A stretch of 64,000 nucleotides of DNA from Lysinibacillus sp. FJAT-14745. GTDB taxonomy: Bacteria; Bacillota; Bacilli; Bacillales_A; Planococcaceae. The notes below the pieces were generated by a model, which saw only the letters and a list, made by a program, of their open reading frames with translations, searched no databases and was not told the DNA's origin. The position numbers and the translations under genes are program-made. Every line of letters begins with the position of its first letter. The stretch's first letter is position 1. The stretch spans positions 78,370-142,369 of the forward strand of contig NZ_LITM01000006.1 of assembly GCF_001275675.1 (NCBI RefSeq), given 5' to 3'. Shown piece after piece: positions 1-64,000 of the stretch.

Positions 1-2790
1 ATTGTCGGATTGTTTATCAATACCATCCCGATAAGAGTTCGATCCAGAGAGAACATGACCATGTTGGAGCTGTTGAAAGAGCTTCAAAATCAGGGGACTG
101 AGAGCGATCAGTATTCGTATTGCTCTCTCGCTGAAATTCAATCTTTGAGTCAGCAAAAAAATGAACTGATCAAAGTCTTATATGCATTTGAAAATTACTT
201 TGTTGATGAAGAAAAGTTGAAGGCCGAAGAAGGAGGGCTTTTGTTTGAATTCGAGTCGGGTCGAGGACAGACCAGCTACAATATTAGCCTGGCTGCCTAT
301 TTAAAAGGTGACAACCTGATTTTCGATCTTCTATATAACCCTCATCTGTACGCGAAAGAGGAGATCCAGAGCATCCTGACAAGAATTGAAGTTGTCTTGC
401 AGGCGATTGCGACTAACCCAAATGGGAAATTGTCGGAGATCGAAGCGATTACCGAACAGGAGCGAGTTCAAATCCTTGGTGAGTTCAACAATACGGCCCG
501 CGAGTATGCTAAGGACCAAACGGTTGTGGACTTGTTTGAGGAGCAGGTTAGTAAAACGCCTGACGGGATCGCGCTTGTCTTCCAAGATGAGCAGTTGACC
601 TATGCGCAGCTGAACCAGAAAGTGAATCAAGTGGCATGGAAACTCCGCGAGTTGGGTGTGAAGCCTGGTGATCGGGTGGCGATCATGGCGGAGCGCAGTA
701 TCGAGATGATTGCTGGAATTTACGGCATCATGAAAGCGGGCGGCGCGTATGTACCGATTGATCCTACGTTCCCGGCAGACCGTATCCAGTTCATTTTAGA
801 GGATTGCCAGCCACAAGCGGTGCTGCTCTACCAAACGAACCTAGAAACGGAGCTGCCTGTCCTCGATCTTGCAGGCTGTGTGCTCTGGAAAGGTTCGTCT
901 GACAATCCAGAAAAGGTCAACAAGCGCGATGATTTGGCGTATGTCATCTACACATCGGGAACCACTGGCCAGCCAAAGGGCGTCATGCTCAAGCATCAAG
1001 GTGTTGCAGCGTTGCGTATCTATCTGCAGGACCTGTACCAGGTAACCGAGCAAGACAACGTGTTGCAATTTGCCAACTATGTCTTTGACGCGGCGGTCTG
1101 GGAAATGACCCTGTCGCTGTTGCTTGGTGCAAGGCTGACGTTGATCTCGAAAGAGATCATTGCAGATATCGGAAGCTTCAACGCATTTGTGAATCAGAGT
1201 GGAATTACGCTGACCGTGTTGCCGCCGCAGTATTATCTACAGACCGAGCTGACAGGCCTAAAAGTGCTAACGACCGCTGGATCGGCATCGAATGCGGAAA
1301 TCATTCAAAAAGCAGGCAATCATTGCCGATACGTCAATGCCTATGGACCGACGGAAAACACCATACAGGCTACTAGTTGGGAATATGACGGGTTGAGTGA
1401 CATCCCGTATCCAATACCGATCGGCAGACCAATCTCCAATACGCAGGTATACATCATGAACGATATGAATCTGTGCGGAATTGGCATCCCAGGGGAATTG
1501 TGCATCGCTGGGGACGGCGTGGCACGAGGGTACCTAAACAAGCCGGAACTGACAGCCGAGAAATTCATCGCCAATCCGTTTGGGGAAGGTAGACTGTATC
1601 GTTCGGGAGACCTGGCAAGATGGCTGCCTGATGGCAATATCGAGTATCTTGGTCGAATCGACCAGCAGGAAAAGATTAGAGGGTTCCGCATCGAGATGGG
1701 AGAAATCGAAAGTGTGCTACGGAAGCTGGAACACATCGTCGATGTCGCAGTAATCGCAAGAAACGATCAACAAGGTGACAAGGCCCTCTATGCATATGTC
1801 GTATCCGATGTCGAGATCGGGACGACAGAGATCAAGGATGCCTTAAAAGGAGTATTGCCCGACTACATGATCCCTGCTTTCATCATGCAGATCGACAGTA
1901 TTCCAATCACCAGAAGTGGCAAGTTGGATAAAGATGCGTTGCCAATGCCTGATTTGGACCTGCTTCGTAAGAGCAATAGCTTCGTGGCTACACAGAATGA
2001 GCGTGAGCATGATCTAGCTGTTATCTGGAAGAGCATCCTTCGTTTCGACGAAATCGGTATTCATGACAATTTCTTCGATTTAGGTGGCAACTCGTTATTG
2101 ATTACCAGCATGTTTTTACAAATCGAAGAGAAGTACCCTGGCACTGTCAAGGTGGGAGATCTGTTCGCCAATCCGACGATTGCACAACTTGCTGCACATA
2201 TTGAAGCGAACGGTCTTGGAACTATGAATTGCAAGCAGATTCCATTTCCTGATTCCTACTTCAAACAGTCCAATAAAGCGCTTCTTGATTCTGTATTCAA
2301 ATTGACGGATACGGGGAACTTGTATCAAATTGTTAAAGCCATGCACGCTGCCAATGAATCAGAGCTTCATGCACGGCTGCTGTTCGCCTACAACTATCTG
2401 CTGTTTGATGCAACTGGCCAGCAAGAGCTTACCGTATGCACCGCCAATCAAAAGGACTATGTTTCCTTTGATATGGTAGGCGAAGAGGATCTAAATGTTC
2501 TATTGGAAACCATCAGCCAGAACTATCAGGATGCACCAAAATTCCAGAGGGCGAAGATCCGAATCGAAAGCAAGGAAAAAGGCCTGATGCCGATTTTCCT
2601 CTACCAGTTTAGCGGAAACGAATTCTATAAGGACTATTATGATTTTTCTATTATTTTCCATCTGGGAGAAGAATCTGTCACATTTGCCGCCGAGGTATTG
2701 AACAAGAGAATCTCGGAGGAAAAAATAAAAGAGCTACTGGAAGGGTTTGTTCAAATCTTCCAACATATGTTGGGAGCTACTATAAAGTAA
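1..2790 (+). CDS. Non-ribosomal peptide synthetase, 3' part (C-tail, A, PCP, half-C); 5' end outside window
   Basis: The reading frame is open from base 1, and its first residues (IVGLFINTIPIRV) match the interior of a condensation domain, so the gene starts upstream. Counting codons from base 1: end of a C domain to about residue 145; adenylation domain about 170-660 with YTSGTTGQPKG near 315, FDAAVWEM, NAYGPTE and the RSGKLDKDALP lysine; carrier protein with FDLGGNSL, Ser698 carrying phosphopantetheine; then about 185 residues resembling only the C-terminal lobe of a condensation domain, with no HHxxxDG. By-eye alignment to GrsA gives a pocket code near D-A-W-V-T-A-A-I-Q-K, suggesting a hydrophobic or aromatic amino acid; this is weak. 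It is the first visible gene of the cluster and should hand an aminoacyl or peptidyl chain to the PKS genes downstream. There is no thioesterase domain. Confidence 0.93.
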   Translation: MVGLFINTIPIRVRSRENMTMLELLKELQNQGTESDQYSYCSLAEIQSLSQQKNELIKVLYAFENYFVDEEKLKAEEGGLLFEFESGRGQTSYNISLAAYLKGDNLIFDLLYNPHLYAKEEIQSILTRIEVVLQAIATNPNGKLSEIEAITEQERVQILGEFNNTAREYAKDQTVVDLFEEQVSKTPDGIALVFQDEQLTYAQLNQKVNQVAWKLRELGVKPGDRVAIMAERSIEMIAGIYGIMKAGGAYVPIDPTFPADRIQFILEDCQPQAVLLYQTNLETELPVLDLAGCVLWKGSSDNPEKVNKRDDLAYVIYTSGTTGQPKGVMLKHQGVAALRIYLQDLYQVTEQDNVLQFANYVFDAAVWEMTLSLLLGARLTLISKEIIADIGSFNAFVNQSGITLTVLPPQYYLQTELTGLKVLTTAGSASNAEIIQKAGNHCRYVNAYGPTENTIQATSWEYDGLSDIPYPIPIGRPISNTQVYIMNDMNLCGIGIPGELCIAGDGVARGYLNKPELTAEKFIANPFGEGRLYRSGDLARWLPDGNIEYLGRIDQQEKIRGFRIEMGEIESVLRKLEHIVDVAVIARNDQQGDKALYAYVVSDVEIGTTEIKDALKGVLPDYMIPAFIMQIDSIPITRSGKLDKDALPMPDLDLLRKSNSFVATQNEREHDLAVIWKSILRFDEIGIHDNFFDLGGNSLLITSMFLQIEEKYPGTVKVGDLFANPTIAQLAAHIEANGLGTMNCKQIPFPDSYFKQSNKALLDSVFKLTDTGNLYQIVKAMHAANESELHARLLFAYNYLLFDATGQQELTVCTANQKDYVSFDMVGEEDLNVLLETISQNYQDAPKFQRAKIRIESKEKGLMPIFLYQFSGNEFYKDYYDFSIIFHLGEESVTFAAEVLNKRISEEKIKELLEGFVQIFQHMLGATIK

Positions 2791-2793
2791 AGG

Positions 2794-3116
2794 TATGCGA
2801 AGAGGATAGGATCGGATCTAAATGTTCTCATGGAAGTCATCCGCCAGACTATCAGGATGCGCCAAAATTCCAGAGAACGATGATCCGAATCGAAAGCAAG
2901 AAAAATGGCCTTACGCTGATTTTCCTCTACCAATTTAGCGGAAACGAATTCTATAAGGACTATTATGATTTTTCTATTGCTTTCCATCTAGATGAAGGTT
3001 CTGTTACATTTGCCTCCGAGGTTTTGAACAAGAAAATCTCGGAGGGAAAAATAAAAGAGTTACTGGAAGGATTTACTCAAATCTTCTAGCATCTGTTGAG
3101 ATCTACTTAAAAGTAA
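2794..3116 (+). pseudogene. Decayed tandem duplicate of the 3' end of the NRPS gene
   Basis: This stretch repeats bases ~2486-2790 at high identity, including the segment encoding YQFSGNEFYKDYYDFSI and the tail around EKIKELLEGF. It has lost its frame upstream, and its copy of the final helix ends in TAG followed by further stops. It therefore looks like a tandem duplication of the last ~300 bp of the NRPS gene that is now eroding. A 69-codon open frame inside it (2880-3089) has no convincing ribosome binding site and is not called as a gene. It leaves an unusually long spacer between the NRPS and acyltransferase genes in an otherwise overlapping operon. Confidence 0.85.
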
Positions 3117-3147
3117 AAACCATAACAAGTAAAGGGTGATAAAAATA

Positions 3148-4416
3148 ATGCAAAAAAAAGCATTCGTATTTCCGGGGCAAGGCTCTCAGTATGTTGGAAT
3201 GGGGAAGAAGCTTGTTGAAAATTTCAAACTTGCGTCTGATGTGTTTGAAGAAGCCAATGAAGCTTTATCCTTCGATCTGAAAAAAATGTGTTTTGAGGGT
3301 GATAAGTCGGAATTGACGCTCACGTATAACGCACAACCGGCGATTCTGACTACCAGTGTTGCGATGTTCCGTGTGTTGATGGCTGAAGAAGGGATTACGC
3401 CTGACCTGATGGCAGGTCACAGCTTGGGTGAAATCTCCGCGTTGACAGCTGCTGGCGCGATCGATTTTGCCGATGCGGTCAAGATTGTCAGAAAACGCGG
3501 GGAATTCATGCAGCAGGCGGTTCCACCTCAACTAGGGTCCATGATCGCGGTGATGACCCGCGATGTAGAAAAACTCAAAGACATCTGCCGTTCGGTTTCT
3601 GGTTCTAGCGGGATTGCAAGCATTTCCAACTTCAATTCCAGAACACAGACCGTAATTTCGGGTAATCGACATACGGTTGATCAAGTGGTCAAGATCTTGG
3701 AGGAACAACAGATCAAATCGAGTCAGCTTAATGTCAGCGCACCTTTCCACTGCGCGCTGATGGAGCCAGCTGCGGAGATGTTTAAGCAGGAACTGGCCAA
3801 TTATACATTCCATGATTTCAAGTATCCGATTCTCTCGAACGTAACGGCTAAACCTTATCAGGGCAAAGAGGACATTGTCGAGAATTTGACCGCTCAGATT
3901 GTGATGCCAGTGCGATGGGTTGATTGCATGACCTACGCCAAGATGGCAATGGTGCAGTATGCGGTCGAAATTGGACCAGGCAATGTACTGAAAAATATGA
4001 TGGGAGGCATCTATTCGGACATCCCGTTCTATTGCTATGACATTCCTGCCAATGTAACCGTTCTGAAAAAACATATCGAAAAAAGCTACATCCCGTTCTT
4101 GTCGAGAAGTTTGGGAATCTCTGCAGCAACACGCAATCACAACTGGAATGAGGAAGAGTATCGCAAAGGTGTTATCGAGCCTTACAATCGAATCAATGAA
4201 CTTCAGCAACACATCGAAAAAGATGGCCGAACAGCCACGCTAGAAGAAATGCAGCAGGGCATCGAGATGCTGCTCACGATGTTCCAAACTAAGAAAACCC
4301 CTCTTGATGAGCAAGTTGCAAGGTTCCAGGAACTGTTTCGTGATTCGGGAACTGAAGCTTTGTTCCAAGATTTTGACTATCGTGCTATCAAACAAGGGGG
4401 ATTTGCATGGATTTGA
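3148..4416 (+). CDS. Free-standing malonyl-CoA:ACP acyltransferase (trans-AT)
   Basis: This FabD-like acyltransferase loads extender units onto carrier domains. The FPGQGSQ start motif, the GHSLGE nucleophile (Ser92) and the SAPFH catalytic histidine (His201) are all present. None of the three PKS genes downstream contains an AT domain, so this protein must supply them in trans, most likely with malonyl units. The AT fold should end near residue 290; about 130 further residues, partly helical and charged, form a C-terminal extension I cannot assign. I chose ATG 3148 because AAAGGGTG sits 9 bases upstream; a GTG at 3136 overlaps that site. The stop overlaps the first PKS gene by 10 bases, implying translational coupling. 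Confidence 0.93.
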   Translation: MQKKAFVFPGQGSQYVGMGKKLVENFKLASDVFEEANEALSFDLKKMCFEGDKSELTLTYNAQPAILTTSVAMFRVLMAEEGITPDLMAGHSLGEISALTAAGAIDFADAVKIVRKRGEFMQQAVPPQLGSMIAVMTRDVEKLKDICRSVSGSSGIASISNFNSRTQTVISGNRHTVDQVVKILEEQQIKSSQLNVSAPFHCALMEPAAEMFKQELANYTFHDFKYPILSNVTAKPYQGKEDIVENLTAQIVMPVRWVDCMTYAKMAMVQYAVEIGPGNVLKNMMGGIYSDIPFYCYDIPANVTVLKKHIEKSYIPFLSRSLGISAATRNHNWNEEEYRKGVIEPYNRINELQQHIEKDGRTATLEEMQQGIEMLLTMFQTKKTPLDEQVARFQELFRDSGTEALFQDFDYRAIKQGGFAWI

Positions 4417-7400
4417 ATACTTTAAAGAAGCTATCAATTTCCAAACAGAGTCCTGTGTCTGAATCCTCTTCTACCGAAGTTCATGCCAATGACATTGCGA
4501 TTATTGGCCTAAACGCAGAAATTGGAAGTGCTAAAAACGTCGAGGAACTCTGGGGAAATCTGTGCAATGGCTTTGATTTGATACGAGATTTCCCAGAAGA
4601 ACGTTGGGGAGATGCTAATCGGTTGCATCAATTGAAGTTTCACAAGCCGTTGTCTGAAGAACTGATTCCGTGCTCCTATCTGGATCGATTGGATCAGTTT
4701 GATGCAGGACTGTTCCAGCTTTCTCGGACAGAAGCGGAAGTGATGGACCCAGCTCAACGGTTATTTCTCGAGTCGGCCTGGTCCGCATTGGAGGATGCCG
4801 GATACGGCGGGGTCCAGTTGAAAGGGAGCAAAACTGGGGTGTTTCTAGGGTATAGAAGCGAGTATAACTCTTACGGTGCGATGATTGGAGCGGCTGACGC
4901 TAATACATACGGCGTCGCGTTATCCGGGAATTTGGATGCGATTATTGCAAGCCGGATCAGTTACTTGTTGAATCTGAAAGGGCCGGCGGTAAACATCGAC
5001 ACTTCTTGCTCATCCTCGTTGGTGGCCGTACATCTTGCCTGCCAGCAAATCAGAGACGGCGAGATTTCAATGGCGCTAGCGGGTTCCATTCGTTTGAAGA
5101 CGGTGCCGCCTGTGCAGGTCGATAAAAAGATGGGAATAGAGTCCTCTTCCGCCCGAACAAAAACATTCGATGACCTTGCAGATGGTACCGGTGCAGGCGA
5201 AGGTGTCATCTGCATCGTTCTCAAGTCGCTCCGGCAGGCTATACGGGATCGTGATAATATCTATGCAGTTATCAAGGGCAGCAGCATTAACCAAGATGGT
5301 GCATCTGTCGGCATCACCGCACCGAATGCAGAGGCACAGGAAGAGGTCATCCGTGACGCATGGAAGAATGCCGGAATTAATCCGGAATCGATTTCCTATA
5401 TCGAGGCGCATGGTACGGCAACGAATCTTGGCGACCCGATCGAAATCAGCGGCATTGAACGAGCATTCGGCCGTTTTACTGACAAAAAACAATTTTGTGC
5501 CGTCGGTTCTGTGAAGACAAATGTCGGCCATCTTGACTGCGCTGCAGGGCTGGCTGGTTTACTAAAAGCGGTCTTGATGCTAAAGAACAAGAAAATACCG
5601 CCTACACTCCATTTTGAGGTGCCGAACCGTAAGATCGACTTTAGTTCGTCTCCTGTTTATGTCAATGACAAATTGATGCCATGGGAACCGGGAGACAGTC
5701 CGAGAAGATGCGGGGTCAGCTCCTTTGGAATGAGCGGGACGAACTGCCATCTGGTTCTGGAGGAAGCGCCCATGCTGGACGGCACTGAGACAAGTGCCGC
5801 TCCTGTACGAGTCTTGACTGCCTCGGCTAAGAACAAAGATACGGTTCTGCATTTACTTAAGAAGTATCAGGCCCATCTCAAGCAGTTTCCAAATTGCAAC
5901 TTGGCCGATTTCTGCTATACGGCCAACATCGGCCGCGGACATTACAACTATCGCTTTGCGATGGTCCTCGATTCGGTCGATGATTTTGTAAATATAGCCT
6001 TTGACCAAAGTCTGCTTGACGATGAACGTTGCTTCTATCACGAGCACAAAGTAATCGATACGGAAACGCAGTTGGAGGGATATATCTCTTCCTCTTGGAA
6101 AAAGACGCTGACCGAGCAAGCAACACTGTTGATCGAACAAGCTGCAGGGGAGCATGATGCCGCTGCGTACAAGTTTCTGTTGCAAGAGATAGTGAAGCTG
6201 TATGTCCAGGGTGCGGATGTTCCATGGGAGCGGCTATATAAAAAGGAAGCCCGGCACAGACTGAGCATTCCTACCTATCCTTACAATCACAAACGCTACT
6301 GGATTACGCTTCCCGACAAGAAAATTCCGTTGCTGCAAAAAAAGGAAAAGGCAAAGCTCCATCCCTTGATTCATCAATGCGTCCTAGATACCCATCAAAT
6401 GCAAGTGTATGAAACTGAGTTAAGCATCGATACCTGCTGGGAACTGAAGTACCACAAGATCAACGGCGTACATGTACTGCCAGGAACCGCCTTTATCGAG
6501 ATGGCTCAGTTTGTCAGTAGACGGTATTTGAAACGCGATCGTTTCGAGCTCCAGGAACTTATCTATATGATTCCGCTTGTCTGTAAGGTAGATGAGGTAC
6601 GGACCGTTCACACAATGGCGAAAATGGAAGACTCCGTGTTGACTATCACCTGCTACAGCAAAAATGAAGACGAACACGAGTGGACGAGTCATCTGGAACT
6701 GGTGGTTCGAGAAGAGTGTGAACAAGTCGACTTTATCTTACATTCGGATGAAATTATCAACCGCTGTGAACAGGTGGATAGGTCAAAAAAATTAAACACA
6801 CTGTCGTTCGTCGAGGTCGAAGGAGATAAGTGGAAAAGCTTAAAGAACGTCTATTTAAATGACGAAGAAGTCTTGCTTTACTTTCAAATAAATTCGTCCC
6901 TTTCACAGGAAATGAAAGAGTACTTTTTGTATCCGTCCTTGTTGGATCCGGCGATTAACGGTGGGGGACTCTTTATGTCAAACGTTTGTTTGCCGTTCTC
7001 TTGTTCAAAAGCCAGATTTTATGAAGCGCTACCGGAAAAAATGTACAGTCACATCAAAAGGAAAAACCAAGGCAAGGATACGAATGAATTCATAGCCTTC
7101 GACATTACACTTTTTGCGGATGATGGACGGGTGGTTGCCGAACTGGAGGACTATATCATTAAGAACGTACATCAGCCAGAATTTTTCATGATGAATCAAA
7201 ACAGTCAACATAATATGTACCATGCAACAAGCTGGGTTCCTTATGAAAAAACTTATGCAAACTATTTGGAATACCAAGGCGATAACGATCTTCTTCTAGT
7301 GTTGCACCGTCCTGACCAAGAATCCAGTTCTCTGATAGAACAACTGCATCACCGGTTTGGCCATCGATTGGTGACAGTTCAACTGGCTGAAGAAAATGAT

Positions 7401-9116
7401 TTTGATAGCTTGCTCAGCAGCCTTCCGAAAGAGAACATCAAGCATATCGTCCAAATGGCATCTCTTGTGAATCCAGTCCTTCAGTCCGTCGAGGATGTGG
7501 TGTCTGAGACAAAACTTGTTTTGAAAAGTACATTTGAGCTTGTCAAAGCGCTACTGAATCACAACGTAAGGCAGGAAATCCGTTTAACCCTGATGACATC
7601 GAAAGCTACTCTTGTGACGGGCGATGAAGAGCAGATTCATCCGATGCACCGTGCGTTAATCGGAATGGGTGCTAGCATTGGGGAAGAGTACGCGAATATC
7701 TTAACCCGTGCAATAGATTGTGACGGACACACCGATGAAGGAAGTCTTTTGGAAGAACTGTTGCACGATGAGCCTATGTATGCAGTGGCATACAGAGGCA
7801 ACAAGAGATACATTGAACAGATGGACACCTTGCCATATGAGCAATTAGCTGAACAAAAGCTGGAACTCAAAGATCAAGGCACGTACATCATCACCGGTGG
7901 ATTGGGTGGCATGGGGCTTGCTTTGTGCAGATATCTGTTCAGCGTGAATCCAGAGATTCATGTCATCCTGCTGAATCGAACGTATTCGCGTGAAGCGTTT
8001 GAAGCATTGACAGCCCATGACGATGTTCTGCTTCAGAACAAGATCGACCAAGTGAACAAACTTTGGACAGAAGGAAAGAACCTAGACATCTTGCAAGTCG
8101 ATATCGCTGAATATGATCAGATAAAAGCGACACTGCAGGACATCCGCGATCGGAACGGAGCAATCGACGGAGTGATTCATGCAGCCGGTGTAGCCGGTGA
8201 CGGATTCATACTTACGAAAGATTGGGAAACATTTGAAGAGGTCTTGAGTCCGAAGATTTATGGGACATGGGTGCTTCATGAATTGACCCGCGACGATCAA
8301 CTTGATTTCTTCGTCATGTGTTCATCCTTGACATCTGTATTTGGGACGGCGGGCCAGAGCGATTACATTGCGGCCAATGCTTATATGGACAGCTTTACGT
8401 ACTATCGAAGAAATCAGGGAGTACCGAGCCTGACCATAAACTGGACCGGCTGGAGTGAATCCGGCATGGCGGTTAGCAACGGTGTAAATGTTAACGGCAT
8501 GTATGTTCATTTCGTGAAGGATACGGAAGGGGCCAATGCGTTTGCTCACGCCCTGCAGACCGGGTTGCCTCGAGTGCTGGTGGGTGAGATCAACTACTCA
8601 GTGTTGGCATCTGGTGGTCAAACCTATGCCAAAAAGATTAGGCTGTCCGAAAAAATGACGGAAAAGCAGGGCGCTACTGCGAAGGTAATAACACCTACCG
8701 CCAACCGTGATATACAGAATGTCGTCGTGACCGGCAAGAGCATGGACAAACTGACGGAGATTGAGAAGAATGTCATAGCCGCATGGGTTCAGACCCTTGG
8801 CGTCGATGAAGTGGACGTTCATGACAAGTTCTTCGAATCCGGAGGGAACTCGTTGCTGGCTTCTTATCTGCACAAAGAAATGAACAAAGTCTATCCAGGG
8901 ATGACGGCTATTACCGATATTTTTGTTTATTCTTCGGTGGTAGAGATTTCGAGCCATATCGAATCGAAGATGGGGCCAAGTGCTGAAAAACTTGTGATCG
9001 AGGAAGATGACAACAAACAGAACGAAGAAGATCTCGAGAAATTGGTCGAACAATTTGCCAGCGGCGATATGGATCTTAATCAAATGTTGGCGCTGCTTAT
9101 TGATGAAAAAAATTAA
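4407..9116 (+). CDS. Trans-AT polyketide synthase module: KS-DH-KR-ACP
   Basis: A single AT-less module of 1569 residues. The KS occupies about 30-455 with Cys201 (DTSCSSSL), His335 (EAHGTATN) and His375 (KTNVGH), a complete condensation triad. After the usual post-KS linker comes a dehydratase-type double hotdog at about 650-930: HKINGVHVLP with His683, and Asp847 in a D-x-x-x-N arrangement where Gln or His is more common. The ketoreductase has the GGLGGMG nucleotide loop near 1160 and Ser1307, Tyr1320 and Asn1324. It keeps the Asp diagnostic of B-type KRs (HAAGVAGD) and lacks the A-type Trp, suggesting a D-configured hydroxyl. The carrier Ser1482 lies in ESGGNSL. An acidic helical tail (about 1520-1569) may be a docking element. 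Expected product: one elongation, reduced and dehydrated to an enoyl unit. Confidence 0.95.
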   Translation: MDLNTLKKLSISKQSPVSESSSTEVHANDIAIIGLNAEIGSAKNVEELWGNLCNGFDLIRDFPEERWGDANRLHQLKFHKPLSEELIPCSYLDRLDQFDAGLFQLSRTEAEVMDPAQRLFLESAWSALEDAGYGGVQLKGSKTGVFLGYRSEYNSYGAMIGAADANTYGVALSGNLDAIIASRISYLLNLKGPAVNIDTSCSSSLVAVHLACQQIRDGEISMALAGSIRLKTVPPVQVDKKMGIESSSARTKTFDDLADGTGAGEGVICIVLKSLRQAIRDRDNIYAVIKGSSINQDGASVGITAPNAEAQEEVIRDAWKNAGINPESISYIEAHGTATNLGDPIEISGIERAFGRFTDKKQFCAVGSVKTNVGHLDCAAGLAGLLKAVLMLKNKKIPPTLHFEVPNRKIDFSSSPVYVNDKLMPWEPGDSPRRCGVSSFGMSGTNCHLVLEEAPMLDGTETSAAPVRVLTASAKNKDTVLHLLKKYQAHLKQFPNCNLADFCYTANIGRGHYNYRFAMVLDSVDDFVNIAFDQSLLDDERCFYHEHKVIDTETQLEGYISSSWKKTLTEQATLLIEQAAGEHDAAAYKFLLQEIVKLYVQGADVPWERLYKKEARHRLSIPTYPYNHKRYWITLPDKKIPLLQKKEKAKLHPLIHQCVLDTHQMQVYETELSIDTCWELKYHKINGVHVLPGTAFIEMAQFVSRRYLKRDRFELQELIYMIPLVCKVDEVRTVHTMAKMEDSVLTITCYSKNEDEHEWTSHLELVVREECEQVDFILHSDEIINRCEQVDRSKKLNTLSFVEVEGDKWKSLKNVYLNDEEVLLYFQINSSLSQEMKEYFLYPSLLDPAINGGGLFMSNVCLPFSCSKARFYEALPEKMYSHIKRKNQGKDTNEFIAFDITLFADDGRVVAELEDYIIKNVHQPEFFMMNQNSQHNMYHATSWVPYEKTYANYLEYQGDNDLLLVLHRPDQESSSLIEQLHHRFGHRLVTVQLAEENDFDSLLSSLPKENIKHIVQMASLVNPVLQSVEDVVSETKLVLKSTFELVKALLNHNVRQEIRLTLMTSKATLVTGDEEQIHPMHRALIGMGASIGEEYANILTRAIDCDGHTDEGSLLEELLHDEPMYAVAYRGNKRYIEQMDTLPYEQLAEQKLELKDQGTYIITGGLGGMGLALCRYLFSVNPEIHVILLNRTYSREAFEALTAHDDVLLQNKIDQVNKLWTEGKNLDILQVDIAEYDQIKATLQDIRDRNGAIDGVIHAAGVAGDGFILTKDWETFEEVLSPKIYGTWVLHELTRDDQLDFFVMCSSLTSVFGTAGQSDYIAANAYMDSFTYYRRNQGVPSLTINWTGWSESGMAVSNGVNVNGMYVHFVKDTEGANAFAHALQTGLPRVLVGEINYSVLASGGQTYAKKIRLSEKMTEKQGATAKVITPTANRDIQNVVVTGKSMDKLTEIEKNVIAAWVQTLGVDEVDVHDKFFESGGNSLLASYLHKEMNKVYPGMTAITDIFVYSSVVEISSHIESKMGPSAEKLVIEEDDNKQNEEDLEKLVEQFASGDMDLNQMLALLIDEKN

Positions 9117-9144
9117 GAGTAGACACGATTAGGGAGTGAATCAG

Positions 9145-12100
9145 TTGAACAACGTAAAACGATTTATTTTGGATCAGCTCGGCAAACAGTTGTTGTCGCA
9201 GAAAGAAGCGGTCCAATTGTTAAGTGAATTGCAAACGAAAGACACGAAGAACACGCAGGAAATTGCTATTATCGGTACGGCATGTAGATTGCCGATGGCA
9301 GGAGATACTGAAGCGTTCTGGGACAATCTGATTAACGGGAGAACCTGTTTAACACCGAAGCCAGCGGGACATCTGTTCTACGAAGAAGCCTATAAAAATA
9401 AGCACTATGCGGAATTTGTCGGGATGACCGAGGGACTGCCGGATGATACTGAAAATTTGGAAAGTTTCAGTGGCGCTTATGTTGAGCACACGGATAAATT
9501 TGATGCAAACTTCTTCGGCATCCCTCCAAGAGAAGCGCGCTACATCGACCCTGAACAGCGCGTTTTCATGGAAGTGGCTTGGAGCGCAATTGAAGACGCA
9601 GGCTATGGTGCCTCGAATATCAAAAATACCAAAACAGGTGTGTTTGCCGGCAAGGACGGTACCAACTCAATCAACTACAAGTACATTACCGAAGATGATC
9701 CAATGAAACTGATCGGCACCTGGAACGGGATTCTGGCCAGCCGCATCAGCTACCTCTTTAACTTTAAAGGACCAGCGATAGTATTCGATACAGCGTGCTC
9801 CTCCGGTTTAGTTGCGATCCATGAGGCGTGCAACGCGATTCGAAATCAGGAATGTGAAATGGCGCTCGCTGGCGGGATTTCTATTGGCGCGGGTGGCACA
9901 AGAACGGATGAAGAAGAAGAGATAGACGGCGATGACAGCCTCGTGCAGGCCTTATCGTCCAGTGACAACCGGGTGCGTTCTTTTGATAAAAAGTCCACTG
10001 GTACTGTTTTTGGTGAAGGTGTTGTCGTGTTTCTGCTGAAGCCGCTCGCCAAGGCGGTAAAAGACCGTGACCATATCTATGGTATTATCAAAGGCAGTGC
10101 CATCAACAATGACGGTGCTTCCAACGGTCTGACTGCTCCGAACCCGCTGGCACAGGAAGAAGTGATCATCGACGCGTGGAAACGGGCAAAGGTCTCGCCT
10201 GAGACGATCAGCTACGTGGAAGCGCACGGGACGGCTACACTGCTCGGCGACCCAATTGAGGTCCTTGGTCTCTCGAATGCCTTCTTGAAATTCACTGATA
10301 GAAGACAATTTTGTGGTATTGGTTCGCTCAAGACCAATATTGGCCATACGATCGGTGCTTCGGGGGCTGCTAACCTGCTGAAAGTGGTTTTGTCCATGAA
10401 TCACCACACGTTGCCACCGAGCCTGAACTTTGAAGAACCGAACCCGCATATCAACTTCATGGAATCAGCGACCTATGTCGTAGACAAAGTCACTCCTTGG
10501 GATAACGAAGAACAGCCACTGCGCGCAGGTATCAGTTCCTTCGGGTTCAGTGGAACCAATTGCCATATGATTGTTGAGGAATATAAAACTCCGCTGGAAA
10601 TGGAGACGGTCACAGACAAGACCAACATCCTGACGCTGTCTGCAAAAACCGAGACGGCCATGATCAATATAATCAAGAATTACAAGAAGTTCCTCGAAAA
10701 CAAGACCGATCTGAACATGAACGATGTTTGTTTCACAGCCAATACGGGACGCGGGCATTACGTCTACCGCTTGGCTTTGGTTGTCAACAGCTTGGATGAA
10801 TTGAAGGGGAAAATTGATTTGGTTGCAGCAAATGGTTTGAAGTCCATCGAGGACGAGAAGATCTATTACAGCAAGAACAATGTTGTATCCGACAAGCGTC
10901 AACAAAAGCTGGAAGGCGAAATTTCGGAAAGTGAACTACGCATTTTCACGACCCAAGCCAAAGCTATCATCGACACACTGAAGGATCATGCAGACGATGA
11001 GGATTATCGGACGAAGCTTGTTAATTTATGTGCCTTGTATGTCAAGGGTGCCAATGTGGACTGGACACGGCTGTATACTACTGAGCTTGTCAAGCGCATC
11101 CCGCTTCCAACCTATCCGTTTGACAGAATTCATTACTGGGGCGACGTCAAAAAGACCAAAATCAAGAGCGAAGATGTCGAGGATACTCAAACGCTCCATC
11201 CTTTGGTCGAGAAGTGCCTAGTTGATTCCATGAAACAAAACATTTACCTGGTGAACTTCAATCTGAAGAAACATTGGGTACTGCAGGATCACAAAATCAT
11301 GGGCGGCAATCTTCTGGCCGGAACAGCTTTTATTGAAATTATCAAGGAATCATTCCGTCAATGTTTTGACAACGAGAACATCGTGATTAATAACATTGTA
11401 TTCCTTTCTCCATTGGTGGCTTCTGTTGAAGATGAGGATATAGAAACCCACATCGTGATCACCAAGGAACAGGGCGAAACGAGCTTCACGGTCGTCTCTA
11501 GACATGCGGACGCAAACGGCGAAATCTGGATCGAACATGCAAAAGGTAGTGCGTCTTTCCATGAGGACACGGCTACGAAGCAACTTGATTTTGGCAGCAT
11601 TTTGACGGACCCTGAGGTGGAAGAACTTCCGTTAAAGACTAAGGTGGATGAAAATGGAATGAACGCCTTCGGAGAAAGATGGAGCTGCGTGCAGCACTTC
11701 TACCGGAAAAAGGACGAGGAAGGCGAAACCATCTTTACAGAAGTTAAGCTTCCCGACAAGCTATCGAAGGATTTGGAAGAATACGCTTGCCACCCTGGCA
11801 TAATGGACACGGCTATCAATATGGCTACCATGCAACTCTATGCCGGCGGAGATTTCTTCTTGCCGTTCTCTTACAAGAACTTGAAGTTCTACAGAAGACT
11901 TCCAGGACATTTCTACAGCAAAATTAGAAAGATTCCAAAGGGCAACGATTCCGAACTCATGAGCTTCCAGGTTACCCTTGTAGATATGGAAGGAAACACC
12001 ATCGCCGAGGCAGAAGAGACTTCGCTGAAGAAAATCAACAAAATTCATGAGTACGTGACCAGTTCCTTCTATGGATTGCGCTGGACTCCACAAGCGGCGG

Positions 12101-14043
12101 AAGAGCGAGAATTTTCGATTCCAGAAGGCAACATCTTGATTTTAGCGGATCGCTCCGGCTTTGCGAAAGAACTGACGGACCGCATCCAAACGGCAGACAA
12201 CAATCTGTATTTCGTTTCCTTCGGCGAAGTCTATGCACAGCTTGATTCGACGCACTATACCGTTGGCGGAGCGGAAGAGGATTATGTGAAGCTGTTGGAA
12301 GACATTGGGGTGGATACGTTCTCGACCGTCTATCACCTGAGCACTCTTGATTTCAACCAATCGGACTATACCTTGGAACAATACCCAGAGACTTTGAATC
12401 AGGGGTTGTACAACCTTGCCTATCTGACAAGAAGCTTCCTTAAAAAGATTAACGGCAACGTCAACTTTGTCCTCGTGACAGAGCATGCGCACGATGTAGA
12501 CGGGGAAGAAGCTTATATCAAACCTGCTAACGCATCTTTCTTGGCTCTAGCTAAAACTACCCAAGCGGAATGCCCGGAATACGAATACAGAAGCATCGAC
12601 ATCGATTCCCGTACCGATATGAATACTGTCTTGAATGAAGTACTTCGTAGCGGGGAGCAAACCTTCCGTGTCGCATATCGCAACAATGTCCGATATACAG
12701 AAGTGCTGACAGCCCTGGATGTTCAGCGTGACGATATCGAGGTAGTCAAAATCAAAAAAGAAGGTGTCTACCTGATCACTGGCGGTACTGGCGGTCTGGG
12801 CCTTGAAACCGCGTTGAATTTAGGCGGCTTGGGACCATGCAACATCTGTTTGATCGGTCGCAGACAACTGCCTGAGCGTTCCGAATGGGAAGCTGTACTG
12901 AAAAAAGATAAAGACAAAAAAGCATCCGACCTGATCCGCGGAATCCAGCGTCTTGAAAGCAAAGGATGTAATGTCATCCTGCGCTATTCGGATGCGTGTG
13001 ATGTAGAACAGATGACCAGTATTACCGAGGAGCTGAAGAAGGTGTATGGCCATATTAACGGAGTCGTCCATTGTGCGGGCGTTGCGGGCGACGGCTTCCT
13101 GTTCCGCAAAGACATGGACGTATTCAATCGTGTCATAAATCCGAAAATCTACGGCACTATCATCTTAGATCAGTTGACAAGAGATCAGGAGCTTGACTTT
13201 TTCATCCTGTTCTCATCGATGCAAAGTTTGTTCGGCGGACCAGGGCAAGGCGATTATACTGCGGCTAATACATTCCTTGACTCATACGCTCCGTATTTGT
13301 GGAAGAAAGGCTTGGCAGCCCAAACCATCAACTGGTCAGGCTGGAGTGAAACAGGCATGGCGGTCGACTATCAAGTGAACGATTCTAATACCCTGTTCCG
13401 TTCGCTCGAGACTCAGGTCGCGATCAACGCATTGAACAACGTCATAAACTCCAACATGAGCAACGTGGTTCCAGGTAAAATCAACTTTGATGTACTCGGC
13501 CAAATCGGAGCAGACAACCTACCGTTTGCACTGTCCGCTGGTCTGAAAAAGAACTTGGCGCGTCAAAAAAGCAAGAACCGCGATATGGGAAGCAATGAAG
13601 TGAAACAATTGCTAAACCCAGAAGATCTGGTGATCTTGGGCAAGAGCAAGGAGTACACCGAAACAGAGAAAAATGTAGCCTACCTCTACGCTATCGTATT
13701 GGATTTGAAGGAAATCGACATCTACGAAAACTTCAATTCCGTCGGCGGTGACTCTATCCACGCCATGCAGTTGCTGAAAGAATTGGGTGCTCTGTATCCA
13801 GGTATGGTTGACGTTTCAGATATCTTTACCCATCCAACGGTCGAAGAACTTGCCGAATTTATCGATAAGAAGAGAGGCGTCGGCAAGGAGAATATCGTGG
13901 ACGAGGTGATTGCGCAAAAGTCGGAAGAAGAGTTGTCCGACCAAGTGTTAATGGAATTACTGGATAACATAGAGAAGGGCGATTCCTCACTTGATGATGC
14001 ACTGGTTATTCTGAATGAAGTGGGGGAAGGTCAAGATGAGTAG
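9145..14043 (+). CDS. Trans-AT polyketide synthase module: KS-DH-KR-ACP
   Basis: Second AT-less module, about 1632 residues, with the same domain order as its neighbour. The N-terminal ~35 residues (ILDQLGKQLLSQKEAVQLL) resemble a docking helix pair. KS: Cys218 (DTACSSGL), His361, His401. DH region: His716 in HKIMGGNLLAG, where the usual proline is Ala725; Asp888 and Asn892 form D-x-x-x-N. KR: GGTGGLG near 1213, Ser1358, Tyr1371, B-type aspartate retained. ACP: Ser1537 in SVGGDSI, closer to the classical GxDS than the first module. The end is acidic. I prefer TTG 9145, with AGGGAG 8 bases upstream; GTG 9136 overlaps that site. The stop overlaps the next gene by 8 bases. Confidence 0.94.
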   Translation: MNNVKRFILDQLGKQLLSQKEAVQLLSELQTKDTKNTQEIAIIGTACRLPMAGDTEAFWDNLINGRTCLTPKPAGHLFYEEAYKNKHYAEFVGMTEGLPDDTENLESFSGAYVEHTDKFDANFFGIPPREARYIDPEQRVFMEVAWSAIEDAGYGASNIKNTKTGVFAGKDGTNSINYKYITEDDPMKLIGTWNGILASRISYLFNFKGPAIVFDTACSSGLVAIHEACNAIRNQECEMALAGGISIGAGGTRTDEEEEIDGDDSLVQALSSSDNRVRSFDKKSTGTVFGEGVVVFLLKPLAKAVKDRDHIYGIIKGSAINNDGASNGLTAPNPLAQEEVIIDAWKRAKVSPETISYVEAHGTATLLGDPIEVLGLSNAFLKFTDRRQFCGIGSLKTNIGHTIGASGAANLLKVVLSMNHHTLPPSLNFEEPNPHINFMESATYVVDKVTPWDNEEQPLRAGISSFGFSGTNCHMIVEEYKTPLEMETVTDKTNILTLSAKTETAMINIIKNYKKFLENKTDLNMNDVCFTANTGRGHYVYRLALVVNSLDELKGKIDLVAANGLKSIEDEKIYYSKNNVVSDKRQQKLEGEISESELRIFTTQAKAIIDTLKDHADDEDYRTKLVNLCALYVKGANVDWTRLYTTELVKRIPLPTYPFDRIHYWGDVKKTKIKSEDVEDTQTLHPLVEKCLVDSMKQNIYLVNFNLKKHWVLQDHKIMGGNLLAGTAFIEIIKESFRQCFDNENIVINNIVFLSPLVASVEDEDIETHIVITKEQGETSFTVVSRHADANGEIWIEHAKGSASFHEDTATKQLDFGSILTDPEVEELPLKTKVDENGMNAFGERWSCVQHFYRKKDEEGETIFTEVKLPDKLSKDLEEYACHPGIMDTAINMATMQLYAGGDFFLPFSYKNLKFYRRLPGHFYSKIRKIPKGNDSELMSFQVTLVDMEGNTIAEAEETSLKKINKIHEYVTSSFYGLRWTPQAAEEREFSIPEGNILILADRSGFAKELTDRIQTADNNLYFVSFGEVYAQLDSTHYTVGGAEEDYVKLLEDIGVDTFSTVYHLSTLDFNQSDYTLEQYPETLNQGLYNLAYLTRSFLKKINGNVNFVLVTEHAHDVDGEEAYIKPANASFLALAKTTQAECPEYEYRSIDIDSRTDMNTVLNEVLRSGEQTFRVAYRNNVRYTEVLTALDVQRDDIEVVKIKKEGVYLITGGTGGLGLETALNLGGLGPCNICLIGRRQLPERSEWEAVLKKDKDKKASDLIRGIQRLESKGCNVILRYSDACDVEQMTSITEELKKVYGHINGVVHCAGVAGDGFLFRKDMDVFNRVINPKIYGTIILDQLTRDQELDFFILFSSMQSLFGGPGQGDYTAANTFLDSYAPYLWKKGLAAQTINWSGWSETGMAVDYQVNDSNTLFRSLETQVAINALNNVINSNMSNVVPGKINFDVLGQIGADNLPFALSAGLKKNLARQKSKNRDMGSNEVKQLLNPEDLVILGKSKEYTETEKNVAYLYAIVLDLKEIDIYENFNSVGGDSIHAMQLLKELGALYPGMVDVSDIFTHPTVEELAEFIDKKRGVGKENIVDEVIAQKSEEELSDQVLMELLDNIEKGDSSLDDALVILNEVGEGQDE

Positions 14044-16042
14044 TAGACAGGTACAGCTTCAAGAACTAAACAAGCAGATCATCAACATGGTGAGGGATGG
14101 AAAAATGAGTAAGCAATTGGCTTTTAGCCTTCTAAAAGAGCTTACCAGCCGAAATGATGGCGGGCAGAAAAGTGATGTTGCTGTAGTCGGACTGTCCCTC
14201 AGATTTCCGGGTGCGAACAATCTGCAAGAATATTGGGATCTGTTGAAGAAAGGAGAGAGCAGAATTGGAAGCTTCCCGCCGTCAAGGCGGGAAGATATCT
14301 ATCCAATACTGCCTGATGCTCTGCGCTCCGCAAAAGACCCTTTTCTTCAAGCCGGTTATCTTGAGGAAATCGATAAGTTTGATGCCGCTTATTTCCAGAT
14401 TTCACCTGACGAGGCGGAACTGATGGATCCATATCATCGCCTGTTCTTAGAGGTAGCCTATGAAGCGCTAGAAGACGGAGGATACGGCGGAGACAGTCTC
14501 AACGGAAGCAAAACGGGTGTCTATGCCGGAATTGATCATACGCACAAAGCTAATTTCTCTTATTTGCATCTCATCAAGAATCCAGATTTTTTTGCCATGA
14601 CAGGTTCGAAGACGGCGATTCTCGCTAGTAGGGTCTCCTATTCGTTAAACCTGAACGGACCAAGCATGGTGTTCGACACGGGTTGCTCCTCTTCTGCGGT
14701 GGCTTTGCATGCGGCTTGTAAAGCGCTGCAAAACAAGGAATGCGACTTGGCACTGGCAGGAGGGATCAACCTGCTCATGCTTCCGCTCGATGTCGGTATG
14801 CTCAGTCCGATCGAGGCGGTCGGTGGCGAGGTTAAACCTTTCGACAAGGACGCAACGGGTGCCTGTTGGGGAGAAGGTGTTGGGGTAGTGCTATTAAAGC
14901 CTCTCAACAAAGCCCTTGAAGACGGGGACACTATCTATAGCGTGATAAAAGGGAGTGCGGTAAACACCAACGGCGCTTCTAACGGGATTACTTCCTTTAA
15001 TGCAGAAGCCCAAAAGGATCTGCTTTTGACTGCCTGGAAGGACGCCAGAATCAAACCGGAAACCATTTCCTACATTGAGGCACATGGTATGGGTACGCTG
15101 GTCGGCGATGCCATGGAGGTCAGTGGACTGAACAACTCCTTCAGGTTCCATACCCATGAAACCCAGATCTGTGGGATCGGCTCAGTGAAAGCAAATATCG
15201 GGCATCTGGTAGGTGCTTCGGGAATGGCCTCGTTGTTCAAGGTGATCCTCTCCTTCAACAAGGGGTTGATTCCTGCTACCTGCAATTATCGGGAGCCTAA
15301 CCCTACGATTAATTTCAATGATTCGGCCGTTTATGTGGTGGACAAACCCACACCTTGGGAGAAATCCAAGGAAGCACGTAGAGCGGGCATTAGCTCTTTC
15401 AGCCTTAGTGGAACAAACTGTCACTTTGTGGTTGAAGAACCGCCTCACCACGCTCCGGCTGTGGTAGATGGTAAACACCAACCACACGTCTTTGTATTGT
15501 CTTGCCGAACAAAGGTAGCGCTAGAACGATTAGTGGAACGCTATCATACCTATTTGGTAAGCAATGATTCTAACAGCCTCGATGATATTTGCTTCACTTC
15601 CAGCGTGGGCAGAGGGCATTACCGCTACCGAATTGCGATAATAGCAAGCACTCTCGAGGAACTGAAAGAGAAAATCGATGTGCTGAATGCCCAAGGGATA
15701 GAGCATGTAGAGCAGACAGACGTCTTTTGTGGCGAACACAGCATTGTTCCAAGCACCAAGTGGGATAGGAATTGTAGCGAGATCACCGAAGGCGAAAAAA
15801 GGCAGATGAGCAAGTCTGTTAGCGCATTGATCGCACAGGAAACAGATAAGGACTGCACCGATCTGCTCGAAACCATTTGCGTGAAATACGTACAAGGTGC
15901 AGATGTTGACTGGAAGCAGCTTTACTTGGATCGAAAAACGCGCAGGGTCAACCTGCCAGTATATCCTTTGGAGCGGACGAGGTATTGGATAAAAGTTGCT
16001 CAAGATCAGAAAAAAGACGATTTGTCTGTGACAATCAAGTAA
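14036..16042 (+). CDS. Trans-AT PKS ending after KS and linker; no ACP or release domain
   Basis: This 668-residue protein has an N-terminal docking-like helix (LNKQIINMVRDGKMSKQLAF), one complete ketosynthase and the post-KS linker ending in YPLERTRYW; then it stops. Cys217 (DTGCSSSA), His350 (EAHGMGT) and His390 (KANIGH) are intact, so the KS should be catalytically competent, though the EAHG loop reads GDAMEV where GDPIE is usual. No DH, KR, ACP or thioesterase follows, and none is encoded downstream in the cluster. It may condense with a carrier protein in trans, take part in chain release, or be the front half of a split module. ATG 14036 with GGGGGAAGG upstream is a clear start. The stop is clean, with no sign of a frameshifted remainder. 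Confidence 0.93.
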   Translation: MSSRQVQLQELNKQIINMVRDGKMSKQLAFSLLKELTSRNDGGQKSDVAVVGLSLRFPGANNLQEYWDLLKKGESRIGSFPPSRREDIYPILPDALRSAKDPFLQAGYLEEIDKFDAAYFQISPDEAELMDPYHRLFLEVAYEALEDGGYGGDSLNGSKTGVYAGIDHTHKANFSYLHLIKNPDFFAMTGSKTAILASRVSYSLNLNGPSMVFDTGCSSSAVALHAACKALQNKECDLALAGGINLLMLPLDVGMLSPIEAVGGEVKPFDKDATGACWGEGVGVVLLKPLNKALEDGDTIYSVIKGSAVNTNGASNGITSFNAEAQKDLLLTAWKDARIKPETISYIEAHGMGTLVGDAMEVSGLNNSFRFHTHETQICGIGSVKANIGHLVGASGMASLFKVILSFNKGLIPATCNYREPNPTINFNDSAVYVVDKPTPWEKSKEARRAGISSFSLSGTNCHFVVEEPPHHAPAVVDGKHQPHVFVLSCRTKVALERLVERYHTYLVSNDSNSLDDICFTSSVGRGHYRYRIAIIASTLEELKEKIDVLNAQGIEHVEQTDVFCGEHSIVPSTKWDRNCSEITEGEKRQMSKSVSALIAQETDKDCTDLLETICVKYVQGADVDWKQLYLDRKTRRVNLPVYPLERTRYWIKVAQDQKKDDLSVTIK

Positions 16043-16074
16043 CAAACCGGAGTTGAACCTAGGCGTTACGTAAA

Positions 16075-16101
16075 GGGCCATTCCGAGTGGTGGAATGACC
16101 C
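16075..16101 (+). other. Intercistronic hairpin between PKS and MATE genes
   Basis: GGGCCATTCC and GGAATGACCC pair across a 7-base loop with a single C-A mismatch. No T-run follows, so it is more likely an mRNA processing or stabilising stem, or a weak attenuator, than a full terminator. Confidence 0.55.
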
Positions 16102-16141
16102 TAGATGCAAATAAAGTTCAAAAAAATAAGAAGGTGACGGC

Positions 16142-17527
16142 TTGAATACTAATTTAGGTAAAGATCTTACAGTCGGAAATGCAGGAACCCTACTAATGGG
16201 CATGTGGATTCCCCTTGTGATTGGATCGATGTTCACGATGGGATACAGCATCATCAATGCCATATGGGTTGGTCAAATCCTTGGCAGCAAAGAGATGGCC
16301 GGCGTGGCTGTGACTATGCCGATCGTCCAATTGATGGGCGCACTGGCCACAGGGATCATGACAGCTGTATCAATCCTGATTGCCCGATATTACGGAGCTA
16401 AAGAAGAAGGACAGATGAAAAACATCGTGTTTCATGGTTGGGTGATCACTGCGATGTTAATCATTTTAGTCACAGGTGGCGGTATCCTGTTCTGCGATCC
16501 CCTGTTAAGGGCAATGGGAACACCTGAGGATGTGCTGACACTCACGTCCGGTTACATGAAGATTATCTTCGCCAGCTTCATTTTCTCCACGATACTCTCC
16601 TTGGTCTCCTCGATCTTGCGAGGAGTGGGAGATACGAAAAAACCGATGGTATTTGTGCTCCTCTCGATCATCATCAATGCTATTCTTGACCCGTTGCTGA
16701 TTATGGGTGTTGGTCCGATCCCGCAGATGGGACTAAACGGAGCAGGGCTGGCTTCGCTGCTGTCATCGGCTATAGCAGGCGTATTTGCCTATGGATACAT
16801 GAAAAAGCAGTCTGGCAATCTAATCAAAATAGCAATATCTAAGCTCGACTTCGCTGTTATCAGGGATATCTTGAAAATTGGCATTCCGACAGCCGGGCAG
16901 CAACTGCTCTTTGCCTTCGGTGCCATCTTCATGGTGGTGTTCGTAAATACATATGGCGTTTCAGCCATCGCAGCGTACGGCGCGGTAACCAGAATCGAAT
17001 ATTTTGTCATACTACCTGGTATAGCTATGTCAATGGCGCTGTCCATCATTATTGGGCAAAATCTAGGGGCCGGAAAAACGGAACGCGTCAAAGAATTCTT
17101 CAAATCGGGTATCATCATCGGCTCTGTTTACACGATCCTAGTATCTATCCTCACGATCGTCTTCCCGAAAGCACTAATGTCTATGTTTTTGGATGATCCT
17201 ACGGCGCTAGAAGTAGGAATCGACTATTTTCGAATGGTCGGGTTTTCCTATATCTTAATATCGATCATGTTTGTTCTAAACGGAATTATCAACGGAGCAG
17301 GAAAAACCATCATCTCCCTGATGCTGTCGTTCGTGTCCATCTGCCTGGTACGGATTCCCCTTGCGGGATACCTACCATACACCGGCATGGGGATCAAGGG
17401 GATATGGGCAGCTTTCATGATCGGTTCTGCGGTCAGTGTGATTCTTTTTATAACTTACTACTACTCTGGGCACTGGAAAAATAGTACAATTGTAAATGAT
17501 AAGCCGATTGAACAGTCATTAAATTAA
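16142..17527 (+). CDS. MATE-family multidrug/metabolite efflux protein
   Basis: A 461-residue integral membrane protein with about twelve hydrophobic segments arranged as two similar halves, as in the MATE (NorM/DinF-like) family of cation-coupled antiporters. Typical traits are the early LLMGMWIPLVIGSM helix and the second-half LKIGIPTAGQQ segment. The start is TTG, with AAGGTGAC just upstream. It sits between the PKS and thioesterase genes on the same strand, so its likely job is export of the cluster product or self-resistance; this is inference from position. A second, unrelated exporter (ABC type) is encoded immediately downstream, so the cluster carries two independent export routes. 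Confidence 0.92.
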   Translation: MNTNLGKDLTVGNAGTLLMGMWIPLVIGSMFTMGYSIINAIWVGQILGSKEMAGVAVTMPIVQLMGALATGIMTAVSILIARYYGAKEEGQMKNIVFHGWVITAMLIILVTGGGILFCDPLLRAMGTPEDVLTLTSGYMKIIFASFIFSTILSLVSSILRGVGDTKKPMVFVLLSIIINAILDPLLIMGVGPIPQMGLNGAGLASLLSSAIAGVFAYGYMKKQSGNLIKIAISKLDFAVIRDILKIGIPTAGQQLLFAFGAIFMVVFVNTYGVSAIAAYGAVTRIEYFVILPGIAMSMALSIIIGQNLGAGKTERVKEFFKSGIIIGSVYTILVSILTIVFPKALMSMFLDDPTALEVGIDYFRMVGFSYILISIMFVLNGIINGAGKTIISLMLSFVSICLVRIPLAGYLPYTGMGIKGIWAAFMIGSAVSVILFITYYYSGHWKNSTIVNDKPIEQSLN

Positions 17528-17596
17528 TTACCAATGATTTATAAAGTTTACTAAAATGTTCCTGGAAGCAACACAAACCTTGAAGGGGGTGTCTAT

Positions 17597-18307
17597 ATGA
17601 AAACGATCAAATTATTTTGTATCCCCTACTCAGGGGGATCGGCCGAAATCTATTGGAAGTGGAAAAAGTCTTTATACAATCACGTTGAGTTGTGTCCACT
17701 TGAGATCGGAGGGCGGGGAAAGCGCATTTGCGAATCGCTTCCTGATCGATTTGAGAATGTCGTCGAAGATTTGGCTACTGCCATCATGGATCAGTTGGAG
17801 TCAAACGAGAGATACGCGATTTTTGGACACAGCATGGGATCCTTGCTTGCTTTTGAAACCTATTACAAACTGATGGAAAAAGGTTGCCACGCGCCTTGTC
17901 ATATGTTTTTCAGCGGGAGGTCTGCACCTCAAAGTCCCCGAGACAAAACCTCCTACCATCTGTTGCCGGATAAGGAGTTCTTAAAAGTCGTATTGAGTTA
18001 TGGTGGCAACACCGAGGGAATTCTCGGCAACGAAGAGCTTTTGCAACTGTTTGTACCTATCCTAAGAGCAGATTTCAAAATCAGCGAAAGCTATGAGTAC
18101 GAAGAAAAAAGCAAAAAAATCGCTTCGGATATTACCGTGATTAACGGAAACAACGATCGAAGTGTTGCAAATTTTGACATAAATGATTGGAGGCTCCATG
18201 CAGGAAAGAAATGTGAAATCAAGAGAGTAATCGGAGGGCACTTTTTTATTACCGAAGACCCCCTGTATGTCGTAGATATTATCAATCACGCATTGCAAAA
18301 CGTTTGA
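17597..18307 (+). CDS. Type II thioesterase of the NRPS/PKS cluster
   Basis: A 236-residue alpha/beta hydrolase of the GrsT/SrfAD type, which removes wrong acyl groups from carrier domains and restores stalled assembly lines. Visible traits: N-terminal CIPYSGGSA (oxyanion loop), nucleophile Ser79 in GHSMGS, an Asp in the NGNND segment, and catalytic His215 in GGHFF. The length is normal for the family. ATG 17597 has a strong AAGGGGGTG upstream. It is a discrete protein rather than a fused domain. Because no C-terminal thioesterase is fused to any visible synthetase, it could also take part in product release, but editing is the usual role. Confidence 0.93.
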   Translation: MKTIKLFCIPYSGGSAEIYWKWKKSLYNHVELCPLEIGGRGKRICESLPDRFENVVEDLATAIMDQLESNERYAIFGHSMGSLLAFETYYKLMEKGCHAPCHMFFSGRSAPQSPRDKTSYHLLPDKEFLKVVLSYGGNTEGILGNEELLQLFVPILRADFKISESYEYEEKSKKIASDITVINGNNDRSVANFDINDWRLHAGKKCEIKRVIGGHFFITEDPLYVVDIINHALQNV

Positions 18308-18320
18308 GGAGGGAATTAGG

Positions 18321-19253
18321 ATGATCATTGAAGTAACGGGTCTGGTAAAAAAGTACAAGGATTATACAGCTGTAAACGGTGTTGATTTGAGTATTGACGA
18401 AGGTGAAATATTTGGCTTGCTAGGACCTAACGGTGCAGGCAAATCGACAACGATGAATACGTTGTTGGGCTTGTTAAGAGTCAACAACGGCACAGTGAAG
18501 ATGTTCGGCAAGGATTTTTCCAAACATGCGAGAGAAATTAAACGATCTGTCGGATATGTGCCGCAGGAATACGCTTTTTTCGAGACCTTAAGCGCCATTG
18601 ACAATGTGACGTATTGGGGTAAGTTATATGGATTGCGTGGCGAAAAGTTAGATAAAGCCGTGCAGGAAGCGCTAGAGTTTACCGGACTCTGGAACAGAAG
18701 AAAAGGCATTGCTAAGACTTTTTCGGGTGGTATGAAGAGGCGTCTAAACATCGCTTGTGCGATTGTACATAAGCCGCGTATCCTGTTTATGGATGAACCG
18801 ACGGTCGGAATCGATCCCCAATCGCGCAACAATATTCTGGAATCAATCAAAATCATGAATCAAAATGGGATGACTATCATCTATACGACACATTACATGG
18901 AAGAAATCGAGGCCATCTGCGAACGAGTTGCCATCATGGACTTTGGCAAAGTGATCGCACTAGGAAGCATCGAAGAGCTGATCGATTCCATTTCGACAGG
19001 AACTCGCTTGAGCCTGGAGCTGGTATCGAATACCGAAATTGCCATTTCAGTGATTGAAAAGACGGAAGGCATCATAGCATGCAATAACATAAACGGAGTA
19101 CTTGACATCCATTTGGAAAAAAACGAGAAGTCCCTTACGGCATTATTGGAAAATCTAATCCAGGATGGATTTGGAATTAAATCCATGACGATGGAAAAAC
19201 CGAATCTGGAGACGGTGTTCTTGCAGTTAACGGGTAAAAAACTGAGAGACTAA
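18321..19253 (+). CDS. ABC transporter ATP-binding protein (ABC-2 exporter)
   Basis: A 310-residue ATPase with Walker A GPNGAGKST, Q-loop YVPQEY, signature FSGGMKRR, Walker B ILFMDEPTVG and the H-loop histidine in YTTHYMEEIE. The C-terminal ~80 residues match the regulatory extension of DrrA/CcmA-like ABC-2 ATPases. It lies 13 bases after the thioesterase and is followed by two permease genes, making a typical drug or lipid exporter of one ATPase and two membrane subunits. The expected role is efflux of the cluster product; the substrate is inferred from context. Confidence 0.94.
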   Translation: MIIEVTGLVKKYKDYTAVNGVDLSIDEGEIFGLLGPNGAGKSTTMNTLLGLLRVNNGTVKMFGKDFSKHAREIKRSVGYVPQEYAFFETLSAIDNVTYWGKLYGLRGEKLDKAVQEALEFTGLWNRRKGIAKTFSGGMKRRLNIACAIVHKPRILFMDEPTVGIDPQSRNNILESIKIMNQNGMTIIYTTHYMEEIEAICERVAIMDFGKVIALGSIEELIDSISTGTRLSLELVSNTEIAISVIEKTEGIIACNNINGVLDIHLEKNEKSLTALLENLIQDGFGIKSMTMEKPNLETVFLQLTGKKLRD

Positions 19254-19273
19254 TTCGAGATGGTGGTGAAACT

Positions 19274-20407
19274 ATGAATATTCTTACACAAATTTTTTAT
19301 TCAGGAAAGCGGATCCTGATGGATCCTAAACCAATCTTCGTCAGATTGCTCAGTTTTATGGTGATTATCTTAATATTGGGTACAGCATTCAAAAACCAGT
19401 TTAGTGTTACCTCCTTGGATAAAGTTAAGGTTGCCTACAGCAATGCGGATTCTGGTCAACTTGGTGAACTGTTCATCAAGTCTATGATCGGTTCAGAAGA
19501 AATTAAATCTTTGGCGGAGTTTGAACAAGTTCACTCTCTTGATGAGGGACGAGAGATTTTAAACAACGAAGAGGCAGTTGCGTTTATCTTTATTCCTGAT
19601 GGATTCTCCAAGCAAGGAGAATCTGAAGGGACAAGTAAAACGATTGAAGTCTATCTTGCCAAATCTTCTGGCGTGGATACGACAATCGTCCGGAATGTCG
19701 TGGACAGTCTGGTGAATGGCATGAATACTGCAGGCGTAGTCGCTACCATGTCGGGCAATTTGCAAATGGAACAAGCGAATTCGGATACTAGTTTGGAAGA
19801 AGTACCTCTAACCAATTCCAAATCGGCGACAGCGATAGGGTATTATTCCATTGCGATGCTTCTGATGTTTCTGTTACGCGGCCAGGAATACGGCGCGTCC
19901 GGGATGGGAGAGGATTATTTGGGCACAGTGGGTGATCGGCTCAAGCTTTCGCCGATTAAACCTTTTGAACAATACCTAGGTAAAACGATTGGTCTTTCCT
20001 TGGTCACCTTCTTGCAGGGCATGGTGATTATCCTATTTACAAAATATGTATACGACGTTGATTGGGGGAACCACTTTGCTGTTATCGTTTTGGTCGTCTT
20101 TGTGTTCTCCTTATTATCCACGACGCTCGGTGGAATGTTAACCATTCTCACCCAGGATTCCGTAAAAGCCGACGCTATTGCCAACATTGTGACCCTGGGG
20201 TCAACTTTCCTTATTGGCGGCTTTGTCATTGTTGATTTTGGAGCCTTCGCAGCAATTGCCCCAAGCTATTATGCAAAATCGGCAATATTCAATGTCGTGT
20301 ATAACGATCAGCTAGGTCCTGCTTTTGTGAATATTGGTCAGATGTTGGCTATCACGATGTTATTCGCGGTGACTAGCATTTTGGTTTCAAGGAGGAAAAG
20401 AGCATGA
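19274..20407 (+). CDS. ABC-2 type permease subunit 1
   Basis: A 377-residue ABC-2 permease: one N-terminal membrane helix (LLSFMVIILILGTAF), a large extracytoplasmic segment of about 150 residues, then five or six C-terminal helices (around IAMLLMFLL, VTFLQGMVIILF, FAVIVLVVFVFSLL, LGSTFLIGG, MLAITMLFAV). This topology is that of YhgE/Pip-like and DrrB-like exporter subunits. Its last codons overlap the next permease gene by 4 bases (ATGA), so the two are translationally coupled. The two permeases are similar in plan but not obviously recent duplicates. Confidence 0.9.
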   Translation: MNILTQIFYSGKRILMDPKPIFVRLLSFMVIILILGTAFKNQFSVTSLDKVKVAYSNADSGQLGELFIKSMIGSEEIKSLAEFEQVHSLDEGREILNNEEAVAFIFIPDGFSKQGESEGTSKTIEVYLAKSSGVDTTIVRNVVDSLVNGMNTAGVVATMSGNLQMEQANSDTSLEEVPLTNSKSATAIGYYSIAMLLMFLLRGQEYGASGMGEDYLGTVGDRLKLSPIKPFEQYLGKTIGLSLVTFLQGMVIILFTKYVYDVDWGNHFAVIVLVVFVFSLLSTTLGGMLTILTQDSVKADAIANIVTLGSTFLIGGFVIVDFGAFAAIAPSYYAKSAIFNVVYNDQLGPAFVNIGQMLAITMLFAVTSILVSRRKRA

Positions 20408-21528
20408 CAATCTTATTCAACAGCATAAAACGGATATTTCGCAAACGAACAAACATCTTGTTTATGCTTGTGATTCCGATCCTACTGAATATGTTTTTGA
20501 TTTCAGCTGTAACCAAAGATGTAAAATATAATTTAGGCATACTGGATCAGGATTCTACCCCGTTCACAGAGGACTTTGTCTCGAAAATGCAAGAAAAATA
20601 CAATGTAACATTATTGACCCCAAGCGACGATGTGAAGGGCTTAGTTGTCAACAAAAAACTGGACATCGCTTTTACTTTTCAATCGGGATTCACTGCAGAT
20701 ATGCTTGAAGGGAAAGATGTTGCTGCTCTTAGCTATGCCCTTGAAGCTTCCAATGTGGCGAAACCCGTTCAAGTGTACGTGTCCAGTTACATATCGTCTG
20801 CGAAACAAATTGCGACATCTGCAAAAGGGAATGAAGATGTATTCTATAAGGGGATGGAGGCTTACAATAAGAATACATTTGCGGCTGAATATAAGAATTT
20901 TTCCACAGAGTTCTCTGAAAAAGACGTGAGCAATGCGGTTACCTCCTTGGGATTCATCGCGTTTGGTATGCTGCTTCTGATTACCTTCTCTACAAGCTTG
21001 ATTCTGGAGGATAAGCTTACCGGAGTCTATGATCGAATCACCGCAACACCGCTAACACGCTCCAGTTATTTCTCACAACATATGTTAGCTAGCTTCCTTG
21101 TTGCAGCGATTCAGGTTCTGCTGTTAATCAGTTTTTTACCGGACATGGTCGATATATCCTATGGTTCAACGCCAAATCAGAAACTAGAGGTCATCGTAGT
21201 TTGTCTTGCGTTCGTCCTTGCCTGCGTAGCCATTGGCGTAGCTATCAGCAGATTTTCAAAAAGCGCACTGATGGCAAGCTCTCTTACGGCTTTGATCAAT
21301 ATCCCGATGCTGATGCTCGGTGGATGTTTTTGGCCTAGAGAAATCATGCCAGATTTTATGCAGCGAATCAGTGAATTTATGCCGACGACTTGGTTTTTAC
21401 AAGCAGGGGAGACTGTTTTGTACGGCAAAAGTTTAAACGGTGCCATCTCTGAATTATCATATTTGATTTGCTTTGCTGTTTTGTTGTTGATTGTAACATT
21501 TGCCTTTAAGTCGGAAAAAGTGAGATAA
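20404..21528 (+). CDS. ABC-2 type permease subunit 2
   Basis: A 374-residue ABC-2 permease with the same plan as its upstream partner: N-terminal helix (NILFMLVIPILLNMFLI), extracytoplasmic domain, then C-terminal helices ending with the FAVLLLIVTFAF segment. The motif MLMLGGCFWPREIMP near residue 300 is typical of the loop between the last helices of ABC-2 exporters. It is the last gene of the biosynthetic cluster; after its stop, the sequence changes within ~70 bases to a fragment of accC. Confidence 0.9.
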   Translation: MTILFNSIKRIFRKRTNILFMLVIPILLNMFLISAVTKDVKYNLGILDQDSTPFTEDFVSKMQEKYNVTLLTPSDDVKGLVVNKKLDIAFTFQSGFTADMLEGKDVAALSYALEASNVAKPVQVYVSSYISSAKQIATSAKGNEDVFYKGMEAYNKNTFAAEYKNFSTEFSEKDVSNAVTSLGFIAFGMLLLITFSTSLILEDKLTGVYDRITATPLTRSSYFSQHMLASFLVAAIQVLLLISFLPDMVDISYGSTPNQKLEVIVVCLAFVLACVAIGVAISRFSKSALMASSLTALINIPMLMLGGCFWPREIMPDFMQRISEFMPTTWFLQAGETVLYGKSLNGAISELSYLICFAVLLLIVTFAFKSEKVR

Positions 21529-21574
21529 ATACAATTAAACTTCAGTCATGTTAAGTGCATCCCATGGTCAAGGG

Positions 21575-21613
21575 GTATAGAGGAAGCCTATACGTTCTTA
21601 AATCTTTAAGAAC
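21575..21613 (+). other. Two adjacent inverted repeats at the right cluster junction
   Basis: GTATAG and CTATAC (21575-21580, 21588-21593) pair across 7 bases and are followed directly by GTTCTTAAA-tc-TTTAAGAAC (21594-21613), a perfect 9-bp inverted repeat. The second arm runs into the accC fragment, so the stems sit exactly on the junction between cluster and chromosome. They may end the cluster transcript or mark a recombination site. No T-run follows. Confidence 0.6.
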
Positions 21614-21719
21614 AACAATTCCTTTCCACCAAGCATTAATGAACAATGACGTTTTCAAATCTACGCAGTTCAATACGAAGTTCCTTGAAGATAATGATGT
21701 TTTGGAGACAAGTAAGTAA
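21606..21719 (+). pseudogene. accC: 3' fragment of accC (biotin carboxylase C-terminus)
   Basis: The frame reads LRTTIPFHQALMNNDVF followed by KSTQFNTKFLEDND and a TAA stop. This matches the last ~37 residues of Bacillales AccC, the biotin carboxylase subunit of acetyl-CoA carboxylase. Homology breaks at the Arg-Thr-Thr residues; upstream in this frame there are stops, and the ABC permease gene ends at 21528. It is therefore a truncated remnant, not a gene. In Bacillus accB-accC-yqhY-nusB-folD is the standard order, and yqhY and nusB do follow here, so this is the residual chromosomal side of the cluster insertion. accC is essential in relatives, so an intact copy is predicted elsewhere, probably left of the window. 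Confidence 0.82.
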
Positions 21720-21766
21720 ATGTTTCGTTAACAACGGAATAGAACGCTAACGTCTATTTCTTTATA

Positions 21767-21799
21767 CCTTCTGACTTTACTAGTCAGGAGGTTTTTTAT
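21767..21799 (+). terminator. Rho-independent terminator after the accC fragment
   Basis: CCTTCTGACT pairs with AGTCAGGAGG across a 5-base loop and is followed by TTTTTTATTT. It was probably the native accC terminator and may now stop cluster read-through. Confidence 0.85.
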
Positions 21800-21838
21800 T
21801 TATCACCGTTCAGGCTTATTTGATTTAATTTAACAGTA

Positions 21839-21864
21839 TTGACACCTTTTATGAAGCGTATAAT
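21839..21864 (+). promoter_or_regulatory. Possible sigma-A promoter of the small membrane protein gene
   Basis: TTGACA and TATAAT are both exact but only 14 bases apart, shorter than the usual 17. A second TATAAT lies at 21875 without a good -35 box. Either could serve the small gene at 21926. Confidence 0.35.
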
Positions 21865-21925
21865 TTAGATGTGTTATAATCTACATTAACGGTACAGTAT
21901 CGTTTAATGAACTTGGGGGCAGATG

Positions 21926-22084
21926 ATGGATAACCAATATGTCGTAGGTTGGGGTACATTGGCGTTGATAAATGCTGCACTTGCACAAGGGAAGAATAGA
22001 ACGGGGTTAAATTGGTTTTTACTTTCTCTTGTGTTAGGTCCATTGGCAACACTAATTTTGTTATTTGTTGAAAAGAGACAGTAA
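21926..22084 (+). CDS. Small two-helix membrane protein (52 aa), unknown function
   Basis: This is a short frame beginning MDNQYVVGWGTLALINAALA, with a GGGGG ribosome binding site 6 bases upstream (ATG 21923 is an alternative that crowds the site). Two hydrophobic stretches, around VVGWGTLALINAALA and LNWFLLSLVLGPLATLILLF, are separated by a charged GKNRTG turn, and the end is basic (EKRQ), so it is probably a two-helix membrane peptide. Good spacing, TTGACA/TATAAT-like boxes and a terminator downstream support a real transcription unit. No function can be assigned. Confidence 0.6.
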   Translation: MDNQYVVGWGTLALINAALAQGKNRTGLNWFLLSLVLGPLATLILLFVEKRQ

Positions 22085-22172
22085 CACTATATATTCACAA
22101 TAATTTATATAAGTTAATAAAGTGAGAAGCGTGGTCGTGTAGACTCTCGCTTATGGGGTATTTATTAAATGT

Positions 22173-22203
22173 AAGTCGATTATAGGATCGGCTTATTTTT
22201 ATA
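22173..22203 (+). terminator. Rho-independent terminator after small membrane protein gene
   Basis: AAGTCGAT pairs with ATCGGCTT (one G-U) across 6 bases, followed by ATTTTTATA. Confidence 0.65.
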
Positions 22204-22365
22204 TACTATTATACTTATTGACGCTTAAATAAAATAAATTTTGGAAAAATGATACAATGAAAATAACTCAGAATCATCACAAAGTAAGTACCTTGCAAAT
22301 AGACTGGATATGGAGTGGAAGGTGGAGCAATGAGGTAATTACAATTAGTGAAAGGGGGATGTGGT

Positions 22366-22821
22366 ATGAAGAAATATTTTTTATATTTAGTAGCTCTTTT
22401 TGGACTTCTCATCATGGGGTGTTCAAATACTAATGGATTGTCGGGAGGGAAGCCTCCTAAAGCCTATATAGAGATTGATAATAAAAAATTTGAAACTACA
22501 CTCGGAACTTATTGTTGGCCAAGTAAATGTGTTGATACTGCTGGACCAGTTGAACTTTTAGAAGGTAAAAAGCCTATAAAAGTTAAATCTGGTGAAAATA
22601 TAACTCTTGTGATGGATTACGAACCAAAACCAAATGAAATTCATGTTGTACAAATGAGTGATAACAAAGAAACTGAAGTCATGGTCAAAGACAATCATTT
22701 TACCGCACCAACACAGCGTGGAGTTTATTATTATTCTTATGGCGTTTGGTGGTTGGATGAAAAGGAAGCGAATTTATCTCATGGCGACGCTTTCTATGCA
22801 TTCGTTTTAGAAGTAGATTAG
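22366..22821 (+). CDS. Lipoprotein of unknown function
   Basis: A 151-residue secreted lipoprotein: a KK-containing N-terminus, a hydrophobic core (YFLYLVALFGLLIM) and a lipobox LIMGC with Cys19 as the lipidated residue. The mature part is beta-rich and hydrophilic, with the segment TTLGTYCWPSKCVDTAG, whose two cysteines could form a disulfide, and an aromatic YYYSYGVWWL stretch near the end. ATG 22366 has AAAGGGGGA 6 bases upstream; the earlier GTG at 22348 lacks a site. It stands alone between a terminator and two convergent Nudix genes. Similar short lipoproteins occur in Bacillales genomes, but I cannot name a function. Confidence 0.85.
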   Translation: MKKYFLYLVALFGLLIMGCSNTNGLSGGKPPKAYIEIDNKKFETTLGTYCWPSKCVDTAGPVELLEGKKPIKVKSGENITLVMDYEPKPNEIHVVQMSDNKETEVMVKDNHFTAPTQRGVYYYSYGVWWLDEKEANLSHGDAFYAFVLEVD

Positions 22822-22830
22822 TTAGTCCAT

Positions 22831-22878
22831 TAAAGGGAGCTGTTATTGCATAACATAAGGAAAAAATGGCTCCCTTTA
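22831..22878. terminator. Possible bidirectional terminator between convergent genes
   Basis: TAAAGGGAGC and GCTCCCTTTA are exact complements, 28 bases apart, between the lipoprotein gene and the oppositely oriented Nudix gene. The long loop and the lack of a clear T-run keep confidence low. Confidence 0.4.
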
Positions 22879-23280
22879 GAGTAAATCGAAAACATTATGT
22901 TTTTTATAATCATTAATTATTACTTCAGGTAATAATTCCATCAAATCATCTTTAGTAGCCCATATAAATTGATCATGTTCATCTGAAAGAAATACTTCAT
23001 CATTCTGACATTCACAAAGGAATGTCAAAAGTACAATTTGTCGTAAATTATGAGTTAAAAAGGTCGTTGAAAAAAGATGTGTACTTACGTTAATATTTAG
23101 ACCAACCTCTTCAAGAAATTCTCGTTTCAAAGCAACCTCAAATGATTCACCAAATTCTAAAACACCACCAACGCTTTCCCATGTGCCTGCTCCTGTTTCA
23201 TCAAAAGCAGAGCGCTTCACAATTAACATTTTATTATTTTTTATCAAAACACCCTTGACTGCTACTTTTATTTCTCCCAT
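22876..23280 (-). CDS. Nudix hydrolase (134 aa)
   Basis: A complete Nudix box (G-x5-E-x7-REUxEExGU) runs through EFGESFEVALKREFLEEVGL at about residues 41-60, with the metal-binding REFLEE core. Nudix enzymes hydrolyse nucleoside diphosphates linked to another group; the substrate cannot be read from the sequence. ATG 23280 has AGGTGA 4 bases upstream. It lies 13 bases downstream of a second Nudix gene on the same strand, so the two are probably one transcript. The length is normal for a stand-alone Nudix domain. Confidence 0.88.
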   Translation of the reverse strand: MGEIKVAVKGVLIKNNKMLIVKRSAFDETGAGTWESVGGVLEFGESFEVALKREFLEEVGLNINVSTHLFSTTFLTHNLRQIVLLTFLCECQNDEVFLSDEHDQFIWATKDDLMELLPEVIINDYKKHNVFDLL

Positions 23281-23293
23281 TAGTTCACCTACT

Positions 23294-23716
23294 TTAGAAC
23301 AGTGCTAACTCCGCCCATTTTATATATTCTTTTAAAAATAACGGTGCTTGAGGGTTGTTAAGTATTTCTTCCGTTGCTAATAAAAATACGTTTTCTACTT
23401 CTTCAGGTTGTTTTACAAAAAAATCACCTGATTCATATTCACAGAGGAAAATAATATCAACAACGTTTTCTCCTTTATCTGTTACAAACGAAGTGCTATG
23501 TATATATTTCAAATTCTCTTTAACCTTAACACCAATTTCTTCAAAAATTTCTCTTTTCAAAGTTTTTTCTAATATATTTGGTGAATTTCCTTCAATATCT
23601 ACTTTTCCTCCAATAAGTGAAAGTAATCCACCTGCATGCTCTTCTTTTTTACTTCTTTCAACAATTATCCACTTGTCATCTTTTCTTATTGCTCCTTCAA
23701 CATTGACAATAAACAT
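23294..23716 (-). CDS. Nudix hydrolase (140 aa), paired with its neighbour
   Basis: The Nudix box spans from GGKVDIEGNS to REIFEEIGV at about residues 36-66, slightly longer between its first glycine and the REIFEE core than in the gene downstream. The N-terminus (FIVNVEGAIRKDDKWIIVER) is a typical first beta strand pair. I prefer ATG 23716, because GGGGGA lies 7 bases before it; an upstream ATG at 23731 would place that site inside the gene. The two Nudix proteins share layout and are probably an old duplication. Substrate unknown. Confidence 0.85.
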   Translation of the reverse strand: MFIVNVEGAIRKDDKWIIVERSKKEEHAGGLLSLIGGKVDIEGNSPNILEKTLKREIFEEIGVKVKENLKYIHSTSFVTDKGENVVDIIFLCEYESGDFFVKQPEEVENVFLLATEEILNNPQAPLFLKEYIKWAELALF

Positions 23717-23731
23717 ATTTAATTCCCCCAT

Positions 23732-24254
23732 CTAATGTCTTTTTCTTACATAAACCAAGACTTTTTCGCTTTTCATTTTTTATCGATATCACGCCTTTGA
23801 GAGAAGTTTCGTTTGCAAAAATTCATTGAATCTGCAATTTACTTAAATTATCTAGAATTAAGATCATACGGACAAACCTAGAATAAATGTTCAACTTAAT
23901 CGCTTGAATTTTCTTCTTTATCTCCTTACATATTCTTAATTATTCAGAAATTCCATATATAAGGGAATTATAACGTATTAAGATTGTTTGTTGAAAGTTA
24001 AATGGAAAAAATGAAATATTTTGGTGTGTTATCGAAAGTCGTAGGTGATAAAAGCAACGTCAGGTTTCTAAGTGAAAATTGGCAAGTAGGAGGATTCATT
24101 CTTTGTAAGTTAAATTTGGTTAATTAAATTCATTTTTTAGGGTAGAAGCTGTATTCGCTTTTTCAACAGTAGTATCGCCTACATTATTGACATTAGCAAA
24201 TTATGAATCTAATCTAGAGTTAACTTTAGAATATAGTTTAGGGGATGAATTAGT
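23732..24254. other. A+T-rich intergenic region, no supported gene
   Basis: I see no gene here. The last ~120 bases contain a short open frame (about 24124-24258) reading VEAVFAFSTVV and ending at the next gene's TTG start, but it has no start codon or ribosome binding site and may be a remnant. The run TTCGCTTTTCATTTT near 23765 recurs near 24594, downstream of the next gene. Confidence 0.5.
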
Positions 24255-24569
24255 TTGAATATTCTTCTTAGTGTTCTAATAGCTATTGTTTATGTTAGGT
24301 TTATGTATTTTATTTTTGGGCTTTTAATGAATTTCATGAAACGGAAGAGTTCTGAGTTCATTGTGCAAGTTTTACCCGGATGGATTTTAATAATGGTATC
24401 AAGTAGTGGTGTATTATTATTAACTCCGGATTATTTAACATATCAAAAAAATTTCAAGCTAATAATGTTTACTTCTATTGGAGTTTGTATTATTTCGTTA
24501 TTTTTATTAATTGTGGTAAAAAAGATCAGTTTAAATAAATACAATTATTTTGAAATTGAAAGCAAATAG
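24255..24569 (+). CDS. Small membrane protein (104 aa), unknown
   Basis: Three hydrophobic segments (ILLSVLIAIVYVRFMYFIFGLL, ILIMVSSSGVLLL and LIMFTSIGVCIISLFLLIVV) are joined by short basic loops. The start is TTG, with AGGGGATG about 8 bases upstream, and it overlaps a stop codon of a short open frame in front of it. No family recognised. It stands alone between the Nudix pair and yqhY, and its A+T content fits the surrounding chromosome rather than the PKS block. It could also be the surviving part of a longer gene. Confidence 0.55.
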   Translation: MNILLSVLIAIVYVRFMYFIFGLLMNFMKRKSSEFIVQVLPGWILIMVSSSGVLLLTPDYLTYQKNFKLIMFTSIGVCIISLFLLIVVKKISLNKYNYFEIESK

Positions 24570-24661
24570 GGGTATAAAATAAGGGATACTTCTTCGCTTT
24601 TCATTTTATCAAGAGGTTATTTGAATTTATCGACATGAACCTATCCCAAATAAATTAAATC

Positions 24662-24690
24662 GGCTTTACGAAGCCAAACCTTCCTTTTTA
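24662..24690 (+). terminator. Weak hairpin upstream of yqhY
   Basis: GGCTT-TACG-AAGCC forms a 5-bp stem with a tetraloop, followed at some distance by CCTTTTTAT. It may end transcription from the small membrane gene; the T-run is not adjacent. Confidence 0.3.
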
Positions 24691-24752
24691 TAGTATAATA
24701 AGCGTAAGTACAGCATTTGTTTGTGATGTGTAAGGGAAAGGATGATATTTGT

Positions 24753-25163
24753 ATGGCAGAGAAAGTAGGACAATCTTTCGTACAACCAACGCCTTCTGGA
24801 AAAGAAGAACTTGGGAAAATTGAAGTAGCAGCGGAAGTAATCGAGGTTGTTGCTGGAATCGCAGTGAACGAGGTAGAAGGGGTCGCGGCAACTCGTGGTA
24901 ATATTGCTACAGGCGTAGTAGAACGCTTCGGTAAAAAAGTTCACAATAAAGGCATCAAATCGGGTGTTACTGAAACTGGTGAGATTGCCATTGATGTATT
25001 TTGCTCTGTAAAATACGGCTATACAATCCCAAAAGTGGCGAAGGAAGTACAAACTCAAATTCGCCAAGCGATTTTTAATATGACAGCACTTGAAACAGCA
25101 GAAGTGAATGTACACATTACTGGTATTCACTTTGAAAAAGAAGAAGTAGCAGTACAAGAATAG
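24753..25163 (+). CDS. yqhY: Asp23/Gls24-family protein YqhY
   Basis: This 136-residue cytosolic protein of the Asp23 (alkaline shock) family has the typical IEVVAGIAVNEVEGVAATRG core at about 29-48 and a C-terminal TALETAEVNVHITGI strand pair. In B. subtilis yqhY follows accB-accC and is linked to control of acetyl-CoA carboxylase activity; this is family knowledge, not visible here. The position supports the assignment: an accC remnant lies upstream, and nusB-folD downstream. ATG 24753 has AAAGGA 10 bases upstream. About 3 kb of small genes now separate it from the accC tail, and an MFS gene separates it from nusB. Confidence 0.9.
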   Translation: MAEKVGQSFVQPTPSGKEELGKIEVAAEVIEVVAGIAVNEVEGVAATRGNIATGVVERFGKKVHNKGIKSGVTETGEIAIDVFCSVKYGYTIPKVAKEVQTQIRQAIFNMTALETAEVNVHITGIHFEKEEVAVQE

Positions 25164-25165
25164 AA

Positions 25166-25199
25166 AGAAGGATTGCCGTTTAGGCAATCCTTCTTTTTC
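25166..25199. terminator. Strong terminator between yqhY and the convergent MFS gene
   Basis: AGAAGGATTGCC and GGCAATCCTTCT form a perfect 12-bp stem with a 5-base loop, followed by TTTTC. On the minus strand the stem is also followed by T-rich sequence, so it may work in both directions. Confidence 0.9.
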
Positions 25200-25246
25200 G
25201 TATTGTTAACGGAAATTGATCAGTAGTGATTAGTATCGTTTATTTA

Positions 25247-26416
25247 TTATATTTCAATATTTTTTGGCTTTCTCCAGAAAAAAGCAAGTATAACGCCGAT
25301 TGTTAAAACAATTGTCGCAAAGTAATATGGATAGTTTAAATTGATATCGAACAATACCCCACCTAAAATAGGACCAAATATATTACCGAGACTTGTAAAC
25401 ATGGAGTTCATGCCACCAACGAAACCTTGTTCATTACCAGCAATTTTCGATAAATAGGAGGTAACGGCAGGACGTATTAAATCGAAGCCGACGAAAATAA
25501 AGAATGTGACAAATAATATTGCGAAATAGTGGCTAACAATGGTCATAGCAAAGGTTAAAACAGCAGATAGGATGAGCGAATAACGAATAAGATTGATTTC
25601 GCCCATTTTCTTTGTCAGCCCATCGAATAATACAAGCTGAGCAAGGGCCCCGACTACTCCACTCCCCGTAATAATGATAGCTATATCAGAAGGTGTAAAT
25701 GCAAATTTATGATCCACAAATAGGCTAAATAACGATTCAAATGCAGCTAAACCAAATGATAGTACGAAAATAAGTACGAATGGAATAAGGTATAGTGGGC
25801 TAAAAATACGCTTCACACTGCCTAAAATTGATGGTGCAGATTCTTCATTATCTGAAGCACGTGTCGGTTCTTTTAACAAAATAAATGACAAGATACCTGC
25901 TAAAAATCCAAGTATACCAGCAGCGTAAAATGGTATGCGTGTTCCGAATTCTGCCAAAAATCCACCGATACCAGGACCGATAATAAAGCCGGTACTAATC
26001 GCTGCACTCATATAACCCAGTGCCTTTGGGCGTTGTGACAGGGATGTAATATCAGCGATATAAGCAGTCACTGCTGGCATAATGAAGGCAGCACTCACAC
26101 CGCCAAGCATACGTGAGATAAAGAGTATTTCAACTGTGCGTCCGAGCCCGAATAACAGCTCTGAAAAACCGAATATAAAAAGACCCACAACGATCATAAT
26201 TTTCCGGCCAATAGTATCCACCATTTTACCTGAAATAGGTGACACTATAAGTTGAGTAATAGCAAATGCCGCCACCATATAACCAACGACTGAGCCTGAA
26301 ATTTTTAGCTCATTCATGATTGTAGGTAGTACGGGTATAACTAAACCAATACCTAAAAAGGCAATGAATAAATTCGATAATAAAATACTTAAGGTTAAAA
26401 TTTGTTTCTTATTCAT
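25247..26416 (-). CDS. MFS multidrug efflux transporter (DHA1, NorA/Bmr-like)
   Basis: A 389-residue proton-coupled efflux protein with twelve predicted helices. The family motif A is visible after helix 2 (GKMVDTIGRKIMI), and motif C-like GFIIGPGIGGFLAEFG lies at the end of helix 5, which marks drug-proton antiporters of the 12-helix NorA/Bmr/Blt group. ATG 26416 has AAGGAG 6 bases upstream; the earlier ATG at 26446 lacks a site. It is monocistronic, convergent with yqhY, and preceded by a MerR-type operator (26480-26510), so expression is probably induced by a ligand or metal. No MerR-family gene lies in this window. Confidence 0.93.
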   Translation of the reverse strand: MNKKQILTLSILLSNLFIAFLGIGLVIPVLPTIMNELKISGSVVGYMVAAFAITQLIVSPISGKMVDTIGRKIMIVVGLFIFGFSELLFGLGRTVEILFISRMLGGVSAAFIMPAVTAYIADITSLSQRPKALGYMSAAISTGFIIGPGIGGFLAEFGTRIPFYAAGILGFLAGILSFILLKEPTRASDNEESAPSILGSVKRIFSPLYLIPFVLIFVLSFGLAAFESLFSLFVDHKFAFTPSDIAIIITGSGVVGALAQLVLFDGLTKKMGEINLIRYSLILSAVLTFAMTIVSHYFAILFVTFFIFVGFDLIRPAVTSYLSKIAGNEQGFVGGMNSMFTSLGNIFGPILGGVLFDINLNYPYYFATIVLTIGVILAFFWRKPKNIEI

Positions 26417-26479
26417 ATTGTTCTCCTTCAATCTTTCACGATACATGAATCTAAGTCTACTAGAATATTACCATTTCAT

Positions 26480-26510
26480 ACAATAAACCCTATAGTAACT
26501 ATAGGGTCAA
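26480..26510 (-). promoter_or_regulatory. MerR-family operator-promoter of the MFS gene
   Basis: On the minus strand, TTGACC (-35) and TATTGT (-10) are separated by 19 bases, the over-long spacer typical of MerR-controlled promoters. A perfect 21-bp palindrome (half-site ACCCTATAGT, centred on 26497) fills the spacer. Its core resembles sites of the metal-sensing CadR/PbrR branch. Confidence 0.85.
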
Positions 26511-26842
26511 AAGATTTGTTTTATTTTTTCATTTTTTTATAAGTGTGGAAGTATTAGTTCGCAGTTATACAAGGTGGCACGATAAATTTCTTTTCATACT
26601 ACGTAGTTGAGTGTTGCTTCTAATAATAATTGCGAAAGAAATAGCTTGTACATGTAACTTCATAATGTATAATGAACACCTCAAAAAATGAACTTTAATT
26701 CCCTTTATTATAACAATCTTGTTATTTACACAATAATGTGGATTTTTAATTTCAACATTTTACTTAGTAAAGTTAATTGCAGGGTGTTAAAATAAGCAAA
26801 AAGTTGCTTGAAAAAGGTATCAGATTATTGAAAACTTGCTTG

Positions 26843-26865
26843 AATTCGTGTTTCTCTCACGAATT
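26843..26865. other. Inverted repeat upstream of nusB
   Basis: AATTCGTG and CACGAATT are perfect 8-bp arms around a 7-base loop, about 50 bases before the nusB start and just before TATTATAA. This may be an operator. The rest of 26511-26910 is A+T-rich and shows no gene. Confidence 0.45.
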
Positions 26866-26910
26866 TATGCTATTATAAACCTTAATGCCACTTAAGAAGG
26901 AGAGCTTTAC

Positions 26911-27291
26911 ATGAAACGACATGAAGCACGCGAAAAAGCGTTGCAAGTTTTGTTTCAGCTAGACAATACCGATCTAACAGTAGAAGAAGCAATGGGTCAT
27001 ATTAAAGGCCAGCCAACAAATGTCTTCTACGAAAAGATTGTTACTGGAACAGTTGAACATTTGGAGGAAATCGATGCTGCTTTAGAACAGCATCTTGAAA
27101 AGTGGTCACTTGCCCGTTTACCTAAGATTGAAAGAACGGTTTTACGTCTAGCTGTATACGAAATTTTATACATGCCAGAAACACCAAAAAGAGTAGTACT
27201 TAATGAAGCAATCGAGTTATGCAAAACATTTGGAGACGATGGTTCGTCGAAATTTGTTAATGGCGTACTTTCTAAATTTACAGAACAATAA
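26911..27291 (+). CDS. nusB: Transcription antitermination factor NusB
   Basis: A 126-residue all-helical RNA-binding protein which, with NusE (S10), assembles antitermination complexes on boxA of rRNA operons. The N-terminal basic RHEAREKALQVLFQLD motif, the central KWSLARLPKIERTVLRLAVYE helix region and the C-terminal NEAIELCKTFGDDGSSKFVNGVL are characteristic. The length is normal. AAGGAG lies well placed before ATG 26911. It is the first gene of the conserved nusB-folD-xseA-xseB-ispA-dxs-tlyA-argR-recN run. Confidence 0.97.
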   Translation: MKRHEAREKALQVLFQLDNTDLTVEEAMGHIKGQPTNVFYEKIVTGTVEHLEEIDAALEQHLEKWSLARLPKIERTVLRLAVYEILYMPETPKRVVLNEAIELCKTFGDDGSSKFVNGVLSKFTEQ

Positions 27292-27324
27292 AATGTGTTG
27301 AATTGGAAGGAGTAACTAAGGTCT

Positions 27325-28191
27325 ATGTCAAGTGCAATTATTAATGGTAAAGAAATTGGTCAAGAAATTCGTAATTCAGTAGCAGAGCGAGTAACACGTT
27401 TAAAAGAGCAAGGATTAACACCAGGCTTAGCGGTTGTTTTAGTAGGAGACAACCAAGCCTCGGCTACATATGTGAAAAATAAGCAAAAATCTTGTGAAGC
27501 CATTGGTATGTTTTCTGAGTTAATCAAACTGCCAGAAGAAACTACGCAGGATGCATTATTAGCACAAATTGAATTATTAAATAATCGTGAAGATATTCAT
27601 GGTATTTTAGTACAATTACCACTCCCAAAACATATTGATGAGGATACTGTTATTGCCACAATTGCTGTTGAAAAAGACGTTGATGGCTTCTCACCAGTAA
27701 GTGTTGGGAAAATGATGCTTGGCCAAGAAACATTTTTGCCTTGTACACCGTTTGGCGTAATGAAGCTTCTTGAATATTCAGGAATTGAAATAGCAGGAAA
27801 GCATGCGGTCATCGTGGGTCGTAGTCATATTGTTGGGAAACCAATGGGACAACTTCTTCTACAAAAAGATGCAACCGTTACATACACGCATTCCAAAACA
27901 CCAAATTTACCTTCATTCACTAAACAAGCAGATATATTAATTGCGGCAGTGGGACGTGCAAACTTTATTACGAAGGAACATGTTAAAGACGGCGCAGTTG
28001 TTATAGATGTTGGCATTAATCGTAATGAAAACAACAAGCTTTGCGGTGATGTTAACTTCAGTGAAGTCGATGGTATTGCTTCTCACATTACACCTGTACC
28101 AGGCGGCGTAGGACCAATGACAATTACTATGCTACTATTCAATACAGTTCAAGCAGCAGAAAATAAGCTTGCTCATATAGTTAAGTTATAA
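27325..28191 (+). CDS. folD: Bifunctional methylenetetrahydrofolate dehydrogenase/cyclohydrolase FolD
   Basis: This 288-residue cytosolic enzyme interconverts 5,10-methylene-THF, 5,10-methenyl-THF and 10-formyl-THF using NADP. Key motifs: the catalytic YVKNKQKSCEAIG segment near 50-62 with the active lysine, the conserved ILVQLPLPKHI loop near 95-105, the nucleotide-binding VGRSHIVGKP near 165, and the C-terminal TPVPGGVGPMT. It starts 33 bases after nusB with GGAAGGAG upstream and ends at a strong terminator. Confidence 0.97.
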   Translation: MSSAIINGKEIGQEIRNSVAERVTRLKEQGLTPGLAVVLVGDNQASATYVKNKQKSCEAIGMFSELIKLPEETTQDALLAQIELLNNREDIHGILVQLPLPKHIDEDTVIATIAVEKDVDGFSPVSVGKMMLGQETFLPCTPFGVMKLLEYSGIEIAGKHAVIVGRSHIVGKPMGQLLLQKDATVTYTHSKTPNLPSFTKQADILIAAVGRANFITKEHVKDGAVVIDVGINRNENNKLCGDVNFSEVDGIASHITPVPGGVGPMTITMLLFNTVQAAENKLAHIVKL

Positions 28192-28212
28192 TTTTGAATG
28201 ACTCTTTCATAT

Positions 28213-28256
28213 GCAAAAAGCTATCTCAATATTTTTATTGAGGTAGCTTTTTTGCA
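28213..28256 (+). terminator. Terminator after folD
   Basis: A long stem (AAGCTATCTCAAT with ATTGAGGTAGCTT, one G-U) around a 6-base loop is followed by TTTTTTGC. Confidence 0.88.
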
Positions 28257-28370
28257 TTATTTTACTAAAATATTCTTTTGTGGCTGTCGCTGCACTTTCG
28301 CACAAAAAACATCTGTTGCTGTCGTTTAAATCAGAGTGACAACCTAAAGAAACATACTAAGAGAAATGGT

Positions 28371-28485
28371 TTGATTGGAGTGGAGGCTGGGCGACTCCTT
28401 GCGGCTCATCGGACGTCCCTAGGAAGCTTTGCTCTGTGTGAAAGCGAAGCGGCAGCAACAAAGCGCCATCTGGAACGGAAATCAC
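28371..28485 (+). repeat. Interspersed repeat family A, copy 1
   Basis: This copy begins TTGATTGGAGTGGAGGCTGG and GCGACTCCTTG, continues with GGCTCATCGGACGTCCC and an alternation of GCTTTGC/GCGAAGC blocks, and ends GGAACGGAAATC. The same modules recur at 48878-49054 and 56528-56619, and in reverse at about 61095. The ends are complementary (TTGATT/AATCA). An 80-codon open frame across it is an artefact of the repeat. Confidence 0.88.
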
Positions 28486-28677
28486 CCCCTCGCTTTGCTG
28501 AAAAGTCGTACTTTATTTAATACTACATCTTAGATATGTTATAGTAAGGTTTTCAATAGTATGAAAGACAGTCGTTTTTTCTAACGAAACTACATTTTGG
28601 CACGTCAGAAGCAATAAAAAATGTTATGATAGGTGTAGTTTTGTGAAAAACTTGATTTTAGTAAAGGAGCCGGAAAA

Positions 28678-30030
28678 ATGTCATCTGCTTCTTATTTAAC
28701 TGTAAAAGCATTAACAAAATATATTAAACGGAAATTTGATGCTGACCCGCATTTACGTGAAGTCTATGTAAAGGGAGAGCTATCCAATGTCAAGATTCAT
28801 CAATCAGGGCATATTTACTTTACATTAAAGGATGATGGAGCACGAATTGCGGCTACCATGTTTAAAACAGCAGCCACAAAATTAGCGTTTGAACCAAAGG
28901 AAGGTATGCAAGTATTTATCCGTGGAGATGTAAACGTTTATGAAGGCTACGGTACATATCAATTATATGTACAGGAAATGCAACCAGATGGAATTGGTAG
29001 CTTGTTTGTTGCCTTTAACCAGCTGAAAGAGCAGTTACAACAAGAAGGGCTTTTTAAACCTGAGTGGAAACAACCAATTCCGAGGTTTCCAGAAAAAATC
29101 GGTGTTTTAACGTCGACAACAGGTGCCGCCATTCGAGATATCTGTACAACATTAAAGAGACGCTATCCACTTGCTGAAGTTTTTATTTATCCAACCCTAG
29201 TACAGGGAGCACAAGCAGCGCCAAATATTGTTCACAATATTGAGCGAGCAAATATTGATGCGAGTTGCGATGTACTGATTGTTGGGCGTGGCGGTGGATC
29301 GATTGAGGATTTATGGGCATTTAATGAGGAAGCTGTTGTGCGAGCGATTTTTGGAAGCCGTATCCCTATTATTAGTGCAGTAGGTCATGAAACCGATACG
29401 ACTATCGCGGATTATGTAGCTGATTTGCGCGCACCGACACCAACGGCAGCGGCTGAAATGGCTGTACCGGATCAACAAGATTTATTTCAACGGGTGCTTA
29501 CACAAAAATCACAGCTTCATCAAATAGTAAGAGCGCAACTTATGGCAGAACGTCAACGTCTAAATAAGCTCCAACAATCATATCCGTTATCAATGCCAGA
29601 ACGCCTATATCGACCATTTACGGAAAGGCTAGCACAACTTGAATCGGGATTACAAAAAGCAATGCAGGTCGATTTGATGAAGAAAACAGCGCAGTTTCAA
29701 CAATTACATAGTGCGGTAGAACAGCACTCGCCGAAAAAGGCATTAGCTTTCCATCAACGAGAGCTAGAAACTCACGTCCAACAATTAACTCGTGCTGCAA
29801 CGCATTATGTAACGAAGCAAAAACAACAATTTGAGGCAACTGTTAGAACTTTAGAGGCATTGAATCCACTTGCTATTTTAACAAGAGGCTTCACTGTAGC
29901 TTATAAAGATCATCAAATGTTAAAATCATCAGCTGATGTAAAGCCACAGGATCAATTAACACTTTCCTTCCATGATGGAAAGGTTATTGCTGATGTGGTT
30001 AAGATCTTGCCGAAAAATGAGGGGGAATAA
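28678..30030 (+). CDS. xseA: Exodeoxyribonuclease VII large subunit XseA
   Basis: This 450-residue subunit of the single-strand exonuclease degrades DNA to short oligonucleotides. The N-terminal OB fold (about 1-100: YVKGELSNVKIHQSGHIYFTLKDD) is followed by the catalytic domain with TSTTGAAIRDI near 142, the DVLIVGRGGGSIEDLWAF motif near 200-217 and GHETDTTIADYVADLRAPTPTAAAE near 240. A long coiled-coil region (about 270-410) follows. It is followed 2 bases later by xseB. It has its own upstream region, separated from folD by a terminator and a family A repeat. Confidence 0.97.
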   Translation: MSSASYLTVKALTKYIKRKFDADPHLREVYVKGELSNVKIHQSGHIYFTLKDDGARIAATMFKTAATKLAFEPKEGMQVFIRGDVNVYEGYGTYQLYVQEMQPDGIGSLFVAFNQLKEQLQQEGLFKPEWKQPIPRFPEKIGVLTSTTGAAIRDICTTLKRRYPLAEVFIYPTLVQGAQAAPNIVHNIERANIDASCDVLIVGRGGGSIEDLWAFNEEAVVRAIFGSRIPIISAVGHETDTTIADYVADLRAPTPTAAAEMAVPDQQDLFQRVLTQKSQLHQIVRAQLMAERQRLNKLQQSYPLSMPERLYRPFTERLAQLESGLQKAMQVDLMKKTAQFQQLHSAVEQHSPKKALAFHQRELETHVQQLTRAATHYVTKQKQQFEATVRTLEALNPLAILTRGFTVAYKDHQMLKSSADVKPQDQLTLSFHDGKVIADVVKILPKNEGE

Positions 30031-30032
30031 TT

Positions 30033-30266
30033 GTGGCAGAAAAACAACAAACTTTCGCAGATGCAATGACGGCACTTGAGGAAATTGTCCGTCAGCTAGA
30101 GCAAGGTGATGTGCCGCTAGAAAATGCGATTGATCTATATAAACAAGGTATGGAGCTATCACAATTTTGCCATAGCAAGCTACAACATGCTGAGGAGCAG
30201 TTAATTTCTATTGTCCAAGAGACAGGTGAGACTACAGCATTTGATCCACTAAAGGGAGAGAACTAA
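30033..30266 (+). CDS. xseB: Exodeoxyribonuclease VII small subunit XseB
   Basis: A 77-residue helical partner of XseA. The family pattern FADAMTALEEIVRQLEQGDVPLENAIDLYKQGMEL runs over about residues 6-43 and defines the two-helix hairpin that binds the large subunit's coiled coil. The start is GTG 30033, with GAGGGGG 8 bases upstream; no ATG is available nearby. It lies between xseA and ispA with 2-3 bases on either side. Confidence 0.95.
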   Translation: MAEKQQTFADAMTALEEIVRQLEQGDVPLENAIDLYKQGMELSQFCHSKLQHAEEQLISIVQETGETTAFDPLKGEN

Positions 30267-30269
30267 GAA

Positions 30270-31151
30270 ATGAACGAGCAATTAAAACCTTTTATTGAAA
30301 GCAACATACCACAAGTTGAAGCTGAAATGTTTGCACTAGTTGAGAAAATTGATGCACCAGCCAATTTAAAAGAATCAATGCTTTATTCATTAAAAGCTGG
30401 AGGTAAACGTATTCGTCCTCTTTTCGTATTGGCTGTTCTTGAACTATACAATAAAAATTTGAAGGATGGTTTAACTGTAGGATCAGTCATTGAAATCATC
30501 CATACGTATTCGTTAATCCATGATGATTTACCAAGTATGGATAATGATGATTTCCGAAGAGGAAAGCCAACAAATCATAAAGTTTATGGTGAGGCATTAG
30601 CGACACTTGCAGGCGATGCATTGAATACACTTGCGTTTGGCATTTTAGCACGCATGGATGTATCAGCTGAAAAACGCATTGAACTAGTCAATCTGTTAAG
30701 TAAAGCAGCTGGTGCAGAAGGTATGGTTGGGGGTCAAGTACTCGATATGGAAGGTGAGAAGCGTCAGCTAAACTTAGCTGAGCTTGAGCATGTCCATGTC
30801 AATAAAACGGGCGCTCTTTTACGATTTAGTATTGAAGCGGGAGCAGTGTTAGCAGATGTAACGCAAGAAAATCGCGAAACTTTAAAGGAATATGCGCATC
30901 ATATCGGTCTTGCCTTCCAAATTCAAGACGATATTTTAGATATTGAGGGGACTACAGAAGAACTAGGTAAAACTGCTGGTAAAGATGTAGCAAGTGATAA
31001 AAGCACATACCCAGCTCTATTATCTTTAGATGGGGCAAAAGAAAAGCTTGCTGAGCATTATCAGCATGCCATTAACGCACTAGATAAATTGGAAGTAGAT
31101 GCCAGCTTGTTACGTGAGTTTGCAGCCTATATCGTGCATCGTAAAAACTAG
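30270..31151 (+). CDS. ispA: Farnesyl/geranyl diphosphate synthase IspA
   Basis: This 293-residue short-chain prenyl transferase condenses dimethylallyl diphosphate with isopentenyl diphosphate to give farnesyl diphosphate for quinone and undecaprenyl lipids. The two Mg-binding Asp-rich motifs are present: DDLPSMDND near 84-92 and QDDILD near 223. The upstream GGKRIRPL motif binds diphosphate. It follows xseB by 3 bases, and dxs, another isoprenoid gene, comes next. AAAGGGAGAG precedes ATG 30270. Confidence 0.96.
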   Translation: MNEQLKPFIESNIPQVEAEMFALVEKIDAPANLKESMLYSLKAGGKRIRPLFVLAVLELYNKNLKDGLTVGSVIEIIHTYSLIHDDLPSMDNDDFRRGKPTNHKVYGEALATLAGDALNTLAFGILARMDVSAEKRIELVNLLSKAAGAEGMVGGQVLDMEGEKRQLNLAELEHVHVNKTGALLRFSIEAGAVLADVTQENRETLKEYAHHIGLAFQIQDDILDIEGTTEELGKTAGKDVASDKSTYPALLSLDGAKEKLAEHYQHAINALDKLEVDASLLREFAAYIVHRKN

Positions 31152-31315
31152 GGTAAAAACGAAGCGTTAACGGCACATAATATGCTAGAATAGGTGAGGG
31201 CGTTTGCAGATGTGCAAACAATAAAGTGTTCGTACTTTTAGCATATTAATAACACTGTTATAATGGTGGAAACACAATTACGGTGAATAATTTATTGAAA
31301 AGGTGTGTGAGAAAG

Positions 31316-33217
31316 GTGGATTTAAATAAGATAACTAGTCCAGCCTTTTTAAAAAGCTTAGATAAGAAGGGTCTTGAGCGACTAGCACAAGAAATTCGTA
31401 CCTTCTTAATTGAAAAATGTTCTGTCACAGGTGGTCATATCGGACCGAACCTAGGTGTTGTGGAGCTTACGATTATGCTTCATAAAATGTTTGACAGTCC
31501 ACAAGATAAGTTTTTATGGGATGTTGGCCACCAAGCTTATGTGCATAAAATTTTGACAGGTCGTGCAAATCAATTTGACACATTGCGTCAGTTCAAAGGG
31601 CTTTGTGGTTTTCCAAAGCGTGTGGAGAGTGAACATGATGAGTGGGAGACAGGTCATAGCTCGACATCTTTGTCAGCAGCTATGGGTATGGCAGCAGCAC
31701 GTGATATCAAAAATGAAAAGAACTTCGTGATACCAATTATTGGAGATGGAGCTTTAACTGGCGGTATGGCACTGGAGGCATTAAACCATATAGGTCATGC
31801 TGAAACAAATATGATTGTCATTTTAAACGATAATGAAATGTCGATCGCTCCAAACGTCGGAGCGTTACACAATGTATTAGGACGTCTTCGTACAGCCAAG
31901 GAATATTCAAAAGCAAAAGAAGAACTGGAATCGCTCATTAATAAGATTCCTGTATTAGGTGGTAAGCTTGCTTCAACGGCTGAGCGCTTAAAAGATAGCT
32001 TAAAATATTTAGTGGTATCAGGTGTGTTCTTTGAGGAGCTAGGCTTTAAATATCTAGGACCGATTGATGGACATGATTTCGATGCTCTTGAGACAACATT
32101 ATCACAAGCTAAAAAAGTAAAAGGCCCAGTGCTCGTTCATGTTATTACGAAAAAAGGCAAAGGATATAAACCTGCTGAAGATGATACAATTGGTAATTGG
32201 CACGGAACAGGTCCTTATAAAATTGAAAATGGTGCCTTTGTAAAGTCAGAGGCGAAAGGCCCAGCTTGGAGTAGTTTGATTGCTGAGACAGTTCGCAAAA
32301 TTGCCCATGAGGATAAACGAGTTGTCACAATTACTCCTGCAATGCCAGTGGGCTCGAAATTACAAGGTATCCAAAAGGATTTCCCAGAACGTTTCTTCGA
32401 TGTGGGGATCGCTGAACAACATGCAGCAACAATGGCAGCAGGTTTAGCAACACAAAAAATGAAGCCATTTTTAGCCATTTACTCAACATTCCTACAACGT
32501 GCTTATGACCAAGTATTACATGATATCGCACGTCCAAACCTAAATGTCTTTATTGGCATTGACCGTGCAGGCTTAGTTGGTGCAGACGGTGAAACACATC
32601 AAGGCGTATTTGATATTGCATTCCTTCGTCATATACCAAATATGACAATTATGATGCCAAAAGATGAAAATGAAGGTCAGCATATGGTGAAAACAGCCAT
32701 TGACTATGATGGCGGTCCAATTGCGTTACGTTATCCACGAGGTAATGGTATAGGCGTTCCGTTAGATGATGAGCTTATGACGTTACCAATTGGAAGCTGG
32801 GAAGTGTTACGTGAAGGTAAGGATGCAACGATTTTAACCTTTGGTACGACGATTCCTATGGCAATGGAAGCAGCCACTATTCTAGCACAGCAAGGTGTAG
32901 AGATAGAAGTAGTCAATGCGCGTTTCATTAAACCGATGGATGAGGATATGCTTCACCGTATATTAACGAGCCGTAAACCAGTATTGACGATTGAAGAGGC
33001 AGTCTTACAAGGTGGTTTTGGTAGTGGTGTATTAGAATTTGCCCACGACCATGGTTATTTAACTGCAATAATCGATCGTATGGGAATACCTGATCATTTT
33101 ATTGAGCATGGTAATGTAGATCAGCTGCTCGCTGAAATTCATATGACGGCTGAGGATACAGTGGCACGTATGCATGTGTTACTTCAACAAAAACAGCAAG
33201 TAGGTTTGAATAAATAA
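31316..33217 (+). CDS. dxs: 1-deoxy-D-xylulose-5-phosphate synthase Dxs
   Basis: A thiamine-diphosphate enzyme that condenses pyruvate and glyceraldehyde 3-phosphate, the first step of the MEP isoprenoid pathway. Visible traits: [16 protein letters not shown] near 70, the ThDP/Mg motif [15 protein letters not shown] near 142, KGKGYKPAE near 280, and the transketolase pyrimidine domain with DVGIAEQHA near 360. The family normally begins MDLxKITSP, so I place the start at GTG 31316 (AAAAGGTG 10 bases upstream), giving 633 residues; a GTG at 31283 would add 11. The stop overlaps tlyA by one base. Confidence 0.96.
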
Positions 33218-34035
33218 TGACAAAACAACCAAAAGAACGTGTAGACATTTTACTTGTAGAGCGTGGGCTATGCGAAACGCGAGAAAAAGCAAAGCGCTCT
33301 ATTATGGCAGGACTTGTTTTTTCTAATGAAACTCGCATCGATAAAGCGGGGGAAAAAATTGCTATAGATGCACCACTGCAAGTAAAAGGCTCAGATTTAA
33401 AATATGTTAGTCGTGGCGGCTTGAAACTTGAGAAAGCGCTACAAATTTTTGATATGTCTGTAGAGGGGAAGCTAATGCTTGATATTGGCTCCTCTACAGG
33501 AGGGTTTACCGATTGTGCACTACAGCATGGTGCAAGACATGGTTATGCATTAGATGTTGGTTCCAACCAACTAGCATGGAAAATCCGATCTGATGAACGT
33601 GTAACTGTAATGGAAAAAACAAATTTCCGTTATACGACAGCGGCAGACTTATCAGAGGGCTTACCAGACTTTGCAACAATTGATGTTAGCTTTATTTCAT
33701 TATCGCTTATTTTACCTGTCTTAAAAACATTGTTAATGCCCGGTGGCGATGTAATGGCACTGGTGAAGCCTCAGTTTGAAGCTGGGAAAGATAAAGTCGG
33801 TAAAAAAGGTATTGTTCGTGATAAAAAAGTACATTTAGAAGTTTTAGAAAAGACAGCTGCAATGGCGACAGAGGTTGGCTTTGTCGTTAAGGATGCTTCG
33901 TTTTCGCCAATTACAGGAGGCGAAGGAAATATTGAATTTTTATTCCATTTAGTGAATCCTATTGGTAATGAAGAAATTCCTGCATATACAGCTTTTAATG
34001 CACTAGTTGAAGAAGCGCATAGTGCACTAAAATAA
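33217..34035 (+). CDS. tlyA: TlyA-family rRNA methyltransferase (YqxC/FtsJ-like)
   Basis: A 272-residue protein with an N-terminal S4 RNA-binding domain (about 5-65: RVDILLVERGLCETREKAK) and a FtsJ-type SAM methyltransferase domain (LDIGSSTGGFTDCALQ near 87, DVSFISL near 155, KPQFEAGK near 186). TlyA of Mycobacterium 2'-O-methylates both rRNAs; older annotations call the family hemolysin A. In Bacillales it sits between dxs and argR, as here. Its start codon overlaps the dxs stop, and a terminator follows directly. Confidence 0.94.
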   Translation: MTKQPKERVDILLVERGLCETREKAKRSIMAGLVFSNETRIDKAGEKIAIDAPLQVKGSDLKYVSRGGLKLEKALQIFDMSVEGKLMLDIGSSTGGFTDCALQHGARHGYALDVGSNQLAWKIRSDERVTVMEKTNFRYTTAADLSEGLPDFATIDVSFISLSLILPVLKTLLMPGGDVMALVKPQFEAGKDKVGKKGIVRDKKVHLEVLEKTAAMATEVGFVVKDASFSPITGGEGNIEFLFHLVNPIGNEEIPAYTAFNALVEEAHSALK

Positions 34036-34066
34036 CACGTGCTCGTTTATAGAGCCGTGTTTTTTC
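34034..34066 (+). terminator. Terminator after tlyA
   Basis: AACACGTGCTC pairs with GAGCCGTGTT (one bulge) around a 7-base loop, followed by TTTTTTC. The left arm begins inside the tlyA stop codon. Confidence 0.85.
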
Positions 34067-34135
34067 TTGTGCTTTTATGTTTAAAATGGTAGTGTAAATA
34101 TACAAATATTCAACTATTTATAAGAGGTGACCGAC

Positions 34136-34585
34136 ATGAACAAAGGACAAAGACATATACGAATTCGGGATATTATTGCCAATCATGAAATTGAAACACA
34201 AGATGATTTAGTCGATTTTTTAAAAGATGCAGGCTATAATGTGACACAAGCAACAGTATCACGTGATATTAAAGAGCTTCATCTTGTGAAAGTACCTTTA
34301 CAGGATGGACGCTATAAATATAGCTTGCCCGCAGACCAACGTTTCAATCCTATACAAAAATTACACCGTGCGTTAGCTGATGCTTTTGTCAGCATTGACG
34401 GTGCATCACACTTTTTAGTAATGAAGGCTCTTCCTGGTAATGCCAATGCAATTGCATCATTACTTGACCATTTAGATTGGCCTGAAATTTTAGGTACTAT
34501 TTCTGGAGACGACACTATTTTAATTATTTGTCGTAACGAAGATGAGCGTGAAAATACAAAAAATCGCTTATTAGACATGCTATAA
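34136..34585 (+). CDS. argR: Arginine repressor ArgR/AhrC
   Basis: This 149-residue transcription factor senses arginine and binds ARG boxes of arginine biosynthetic and catabolic genes as a hexamer. The N-terminal winged helix (about 1-70) includes [35 protein letters not shown]; the C-terminal arginine-binding domain includes [17 protein letters not shown] and the [13 protein letters not shown] strand with the paired aspartates. ATG 34136 with AAGAGGTGA upstream is the clear start. It is the standard gene before recN in Firmicutes. Confidence 0.96.
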
Positions 34586-34620
34586 AATAGCAAGGTAATT
34601 TGATACAGAGGTGACATTTT

Positions 34621-36312
34621 GTGTTAAGAGAGCTTAGTATTCGAAACTTTGCCATCATTGAGGATTTAACAGTTAGTTTTTCAGATGGTTTAACTGTTTT
34701 AACAGGTGAAACAGGTGCAGGAAAGTCAATTATTATCGATGCAGTGCATTTACTTGCTGGTGGCCGAGGGAATTCGGAATTTATTCGCCATGGAGCTAAA
34801 AAGGCTGAATTAGGTGGTTTATTTCAAATTTCAAGTTCTGGGCATCCTGTTCATAAGAAACTTGAAGAGGCAGGCATTGAAATTGAAGAAGATACCATTA
34901 TTTTGCGTCGTGATTTAAATGATTCTGGAAAAAGTGTTTGTCGAATAAATGGTAAACTTGTGCCATTATCTGTACTACGTGATATTGGGTCTAGTCTTAT
35001 CGATATTCATGGACAGCATGAAAATCAAGAACTTATGGATGAGAAACAGCATATCTATTTGCTTGACCATTTTGCCGAGGAACAACTGACACCAATTCTA
35101 GATTTGTACAGTTCGCAATATGAAGAATATCGTTCACTTAAAAAAGAATTAGCTTCGATTTCGATTGATGAACAGTTAATGGCGCAACGTATTGATTTGT
35201 ACCAATTCCAAATGAAAGAGCTGGAGGATGCCAATTTAAAACTTGGCGAGGAAGATGAGCTACTTGATGAACGTCGCCGTCTAATGAATTTCAATAAGAT
35301 TTTCGAACGCTCCAGTGCAGCGTATGAAGCTATTCAAGGTGAATCAAAAGGCCTTGACTGGATTGGCAATGCAATGGGTGCTTTAGAGGATGCTGCGACT
35401 GTTGACGAGCAATTTAAAGAGGCATCAGAATCCGTCACTACTGCATTTTATGCGTTACAGGATGCTGCCTACCAAGTCAAAAATGTCTTGGACGAATTAG
35501 AATTTGATCCTGCTCGTTTAAATGAGGTTGAGCAACGTTTAGCCTTATTACAAAATTTGAAGCGTAAATATGGCTCAACAGTTGAAGAAATTTTAGCGTA
35601 TTACGATAAAATTAAAACAGAGCTAAATGAGCTGTTAAATCGGGACGAAATTTTGCAAGTAAAAGAACGAAAAGTACTGGAAATGGAAGCGGTACTAAAT
35701 GAGCTTGCTGCAGAACTTTCCACTATTCGAAAGGATGCTGCACATAACTTAAGTGAAGCTATTATGGCCGAACTACGTGAATTACATATGGAAAAAGCAA
35801 AATTTATTGTTAATTTTGATGAATTGCCTTACTTTGATGCGAATGGTAAAGATCAAGTAATTTTTTATATTTCTACAAATGTAGGCGAGCCGCCAAAATC
35901 TTTACCGAAAATTGCTTCTGGTGGAGAATTATCGCGTATGATGCTTGCGTTAAAGACGATTTTCTCATCCTCTAATGGCATAACATCTATTATTTTTGAT
36001 GAGGTAGATACAGGTGTAAGTGGACGTGTAGCGCAAGCAATCGCAGAAAAAATTGCAGCAGTATCCATTAACTCGCAAGTTTTATGTATTTCGCATTTAC
36101 CGCAAGTAGCTGCGATGGCCGATCATCATTATTTTATTAAAAAAGAAGTCGAGCATGATCGAACATTTACGTCATTGCTGGAAATAGATACGGATGCTCG
36201 TATTGAAGAGGTTAGTCGTATGATATCCGGAGCGGAAATTACAGATTTAACTTTGCAACACGCAACAGAGCTCTTAAAAATGGCTGATGAACGAAAAAAA
36301 CAAATGAGATAG
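34621..36312 (+). CDS. recN: DNA repair protein RecN
   Basis: A 563-residue SMC-like ATPase acting early in double-strand break repair. The N-terminal half carries LTGETGAGKSIIIDAV (Walker A near 30) and the HGQHENQEL motif; two coiled-coil arms span about 155-370; the C-terminal half carries the ASGGELSRMMLALK signature near 435, IIFDEVDTGVSG (Walker B) near 460 and CISHLPQVAA. The start is GTG 34621, with GAGGTGAC 7 bases upstream. It lies 35 bases after argR with a terminator behind it. Confidence 0.97.
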   Translation: MLRELSIRNFAIIEDLTVSFSDGLTVLTGETGAGKSIIIDAVHLLAGGRGNSEFIRHGAKKAELGGLFQISSSGHPVHKKLEEAGIEIEEDTIILRRDLNDSGKSVCRINGKLVPLSVLRDIGSSLIDIHGQHENQELMDEKQHIYLLDHFAEEQLTPILDLYSSQYEEYRSLKKELASISIDEQLMAQRIDLYQFQMKELEDANLKLGEEDELLDERRRLMNFNKIFERSSAAYEAIQGESKGLDWIGNAMGALEDAATVDEQFKEASESVTTAFYALQDAAYQVKNVLDELEFDPARLNEVEQRLALLQNLKRKYGSTVEEILAYYDKIKTELNELLNRDEILQVKERKVLEMEAVLNELAAELSTIRKDAAHNLSEAIMAELRELHMEKAKFIVNFDELPYFDANGKDQVIFYISTNVGEPPKSLPKIASGGELSRMMLALKTIFSSSNGITSIIFDEVDTGVSGRVAQAIAEKIAAVSINSQVLCISHLPQVAAMADHHYFIKKEVEHDRTFTSLLEIDTDARIEEVSRMISGAEITDLTLQHATELLKMADERKKQMR

Positions 36313-36313
36313 C

Positions 36314-36356
36314 AAAAAATCCAGAAACAGCTCGTTGTTTCTGGGTTTTTTCTTTT
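36314..36356 (+). terminator. Terminator after recN
   Basis: AAAAATCCAGAAAC pairs with GTTTCTGGGTTTTT around a 7-base loop, followed by further T-rich sequence. Confidence 0.9.
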
Positions 36357-36432
36357 TGCACAAATATTTACCGCTTATAAGAATGCCACAACAACACATA
36401 GTAAAAAGACAAAAACAAAAAGGAGGTGTCGT

Positions 36433-37380
36433 ATGTATCGTCGTTGGCGTCAATTTGTCATTTTGCCTATGCTCATCGTTTTATTATTCATGCCCGTAAA
36501 TGCTTTTGCCGCAAAAAAGCTTATTCCGATGGGCGCAGCAATTGGAATCCAACTTCATTTATCTCATGTATTTGTAGCGCATGACGTGCTATTAGCTTCC
36601 AATCAATGGATGAAAGGAGGCGCTGTTATTGAAAAAATTAATGATATTACAGTAAAAACGCTTGCAGATGCCAAACAAGCTGTTGCTCGGCAAGGACAAC
36701 AGAAATGGACGATAAAAAGTGAAGGAAAAGAAGTGACACTTGATTTACAGGAGCAAGAAGCAGAACATGTTATTTCCTTTCTAAAGGATGAAACAGATGG
36801 AGTAGGAACATTGACATACATTGATCCAGAGACAAAAAATTACGGTGCGTTAGGCCACCAAATCGTTGATTCAACTTTACAAGAAGCCCCTATTTTCCAT
36901 GCTGGCTCCATTTTTTTAGCTTCGATTCAACAAATTCGTAAAAGTATACCTGGCCAACCTGGCTATAAAATATCCTCCATTGAAAAACATCAGGATCGAT
37001 TAGGGAGTATAGATAAAAATACAGTTTATGGAATTTTTGGCCGTTGGGAAGACGGTTATCAACAAAGATTACCTAAAGCAATTGAAATTATGCATGAAAA
37101 GGATATAAAAACAGGGAATGCTGAAATCTACACGGCGATCGAGGGCAGTAAGGTGGAAACTTTTTCAATTGAAATTACCAAGGTCGAAAATGAACGCCTT
37201 GAATTCATAGTCACTGACAAAAAGCTCATTGAAAAAACAGGCGGTATTTTGCAGGGGATGAGTGGCAGTCCTATCATTCAAGACGGTCGTTTTGTAGGTG
37301 CGGTTACACATATGTTTGTGGAGGAGCCAAAAAAAGGAGCAGCACTTACAGTAGCAGAAATGTTAAAAAAATCATCATAA
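36433..37380 (+). CDS. spoIVB: Stage IV sporulation protease SpoIVB, compact form
   Basis: This S55-family serine protease is made in the forespore and triggers SpoIVFB-dependent cleavage of pro-sigma-K in the mother cell. It begins with a signal-anchor (FVILPMLIVLLFMPVNAFA), then a short PDZ-like region (about 30-115), then the catalytic domain with TYIDPETKNYGALGH (His near 140) and QGMSGSPIIQDGRFVGAVTH (catalytic Ser near 280). At 315 residues it is about 110 shorter than B. subtilis SpoIVB as I recall it; most of the linker between anchor and PDZ is missing and the PDZ is reduced. The catalytic part is intact. Position between recN and spo0A is canonical. Confidence 0.93.
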   Translation: MYRRWRQFVILPMLIVLLFMPVNAFAAKKLIPMGAAIGIQLHLSHVFVAHDVLLASNQWMKGGAVIEKINDITVKTLADAKQAVARQGQQKWTIKSEGKEVTLDLQEQEAEHVISFLKDETDGVGTLTYIDPETKNYGALGHQIVDSTLQEAPIFHAGSIFLASIQQIRKSIPGQPGYKISSIEKHQDRLGSIDKNTVYGIFGRWEDGYQQRLPKAIEIMHEKDIKTGNAEIYTAIEGSKVETFSIEITKVENERLEFIVTDKKLIEKTGGILQGMSGSPIIQDGRFVGAVTHMFVEEPKKGAALTVAEMLKKSS

Positions 37381-37385
37381 ACGAA

Positions 37386-37414
37386 GGAGCTGCCTGAGGT
37401 AGCTCCATTTTTTC
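37386..37414 (+). terminator. Terminator after spoIVB
   Basis: GGAGCT pairs with AGCTCC across a 9-base loop, followed by ATTTTTTC. Confidence 0.8.
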
Positions 37415-37545
37415 ATGAAAATATCTTGTTCACCAAGTATTTCGTTTATTTATGAAGTGATTAGCGATAGTTATAAGAAACTGTAGTTTTATCTCAATTT
37501 TTTCACTAAAATAAATGGTATAAGCATTAGGTATTTATCATAACT

Positions 37546-37684
37546 TGTCGATATAAAAAGAAAGTATCGGACTACATACTCATTTTTGGAAATAGAAAAG
37601 GTTTTTAAAACAAAAATGTCGAAAATTCCACAGTGTGCAAAAAATGCATAAGGGGATAGGTAACGCTTTGAGATGATTCAAAGC
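37546..37684 (+). promoter_or_regulatory. spo0A control region: 0A-box and leader hairpin
   Basis: A perfect 0A-box TGTCGAA lies at 37617-37623, and a near match TGTCGAT at 37546-37552, consistent with autoregulation by phosphorylated Spo0A as in B. subtilis. AAAAGGTTTTT just upstream and GTCGAAAAT could be sigma-H -35 and -10 boxes, but this is uncertain. GCTTTGA and TCAAAGC (37665-37671, 37678-37684) form a hairpin shortly before the AAAGGAGGA ribosome binding site. Confidence 0.6.
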
Positions 37685-37707
37685 AAAGTTCAAAAGGAGG
37701 AATTTAA

Positions 37708-38499
37708 ATGACAAAGGTTAAAGTAGCGATTGCAGATGATAATCGTGAGTTATTGAAAACAATGGAGCAGTATTTTCAAGGACATCCTGAAATTGAAATA
37801 ATTGCAACTGCTTCAAATGGGAAAGTATGTTTGCAAATGCTAGAGGAATTCACTCCAGATATTTTACTTCTAGATATAATCATGCCACATCTTGATGGGT
37901 TAGCTGTTTTAGAGTCGATGTATCAAAATGAACGAATGTCATCAATTCAAGTTATAATGTTAACTGCTTTTGGTCAAGAAGATGTGATGAAACAGGCTGT
38001 AGACTTAGGTGCATCTTATTTCATGCTAAAGCCATTTGAATTTGATCAATTGGTTCAAAAGATCTTACATTGTGCTGGACAGAAGGCAACACTTCCTAAA
38101 AAGACGAGCGTTTTACAACCAGCGGCACCTCAAAAATTAAATCAACATCAATTAGACAGCACGATTACAGCCATTATTAAAGAAATTGGCGTTCCTGCAC
38201 ATATTAAAGGTTACTCATATTTGCGAGAGGCTATTCAGATGGTGTTCGAAGATATCGAGTTATTAGGCTCTGTGACGAAAATTTTATACCCAGAAATCGC
38301 TAAAAAATTCAATACAACGCCATCACGAGTTGAACGTGCGATTCGTCATGCCATAGAAGTCGCGTGGAACCGTGGCAATTATGAATCGATTTCGTCGATG
38401 TTTGGTTATACGGTACATCATTTAAAATCGAAGCCGACAAATAGCGAATTCATCGCCATGATTGCAGACAAGATTCGCATTGATATGATGGCTAGTTAA
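37708..38499 (+). CDS. spo0A: Sporulation master response regulator Spo0A
   Basis: A 263-residue response regulator with an N-terminal receiver domain (acidic pocket Asp10/Asp11, phosphoacceptor Asp56 in [12 protein letters not shown], Thr and Lys in MLTAF and LKPFEF), a linker, and the Spo0A-type C-terminal DNA-binding domain (about 145-263), including the recognition region [20 protein letters not shown]. Phosphorylated Spo0A binds 0A-boxes to start sporulation. Length and key residues match B. subtilis. AAAGGAGGA precedes ATG 37708. The last ~27 codons and the terminator are duplicated about 993 bases downstream. Confidence 0.98.
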
Positions 38500-38669
38500 A
38501 CGACGACAGGCTTAGTGGAGAATGACCGATAAAACTTATTATTTATTGCAATTATACTGCGTATTTTATAACGCCTTTTTAGACAGTGTACGCCGACTGT
38601 TTGAGGGGGCGTATTTTTTATGTCTAAAAATCGAAATTGAGCGTTATATGTTGGTTTATTCCGTAAAAG
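38417..38669 (+). repeat. Direct repeat, left copy: spo0A 3' end plus terminator
   Basis: This segment is repeated at 39411-39663 with an almost constant offset of 993-994 bases. Identity is near complete over the terminator part (38549-38654) and lower near the spo0A stop. It includes the functional spo0A stop codon. Confidence 0.9.
38576..38630 (+). terminator. spo0A terminator (left copy)
   Basis: TACGCC (38589) pairs with GGCGTA (38608), followed by TTTTTTA; the outer arms TTTTTAGACA and TGTCTAAAAA extend the stem. Confidence 0.8.
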
Positions 38670-38708
38670 GTCTTGCACCTAAAACATTATAATCGTATAT
38701 TGTTTTAT

Positions 38709-38907
38709 AACAGATGAACCTAGCGATATTGAAATTCCAATACCTATTGAAGTTGTATAAAAATTTGAAGAAGTGTCTGTGAAAATGGAAGAAATGGTTG
38801 ATATAACAGAAGATGAATTGTTGGTTAAGAAGATAGCATACTGCAACGGTATTTTAGAGGTGGAAAAGAGTATGGAGATAGTGCTGAGGGGATATGCCAA
38901 GAAATAA
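38709..38907 (+). pseudogene. Broken small reading frame downstream of spo0A
   Basis: One frame reads TDEPSDIEIPIPIEVV, then a TAA stop at 38758, then continues for about 48 codons (KFEEVSVKMEEMVDITEDEL onward) to a TAA at 38905. The coding-like composition on both sides of the stop suggests a gene interrupted by a nonsense mutation. A GTG at 38773 or 38779 could start a ~44-codon product, but no good ribosome binding site is seen. No family recognised. It lies between the two copies of the spo0A 3' end, so it may be part of an inserted and decaying segment. Confidence 0.4.
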
Positions 38908-39074
38908 GGTTATTGTAATCCTCTAAATCCATTTCAATCTAAAAAGGCCCACCAGTTTTAATTATTAGGTTGTCTCATTGATTTCATATGACTATCCTAT
39001 ATAAGCAGAAAATTAGGTATTGTAATACAATCGCATATGGAATATTATGAACCTTATGGAAAGGTTGGATATAA

Positions 39075-39233
39075 ATGAATTTAAAGACTGCTAAAGAAGT
39101 TATTGAAGAACTACAAGAAACTATGAAATCACATATGTGTTCAGAAGAAAGAATGAAATTGGAAGTTTGGCTTAAAGAGTATTACATAGACGAACTAGTA
39201 AAAAAGAAAGTACTGATGAATTCGGATTGCTAG
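39075..39233 (+). CDS. Small hypothetical protein (52 aa)
   Basis: The frame starts MNLKTAKEVIEELQETMKSH and is a charged, helical, cytosolic peptide (EERMKLEVWLKEYYIDELVKKK) resembling short Bacillales peptides of unknown function. GGAAAGG lies about 10 bases before ATG 39075. It sits between the two copies of the spo0A 3' end. The codon pattern looks coding, but the size and damaged surroundings keep confidence moderate. Confidence 0.45.
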   Translation: MNLKTAKEVIEELQETMKSHMCSEERMKLEVWLKEYYIDELVKKKVLMNSDC

Positions 39234-39254
39234 TCATTTAAAAAGGGGAGTCAT

Positions 39255-39310
39255 TTAACCTATTTCAGCGGGTGTACGAACATCCGCTGAAATAAGTTAA
39301 GCCTCTGGAG
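39255..39310 (+). repeat. Interspersed hairpin repeat family B, copy 1
   Basis: TTAAC..TATTTCAGCGG pairs with CCGCTGAAATA..GTTAA around a short loop and is followed directly by GCCTCTGGAG. The same layout, a TTAA-bounded stem then AGCCT(C/T)CGG, occurs at 43562-43610 and 55654-55690. Confidence 0.65.
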
Positions 39311-39410
39311 CTTACTGGCGAAGACTTGCTTATTGAGTTTGTTGTTCAAAAAAACAGATTAAGACGATTTCGATTTTGCTGGCGCTGATAGTTTAAGTAA
39401 AAAGGCAATG

Positions 39411-39663
39411 ATCATTTAAAATCGAAGCCGACAAATAGCGAATTCATTATCATGATCGCGAGTTAAACGTTGATGTGACTGTGTTTATGGACGGAAAACT
39501 TAGCGGAGAATGAACGATAAAGATAAACTTATTATTTATAGCAATTATACTGCGTATTTTATAACGCCTTTTTAGACAGTGTACGCCGACTGTTTGAGGG
39601 GGCGTATTTTTTATGTCTAAAAATCAAAATTGAGCGTTATATGTTGGATTGTTCGGTAAAAAC
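39411..39663 (+). pseudogene. Duplicate of spo0A 3' end and terminator (right copy)
   Basis: It begins with codons for [11 protein letters not shown], the same residues as near the end of Spo0A, then loses the remaining codons through a small deletion and substitutions. The downstream terminator (39569-39623) is nearly identical to that of the real gene. No start or upstream spo0A sequence is present, so it cannot be expressed as Spo0A. The intact stem may still terminate transcription. Confidence 0.88.
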
Positions 39664-39792
39664 CTTAAAGAGCCCACTTTCTTAATTTGCCTTACTGATG
39701 TTTGATGTTTAAATAACCAGTTTTACATTGAATTTATGGAAAAATAAACTCATATTTTAAATGGAGAATGGTCATTTGGAGGAGGAATGAAA

Positions 39793-40173
39793 ATGGGGTT
39801 ATTTGATGGGATAATAGGTAATGCGAGTGAAGTGAATTTAGAAAAATTACAGGAAGAAGTTAAAGATTTATTAACGCCGAATGAAACAATTAAGAATGCC
39901 TATAAAATTATAAGAGACACTTTTATTTTTACGGATAAAAGACTTATCTTAATCGATAAACAAGGAGTAACTGGGAAGAAAACGCAATATCATTCAATTC
40001 CATATAAGAATATTCTTCATTTTGCAGTTGAAACTGCGGGAACATTTGATCTAGATGCAGAGTTGAAAATTTGGGTTTCGGGTAGTGAATTACCGATTCA
40101 GAAAAACTTTAATAAATCAACTAACATCTATAAAATTCAAAGTGTGTTAGCGGAATATGTATTAGGTAAGTAA
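39793..40173 (+). CDS. PH-domain protein (YvbH-like, bacterial PH fold)
   Basis: This 126-residue cytosolic protein matches the bacterial pleckstrin-homology family (DUF1696-type): an N-terminal helix region (GLFDGIIGNASEVN), an early ERI/NEXIKNAYKIIRDTFIFTDKRLILID strand series, and the conserved SIPYKNILHFAVETAGTFDLDAELKIW core. Function in the family is unknown. ATG 39793 has GGAGGAGGA 7 bases upstream; an earlier ATG at 39787 crowds that site. It is monocistronic, closed by its own terminator. Confidence 0.85.
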   Translation: MGLFDGIIGNASEVNLEKLQEEVKDLLTPNETIKNAYKIIRDTFIFTDKRLILIDKQGVTGKKTQYHSIPYKNILHFAVETAGTFDLDAELKIWVSGSELPIQKNFNKSTNIYKIQSVLAEYVLGK

Positions 40174-40174
40174 T

Positions 40175-40214
40175 AAAAATAAACGACCAAAAAATTGTTG
40201 GTCGTTTATTTTTG
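40175..40214 (+). terminator. Terminator after PH-domain gene
   Basis: AAAAATAAACGACCAA and TTGGTCGTTTATTTTT form a perfect 16-bp stem with a 7-base loop. The T-run is part of the right arm, so it could also work on the other strand. Confidence 0.9.
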
Positions 40215-40248
40215 CTTGAACGTATATAATTCAATCAGGTGATAACAT

Positions 40249-40443
40249 ATGAAAAGCGTAAACTTACAACTTGACGAAAATAACTCGTTAGAAATAACAC
40301 AGATAGAAGAAAATTTATTTGAGGTACGACTTGGAATGAATGGAAGCATTAGCATTTACTATATGACGCGTGAACAGCTCCTAAATTTCGATCAACTTGG
40401 CGCTCATATTCGCATTGAGGCTATTCTAGAGGCTGACTTGTAG
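40249..40443 (+). CDS. Small hypothetical protein (64 aa)
   Basis: The product starts MKSVNLQLDENNSLEITQIE and appears as a small beta-rich acidic protein (NLFEVRLGMNGSISIYYM) followed by a helix (REQLLNFDQLGAHIRIEAILEA). No family recognised. AGGTGAT sits 6 bases before ATG 40249, a good start. It is a single gene after a terminator. The 296 bases after it (40444-40739) contain no gene that I can see; a GACAATTGTC palindrome lies at 40672-40681 and a CCTTTTTATAGTATAA box near 40575. Confidence 0.6.
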   Translation: MKSVNLQLDENNSLEITQIEENLFEVRLGMNGSISIYYMTREQLLNFDQLGAHIRIEAILEADL

Positions 40444-40739
40444 CCATAGTATTGAAGGCCTAATGCATGTTTATGAAAATTAAGTTAGTTAAAGATTTAG
40501 TGAATTTTCTGATTTTCAACAGTTGAATTTAAACAATTAAGGTAGGTGGATTTTTGATATTGAGTAAAACCTTACCTTTTTATAGTATAAATCGACTAAT
40601 ATTGACGTGAAAATTAAAAGGATGTTTGAAAGTATTACTTACAAAGTATGGGTAATTTCTTTCTTAGTAGTGACAATTGTCTCTAAACAAATGTAAATAG
40701 ATTGTATATACTTACAGTTAGAAGGAAGGAGGAGGTAGC

Positions 40740-42311
40740 TTGATTCTAGTTCGAAATGATAAATTCGAAATAACGGAAGAAAATGGAAAGGTCTATATGC
40801 TCACGTACAGTGCCGGTTATCCATTAAAAGAATTTGATAGTATTTTACGTAGTCATCCCCGACTTAAATTGTCGAATTTTTCAATATTAAAAAATGTCTT
40901 AGCAACAGAAGGCACAAGCCCTGTGGAAATTGGACGTTGGCTACCGAATGTTGAAGCAGAAACTGCACGGGATAAAATGTCTGCCTCAATATTTGTATAT
41001 GAGACACATGATTATATTCTAAAAAATAAAGAGAAATTAACTCAACAAATTCTGGAAACAATCGAGAATGAAGGTATAGTTCATGGAATATTAGATTTTG
41101 ATATTTCTAAGATTGAGCCCGGAAAAGCATGTTTAATTGCACAAGGAACACCACCTGTAGCAGGAGCAGATGCACAAATTACATACTTACCTAAACCAGA
41201 GAGAAAGCCAGTAATTCGCGAAGATGGGAAAGCGGATTATTATGACATGAACTTTATTTCTGAAATTTCCGAGGGTTCATGGCTAGGCGAGAAAATCCCT
41301 GCGACATTAGGTAAACCAGGGAAAAATGTACTAGGAGAAATTATGTCTGCTGTACCAGGTCGTGATTTCCCTATACGATACGATAAAAAATCAGCTTATG
41401 AAGTGGAAGAGGATGGGAAAATTGTCATCCGTTCAAAAATAGCTGGTGTATTAGATGATGTTAAGGGCATGATCGGTGTTAATAGACATTTACCAATTAA
41501 TGGGGACGTTGGCGTTGAAACCGGGAATCTCGAATTTAATGGCTCTTTAAGCATTAAAGGAACAGTTACATCAGGCTATACAGTCATTGCTACTGGAGAT
41601 ATTTCCATCGAGGGTGCAGAAGGTGTAAGCGGTGCCAAACTTATTAAATCCATTGAAGGCGACGTTTATATTCGTGGAGGGATTTTTGGGCTAGGCTCAA
41701 CTCTTGTAGAGGCAGGTGGGAATATTTTCGTTAAGCATGTCAATGAGGCAAATCTAGTTGCAGCTGACAGCATTCATATAGGATTTTATGCATTGGGATC
41801 ACAGCTCACTGCACATTCAATCTTTGTGGACGAACGAAAAGGGAAAATTATAGGGGGCCGTGCAGTTGCCAAAAATACAATCGTCACAGCCATCTCGGGA
41901 AATCGTTTAGAGCGTCGAACTGACTTGATCATCGAAAGTGTTAATAAACAGGCAAGCTATTCGATTATGCAAGAGAAGGCAGCACAGCTTAAGTCGCTGC
42001 AATCAGAAATCTCTGTGCACGAGGGGATAATTAAAAACTTACTGCCACTCCTTAACCAAATGTCTAAGGAACAGATAGCTACATTTGAGGAAACAAAACA
42101 AAGCTTAACAAAATTGAAAGCGGAAGCAATGACAATTGATCGTGAGGTTAAGCTAATAGTGGATGAAATGCGTCATGCTGGAAAAGAGGAAATTATAGTG
42201 ACGAAGGAAGCTCATCCTGGTACTTATATTCAAATTGGTAAAAAATCATCCTTATTAAGCAAGATGACAAATGGTAAATTTCTTATCGAATTCGGTGAGT
42301 TAAATGTCTAG
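40740..42311 (+). CDS. FapA/DUF342-family protein
   Basis: A 523-residue protein of the DUF342 (FapA) family: N-terminal ~200 residues of mixed fold; a repetitive beta-helix region around 245-400 (INGDVGVETGNLEFNGSLSIKGTVTSG, ATGDISIEGAEGV, SIEGDVYIRGGIFG, EAGGNIFVKHVNEAN); and a C-terminal coiled coil (about 405-480). Members are polymer-like scaffold proteins linked in some species to flagellar or cell-envelope functions; the exact role is unknown. The start is TTG 40740 with GGAGGAGG upstream. The last 8 bases overlap the phosphodiesterase gene, indicating coupling. Confidence 0.88.
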   Translation: MILVRNDKFEITEENGKVYMLTYSAGYPLKEFDSILRSHPRLKLSNFSILKNVLATEGTSPVEIGRWLPNVEAETARDKMSASIFVYETHDYILKNKEKLTQQILETIENEGIVHGILDFDISKIEPGKACLIAQGTPPVAGADAQITYLPKPERKPVIREDGKADYYDMNFISEISEGSWLGEKIPATLGKPGKNVLGEIMSAVPGRDFPIRYDKKSAYEVEEDGKIVIRSKIAGVLDDVKGMIGVNRHLPINGDVGVETGNLEFNGSLSIKGTVTSGYTVIATGDISIEGAEGVSGAKLIKSIEGDVYIRGGIFGLGSTLVEAGGNIFVKHVNEANLVAADSIHIGFYALGSQLTAHSIFVDERKGKIIGGRAVAKNTIVTAISGNRLERRTDLIIESVNKQASYSIMQEKAAQLKSLQSEISVHEGIIKNLLPLLNQMSKEQIATFEETKQSLTKLKAEAMTIDREVKLIVDEMRHAGKEEIIVTKEAHPGTYIQIGKKSSLLSKMTNGKFLIEFGELNV

Positions 42312-43029
42312 TGAATCTTCCATTCCTATATTTGCACATCGGGGGGCTTCAGCGTATGCACTTGAAAATACTATGAAGGCTTTTGAAAGGGCATTAGAGC
42401 TAGGGGCAGATGGGATTGAATTAGATATCCAACTTTCAAAAGAGGGCATTCCAGTTGTGTATCATGATCCACAGCTGTCTAGATTGGTTGGCATCAATAA
42501 GCCTGTGAACGAATGTACGATAGAGGAGCTAGTAAGCTTTAAACTGGGGAAGCCGTGGAGGCGATTATTCTCAACGTATAAAATCCCGACGTTTGATGTA
42601 GTTTTAGCATGGGCAAATTCACAACAGCTACCCCTTAATATTGAATTAAAATCAACAATTCTTAATAATAAAAGCGCACTTATTCAAATACTTCATGGGC
42701 TTACTTTGCCTGTTGGCAGTCATTTTTCATCGTTTCACTATGAGCTTCTGGAGATTGTGAAACAATATAAGCCGGACTATGAAACAGCACTTATAGCAAC
42801 AAAAAAATTAAAATGGGATTTGCTTAGTGATTACAAAGCTATTGATAGTGTTCATATGCATAAAAGGTATTATAAACCAAGATATTTAGAGGCTTGTGTA
42901 GCGAGTGACAAAGCATGTCGTTTTTATGCAATTGATGGGGATGAAACATTTTTGTTGAATCCGCATCCTTCTGTCATTGGTTGGATTACTGATTTTCCTG
43001 ATAAAGTAATTGCGAAACAGCAACGATAA
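42304..43029 (+). CDS. Glycerophosphodiester phosphodiesterase (GlpQ/UgpQ-like, YqiK)
   Basis: A 241-residue TIM-barrel enzyme hydrolysing glycerophosphodiesters to glycerol 3-phosphate and an alcohol. The family motifs are clear: HRGASAYALENTMKAF at 12-27 (catalytic His, substrate Arg and Glu), GADGIELDIQLSKEGIPVVYHD near 34-55 (metal-binding Glu and Asp, second catalytic His), and LNIELKS near 110. There is no signal peptide, so it is cytoplasmic. In B. subtilis yqiK sits just before the bkd locus, matching this position. It overlaps the FapA-like gene by 8 bases. Confidence 0.93.
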   Translation: MSSESSIPIFAHRGASAYALENTMKAFERALELGADGIELDIQLSKEGIPVVYHDPQLSRLVGINKPVNECTIEELVSFKLGKPWRRLFSTYKIPTFDVVLAWANSQQLPLNIELKSTILNNKSALIQILHGLTLPVGSHFSSFHYELLEIVKQYKPDYETALIATKKLKWDLLSDYKAIDSVHMHKRYYKPRYLEACVASDKACRFYAIDGDETFLLNPHPSVIGWITDFPDKVIAKQQR

Positions 43030-43049
43030 TCATTCTGATGAATGAAGAT

Positions 43050-43103
43050 AAAAATAGCTATCCAATAAGTCATTTGGACTTAAAAGGATAGCTATTTTTA
43101 TTT
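43050..43103. terminator. Bidirectional terminator between converging genes
   Basis: AAAAATAGCTATCC and GGATAGCTATTTTT form a 14-bp stem; inside, AAGTC and GACTT form a second stem. T-runs flank it on both strands. It separates the phosphodiesterase gene from the minus-strand DUF2627 gene. Confidence 0.9.
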
Positions 43104-43334
43104 TTTTTGGAAGCGCGGAGCTACTTTTCCATTTTTTCGATCGCGGTGAAGTAAGAATCCTGCGAAAAAGCCAAAGCCTATAATAAAAAAAATAATGCCA
43201 ACGACGAATTGTAGCCATAAAAATGGGAAAGGTGAGATGAGCTTACCAAATAATGTATCACGCATAAATTTAATGCCACCTGCAGCCATAAGACCTGGAA
43301 TTAGCATCACAATAAAAGCAGCTAAACGACCCAT
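43098..43334 (-). CDS. DUF2627-family membrane protein (YqzF-like)
   Basis: A 78-residue protein with two hydrophobic helices (RLAAFIVMLIPGLMAAGGIKFM and PFLWLQFVVGIIFFIIGFGFFAGFLLH) and a basic cytosolic tail (RDRKNGKVAPRFQKK). This matches the DUF2627 family, small membrane proteins found beside the bkd operon in Bacillus (yqzF). Function unknown. GGGGGACATGC-type sequence before ATG 43334 gives a usable ribosome binding site. Its stop codon lies inside the shared terminator. Confidence 0.85.
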   Translation of the reverse strand: MGRLAAFIVMLIPGLMAAGGIKFMRDTLFGKLISPFPFLWLQFVVGIIFFIIGFGFFAGFLLHRDRKNGKVAPRFQKK

Positions 43335-43561
43335 GCATGTCCCCCCTTATTCCTTAGTTTAATTGTACCTGTGGATATTGGAATGTCAAGGAAGGTTATA
43401 AAACTAGATACCCAAAAACAAGTAAGAAATAACATAGAAACTGTAACTGAATCTTTAGAAAATTCTTACTTAAATAAGAAAGTGTAATAATAGTTGCTAA
43501 ATTGTGAATTTGTCAGTATTGTAAAATTAAATGGAGCAATATTATCCATTGTTAAACAATT

Positions 43562-43861
43562 TTAAATTCTTTTAGCTGGTGTTGAAAGAATTTAAAGCCT
43601 CCGGCGGATGTCACGGAATCTGAAAGTAGTTCATAAAGGATGTTAGCCTAAAATCATCGCATCCATGCGATAACGGCTAACTGACCTGCATAGGTAAAAA
43701 CGCCACGTCCTGTGGCATTACCGAAATGACCAACATCGTGTTGGCCCTCGGTAAAAGCGCCACGTCCTGTGGCATTACCGAAATGACCGACATCGTGTCG
43801 GCCCTCGTGCAGGCATAAGCACAAAGTCGATTCCTGACGCAATTATGCCGAGGCATATTTG
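43562..43861. repeat. Multi-stem structured intergenic element upstream of leucine dehydrogenase
   Basis: Successive stems can be read: TTAAATTCTTTT with GAAAGAATTTAA (43562-43595); GTTAGCC with GGCTAAC (43642-43681) enclosing ATCGCAT-cc-ATGCGAT; CCTGCA (43685) with TGCAGG (43808) enclosing two 57-bp tandem units; and a final AATTATGCC/GGCATATT stem (43841-43859). The first stem and following AGCCTCCGG identify it as a copy of repeat family B carrying a large internal insertion. The remainder of 43335-43932 shows no gene. Confidence 0.8.
43693..43806. repeat. Two 57-bp tandem units with covarying stems
   Basis: Unit 1 is 43693-43749 and unit 2 is 43750-43806, with only three differences. Each unit folds as GGTAA..GCCAC-gtcct-GTGGC..TTACC followed by a 6-bp stem with a TCG loop (CCAACA/TGTTGG in unit 1, CCGACA/TGTCGG in unit 2). 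Two of the three differences are the two sides of one base pair (A-T to G-C). Confidence 0.92.
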
Positions 43862-43932
43862 AGACATTAAATATACTGAATTGGGATGGGCATTAGGGGA
43901 TAGCACTTTCCAAAGCAAAGGGGCGAGTTTTC

Positions 43933-45027
43933 ATGGAAATCTTCAAGTATATGGAAAAGTATGATTATGAACAATTGGTATTTTGCCAAGATGAAGCATC
44001 AGGGTTAAAAGCGATTATCGCTATCCATGACACAACACTTGGGCCAGCATTAGGCGGGGCACGTATGTGGACATATGCATCAGAAGAAAATGCGATAGAG
44101 GATGCATTACGTTTAGCAAGAGGGATGACCTATAAAAATGCTGCAGCTGGTTTAAACCTTGGCGGTGGAAAAACGGTTATTATCGGTGACCCATTTAAAG
44201 ATAAAAATGAAGAGATGTTCCGCGCACTAGGACGTTTCATCCAAGGGCTTAATGGTCGTTATATTACGGCAGAGGACGTTGGTACAACAGTGACAGATAT
44301 GGATTTAATGCATGAGGAAACAGATTATGTAACGGGAATTTCTCCGGCTTTTGGTTCTTCAGGAAACCCATCTCCGGTGACTGCTTACGGTGTATATCTT
44401 GGAATGAAAGCAGCAGCAAAAGAAGCATTTGGATCTGATTCATTAGAGGGGCGTACTATTTCTGTGCAAGGTCTAGGAAATGTAGCCTACAAGCTTTGCG
44501 AGTATTTACATAATGAAGGAGCAAAACTTGTTGTTACAGATATTAATCAAGGGGCAATTGATCGAGTTGTGAATGCTTTTGGTGCGACTGCTGTGGCACC
44601 AGAGGAAATCTATTCACAGGATGTTGATATTTTCTCACCTTGTGCATTAGGAGCGATTTTAAATGATGAAACGATTCCGCAACTAAAAGCAAAGGTTGTT
44701 GCAGGTTCTGCCAATAACCAGCTACAAGATTCTCGCCATGGCGATTATTTACATGAATTAGGGATCGTTTATACACCTGATTATGTGATTAATGCAGGTG
44801 GCGTAATAAATGTAGCCGATGAATTATATGGATATAACCGTGAACGTGCGATGAAGCGTGTTGAAGGCATTTATGACAGTATCGAAAAAATCTTCGAGAT
44901 TTCTAAACGTGATGGTATACCGACATATGTAGCAGCTAATCGTTTAGCAGAAGAACGTATCGCTCGAGTATCAAAGTCTCGTAGCCAATTCTTGAAAAAT
45001 GAAAAAAATATTTTACACGGTCGTTAA
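43933..45027 (+). CDS. Leucine dehydrogenase
   Basis: This NAD-dependent enzyme reversibly deaminates leucine, isoleucine and valine to their 2-oxo acids, the entry step for the complex encoded downstream. At 364 residues it has the length of the classical Bacillus/Lysinibacillus sphaericus enzyme. The catalytic lysine Lys80 lies in [15 protein letters not shown], the substrate loop [10 protein letters not shown] at 37-46, and the Rossmann motif [15 protein letters not shown] near 180. In Bacillus the gene is called bcd or ldh and sits inside the bkd operon. ATG 43933 follows AAAGGGGCG. A hairpin downstream suggests partial termination before lpdV. Confidence 0.97.
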
Positions 45028-45045
45028 AAACCGCTTATTCGTTTA

Positions 45046-45069
45046 AAGAAGTCGCATTGTCGACTTCTT
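45046..45069 (+). terminator. Hairpin after leucine dehydrogenase gene
   Basis: AAGAAGTCG and CGACTTCTT form a perfect 9-bp stem with a 6-base loop, followed by CTATCTTTAT. The weak T-run makes an attenuator or partial terminator likely. Confidence 0.6.
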
Positions 45070-45166
45070 CTATCTTTATAGTAAATTAATAGTGTAAATG
45101 AATTCATTTAACTTAGGTACCAAAGGAACAAGATGCTTTAGCATTTTCTCATAAGGGGGAATCCAT

Positions 45167-46594
45167 ATGGCTCAAAATTATGATGTTGTCATTTTAGGCG
45201 GAGGTACAGGTGGCTATGTTGCAGCAATTCGAGCTGCACAGCTAGGCTTAAAAACAGCTATTGTCGAACGTGAACGCCTAGGTGGAACATGCTTGCATAA
45301 AGGATGTATACCAAGTAAGGCCTTACTTCGAAGTGCAGAAGTGTATCGTATGGCAAATAAAACAGCCGCAGAATATGGTGTTGATATTGAGGGAGTTACA
45401 TTGCAATTCGACAAAGTGCAGGCAAGGAAGCAAACGATTGTTGAGCAATTGAACCAAGGTGTGAATACACTGATGAAAAAGGGCAAAATAGACGTTTATC
45501 AGGGAACAGGGCGAATTTTAGGACCGTCCATTTTTTCACCAATGCCTGGCACTATTTCAGTTGAAATGAACAATGGCGATGACAATGAAATGCTAGTTCC
45601 AACAAATGTGGTCATTGCAACAGGATCAAGGCCAAGAGGAATGGCGGGATTAACGGTTGACGGTAAATATGTGTTGAACTCTGATCATGCACTGGAAATG
45701 GAAGATCTGCCAAAGTCATTGTTAATTGTTGGCGGAGGAGTTATCGGAATAGAATGGGCTTCTATGCTTTGTGATTTTGGGGTTTACGTAACGATCATTG
45801 AATATGGGCCATCCATTTTACCTGCAGAGGATTCGGATATTGTAAAAGAAGTAACGAAGCAGCTTGAAAAAAGGGGCGTCCGAATTGTGACAAACGCCCG
45901 CTTAGATTCAGGAACCTTTAAAATTGAAAATGATAACGTTTTCATTTCTGCAAAAGTTAATGATCAGGATGAATTATTTGAGGCTGAAAAATTATTACTT
46001 TGTGTTGGACGTGAAGCAAATACACAAGGTATTGGATTAGAAAATACAGAAATAGAAGTTGACAATGGGTTTATCAAAGTCAATGATTCTTATCAAACAA
46101 AGGAATCACATATGTATGCCATTGGGGATGTTATCGGTGGCTTACAATTAGCTCATGTTGCTTCACATGAAGGGGTATCTGCTATTGAGCATATTGCAAC
46201 GGGTAAAACTGAGGCACTTGATGTTCTAAATGTGCCAAAATGCGTTTATTCTTACCCTGAGGTCGCAAGTATTGGCTTAACAGAAAGTGCTGCACGTGAG
46301 CAAGGTTATACATTGAAGGTCGGTAAGGTTCCATTCAAGGCGATTGGAAAAGCGTTAGTAAATGGAGAGACAGATGGCTTTGTAAAAATTGTTGCTGATG
46401 AAGAAACGAATGATATTTTGGGTATTCATATGGTAGGACCACATGTGACAGATTTAATTGGAGAAGCATCACTTGCTAAATTATTGGATGCAACTCCTTG
46501 GGAAGTAAGTCAGGCTATTCATCCACATCCGTCACTAAATGAGGTACTAGCGGAATCAGCGTTAGCAGTAGATAATCGCGCCATTCATTTTTAA
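45167..46594 (+). CDS. lpdV: Dihydrolipoyl dehydrogenase, E3 of branched-chain 2-oxoacid dehydrogenase
   Basis: A 475-residue flavoprotein that re-oxidises the lipoyl group of E2 and passes electrons to NAD. FAD-binding GGGTGG lies at 11-16; the redox disulfide is Cys42/Cys47 in GGTCLHKGCIPSK; the NAD-binding GGGVIGIEWAS motif is near 190; and the C-terminal HPHPSLNE holds the His-Glu pair. AAGGGGGAAT precedes ATG 45167. It heads the lpdV-bkdAA-bkdAB-bkdB run; Bacillus bkd operons usually also carry ptb and buk, which are absent here. Confidence 0.95.
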   Translation: MAQNYDVVILGGGTGGYVAAIRAAQLGLKTAIVERERLGGTCLHKGCIPSKALLRSAEVYRMANKTAAEYGVDIEGVTLQFDKVQARKQTIVEQLNQGVNTLMKKGKIDVYQGTGRILGPSIFSPMPGTISVEMNNGDDNEMLVPTNVVIATGSRPRGMAGLTVDGKYVLNSDHALEMEDLPKSLLIVGGGVIGIEWASMLCDFGVYVTIIEYGPSILPAEDSDIVKEVTKQLEKRGVRIVTNARLDSGTFKIENDNVFISAKVNDQDELFEAEKLLLCVGREANTQGIGLENTEIEVDNGFIKVNDSYQTKESHMYAIGDVIGGLQLAHVASHEGVSAIEHIATGKTEALDVLNVPKCVYSYPEVASIGLTESAAREQGYTLKVGKVPFKAIGKALVNGETDGFVKIVADEETNDILGIHMVGPHVTDLIGEASLAKLLDATPWEVSQAIHPHPSLNEVLAESALAVDNRAIHF

Positions 46595-46651
46595 CTTCTT
46601 TAAGCAAATGTTTTTTGTAGCGAAAGCGAAGCGTCAGGAAGGGGTGTTCGT

Positions 46652-47668
46652 ATGCAAGATGTTCAAATCAAGCATGAGGATTTAGGTTTATCAAATGAAG
46701 ATGTACTTGCAATGTTCGAAACGATGTTAATGGCAAGAAGACTAGATGAACGTATGTGGTTATTAAACCGTTCTGGTAAAATTCCATTTGTTATTTCTTG
46801 TCAGGGTCAGGAGGCAGCGCAAGTAGGGGCAGCCTTTGCTCTTGATCATAACAGAGATTATATTGCACCTTACTATCGTGATATGGGTGTTGTTTTACAT
46901 TTTGGCATGACGCCAAGAGAATTGATGTTATCTGCGTTTGCCAAAGCAGAGGATCCAAACTCAGGTGGGCGTCAAATGCCAGGTCATTTTGGACAAAAGA
47001 AAAATCGTATTTTAACAGGCTCTTCGCCAGTTACTACACAAGTTCCGCACGCGGTAGGGGTAGCTCTAGCAGGGCGTCTACAAAAAGAAGATTTTATTAC
47101 TTTTGTTACGCTTGGTGAAGGTTCTTCTAACCAAGGTGATTTCCATGAGGGTGCGAATTTCGCTGGAGTGCATAAGCTTCCAGTCATTATAATGGTAGAG
47201 AATAATCAATACGCAATTTCTGTGCCAGTTGAACGTCAATTAGGCTGTGCGAAAGTGTCAGATCGCGGTATTGGCTATGGTATGCCAGGTGTTACTGTTG
47301 ATGGGAAATGTCCGTTACAAGTCTATAAGGTTGTGAAAGAAGCAGCTGATCGCGCACGTAGTGGTGAAGGTCCTAGCTTGATTGAAACAGTGACTTATCG
47401 CTTAACGGCTCATTCTTCGGATGATGATGATCGTCAATATCGCACTGCCGAGGATATAGCGGAAGGAAAGGCGAAGGATCCCGTTTTGTTATTTGAAAAG
47501 TATCTAATGGATGCTGGAGTTATGACAGAACAGCTACGTGCTGAAATAGAAGAGCGTGTCATGGCCGAGGTGAATGCAGCAACAGATTATGCAGAAGCTG
47601 CTCCGTATGCAATGCCAGAGCATGCTTTGAAATACGTATATGCACCAGCGGACGGAGGTGACGTGTAA
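46652..47668 (+). CDS. bkdAA: Branched-chain 2-oxoacid dehydrogenase E1 alpha
   Basis: A 338-residue thiamine-diphosphate subunit decarboxylating the 2-oxo acids of leucine, isoleucine and valine. Visible: RSGKIPFVISCQGQEAAQVGAA near 30-55, YYRDMGVVLHFG near 70, and the ThDP/Mg motif LGEGSSNQGDFHEGANFAGVHKLPVIIMVENN (155-186), followed by TYRLTAHSSDDD, the phosphorylation-loop region of E1 alpha. AGGAAGGGG lies before ATG 46652. Its TAA stop overlaps the bkdAB start by one base (TAATG). Confidence 0.96.
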   Translation: MQDVQIKHEDLGLSNEDVLAMFETMLMARRLDERMWLLNRSGKIPFVISCQGQEAAQVGAAFALDHNRDYIAPYYRDMGVVLHFGMTPRELMLSAFAKAEDPNSGGRQMPGHFGQKKNRILTGSSPVTTQVPHAVGVALAGRLQKEDFITFVTLGEGSSNQGDFHEGANFAGVHKLPVIIMVENNQYAISVPVERQLGCAKVSDRGIGYGMPGVTVDGKCPLQVYKVVKEAADRARSGEGPSLIETVTYRLTAHSSDDDDRQYRTAEDIAEGKAKDPVLLFEKYLMDAGVMTEQLRAEIEERVMAEVNAATDYAEAAPYAMPEHALKYVYAPADGGDV

Positions 47669-48651
47669 TGGCAGTAATGTCTTATATTGATGCGATTACA
47701 TTAGCGATGAAGGAAGAGATGGAACGTGATGAACGTGTTTTCATTTTAGGAGAGGACGTTGGTCGTAAAGGCGGGGTTTTCAAAGCAACAACAGGTCTTT
47801 ACGAGCAATTTGGTGAACATCGGGTACTTGACACGCCTCTTGCAGAAAGTGCTATTGCAGGTGTTGGTATTGGTGCTGCGATGTATGGAATGCGCCCAAT
47901 TGCTGAGATGCAATTCGCTGATTTCATCATGCCTGCCGTCAACCAAATTGTTTCTGAGGCAGCGAAAATCCGCTATCGTTCAAATAATGACTGGTCTTGC
48001 CCAATGGTTATACGTGCACCATTTGGCGGAGGTATTCACGGAGCGCTCTATCATTCGCAGTCTGTCGAGGCACTTTTTGCAGGAACACCAGGGTTAAAAA
48101 TTGTTATACCTTCAACACCGTATGATGCAAAAGGTTTGTTAAAAGCAGCAATCCGTGATGAAGATCCAGTACTGTTTTTTGAGCATAAGCGTGCATATCG
48201 ACTCATTAAAGGTGAAGTCCCAGTAGATGATTACACTTTGCCAATTGGTAAGGCAGATGTTAAGCGGGAAGGGGAAGATGTTACTGTCATTACGTATGGT
48301 TTAGCTGTCCATTTCGCATTACAAGCAGCAGAGCGCCTAGCGGCAGATGGTATTTCTGCCCATATTCTTGACCTACGCACGGTATACCCACTTGATAAAG
48401 AAGCAATCATTGAGGCGGCAAGTAAAACAGGCAAAGTTTTACTAGTTACCGAGGATAATAAAGAGGGCAGCATTATGAGTGAGGTTGCAGCAATCATTGC
48501 AGAGCATTGTTTATTTGAGCTCGATGCACCAATTCAGCGCCTTGCAGGACCAGATGTTCCAGCTATGCCATATGCACCAACGATGGAAAAATATTTTATG
48601 ATCAACCCTGATAAAGTAGAGCGTGCGATGCGAGAACTTGCAGCATTCTAA
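47668..48651 (+). CDS. bkdAB: Branched-chain 2-oxoacid dehydrogenase E1 beta
   Basis: A 327-residue partner of E1 alpha; together they form the alpha2-beta2 tetramer holding thiamine diphosphate at the interface. Family motifs: LGEDVGRKGGVFKATTGL near 26-43, RVLDTPLAESAIAGVGIGAA near 52-71, PIAEMQFADFIMPAVNQI, and GGIHGALYHSQSVEA with the active-site His. The C-terminal transketolase domain has DLRTVYPLDKEAI near 230. It is coupled to bkdAA by a 1-base overlap. Downstream, 490 bases containing a family A repeat separate it from bkdB. Confidence 0.96.
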   Translation: MAVMSYIDAITLAMKEEMERDERVFILGEDVGRKGGVFKATTGLYEQFGEHRVLDTPLAESAIAGVGIGAAMYGMRPIAEMQFADFIMPAVNQIVSEAAKIRYRSNNDWSCPMVIRAPFGGGIHGALYHSQSVEALFAGTPGLKIVIPSTPYDAKGLLKAAIRDEDPVLFFEHKRAYRLIKGEVPVDDYTLPIGKADVKREGEDVTVITYGLAVHFALQAAERLAADGISAHILDLRTVYPLDKEAIIEAASKTGKVLLVTEDNKEGSIMSEVAAIIAEHCLFELDAPIQRLAGPDVPAMPYAPTMEKYFMINPDKVERAMRELAAF

Positions 48652-48877
48652 TATAGAAGAGCTTAAAAGTTTATACCTCTGGCAGATTTACAAAATTTTA
48701 CTGGAGGTAAAACGTTATCTACTCATTGTAGTAAATAGAAATTTATGAAAAGTTATAATCCGTGTGATTGTTTATCTACGCGTCATAGCCTAAAGCTTAT
48801 AAATATCACAGGTATTTTAAGACTCTTCATCGAAAGCTCGGGGTGACATTTCTTAAAACGTTATGTCATGTATATAA

Positions 48878-49054
48878 GTTGATTGGAGTGGAGACTGGGC
48901 GACTCCTTGGGGATTAGCGTCACAGATGAGACCCTGGAGCGAGCTTTGCGAGTGAAGCGGCTCATCGGACGCCCCCAGGAAGCTTTGCTCTGTGCGAAAG
49001 CGTAGTGCTAACGTAGCGGCAGCAACAAAGCGCACAGTCGGAACGGAAATCAAC
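48878..49054 (+). repeat. Interspersed repeat family A, copy 2 (longest)
   Basis: The 177-bp copy is bounded by GTTGATT and AATCAAC, which are exact complements, and contains GGAGTGGAGACTGGGCGACT, GGCTCATCGGACGCCCC, GAAGCTTTGCTCTG and GTCGGAACGG. Weaker similarity to copy 3 extends about 45 bases upstream (GGGTGACATTT). It sits between bkdAB and bkdB, inside an operon. The remaining sequence of 48652-49145 has no gene that I can see. Confidence 0.92.
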
Positions 49055-49145
49055 CCCCACTTTATTGTGATGAGTTTATTATAAATATGATAGTATTTCG
49101 ATAGATACAATTACACCTAGGCATAATTGATGGGGGGAATAGATG

Positions 49146-50489
49146 ATGGCTATTCAAAATATTACAATGCCACAGCTCGGCGAAAGTGTAACAGAAGGTA
49201 CGATTGAAAAATGGCTTGTCAAGCCAGGCGATACGGTAAAAAAATATGATCCTCTAGCAGAAGTTGTAACAGATAAAGTAAATGCAGAAATCCCGTCTTC
49301 TTTTGAAGGAGTTATTACAGAGCTACTTGCAGAGGAAGGGCAAACGTTACCGGTTGGTGCAGTCGTTTGTTGCGTTGAAATCGCAGGAGACAGTGAGTTG
49401 CCTCCTCCGCCTCCACCGAAAAAATCAGCGGTAAGTACGGCAATTTTAAATGCTGGCGTACAAAAGAAACAGGAGACACAGCAGCCAGCTACTGCTATAA
49501 AAGCATCGCAAAAAACAGTTCGCCAGGATAAAGTACGTTATTCACCTGCAGTTCTTCGACTTGCACAAGAGTATGAAATTGCACTTGATCAAATCACAGG
49601 TACTGGTGAAGGGGGACGTATTACAAGAAAAGATCTAATGAAACTGATTGCAGCAGGAAATGTGCCAACTTCTTTAGTTGAAACACCGCCTGCAGTCGAT
49701 TCAGTCGTTCCACAGTCAGCACCTGTTGCAGCACCTGCATCACAGGAAAATCCTAAATCAGCCATATCTGCACAACCAATTCAAGCGGGTGATATTGAGA
49801 TTCCAGTAACGAAGGTGCGCCGTGCTATCGCTAATAATATGGTACGCAGCGTTCATGAAGTGCCACATGCATGGATGATGATGGAAGTAGATGTTACAGA
49901 TTTAGTAACATATCGTGATAGCATTAAGGCAGAGTTTAAACAAAAAGAAGGCTTTAATATTACGTATTTTGCTTTCTTTGTAAAAGCCGTTGCTCAAGCT
50001 CTAAAGGAATTCCCGATGATGAATTCCATGTGGGCAGAGGACAAAATTATTCAAAAGCATGACATAAATATTTCCATTGCAGTCGCAACAGAGGATGCAT
50101 TATTCGTTCCTGTTATAAAACACGCAGATGAAAAATCGATTAAAGGTATTGCGAAGGACATTCATGAGCTTGCGACGAAAGTTCGTGCCGGAAAACTAAC
50201 GATGGATGATATACAAGGTGGCACATTTACGGTCAATAATACGGGTGCATTCGGCTCTGTACAGTCGATGGGCATCATTAATTATCCACAAGCGGCTATT
50301 CTTCAAGTGGAAAGTATTGTAAAAAAACCGGTTGTTTTACCTGGTGGAATGTTCGCTGCACGAGATATTGTGAATTTATGTTTATCTTTAGATCATCGTG
50401 TTCTTGATGGACTTGTCTGTGGTAAATTCCTAAATAGAGTAAAAGAAATACTCGAAAATACAAATATATCTTCAACGTCAGTCTACTGA
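49146..50489 (+). CDS. bkdB: Branched-chain 2-oxoacid dehydrogenase E2 (dihydrolipoyl acyltransferase)
   Basis: A 447-residue core subunit. The lipoyl domain (1-77) has Lys44 in TDKVNAEIPS; a Pro-rich linker (PPPPPP near 93) follows; the E3/E1-binding domain is near 135-170 (YSPAVLRLAQEYEIALDQI, GTGEGGRITRKDL); a second Ala/Pro linker precedes the catalytic acyltransferase domain (about 215-447), with DHRVLDG near 420 holding the catalytic His and Asp. ATG 49146 is 8 bases from GGGGGGA; ATG 49143 is an alternative. A strong terminator follows. Confidence 0.95.
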   Translation: MAIQNITMPQLGESVTEGTIEKWLVKPGDTVKKYDPLAEVVTDKVNAEIPSSFEGVITELLAEEGQTLPVGAVVCCVEIAGDSELPPPPPPKKSAVSTAILNAGVQKKQETQQPATAIKASQKTVRQDKVRYSPAVLRLAQEYEIALDQITGTGEGGRITRKDLMKLIAAGNVPTSLVETPPAVDSVVPQSAPVAAPASQENPKSAISAQPIQAGDIEIPVTKVRRAIANNMVRSVHEVPHAWMMMEVDVTDLVTYRDSIKAEFKQKEGFNITYFAFFVKAVAQALKEFPMMNSMWAEDKIIQKHDINISIAVATEDALFVPVIKHADEKSIKGIAKDIHELATKVRAGKLTMDDIQGGTFTVNNTGAFGSVQSMGIINYPQAAILQVESIVKKPVVLPGGMFAARDIVNLCLSLDHRVLDGLVCGKFLNRVKEILENTNISSTSVY

Positions 50490-50495
50490 TGACTT

Positions 50496-50534
50496 GTCGG
50501 AAGCCTGTTATATAACGGTTTCCGATTTTTTTTT
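50496..50534 (+). terminator. Terminator after bkdB
   Basis: TCGGAAGCCTGTTA pairs with TAACGGTTTCCGA (one bulge) and is followed by nine T residues. Confidence 0.92.
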
Positions 50535-50609
50535 GCTTTCCGAGTCGCAATTTGTCATGTAGAATAACAAATAGAAACTACTAAGGGGGGAAGCTGATTA
50601 AGCGTCCGC

Positions 50610-52313
50610 ATGTCAAACAACATGAAAAATATTGAATTTGAAAAGCCATCCTATTCAGAATGGCAAGATGCAGCAATCAAGGCTTTAAAAGGGAAACCAT
50701 TCGAGTCTCTTTTAACGAAAACGAGTGAAGGTATTACATTAGAACCTCTTTACACCCAAGAAAGTTTAGTAGCAAAACTTGGTGAAGAACTTGATAAACA
50801 AGTTGCTACAATCCGTTCCCTACAAAATAACGAAGCATTTCGAGTAGCACAGCAAGTATATGCTGATACAAGCGAGGCATTTTTTGCACAGCTTGATGAT
50901 AGCTTAGCTCGAGGCAATGAAGTAGTAACAATTGATAGCCGTGTGAATTTTGAATGGACTGAAGAAGTATTGGCACAATTAGCGACTTATTTCTCTGAAT
51001 ATTCGTTTAAAATTACGGTTGAAAATTCAAATGATCCATTATTAGCAGTGTTCGACAAAATAGCAGTTAATCAGCGAGAAACTGTAAAAGGTTTCATCGT
51101 ATCGAAAGACCCGATCTCTTTAAATGAATACCCGAGCGTGCGCTCAGTCGGTGCAGACACGACGGTTTATCATAATGAAGGAGCAAATGCTGTGCAAGAG
51201 TTAGCATATGCACTTGCATTAGCCGCAAAATACGCAAAACAAGAAGAAAGCTTTGAAGCGTTCGCGAAGAAATTTTATGTATCCTTTGCAGTTGATACAC
51301 AGTTCTTTACAGAAATTGCAAAACTTCGTGCCTTTAAAGTACTTTGGAAAGCGTTCTCATCCGCTTATGGAGTAGCTAATTGCGTAAAAGTTCCAACTAT
51401 TGCCGAAACATCGTTAAGAAGCTTCTCGAAGCTAGATGTTTATGTAAACTTATTACGTTCAGCGAATGAAGCACTTTCTGGCTTAATTGGCGGTGCGGAT
51501 GTCTTTACAGTTCACCCTCATGATGCATTAACGAAACCAACAGATCAATCGGTTCGTATTGCACGAAATGTATCGTTAATCTTAAAAGAAGAAACAAATG
51601 TTTTAAAAGTTATAGACCCAGCTGGTGGCTCTTACTTTATTGAGTCATTAACAGCAGATTTTGTGAAAGAAGCTTGGGCATTATTCTTAGAAATTGAAGC
51701 AGCTGGAGGCATTGACGCTTACACTGCATCTGGAAAGCTTGCGGAGGAACTAGAAAAATCCTATCAAGCTCGTATCAAGGCGGTGCAAACGCGTAAGCAA
51801 TCATTAATCGGTACAAATATTTATGCTAATCCAGCAGATGTATTTGAAAGCGAAACAAACCCAGCGTTTGCAGAAATTAAGCGAATTGCTAAACCTTTTG
51901 AGCAATTACGTGCGGAAATGACAGCGGCAAATGTGAAAACTGGAATCCTAGCATTAGGTACACTAAAAAGCTCAAAACCACGTGCCGATTTCGTGTCAGG
52001 TTTCTTAAACACTGTAGGTCTAGTACCAGAAAAAAGTGAGCCAGTTGCTACAGCTGAAGAAGCATTAGCTTGGTTAAACGCTACAGAAGCAACATACGTG
52101 GTAATTGCAGGTAATGATGACAATACTAAAGAATTACTACCAGCAATTTTAGCAGGCAAACCAGCTAACGTAATTGTTGACGTTGCAGGTAAATTTAAAG
52201 ACGAAGAAGAAGCTTGGTTAGCAAACGGCTTAAACGGCTTTATTTTCGCAGGACAGAACATCATTGAAAAATTAAATTCAGTGTTCGCTAGCATGAAGGA
52301 GGTCCAACGATGA
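50610..52313 (+). CDS. mutA: Methylmalonyl-CoA mutase small subunit
   Basis: This 567-residue beta subunit forms a heterodimer with MutB. It is homologous to the large subunit but shorter and non-catalytic: the TIM-barrel domain is recognisable ([24 protein letters not shown] near 335), while the C-terminal part (from about 440) is a decayed B12-binding fold without the D-x-H-x-x-G ligand motif. ATG 50610 is the only ATG in frame after a stop at 50595, but the only strong ribosome binding site (AAGGGGGG, 50583-50590) lies 19 bases away, unusually far. It overlaps mutB by 4 bases (ATGA). Confidence 0.94.
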
Positions 52314-54463
52314 GCAAGCCAAATTTTAGTGCAGTTGAAATCGAAAAAGTTTTAGCAGCTGAGGCACCTCAAGCGTCAGAAGAAAAATTCATGACCAATG
52401 AAGGTATCGAAATTAAAGATATATACACAAAAGAAGATATTAAAGAGGCAAAACATTTAAATGATGTTGCAGGTATAGCACCAAATACGCGTGGTCCATA
52501 CCCTACTATGTATGTAGCTCGTCCTTGGACTGTTCGCCAATATGCTGGTTTCTCAACAGCTGAAGAATCAAATGCATTCTACAAACGTAATCTAGCGATG
52601 GGTCAAAAAGGACTTTCCGTTGCCTTTGACTTAGCAACTCACCGTGGCTATGACTCAGATCATCCTCGTGTAACAGGGGATGTTGGTAAAGCCGGAGTAG
52701 CGATTGACTCTGTAGAAGATATGAAGATTTTATTTGACCAAATTCCTTTGGATCAAATGTCCGTTTCAATGACAATGAATGGTGCAGTATTACCAGTTCT
52801 TGCATTCTATATCGTTGCTGCTGAAGAGCAAGGAGTTACACCAGACCAATTAGCAGGTACAATTCAAAACGATATTTTAAAAGAATACATGGTTCGTAAC
52901 ACATATATTTATCCACCAGCAATGTCGATGAAAATTATTGCAGACATTTTTGAATATACAGCGAAGTATATGCCGAAATTTAACTCCATTTCGATTTCTG
53001 GTTACCATATTCAAGAAGCTGGGGCAACAAATGACATTGAGCTTGCTTATACATTAGCAGATGGTCTTGAATATGTGCGTACAGGGCTAAAGGCTGGAAT
53101 TGATATTGACGCCTTTGCACCGCGTTTATCATTCTTCTGGGCAATCGGTATGAACTATTACATGGAAGTTGCAAAAATGCGTGCAGCACGTCGAATTTGG
53201 GCACAAATGATGTCCACGTTTAATCCGAAAAACCCTAAGACATTAGCACTTCGTACACACTCACAAACATCTGGTTGGTCTTTAACAGAGCAAGATCCAT
53301 TTAACAATGTGGCACGTACATTAATCGAAGCGAATGCGTCTTCAATGGGGCATACGCAATCACTGCATACAAATGCACTTGATGAAGCGATTGCTCTACC
53401 AACAGATTTCTCTGCACGTATTGCACGTAATACACAGCTGTTCCTACAAGAAGAAACGGCAATGACGAAAGTCATTGATCCGTGGGGCGGTTCGTACTAT
53501 GTGGAAAAATTAACAGACGAAATTACAAAATCTGCGTGGGCATTAATCGAAGAAATCGAAGAACTTGGCGGTATGGCGAAAGCGATTGAAACAGGTCTTC
53601 CAAAAATGAAAGTCGAAGAGGCTGCGGCAAAACGTCAAGCGAAAATTGACTCTAAAACAGAAACGATCGTTGGTGTAAACAAATATCGTTTAGAAAAAGA
53701 AGAACCTATCGACATTCTTGACATTGATAATACATTAGTTCGTCAAAAGCAAATTGAACGTTTAGAAGCAATGAAGGCAGCTCGTGATGAAGCGGAAGTA
53801 CAAAAACATCTAGCTCGATTAACGAAAGCGGCGCAAGATGGTGAAGAAAACTTATTAGCAATAGCAGTTGATGCAGCGCGTGCTCGTGCTTCTTTAGGTG
53901 AAATTTCTGATGCAATCGAAGTTGTTTCAGGTCGCCATAAGGCAGTAATTCGTTCAATCTCTGGCGTTTACTCAGCAAACTTCTCAGATGAAGAGCAAAT
54001 TGCTGAAATGAAACAAATGACAGAGGAATTCCTTGAAAATGAAGGTCGTCGCCCACGTATTTTAGTAGCGAAAATGGGACAAGATGGACATGACCGTGGT
54101 GCGAAGGTTGTGGCAACGGGATATGCTGACTTAGGCTTTGACGTAGATATTTCACCATTATTTATGACACCTGCTGAAGCAGCTCAAATGGCTGTAGAAA
54201 ACGATGTTCATGTCATTGGTGTATCTTCATTAGCAGCTGGTCATAAAACATTAGTTCCTGAATTAGTAGCAGAGTTAGAAAAACTGGGCCGCGAAGATAT
54301 CATTATTATTGTTGGAGGCGTTATTCCAGCACAAGATTATGAATTCCTATATGAAGCTGGCGCAGTAGCGATTTTTGGACCTGGTACAGTTATTCCTGTA
54401 TCGGCGCAAAAGATTATTGAAGAAATTTACAAACGTTTAGGCTACGAGGAAGTGTCTGAATAA
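52310..54463 (+). CDS. mutB: Methylmalonyl-CoA mutase large (catalytic) subunit
   Basis: A 717-residue adenosylcobalamin enzyme converting (R)-methylmalonyl-CoA to succinyl-CoA. The substrate barrel shows [21 protein letters not shown] near 60-80 (with the catalytic Tyr), [26 protein letters not shown] near 225-250 and [14 protein letters not shown] near 325. The C-terminal B12 domain has [11 protein letters not shown] (D-x-H-x-x-G, cobalt-ligating His) near 590, followed by GVSSLAAGH and GGVIPAQD. The gene is complete and tightly linked to mutA (4-base overlap) and meaB (1-base overlap). Confidence 0.97.
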
Positions 54464-55560
54464 TGGACAAAAACAATGGAATGCCTGAAAGTGCGCTATT
54501 TGTTATGGACGGAGTAGAGGCAACTCACGACGGAATGCAATATGGTACACCGAAAAAATTCCGAAAGAAAAAAGCAGACAATGTAAACATACAGGAGCTT
54601 GCACGAGAAGTACGTGCAAGCTCTCGTACACACTTGTCAAAAGCTATTACACTCATTGAAAGTTCAAATGCGACACATAAAGTGCAAGCACAAGAACTCT
54701 TACAGGAGCTGCTACCACATACGGGAAACAGTGTTCGTATTGGGATCACAGGTGTTCCAGGTGCGGGAAAAAGTTCGTTCATTGAGGCTTTCGGAACGAT
54801 GCTTTGTGAGATGGGGAAAAAAGTGGCAGTCCTTGCGATTGATCCAAGCTCTTCTTTATCGGGAGGAAGTATATTAGGCGATAAAACCCGAATGGAGGAG
54901 CTCGTGAAAAAGCCTAATGCATTTGTTCGTCCCTCTCCATCAGCTGGTACCCTAGGGGGTGTTCATAAAAAGACACGTGAGACGATGCTTATTTGTGAAG
55001 CGGCTGGCTATGATGTCATTTTAATAGAAACAGTCGGTGTTGGACAAAGTGAAACGTATGTCCGGGGTATGGTTGATTTCTTCTTGCTGTTAGTTTTAAC
55101 AGGTGCCGGAGATGAGCTACAAGGCATGAAAAAGGGCATTATGGAGTTAGCAGATGCCATTGTTGTTCATAAGGCTGATGGTGATAATGTCCGTCTTGCT
55201 AAAAAAACAGTATCTGAGTACAAGCAAATTTTACATTTCTTACAGCCTGCAACTCCGGGTTGGATGTCCACAGCAATGCCGGTAAGCTCGTGGGAAAAAC
55301 GTGGTCTCGACAAAGTCTGGAGTACGATAGGGGAGTTCAGACAAATCGTTGAGGCCAATAATTACTGGTCAATTAGACGCCAAAATCAGACGAGAGATTG
55401 GTTCCAATCGATGATTACCGACCATTTAATCGATATGTTTTATGGTAATCCAGAACGTAAAGCACAGGTGCAACTTTTAGAACGTCAAATTTTAAATGGA
55501 CAGTTGACAGTCACACAAGGTGTAGATCGTTTATTTAGCGATGAACAATCACAGAAATAA
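54463..55560 (+). CDS. meaB: MeaB/ArgK-type GTPase, chaperone of methylmalonyl-CoA mutase
   Basis: A 365-residue G3E-family GTPase that gates cobalamin loading and protects the mutase from inactivation. Motifs: Walker A GITGVPGAGKSSF near 92-104, LAIDPSSSLSGGSILGDKTRM near 125-145, the base-II region RPSPSAGTLGGVH near 160, ETVGVGQSE (Walker B region) near 193 and NKAD-like VHKADGDN near 240. The C-terminal helices mediate dimerisation. It overlaps mutB by one base, consistent with the shared function. Confidence 0.95.
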   Translation: MDKNNGMPESALFVMDGVEATHDGMQYGTPKKFRKKKADNVNIQELAREVRASSRTHLSKAITLIESSNATHKVQAQELLQELLPHTGNSVRIGITGVPGAGKSSFIEAFGTMLCEMGKKVAVLAIDPSSSLSGGSILGDKTRMEELVKKPNAFVRPSPSAGTLGGVHKKTRETMLICEAAGYDVILIETVGVGQSETYVRGMVDFFLLLVLTGAGDELQGMKKGIMELADAIVVHKADGDNVRLAKKTVSEYKQILHFLQPATPGWMSTAMPVSSWEKRGLDKVWSTIGEFRQIVEANNYWSIRRQNQTRDWFQSMITDHLIDMFYGNPERKAQVQLLERQILNGQLTVTQGVDRLFSDEQSQK

Positions 55561-55653
55561 TATGATCCTTAATATGAGCAACTAGGTGCACAAATTCGTC
55601 ACTAACTGCTATGATAGGAGATGTATGAGCGTTGAATATCTAAAGCTAGTAAG

Positions 55654-55728
55654 TTAACTTCTTTCAGCTGAAAGAAGTTAAAGCCTTCGGATGCAATTAT
55701 GCTGCGGCATAATTAAGGATGACGCGAA
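55654..55728. repeat. Interspersed hairpin repeat family B, copy 3
   Basis: Bases 55654-55681 are a perfect 28-bp palindrome (half-site TTAACTTCTTTCAG). AGCCTTCGG follows, then AATTATGC-tgcg-GCATAATT. The same modules appear at 43562-43861, with a large insertion, and in part at 39255-39310. It lies between meaB and brxB. Confidence 0.82.
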
Positions 55729-55749
55729 CTTGAAAGGAGCTATCGCTAT

Positions 55750-56190
55750 ATGAACATGGATTACGATTTATTTATGCAAGAAATTTTAAAAACAGCACGT
55801 GCAGAAATTGAGGGTGCTGGTTATGAGCAGCTTCGCACACCAGAAGCTGTTGAAGAGGCGTTTGCTCGTCCAGGTACAACATTAGTCATGGTAAACTCAG
55901 TATGTGGCTGTGCAGGCGGTATCGCACGTCCAGCAGCAGCACAATGCGTACATTACGATAAACGTCCAGACCATCTTGTAACAGTATTTGCTGGTCAAGA
56001 CAAAGAAGCAACTGCAGCTGCTCGATATCACTTCGGTGAAGATCATTTACCATCCTCCCCATCATTTGTGTTATTAAAGGATGGCCAAGTAGTAGCAGAA
56101 GTTGGACGCTATGAAATTGAGGGGCATGACCCAATGTCAGTAGTAACAAACCTACAAGCAAACTTTGAGGAATACTGCGACGAACTTTAA
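55750..56190 (+). CDS. brxB: Bacilliredoxin BrxB (YqiW)
   Basis: This 146-residue DUF1094-family thioredoxin-fold protein removes bacillithiol from mixed disulfides on proteins. The active motif is NSVCGCAGGIARPA (CGC at about 52-54). The C-terminal SPSFVLLKDGQVVAEVGRYEIEGHDP segment is typical. ATG 55750 has AAAGGAGC 10 bases upstream; the internal ATG at 55756 is an alternative. In B. subtilis yqiW also lies just after the bkd locus, so this is conserved synteny. Confidence 0.95.
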   Translation: MNMDYDLFMQEILKTARAEIEGAGYEQLRTPEAVEEAFARPGTTLVMVNSVCGCAGGIARPAAAQCVHYDKRPDHLVTVFAGQDKEATAAARYHFGEDHLPSSPSFVLLKDGQVVAEVGRYEIEGHDPMSVVTNLQANFEEYCDEL

Positions 56191-56216
56191 TTTTATGAGT
56201 TAAAAGAGGAGCTATT

Positions 56217-56257
56217 AGTAAGCCCCGCAGCTACAAAAACATCTGCGGAGGCTTACT
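56217..56257 (+). terminator. Imperfect long stem after brxB
   Basis: AGTAAGCCCCGCAG and CTGCGGAGGCTTACT pair with a bulge around a 12-base loop. No T-run follows. It may stop transcription or belong to the local repeat families. The rest of 56258-56527 shows no gene. Confidence 0.5.
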
Positions 56258-56527
56258 GCTTAGCCATGATAGTTGATCCCCGATTAGCATGACTCCATAG
56301 ATAACCTTCTTTTATATTCAATATATTAGTCAATTGACATTCGGAATATTTGTAATATTGGCTAAATGATTCACCTATAGTTTGAAATGAATAAAATTAA
56401 CAGGTGTGTTGATTAGAAATATTGGGCATTATTGTGGTGAAACCCATTATTTTTCTAAAACTATATAGTGCGGCTCATCACCAAAAGTTGTGGGTGACAT
56501 TTGTAAAAACCTATTCAATGAATATTA

Positions 56528-56619
56528 GTTGATTGGAGTGGAGGCTGGGCGACTCCTTGGGGAAAAGCAAAAGAGGAACGAAGGCTCATCGGACGCCCCT
56601 AGCCGGAACGAAAATCAAC
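56528..56619 (+). repeat. Interspersed repeat family A, copy 3 (shortest complete)
   Basis: The 92-bp copy is bounded by GTTGATT and AATCAAC; the interior keeps GGAGTGGAGGCTGGGCGACT, CTCCTTGGGG, GGCTCATCGGACGCCCCTAG and CCGGAACG, but lacks the central GCTTTGC blocks of copy 2. GGGTGACATTT upstream is shared with copy 2. Confidence 0.92.
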
Positions 56620-56712
56620 CCCACGTTATGGTGATGTGCCTATGTTTGTAGTGATATATAGCCTTCAACACATTTGTAAAATTAGAGTACTGAAAGATAG
56701 GAGGCAGTCGAC

Positions 56713-57690
56713 TTGAAGAAGTTTTCAATCGGCTATCGTACATTAAAAACGGCATTTGGTACAGCAATCGCTATTGCCATTGCCCAATACTTTGAATTAG
56801 CTTCTTATGCATCTGCTGGTATTCTAACAATATTATGTGTACAGCCAACGAAGAAAAAATCTCTTCATGCGGCTTATACACGATTCGTCGCAAGTATTAT
56901 CGGTATGCTTTATGCATTTTTGAGCTTTGAGCTATTTTCCTATCATCCGCTTACATTAGCAGGTATGCTGATCGTTTTTATACCAACAATTGTGTCATTA
57001 AAAGTAGCGGATGGCTTTGTCTCTAGTGCAGTTATTATCATGCATATTTATGCGGCTAAAAGCTTTTCATGGGCACTTGTTTCTAATGAATTCGCATTAA
57101 TGGCAATTGGGTATGGTACGGGAATAGCTATAAATATGTATATGCCAGACATTCAAAAGGAATTAAATTACTATCGAGTTAAAATTGAGGAACTTTACAG
57201 TAAGATTTTTTTAGAAATTGCCAACTATTTAAGAGAAGGCGATACATTGTGGGATGGGCAGGAAATTATTGACGCGATACAAGCATTGAATAGTGCGAAA
57301 TCCCTAGCGTTTAAAGATGTTGAAAATCATTTTACGAGACGTGAAAATGACTACTACGTGTATTTTGATATGCGTGAACAGCAGCTAGAAATTATCGATA
57401 GGGTTCTTCCGAAAATAACGGCACTTCCTGTTATAGTACAAGAGGCGGTTATCGTTGCTGACTTTTTACAAGACCTCGGTGAGCATGTTCATTCAGGAAA
57501 TACGGCTAGTCATTTTAGAGAGAAATTAGAGCAAGTAAAGCGAGATTTCGCTCAATTACCTTTACCGAAAAATCATGAGCAATTTCTAGCGCAAGCGGCA
57601 CTCTATCAATTTATAGAGGAAATGGATCGATATTTAGAAATTAAGCAGTCTTTCAAGGGGTTGAAGGTAAAGAAAGAGCGCCCGCAGTAA
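56713..57690 (+). CDS. Aromatic acid exporter-like membrane protein (YqjA/ArAE family)
   Basis: A 325-residue protein with a hydrophobic N-terminal half (about 1-150: AFGTAIAIAIAQYFEL, AGILTILCVQP, FVASIIGMLYAFLSFELF and others, some five helices) and a soluble helical C-terminal half typical of the ArAE_1 family (DUF939-like). In B. subtilis yqjA occupies the same place, before yqjC-yqjD. Actual substrates in the family are poorly known. The TTG start at 56713 has AGGAGGC upstream. A hairpin at the stop codon ends the unit. Confidence 0.85.
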   Translation: MKKFSIGYRTLKTAFGTAIAIAIAQYFELASYASAGILTILCVQPTKKKSLHAAYTRFVASIIGMLYAFLSFELFSYHPLTLAGMLIVFIPTIVSLKVADGFVSSAVIIMHIYAAKSFSWALVSNEFALMAIGYGTGIAINMYMPDIQKELNYYRVKIEELYSKIFLEIANYLREGDTLWDGQEIIDAIQALNSAKSLAFKDVENHFTRRENDYYVYFDMREQQLEIIDRVLPKITALPVIVQEAVIVADFLQDLGEHVHSGNTASHFREKLEQVKRDFAQLPLPKNHEQFLAQAALYQFIEEMDRYLEIKQSFKGLKVKKERPQ

Positions 57691-57699
57691 TGCGGACGC
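57678..57699. terminator. Hairpin at the yqjA-like stop codon
   Basis: GCGCCCGCA and TGCGGACGC pair with one mismatch around a GTAA loop spanning the stop codon; CTAGCTTTTC follows. It lies between converging genes. Confidence 0.6.
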
Positions 57700-57710
57700 C
57701 TAGCTTTTCA

Positions 57711-57806
57711 TTATACTAGCATTGATAAGCCGAATGCTAGAGATGAGATTACCATGATTGCGATCATCGTATAAACAACGATTTTCTGAAATTTTTTATT
57801 ACTCAT
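57711..57806 (-). CDS. Prli42-like membrane miniprotein (31 aa, DUF4044-type)
   Basis: The minus strand encodes MSNKKFQKIVVYTMIAIMVI plus eleven further residues (SSLAFGLSMLV) and TAA. AAGGAG lies 10 bases before ATG 57806, a strong start. The layout, a polar MxNKK N-terminus, a single membrane helix and a C-terminal SMLV, fits the Prli42 family of Firmicutes miniproteins, which anchor the stressosome to the membrane in Listeria. The family assignment is from memory of its consensus, and orthology is inferred. It is too short for most gene callers. Confidence 0.75.
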   Translation of the reverse strand: MSNKKFQKIVVYTMIAIMVISSLAFGLSMLV

Positions 57807-57931
57807 ATGCTCGTTCGCTCCTTCTTTTCTTATAAATAGTTTAGCAAATCTGAAAAATTTCTCAAGTAGTAGAGTTTTGACGAAAAAATCTGTAAAATAG
57901 AATATGTACCATAACAGAAGGAGATGTCACC

Positions 57932-58345
57932 ATGGAGAGAGTAGATCATATTGGGATTGCAGTGCGCGATCTTGATGAACGCATTACATATTATACAGCA
58001 ACTTTAGGCTTAAAGTTGCTGAAAGTGGAAGAAGTAGAATCTCAACAGGTTCGTGTTGCATTCATTGATGCGGGTAATGTAAAAATTGAGTTATTAGAAC
58101 CGATGAGTGAAAAAAGTACTATTCACGGATACATCGAAAAACGTGGAGAAGGTATTCACCATGTAGCTTTCGGTGTAACAGGTATTCGTGAGCGTATGGC
58201 AGAGCTTCGTGAAAAAGGCGTACGTCTTTTATCCGAAGAGCCAGGACCAGGTGCTGGTGGTGCAGAGGTTGCTTTCATGCACCCGAAATCATCTTTCGGT
58301 GTGTTATATGAATTATGCGATAAAAGTGGAAAAGGGGATAAGTGA
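57932..58345 (+). CDS. mce: Methylmalonyl-CoA epimerase
   Basis: A 137-residue vicinal oxygen chelate protein interconverting (2S)- and (2R)-methylmalonyl-CoA, linking the carboxylase product to the mutase substrate. Traits: DHIGIAVRDLDE with metal-ligand His6 at the N-terminus, IHHVAFGV near 75 with a further His ligand, and the C-terminal SSFGVLYELC with the Glu ligand. In B. subtilis the counterpart is yqjC. AGAAGGAGATG precedes ATG 57932. Its stop lies 5 bases before the preferred carboxyltransferase start, so the two are coupled. Confidence 0.95.
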   Translation: MERVDHIGIAVRDLDERITYYTATLGLKLLKVEEVESQQVRVAFIDAGNVKIELLEPMSEKSTIHGYIEKRGEGIHHVAFGVTGIRERMAELREKGVRLLSEEPGPGAGGAEVAFMHPKSSFGVLYELCDKSGKGDK

Positions 58346-58350
58346 TCAGT

Positions 58351-59898
58351 ATGGATATGTTCGACAAAATTAATGACTTGTATGACCGTAAGACAGTAAT
58401 TGAACTTGGTGGCGGCTATGAGCGCATCGAGAAGCAACATGATAAAGGCAAATTAACTGCTCGTGAGCGTATTGAATTATTACTAGACGAAGGTACATTT
58501 TTCGAGATCAACCCATTCATTACACACCGTACAGTAGACTTCGGCATGGACAAGATGGAAGGTCCTGGTGATGGTGTAGTAACTGGTTTCGGTAAAATTA
58601 ACGGACGATCAGTATACTTATTCTCTCAAGATTTCACAGTATTTGGTGGAGCACTTGGTGAAATGCACGCAAAAAAAATGGCAACAGTGATGGATCTAGC
58701 TGCAAAAAATGGTACACCATTTATCGGTATTAATGATTCTGGTGGTGCTCGTATTCAAGAGGGTGTACTTTCACTTGATGGTTATGGCCATATTTTCTAT
58801 CGTAATGCAATCTACTCCGGGGTAATTCCGCAAATCTCAGTGATCATGGGACCATGTGCTGGTGGGGCGGTATATTCTCCAGCAATTACAGACTTTATTT
58901 TAATGGTTGATAAAACATCTCAAATGTTTATTACAGGACCTAAAGTTATCGAAACGGTAACAGGTGAAAAAATCTCTGCTGAAGATTTAGGTGGTTCTAA
59001 AGTAAACAATGCTGTAAGTGGTAACGCACACTTCCGCGCACCATCTGAAGAAGAAGCAATCGATCAAATTAAGAAGCTATTAAGCTACTTACCACAAAAT
59101 AATAAAGAAAAAGCTCCGCGCCAGGCACGTCCAGAGGGCGATGACTATCGTCCAGAAATCGTGGATGCTATACCAATTGAAACAACTCGTCCTTATGATG
59201 TACGTAGAGTTGTCGAGCAAATAGTGGACGAAGGCTCATTTATGGAAGTTCACTCAGAATTTGCGAAAAACGTAGTAGTTGGTTTTGCGCGTATTGCTGG
59301 TGAATCAGTTGGTCTTGTATGTAACCAACCTAAAGTATTAGCTGGTGGGTTAGATATTGATTCTTCAGACAAGGCTGCTCGTTTCATTCGTACTTGTGAT
59401 GCTTACAATATACCAATCATCACATTTGAAGACGTTTCTGGTTTCTTCCCAGGTGTTAAACAAGAGCATGGTGGTATCATCCGTCACGGAGCGAAAATCC
59501 TTTATGCATACTCAGAAGCAACTGTACCAAAAATTACAGTGATTCTACGAAAAGCATACGGTGGTGCATACGTTGCCCTTAACTCTAAATCAATTGGGGC
59601 GGACTTAGTATTTGCTTGGCCTAACGCAGAAATTGCTGTTATGGGTGCGGCAGGTGCAGCGAACATTATCTTCGCACGCGAAATTGCAAAATCAGAAGAT
59701 CCAGAAGCAACACGTGCTGCAAAAATTGAAGAATATAAAGAAAAATTCGCAAACCCATACGTTGCGGCATCTCGCGGTATGGTAGACGATGTTATCGATC
59801 CACGTGATACACGTATTAAGCTAATTCAAGGGCTAGATATGTTATCAAACAAACACGAAACACGTCCAGAGAAAAAGCACGGAAATATTCCTCTATAA
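58351..59898 (+). CDS. Acyl-CoA carboxylase carboxyltransferase subunit (propionyl-CoA type, YqjD)
   Basis: A 515-residue crotonase-fold carboxyltransferase acting on propionyl-CoA/methylmalonyl-CoA with a biotin carrier. N- and C-terminal carboxyltransferase halves are both present; oxyanion glycines appear in INDSGGARIQEGV near 130, GPCAGGAVYSPA near 170, GFFPGVKQEHGGIIRHGAK near 370 and AYGGAYVALNSKSIGADL near 410. No biotin carboxylase or biotin carrier is encoded beside it, so it must use partners from elsewhere or work as a decarboxylase subunit. I chose ATG 58351 (MDMFDKIN); GTG 58342 is an alternative overlapping mce. Confidence 0.93.
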   Translation: MDMFDKINDLYDRKTVIELGGGYERIEKQHDKGKLTARERIELLLDEGTFFEINPFITHRTVDFGMDKMEGPGDGVVTGFGKINGRSVYLFSQDFTVFGGALGEMHAKKMATVMDLAAKNGTPFIGINDSGGARIQEGVLSLDGYGHIFYRNAIYSGVIPQISVIMGPCAGGAVYSPAITDFILMVDKTSQMFITGPKVIETVTGEKISAEDLGGSKVNNAVSGNAHFRAPSEEEAIDQIKKLLSYLPQNNKEKAPRQARPEGDDYRPEIVDAIPIETTRPYDVRRVVEQIVDEGSFMEVHSEFAKNVVVGFARIAGESVGLVCNQPKVLAGGLDIDSSDKAARFIRTCDAYNIPIITFEDVSGFFPGVKQEHGGIIRHGAKILYAYSEATVPKITVILRKAYGGAYVALNSKSIGADLVFAWPNAEIAVMGAAGAANIIFAREIAKSEDPEATRAAKIEEYKEKFANPYVAASRGMVDDVIDPRDTRIKLIQGLDMLSNKHETRPEKKHGNIPL

Positions 59899-59907
59899 GA
59901 ATTGTAC

Positions 59908-59947
59908 AAGTCTAGTATCCTTTGGGATTACTAGGCTTTTCTTTTTG
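59908..59947 (+). terminator. Terminator after carboxyltransferase gene
   Basis: AAGTCTAGTA..CC pairs with GG..TTACTAGGCTT, followed by TTCTTTTTG. Confidence 0.82.
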
Positions 59948-60050
59948 ATTTGTACGAACTTTAGATAATAAAAGATTTTATTAGAGATGATAGATAATTG
60001 AAACAAAACCTCACTTCATCCGTACATATATGTAAGAGGAGTTGAGATGA

Positions 60051-61016
60051 ATGGAATGGAAACAATTACAAAAAGAGCAAGAGATGATTCATGCACAATT
60101 AAGAACTGTTAGTAGGTTAAGTGAACAAAAGATTTTAATCGAAAAGCAAATCGATCGTGCACAACAGGAAACTTACAAACATTCTAAAGCACTCAATCAA
60201 ATTCGTTTGAAACTCGATAAGTTAGAAGGCTTTTCTTTTATGAATATGATTCGTACGTGGACAGGGCAACAAGATGAGCTACGTGCAGAAAAAATTGATA
60301 AAGCGGCCATTCTTGAATTAAAAATAAATGAAGCAAAGAAGATGGAAGTAGATTTGACAGATGATTTAGGGCAAATAAACACTAAACTTACTCAAATTGA
60401 TGAACAAGAGTTGCAAGAAGTTTTAAGCCAATTAAATGTAAAAAAGAAATGCTATTTACAAATACATGAGCCTGAACAGGCAAAAAGGCTTGAACAATTA
60501 GCGCATGAAGAAATGTTAACGAAACAACTAATGACAGAGATAGGGGAAGCAGAAGAGGCTGGTGAAGCAGCACTTACAAAACTTGGACAAGCTGCAGAGT
60601 CCTTACATTCCGCAAATGGTTACTCAGCTTGGGATACGTTCTTTGGTGGGGGACTGATTGCTACACATTTAAAGCATGATGCACTTGATAAGTCCGAAAA
60701 TTATCTTCATAATGCTCAAATTGCGTTACAGCGTTTCCATAATGAACTACTGGATGTACATGAAATGTCAACAAAATCATTACCAGTTGAGACAGATGGA
60801 TTTGTAAAATTTGCGGACTATTTCTTTGATGATATTTTTTCAGCTTGGTCTGTCCATTCTAAAATATCTACCGCAAGAGAGCAGGTTTCTCGTGTACAAG
60901 ATGATGTACATAATACGATTTGGCGTCTACAGGATAAACATAATAAGGTAGATGATTATTTGGAGTCTCTACAAAAAGAAAAAGAAGCGATCTTTCAAAA
61001 CGTAGATATAAAGTAA
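60051..61016 (+). CDS. Cytosolic coiled-coil protein (321 aa), unknown
   Basis: I do not recognise this family. The product has no signal peptide or membrane helix. Residues 1-170 are almost entirely charged helix with heptad patterning (QKEQEMIHAQLRTVSRLSEQ, KAAILELKINEAKKMEVDL), i.e. long coiled coil. A short Gly-rich segment near 205 (AWDTFFGGGLIATHLKHDALD) interrupts it; the end (REQVSRVQDDVHNTIWRLQD) is coiled coil again. AGAGGAG lies before ATG 60051. It is monocistronic, flanked by terminators, and stands between the yqjD- and yqjE-like genes. Confidence 0.85.
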   Translation: MEWKQLQKEQEMIHAQLRTVSRLSEQKILIEKQIDRAQQETYKHSKALNQIRLKLDKLEGFSFMNMIRTWTGQQDELRAEKIDKAAILELKINEAKKMEVDLTDDLGQINTKLTQIDEQELQEVLSQLNVKKKCYLQIHEPEQAKRLEQLAHEEMLTKQLMTEIGEAEEAGEAALTKLGQAAESLHSANGYSAWDTFFGGGLIATHLKHDALDKSENYLHNAQIALQRFHNELLDVHEMSTKSLPVETDGFVKFADYFFDDIFSAWSVHSKISTAREQVSRVQDDVHNTIWRLQDKHNKVDDYLESLQKEKEAIFQNVDIK

Positions 61017-61053
61017 CCTGTGAAAAGAATTTTCTCTTTCACAGGTTTTTTTC
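61015..61053 (+). terminator. Terminator after coiled-coil gene
   Basis: AACCTGTGAAA and TTTCACAGGTT form an 11-bp stem, followed by TTTTTC. Confidence 0.92.
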
Positions 61054-61094
61054 TTCGTTCAGCAATCAATAAGTATTGCTCTGCGGCAAAACGA

Positions 61095-61164
61095 GGGGTT
61101 GATGTCCGTTCCGACTGGAATACAACTATTACGAAACGTTCATTCTGTGTTTCGTAATAGTTCG
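61095..61164 (-). repeat. Truncated family A end (reversed) plus 14-bp hairpin
   Basis: GGGGTTGATGTCCGTTCC (61097 region) is the reverse complement of the 3' end of family A copies, with nothing else of the repeat left. It is followed by AACTATTACGAAAC (61126-61139) and GTTTCGTAATAGTT (61151-61164), perfect 14-bp arms with an 11-base loop. The rest of 61054-61285 shows no gene. Confidence 0.7.
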
Positions 61165-61285
61165 GGGTTTTCTGTTTATATTCTTTGCTAATTTAAAAAT
61201 TTTCCGTCTTTCATAAGGGACAAATTAGTTATGTCCCAGCCTCTTTAATGTTATAAGCGGTTTTCTTTATTCCGCAATCTGGTCG

Positions 61286-61486
61286 TTAGCTGAATAAATT
61301 GGTTATATAATTTCCGTTGAAAAATAAGATTAAGTCTCCAATTGCTCCAATACAAAAAAATATAAAATAATAACTTGCAATTGTCACCTGTTTGTTAAAT
61401 AGTTCCTTGAGTGCTTGAATAAACAACTCGTCAAACTTAAACCAACTTAATATCCAACTAGTAAAAAGAAAACTTATAATCATCAT
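61286..61486 (-). CDS. Small two-helix membrane protein (66 aa), unknown
   Basis: The product starts MMIISFLFTSWILSWF, has a short amphipathic middle (KFDELFIQALKELFNKQ) and a second hydrophobic helix (SYYFIFFCIGAIGDLILFF). AAAGGA lies just before the two consecutive ATG codons. No family recognised. It is on the same strand and about 65 bases downstream of the methyltransferase gene, so the two may be co-transcribed. Small size keeps confidence moderate. Confidence 0.55.
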   Translation of the reverse strand: MMIISFLFTSWILSWFKFDELFIQALKELFNKQVTIASYYFIFFCIGAIGDLILFFNGNYITNLFS

Positions 61487-61553
61487 TTCCTTTTTCTGCC
61501 CCCCCTATTATATGAACCTTTTAGTAAATACATCTTTTTTGTTTATTGATTTC

Positions 61554-62231
61554 TTAAATCTTTTGCACAACAACAGCTTTTGAAAACGGAAATGTATAAA
61601 AAAATTGCTTTATTTCTACGCGATTGGAAACTGAATTCAATATTTGAATGTATTCAGCAGTTTTACTGAAATCAGAAATGACTAATCGACCATTTGGGCT
61701 TAAAACTCGCCACATTTCAAGAATCGCCTTCCTTCTTCCTTCTACACTTTTAATGTTATGGACTACGAAGTTTGAGACAACAACATCGAAACTTCCGTCC
61801 GAAAATGGAAGTTCTCGAGCGTCAGCATCCACGATGTCGATTTCTGCCACACTTTCAGCAACCATATTAGCTTGTAGTTTAGCTTTTCCATTCCCTCCCA
61901 AATCCCATTTTGACCAAACATCAGTGGCTGTCACCTTACAACCCCTTTGAGATGCGGAAATAGCTAAAAGTCCACGACCTGTTCCCACATCAAGAAGTTC
62001 ATCACCTGATTTAGCTTGTGCAAGGCTCAAAATCACCTCTCTGTGTGCGATTTTGATTGCTGTTGAGTATGTAAACATCCATAGGCCCGTCACAAGACAA
62101 ATCAAACCATAGCCCAATACAAACCCATTGACTGAACCAAACACACCCGATAACGTAAATACCAGCCCGATAATAATTAAAAAGGCCACCCAAAATGGAG
62201 CGTCAACCCCATATCGCATGGTAATTTTCAT
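61554..62231 (-). CDS. Membrane-anchored class I SAM-dependent methyltransferase
   Basis: A 225-residue protein. Residues 1-62 hold two hydrophobic helices (FWVAFLIIIGLVFTLSGVFG and GFVLGYGLICLVTGLWMF); the rest is a class I methyltransferase: motif I ELLDVGTGRGLLAISASQRG near 78-97, acidic motif DADARELPF near 135, motif IV FDVVVSNFVVHNI and RVLSPNGRLVISDFS near 182. Substrate unknown; UbiE-like sequences act on lipids or small molecules, and the membrane anchor would suit a hydrophobic acceptor. AAGGAGG precedes ATG 62231. It is outside the Bacillus yqjA-yqjE synteny, so it may be an addition. Confidence 0.88.
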   Translation of the reverse strand: MKITMRYGVDAPFWVAFLIIIGLVFTLSGVFGSVNGFVLGYGLICLVTGLWMFTYSTAIKIAHREVILSLAQAKSGDELLDVGTGRGLLAISASQRGCKVTATDVWSKWDLGGNGKAKLQANMVAESVAEIDIVDADARELPFSDGSFDVVVSNFVVHNIKSVEGRRKAILEMWRVLSPNGRLVISDFSKTAEYIQILNSVSNRVEIKQFFYTFPFSKAVVVQKI

Positions 62232-62577
62232 TTATCTTGACCTCCTTTTCTACCCTGTATACGAAAAGCACTACATAGTGTTTTCAATAAAATGACCCGT
62301 ATGTTGCATACTGATTTTTTATATTTCCATATTATAACGTCAATACCTTTAATGAAATTCTTGTATAAGCCTGTATTGATTGTAGGTAACTGTTCTCCAT
62401 ATTAGTTCAGTGACGATTTCATGCTTCTATAAGTAGTTTATGTTCATTATACATTAGATTTTCTAAAAGTATTGATTTTATTAGTTTTTAATCGCATATT
62501 GGAGAGTCTGAACATATGTCCTTTTGAAGTGCTTTTTTCATTTTAAGGAATGAAAAAAATTAAAGGAGTGCAACAAA
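62232..62577. other. Intergenic region, no supported gene
   Basis: A+T-rich sequence between diverging genes. I see no reading frame or strong hairpin. Promoters for the minus-strand methyltransferase and the plus-strand small frame should lie here, but no clear -35/-10 pair stands out. Confidence 0.5.
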
Positions 62578-62788
62578 ATGACACAAGAATTTACTTTATT
62601 TGATGAACTAACGTCAACAATTTAACTACCAGGTAATGAACGAAATTTTGCACTATCGTACAGGAAGTGGCACTAAACAAGCCGAGGTCCTACTTGTGGT
62701 TAATGAAGTTCAAAAGGAAACAGCATTAGCAATTGCAAATGAGTATCTACTACAAGGTCTTTTTAAAGGCATTGAAATTATAGCGTAG
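62578..62788 (+). pseudogene. Small gene broken by a frameshift
   Basis: ATG 62578 has a good AAAGGAGTG upstream and reads MTQEFTLFDELTSTI before TAA at 62623. From about 62619 the +1 frame continues as NYQVMNEILHYRTGSGTKQA and on to TAG at 62786. Removing one A near 62619 joins the two into about 69 residues. It is either a disrupted small gene or a sequencing error. The second frame alone could start at ATG 62636 (50 aa) but lacks a clear ribosome binding site. No family recognised. Confidence 0.55.
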
Positions 62789-62886
62789 TTCCAGTAAGCG
62801 AATTATTTCAACTCTTTAAACGTTGTGCTAAAATAATACATATACTATAACGTGGAAAAACACGTAAACTAAGGGAGTCCTACAAC

Positions 62887-64000
62887 ATGACAAGTCGTTT
62901 AGTAGAAGAGTTTTTTGAGCTCGTACAAATCGATTCAGAAACAAAACATGAAGAAGTGATTGCGCCGATTTTAATCGACAAATTAACAGCGCTTGGTTTT
63001 ACAGTAGAACAAGATGATGCACATACTCGTAACGGGCATGGAGCAGGTAATATACTTGCTACGCTAAAGGGTTCATTAGATATCGAACCAATTTATTTTA
63101 CTTCTCATATGGATACAGTTGTCCCAGGGAAAGGGATTAAACCTTCTCTTCGTGAAGATGGCTATATCGTTTCAGATGGTACAACAATTTTAGGTGCTGA
63201 TGACAAAGCTGGTATCGCCGCATTATTTGAAATGGCTAAACGCTTAAAAGAGCAAAATATTGAACATGGTGATATTGAATTTATTATTACAGCTGGCGAG
63301 GAAAGTGGACTCGTTGGCGCTAAAGAGTTAGATCCTTCTAAAATTAAAGCAAAATACGGCTTTGCTGTAGACAGTGATGGCAAAGTAGGCGGAATTGTAA
63401 CTGCAGCTCCATTCCAAGCAAAAATTTTCGTTAAAATAATTGGGAAAACAGCGCATGCTGGTGTTGCTCCAGAAAAAGGAGTTTCTGCGATTACGGTTGC
63501 TTCCAAATGTATTGCACAAATGAAGCTAGGTCGATTAGATGAAGAAACAACAGCAAATATTGGCCGCTTTGAGGGTGGTCAGGCAACAAATATTGTGTGT
63601 GACGAAGTAACGATTCTTGCAGAGGCTCGTTCGATCGACCAAGAGAAGCTAGATGCACAAACTAAGCACATGCAGGAGACGTTTGAGCAAGTTTCTGCTG
63701 CATTAGGTGCAAAGGCTGAAGTTGAAGTGAAGCTTATGTATCCTGGATTCCGTGTAACAGAATCAGATAAAGTTGTTCAAGTAGCGATGGTAGCTGTACA
63801 CAACATCGATCGCACACCAAAGCTTGGTATTTCAGGCGGAGGTTCCGATGCTAATGTTATTGCGGGCTTTGGCATCCCAACAGTAAATCTTTCTGTTGGG
63901 TACGAGGACATTCATACAACAAATGAAAAAATCCCAGTCGAAGAATTAGAAAAATTAGCAGATTTACTTGTTGAAATCGTCAAAGAGTCTGCGAAAAAAT
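62887..64000 (+). CDS. M20-family peptidase, tripeptidase T-like (YqjE); 3' end outside window
   Basis: A frame open from ATG 62887 to the window edge (371 residues seen, nearly complete). It is a zinc M20 peptidase of the PepT/YqjE group: metal ligands in TSHMDTV near 75, GADDKAGIAALFEMA near 103, AGEESGLVGAKELD near 140 (catalytic Glu-Glu), VDSDG near 165, and the last His in IHTTNEKI near 350. The dimerisation (lid) domain spans about 180-290 (KTAHAGVAPEKGVSA). AGGGAGTCC lies before the start. It is the yqjE position in B. subtilis, downstream of yqjD. Confidence 0.93.
   Translation, partial: MTSRLVEEFFELVQIDSETKHEEVIAPILIDKLTALGFTVEQDDAHTRNGHGAGNILATLKGSLDIEPIYFTSHMDTVVPGKGIKPSLREDGYIVSDGTTILGADDKAGIAALFEMAKRLKEQNIEHGDIEFIITAGEESGLVGAKELDPSKIKAKYGFAVDSDGKVGGIVTAAPFQAKIFVKIIGKTAHAGVAPEKGVSAITVASKCIAQMKLGRLDEETTANIGRFEGGQATNIVCDEVTILAEARSIDQEKLDAQTKHMQETFEQVSAALGAKAEVEVKLMYPGFRVTESDKVVQVAMVAVHNIDRTPKLGISGGGSDANVIAGFGIPTVNLSVGYEDIHTTNEKIPVEELEKLADLLVEIVKESAKK

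Follow-up and report, generated by a model that had tools for sequence, protein, structure and literature searches.

Islands integrated by tyrosine integrases at the 3′ ends of genes are a known kind of mobile DNA. SGI1 and its kin are described as integrating site-specifically at the 3′ end of trmE, 18 bp from the end of the gene, with tandem and secondary-site integration also reported and with SGI1 itself mobilizable (PMC6531882, PMC8409611, PMC2297512). IME8 of Lysinibacillus sphaericus is described as an island that targets yolD (in the order acnL-yolD-uvrX) with a short att sequence and requires int1, int2, and hp3 (PMC13239906). The dusA-targeting integrases are presented as using one site in one protein-coding gene across many genomes (PMC4482086), and the Dehalococcoides islands at ssrA as occupying the ends of structural-RNA genes (PMC3146451). 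The macrobrevin biosynthetic cluster of Brevibacillus sp. DP1.3A is reported on predicted genomic islands (PMC9867215). In the titles and abstract openings of the open-licence literature searched, accC is not named as an integration target; the text matches to "accC" that were checked refer to accC lying 10 kb from a prophage or to these letters within a DNA sequence.

The locus described here is from Lysinibacillus sp. FJAT-14745 (genome G000). The window is the whole stretch of DNA that was analyzed, 64,000 nucleotides of contig C26 (C26:78370-142369), and positions given without a contig are those of the window. It contains part of a cluster of NRPS and PKS genes that closes with a MATE transporter, a thioesterase, and an ABC exporter, as assigned with Pfam. 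The features are listed below.

10..2790, + strand, NRPS gene, part (condensation, adenylation, and carrier domains; Pfam)
3136..4416, + strand, acyltransferase (Pfam Acyl_transf_1)
4407..9116, + strand, PKS (KS, DH, KR; Pfam)
9136..14043, + strand, PKS (KS, DH, KR, carrier; Pfam)
14015..16042, + strand, PKS ketosynthase (Pfam)
16142..17527, + strand, MATE-type transporter (Pfam MatE)
17597..18307, + strand, thioesterase (Pfam)
18321..19253, + strand, ABC transporter ATPase (Pfam; 93% DNA match at the same locus in L. xylanilyticus)
19274..20407, + strand, ABC-2 permease (Pfam)
20404..21528, + strand, ABC-2 permease, last island gene (Pfam)
21529..21611, + strand, last island DNA, from the exporter stop to the repeat (accC homology begins at 21612 when the left and right copies are aligned side by side)
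21612..21719, + strand, displaced copy of the accC 3′ end, right island boundary (93% over 108 bp to C26:54941-55048; frame and stop)
21766..21792, + strand, terminator-like hairpin in accC-type downstream DNA right of the repeat (pattern scan)
24717..25163, + strand, the gene that we take to be yqhY, first conserved operon gene right of the island (tblastn, loci of relatives)
26911..27291, + strand, nusB (Pfam NusB)
27325..28191, + strand, folD (Pfam THF_DHG_CYH)

An earlier reading of this DNA from its letters alone (the sequence-only reading) had placed the final ~37 codons of AccC, with the natural stop, within ~75 bases of the last ABC permease stop. The tail, its stop, and the adjacency are as described, but the numbers differ: the segment holds the last 35 codons and the stop, which ends at 21719, and the spacing from the permease stop (21528) to the first accC-like base is 83 bases. 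The translation of 21612-21719 is TTIPFHQALMNNDVFKSTQFNTKFLEDNDVLETSK, followed by the stop. The terminator noted after the tail corresponds to the hairpin at 21766-21792, the one observed against a mean of 0.4 in shuffled sequence. The downstream order yqhY, nusB, folD was also read correctly (starts at 24717, 26911, and 27325), although these genes do not directly follow the accC tail; the stretch from the tail to folD also holds a small ORF, a 157-aa lipoprotein-like ORF, two Nudix genes, and an MFS gene. The MFS transporter is at 25247-26446 on the opposite strand, between yqhY and nusB.

The whole genome (5.16 Mb, 29 contigs) was searched with the fragment. The sole other copy is C26:54941-55048, and at 93% over 108 bp (E = 2e-39) the match is not due to chance. 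This copy forms the 3′ end of a complete accC of 452 codons (C26:53690-55048), which lies on the same contig, outside the window and ~45 kb to the left of the fragment. The gene directly upstream of it is presumably accB. The target gene is complete at the left edge of the island, and its 3′ end is repeated directly at the right edge. An intact accC with a matching end, which the sequence-only reading had suggested looking for to the left of the window, is thus present, its last 108 bp repeating 21612-21719; the repeat had been expected to span 21606-21719 and is not an identical one. The insert between the two tail copies is 44.9 kb, an approximate length because N positions make up 4.7 kb of the 100-kb stretch examined in this draft assembly. 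The G+C content of the island is 46.5% (N left out), compared with 38.1% for the left flank and 38.6% for the right flank (right of yqhY), and the cluster is richer in G+C as had been proposed.

It is extremely unlikely that the fragment or its position is an error of assembly. The genome is a draft in 29 contigs and part of the island is N, but the right junction is continuous in the window, and a repeat of this type also occurs in G021, a genome in one contig. With 7% of its positions different from accC, the fragment is no read that was collapsed or repeated. In L. xylanilyticus both of these island ends likewise lie together at accC (see below).

Pieces of a tyrosine integrase were found at C26:55197-55696 in two frames, starting 148 bp after the stop of the intact accC. 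The first trace of this remnant was a weak Pfam match to a SAM-like integrase domain, below the cut-off. The pieces match the intact integrase of L. piscis (G013) at 66% over 82 residues and 84% over 80 residues, and a search of L003, L004, and the window gave no match to the C-terminal half. The integrase next to one attachment site is a decayed remnant in this genome and is intact in G013, G021, G025, and G049. No integrase had been seen on the right side, in agreement with a remnant at the opposite, left end. With its own integrase broken into two frames and missing the C-terminal half, the island can probably no longer move and is most likely fixed unless another integrase acts upon it. 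The first NRPS gene begins at C26:56290, ~600 bp past the remnant.

Site-specific recombination at the 3′ end of accC best explains, with a probability of roughly 0.86, the 45 kb between the accC tails, which would be one integrative element or several that accumulated there. A tyrosine integrase belonging to a Lysinibacillus subfamily would join an element site bearing its own accC-like tail with the chromosomal site, with crossover at or next to ACAACAATTCC, which begins both repeats. The left junction would thereby gain a whole accC, and the right junction would retain the old tail, geneless, beside the old terminator. It is inferred that this integrase was the catalyst, where precisely the crossover took place, which of the two tails the element brought, and that the NRPS/PKS genes were cargo. 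The earlier proposal of a >21-kb cluster entering at the accC 3′ end is supported by the repeat, the integrase pieces, and the flanks in relatives, and the size is revised to 45 kb.

The flanks were compared with the DNA downstream of accC in relatives. The 120 bases after the right stop (21720-21839) give a score of 150 in G003 and 64-78 in G022, G020, G017, and G024, where the best of 50 shuffles is 24-29; the 120 bases after the left stop score only 16-26 in these five genomes. For the left flank, scores of 140-152 were obtained in G007 and G023, and 45-70 in G026, G013, G001, G030, G005, and G029. An integrase or its remnant lies behind accC in six of these left-flank matchers (G023, G026, G013, G001, G030, and G005), and none lies there in G007 and G029. 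The DNA right of the fragment thus appears to resemble the accC downstream DNA of several cluster-free relatives, and the DNA right of the intact gene resembles that of mobile elements. The best right-flank match, G003, carries an integrase remnant of its own, 1 kb behind accC; G022, G020, G017, and G024 have no integrase behind accC. A comparison of the accC-yqhY interval in strains without the cluster had been suggested, and it gave a divided result: these five genomes are like the right flank, and G006, G011, and G016, with gaps near 0.2 kb, match neither flank. G008, also with a short gap, gives a weak match on the right side (44 vs 26). A clean empty accC site was found in none of the very close relatives.

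When accC up to the repeat is joined in silico to the right copy, a frame of 452 codons with a stop is obtained. Over the 31 codons compared, two residues of the right copy occur in none of 36 intact accC genes, and a third change, Gly to Glu, lies two codons further on, at a position that is Gly or Asn in the intact genes. Residues unseen in the 36 intact genes occur in the right copies of this genome, G004, and G026. Seven right copies were compared with their own left copies (G030 was excluded for an indel in its copy) and show 12 synonymous and 5 nonsynonymous codon differences, compared with 4608 synonymous and 348 nonsynonymous differences between the intact accC tails of the genus; three of the seven show no difference. 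By the codon differences and the unseen residues, the older right copies look like displaced gene ends that are now out of use. The two copies of this genome are indistinguishable by sequence alone as the original tail, and the right one is called the original because of its downstream DNA and its decay. The idea that insertion left or duplicated the tail and regenerated the target is upheld by the whole accC at the left; the fragment, in turn, is a displaced and decaying copy, not a working tail.

The interval between accC and yqhY was taken from 31 other genomes of the genus and from 9 genomes among those of the family that gave a match (40 loci). A tblastn match to yqhY is present in every fetched locus but L061, the first stretch taken from L. 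xylanilyticus (DSM 23493, G025), which ends before yqhY. The gap in the genus ranges from 205 bp (G011) to 48 kb (this genome). An integrase or its remnant lies within 1.5 kb after accC in 15 of the 32 genus genomes, including this one, and in none of the other 17, many of which have other DNA in the gap. The integrase is intact in 3 of the 32 (G013, G021, and G025) and in 1 of the 9 family genomes, L. odysseyi (G049). These four proteins are 347-349 aa in length, and contain PF00589; their genes lie 100-101 bp past the stop of accC, and in each case a second accC tail follows 8.8-14 kb downstream. Second tails of at least 90 nt were found in 7 of 32 genus genomes (G000, G004, G013, G021, G025, G026, and G030) and in G049, and shorter pieces of 32-38 nt in G003, G005, and G009. 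Each of the seven genus genomes that has a long second tail belongs to the 15 with an integrase or remnant.

The starting base, at ACRACNATTCC, is shared by seven of the eight long copies, and that of G030 lies within two bases of it. The DNA to the left of this edge differs, though several copies have GGA before it. On its 3′ side the repeat reaches differently far, from 95 nt in G021 to past the terminator in G004. A crossover at the left edge of the repeat fits the constancy of this edge across the long copies, and on these comparisons the accC 3′ end is a docking site used repeatedly in the genus. The edge also bears on the proposal that the second tail arose by duplication or rearrangement through ordinary homologous recombination, with the integrase pieces incidental. 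The tails of some genomes do look homogenized, as by recombination between copies, but the common left edge in seven of eight long copies, the integrase trace in all of those genomes, and the tail repeats beside related integrases at ndk, tRNA-Arg, and tmRNA make this explanation very improbable.

The likeness between tails is nevertheless a point that weighs against site-specific entry of an element with its own tail. In G013, G021, and G025, all with intact integrases, the two tails agree at every one of 95 nt, which is closer than an outside donor should give. The tails of G049, also with an intact integrase, are 95.8% alike, and those of the decayed cases 92.6-97.9%. In G013, 27 of 30 synonymous codons of the tail are as in G025, compared with 0.48 on average and 0.63 in the best window for the body of the gene, and both tail copies look L. 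xylanilyticus-like. The accC of L. sphaericus 2362 (G021) ends in GTSK beside the element and its displaced copy ends in GVAEKVR; accC of its sister G004 ends in GVAEKVK. G009, which is beside G021 and G004 on the tree, has an accC ending in GTSK and carries an integrase remnant. Donation of tails by elements, together with transfer within species or gene conversion, would explain these patterns. A homogenization of tails by the elements throughout the genus was considered and rejected: over 496 pairs the synonymous codon identity is 0.683 for the tail and 0.711 on average for the body, and the tail ranks 19th of 27 windows. For the 66 most distant pairs of the genus the values are 0.628 and 0.531 (rank 6 of 27), and a strong likeness of tail over body is limited to G013.

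The accC of G048, from another genus (L072), has a diverged body, a C-terminus (GVAEKAK) like that of several Lysinibacillus, and 331 bp to yqhY. This short gap could be the scar of a departed element.

The accC elements of the four genomes with intact integrases each contain a second gene with a phage-integrase domain (~190-290 aa), as listed.

L061:12011-12595, second phage-integrase-domain gene (G025)
L049:7224-7805, second phage-integrase-domain gene (G013)
L057:13092-13802, second phage-integrase-domain gene (G021)
L070:13233-14111, second phage-integrase-domain gene (G049)

The PADLOC models give matches to LmuA and LmuB (Lamassu) in the G021 element (L057:8616-12354), to Drt2, below the NCBIfam cut-off, in the G049 element (L070:8745-10145), and partially to PD-T4-1, PDC-S32, and a TIR effector in the G025 element (L061:4545-9788); 4 of the 10 proteins scanned from these three elements gave nothing. 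The G013 element contains a RelA/SpoT-domain gene. An overlapping gene pair (~395 and 193 aa) is common to the elements of G021 (L057:15092-16838) and G049 (L070, oriented 2529-4272), and those of its proteins that were scanned have no Pfam match; the pair is perhaps part of the element backbone. No relaxase, conjugation, or transfer gene was recognized among the element proteins scanned in relatives.

In L. xylanilyticus the order is accC, an intact integrase, a 14 kb element, and then the second accC tail. The DNA at this tail is 92% identical over 309 bp (tail included) to the left end of the present island. Beyond this, DNA like the left end (80%, 616 bp) is followed by the exporter end (93%, 3.3 kb) with no NRPS/PKS genes between them. 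The two island ends meet at the 8-bp TGCAGGAA (L061:17390-17450; G025:C1 about 361502). Since TGCAGGAA occurs at both corresponding places in the full island of this genome, ~40 kb was probably deleted there in G025, from which the right tail copy of the island is also gone. The arrangement is one of tandem accretion at accC. Because G025 holds both island ends at accC, they are linked independently of the assembly of the present genome.

The NRPS/PKS cargo was seen solely in this genome and, as the deleted remnant, in G025. For the PKS gene at 4407-9116, only G025 among the 31 other genus genomes gives a match, at 66-68% in two short places. The thioesterase-exporter DNA (17597-21528) has no close relative in 398 genomes of the class drawn from a larger group, among which G025 is not listed, and the best other match there is 73% over ~720 nt. 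A plasmid source for the exporter end of the cluster was rejected, with only 4 weak plasmid matches covering at most 4% of the query.

This distribution is also what favors a later arrival of the NRPS/PKS genes, for example by homologous recombination or transposition, in an accC island already made by the integrase. The tandem accretion in G025 points the same way, as do the presence of only a decayed integrase in this island and the other, shorter cargo in relatives with intact integrases. The cluster, however, fills the space between remnant and repeat, leaving ~600 bp free at its left end and 83 bp at its right, as the cargo of a single element would; no transposase happened to be noticed in the island, and a later arrival is considered rather unlikely. 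It shares the docking-site model with entry of the cluster as cargo.

The same integrase family is found at other targets. In this genome a related intact integrase lies ~117 bp after the stop of a gene that, from its sequence, we take to be ndk, and the 3′ end of that gene is repeated 17 kb away (124 bp, 98%).

G000 C21:645895-663135, second island of the same type, ndk site (loci L135 and L166)

A second ndk tail of at least 100 nt occurs in 8 of 32 genus genomes (G000, G002, G003, G005, G012, G021, G030, and G031), with shorter pieces in G014 and G018. The neighbors upstream of family integrases were identified with ARAGORN in 21 regions as tRNA-Arg(TCT) in 9, tmRNA in 6, tRNA-Ala in 1, and no RNA gene in 5; two of the last five, in G021 and G030, follow ndk.

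L136, L145-L152, L154, L157, L158, and L161-L164, integrases behind tRNA-Arg(TCT), tmRNA, or tRNA-Ala (ARAGORN)

The related integrases of L153, L156, and L160 have no upstream tRNA or tmRNA, and no gene was recognized there as a target. Second RNA gene ends were found in G023, G029, and G049, all three of the genomes searched. The repeats are ~95-120 bp or more at accC, compared with 31-62 bp at RNA genes (G023 and G029).

A tree was constructed from 28 integrases, picked from the best scores of the family search (73 of 250 genomes matched) and not at random. The accC type forms one side of a branch (100/99), as do the ndk (100/100) and tmRNA (91/84) types, and tRNA-Arg needs 3 changes. The six target labels, including "unknown", require 6 changes on this tree, where the minimum possible is 5 and shuffles average 16.8. 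We tentatively propose that one family may target RNA gene ends (tRNA-Arg, tmRNA) or housekeeping gene ends (ndk, accC) by clade, with elements that would carry working C-termini of these enzymes and exchange them between species. A T-arm-like stretch (AATCC or AATTCC) near the boundaries, seen by eye at a few sites, might have guided the change of target.

A prophage origin and a plasmid source of the integrase were considered and gained no support. In phage records, 15 matches to the integrase were obtained, none above 60% identity or 80% coverage, and a scan of viral contigs with two peptide patterns gave none. Of 72,556 plasmids, 41 match the integrase, none above 60% identity.

The locus shows how a conserved operon region can take up a large NRPS/PKS cluster with the target gene unbroken, and the accC-to-yqhY interval is a fixed address at which island cargo can be read in Lysinibacillus genomes. 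The integrase clades by target (accC, ndk, tmRNA, and tRNA-Arg), with tail repeats at each, are a natural series for tests of target change. For site-specific integration in this genus, the intact accC-type integrases might be useful tools.

Among the matches listed, SGI1 at trmE is the nearest protein-coding example. As described, it resembles the present island in its position near the 3′ end of a conserved protein-coding gene and is set apart by its target, trmE at 18 bp from the end compared with accC at ~108 bp from the end here; SGI1 is also reported to be mobilizable, whereas no transfer function was found among the scanned accC-element proteins of relatives. IME8 is likewise a Lysinibacillus island with tyrosine recombinases and a fixed chromosomal site, and differs by its target, yolD, by its need for int1, int2, and hp3, and by its short att sequence. 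The dusA integrases share the use of one protein-coding gene across genomes, but the reported site is at the 5′ end of dusA. Macrobrevin is similar, by description, as a biosynthetic cluster on a genomic island of a related bacterium, and that description contains no accC site (PMC9867215). The ssrA-type islands are like the present family in that its integrases are also found behind tmRNA and tRNA genes; the accC subfamily differs from them, as they are described, in using a protein-coding gene and leaving a longer repeat.
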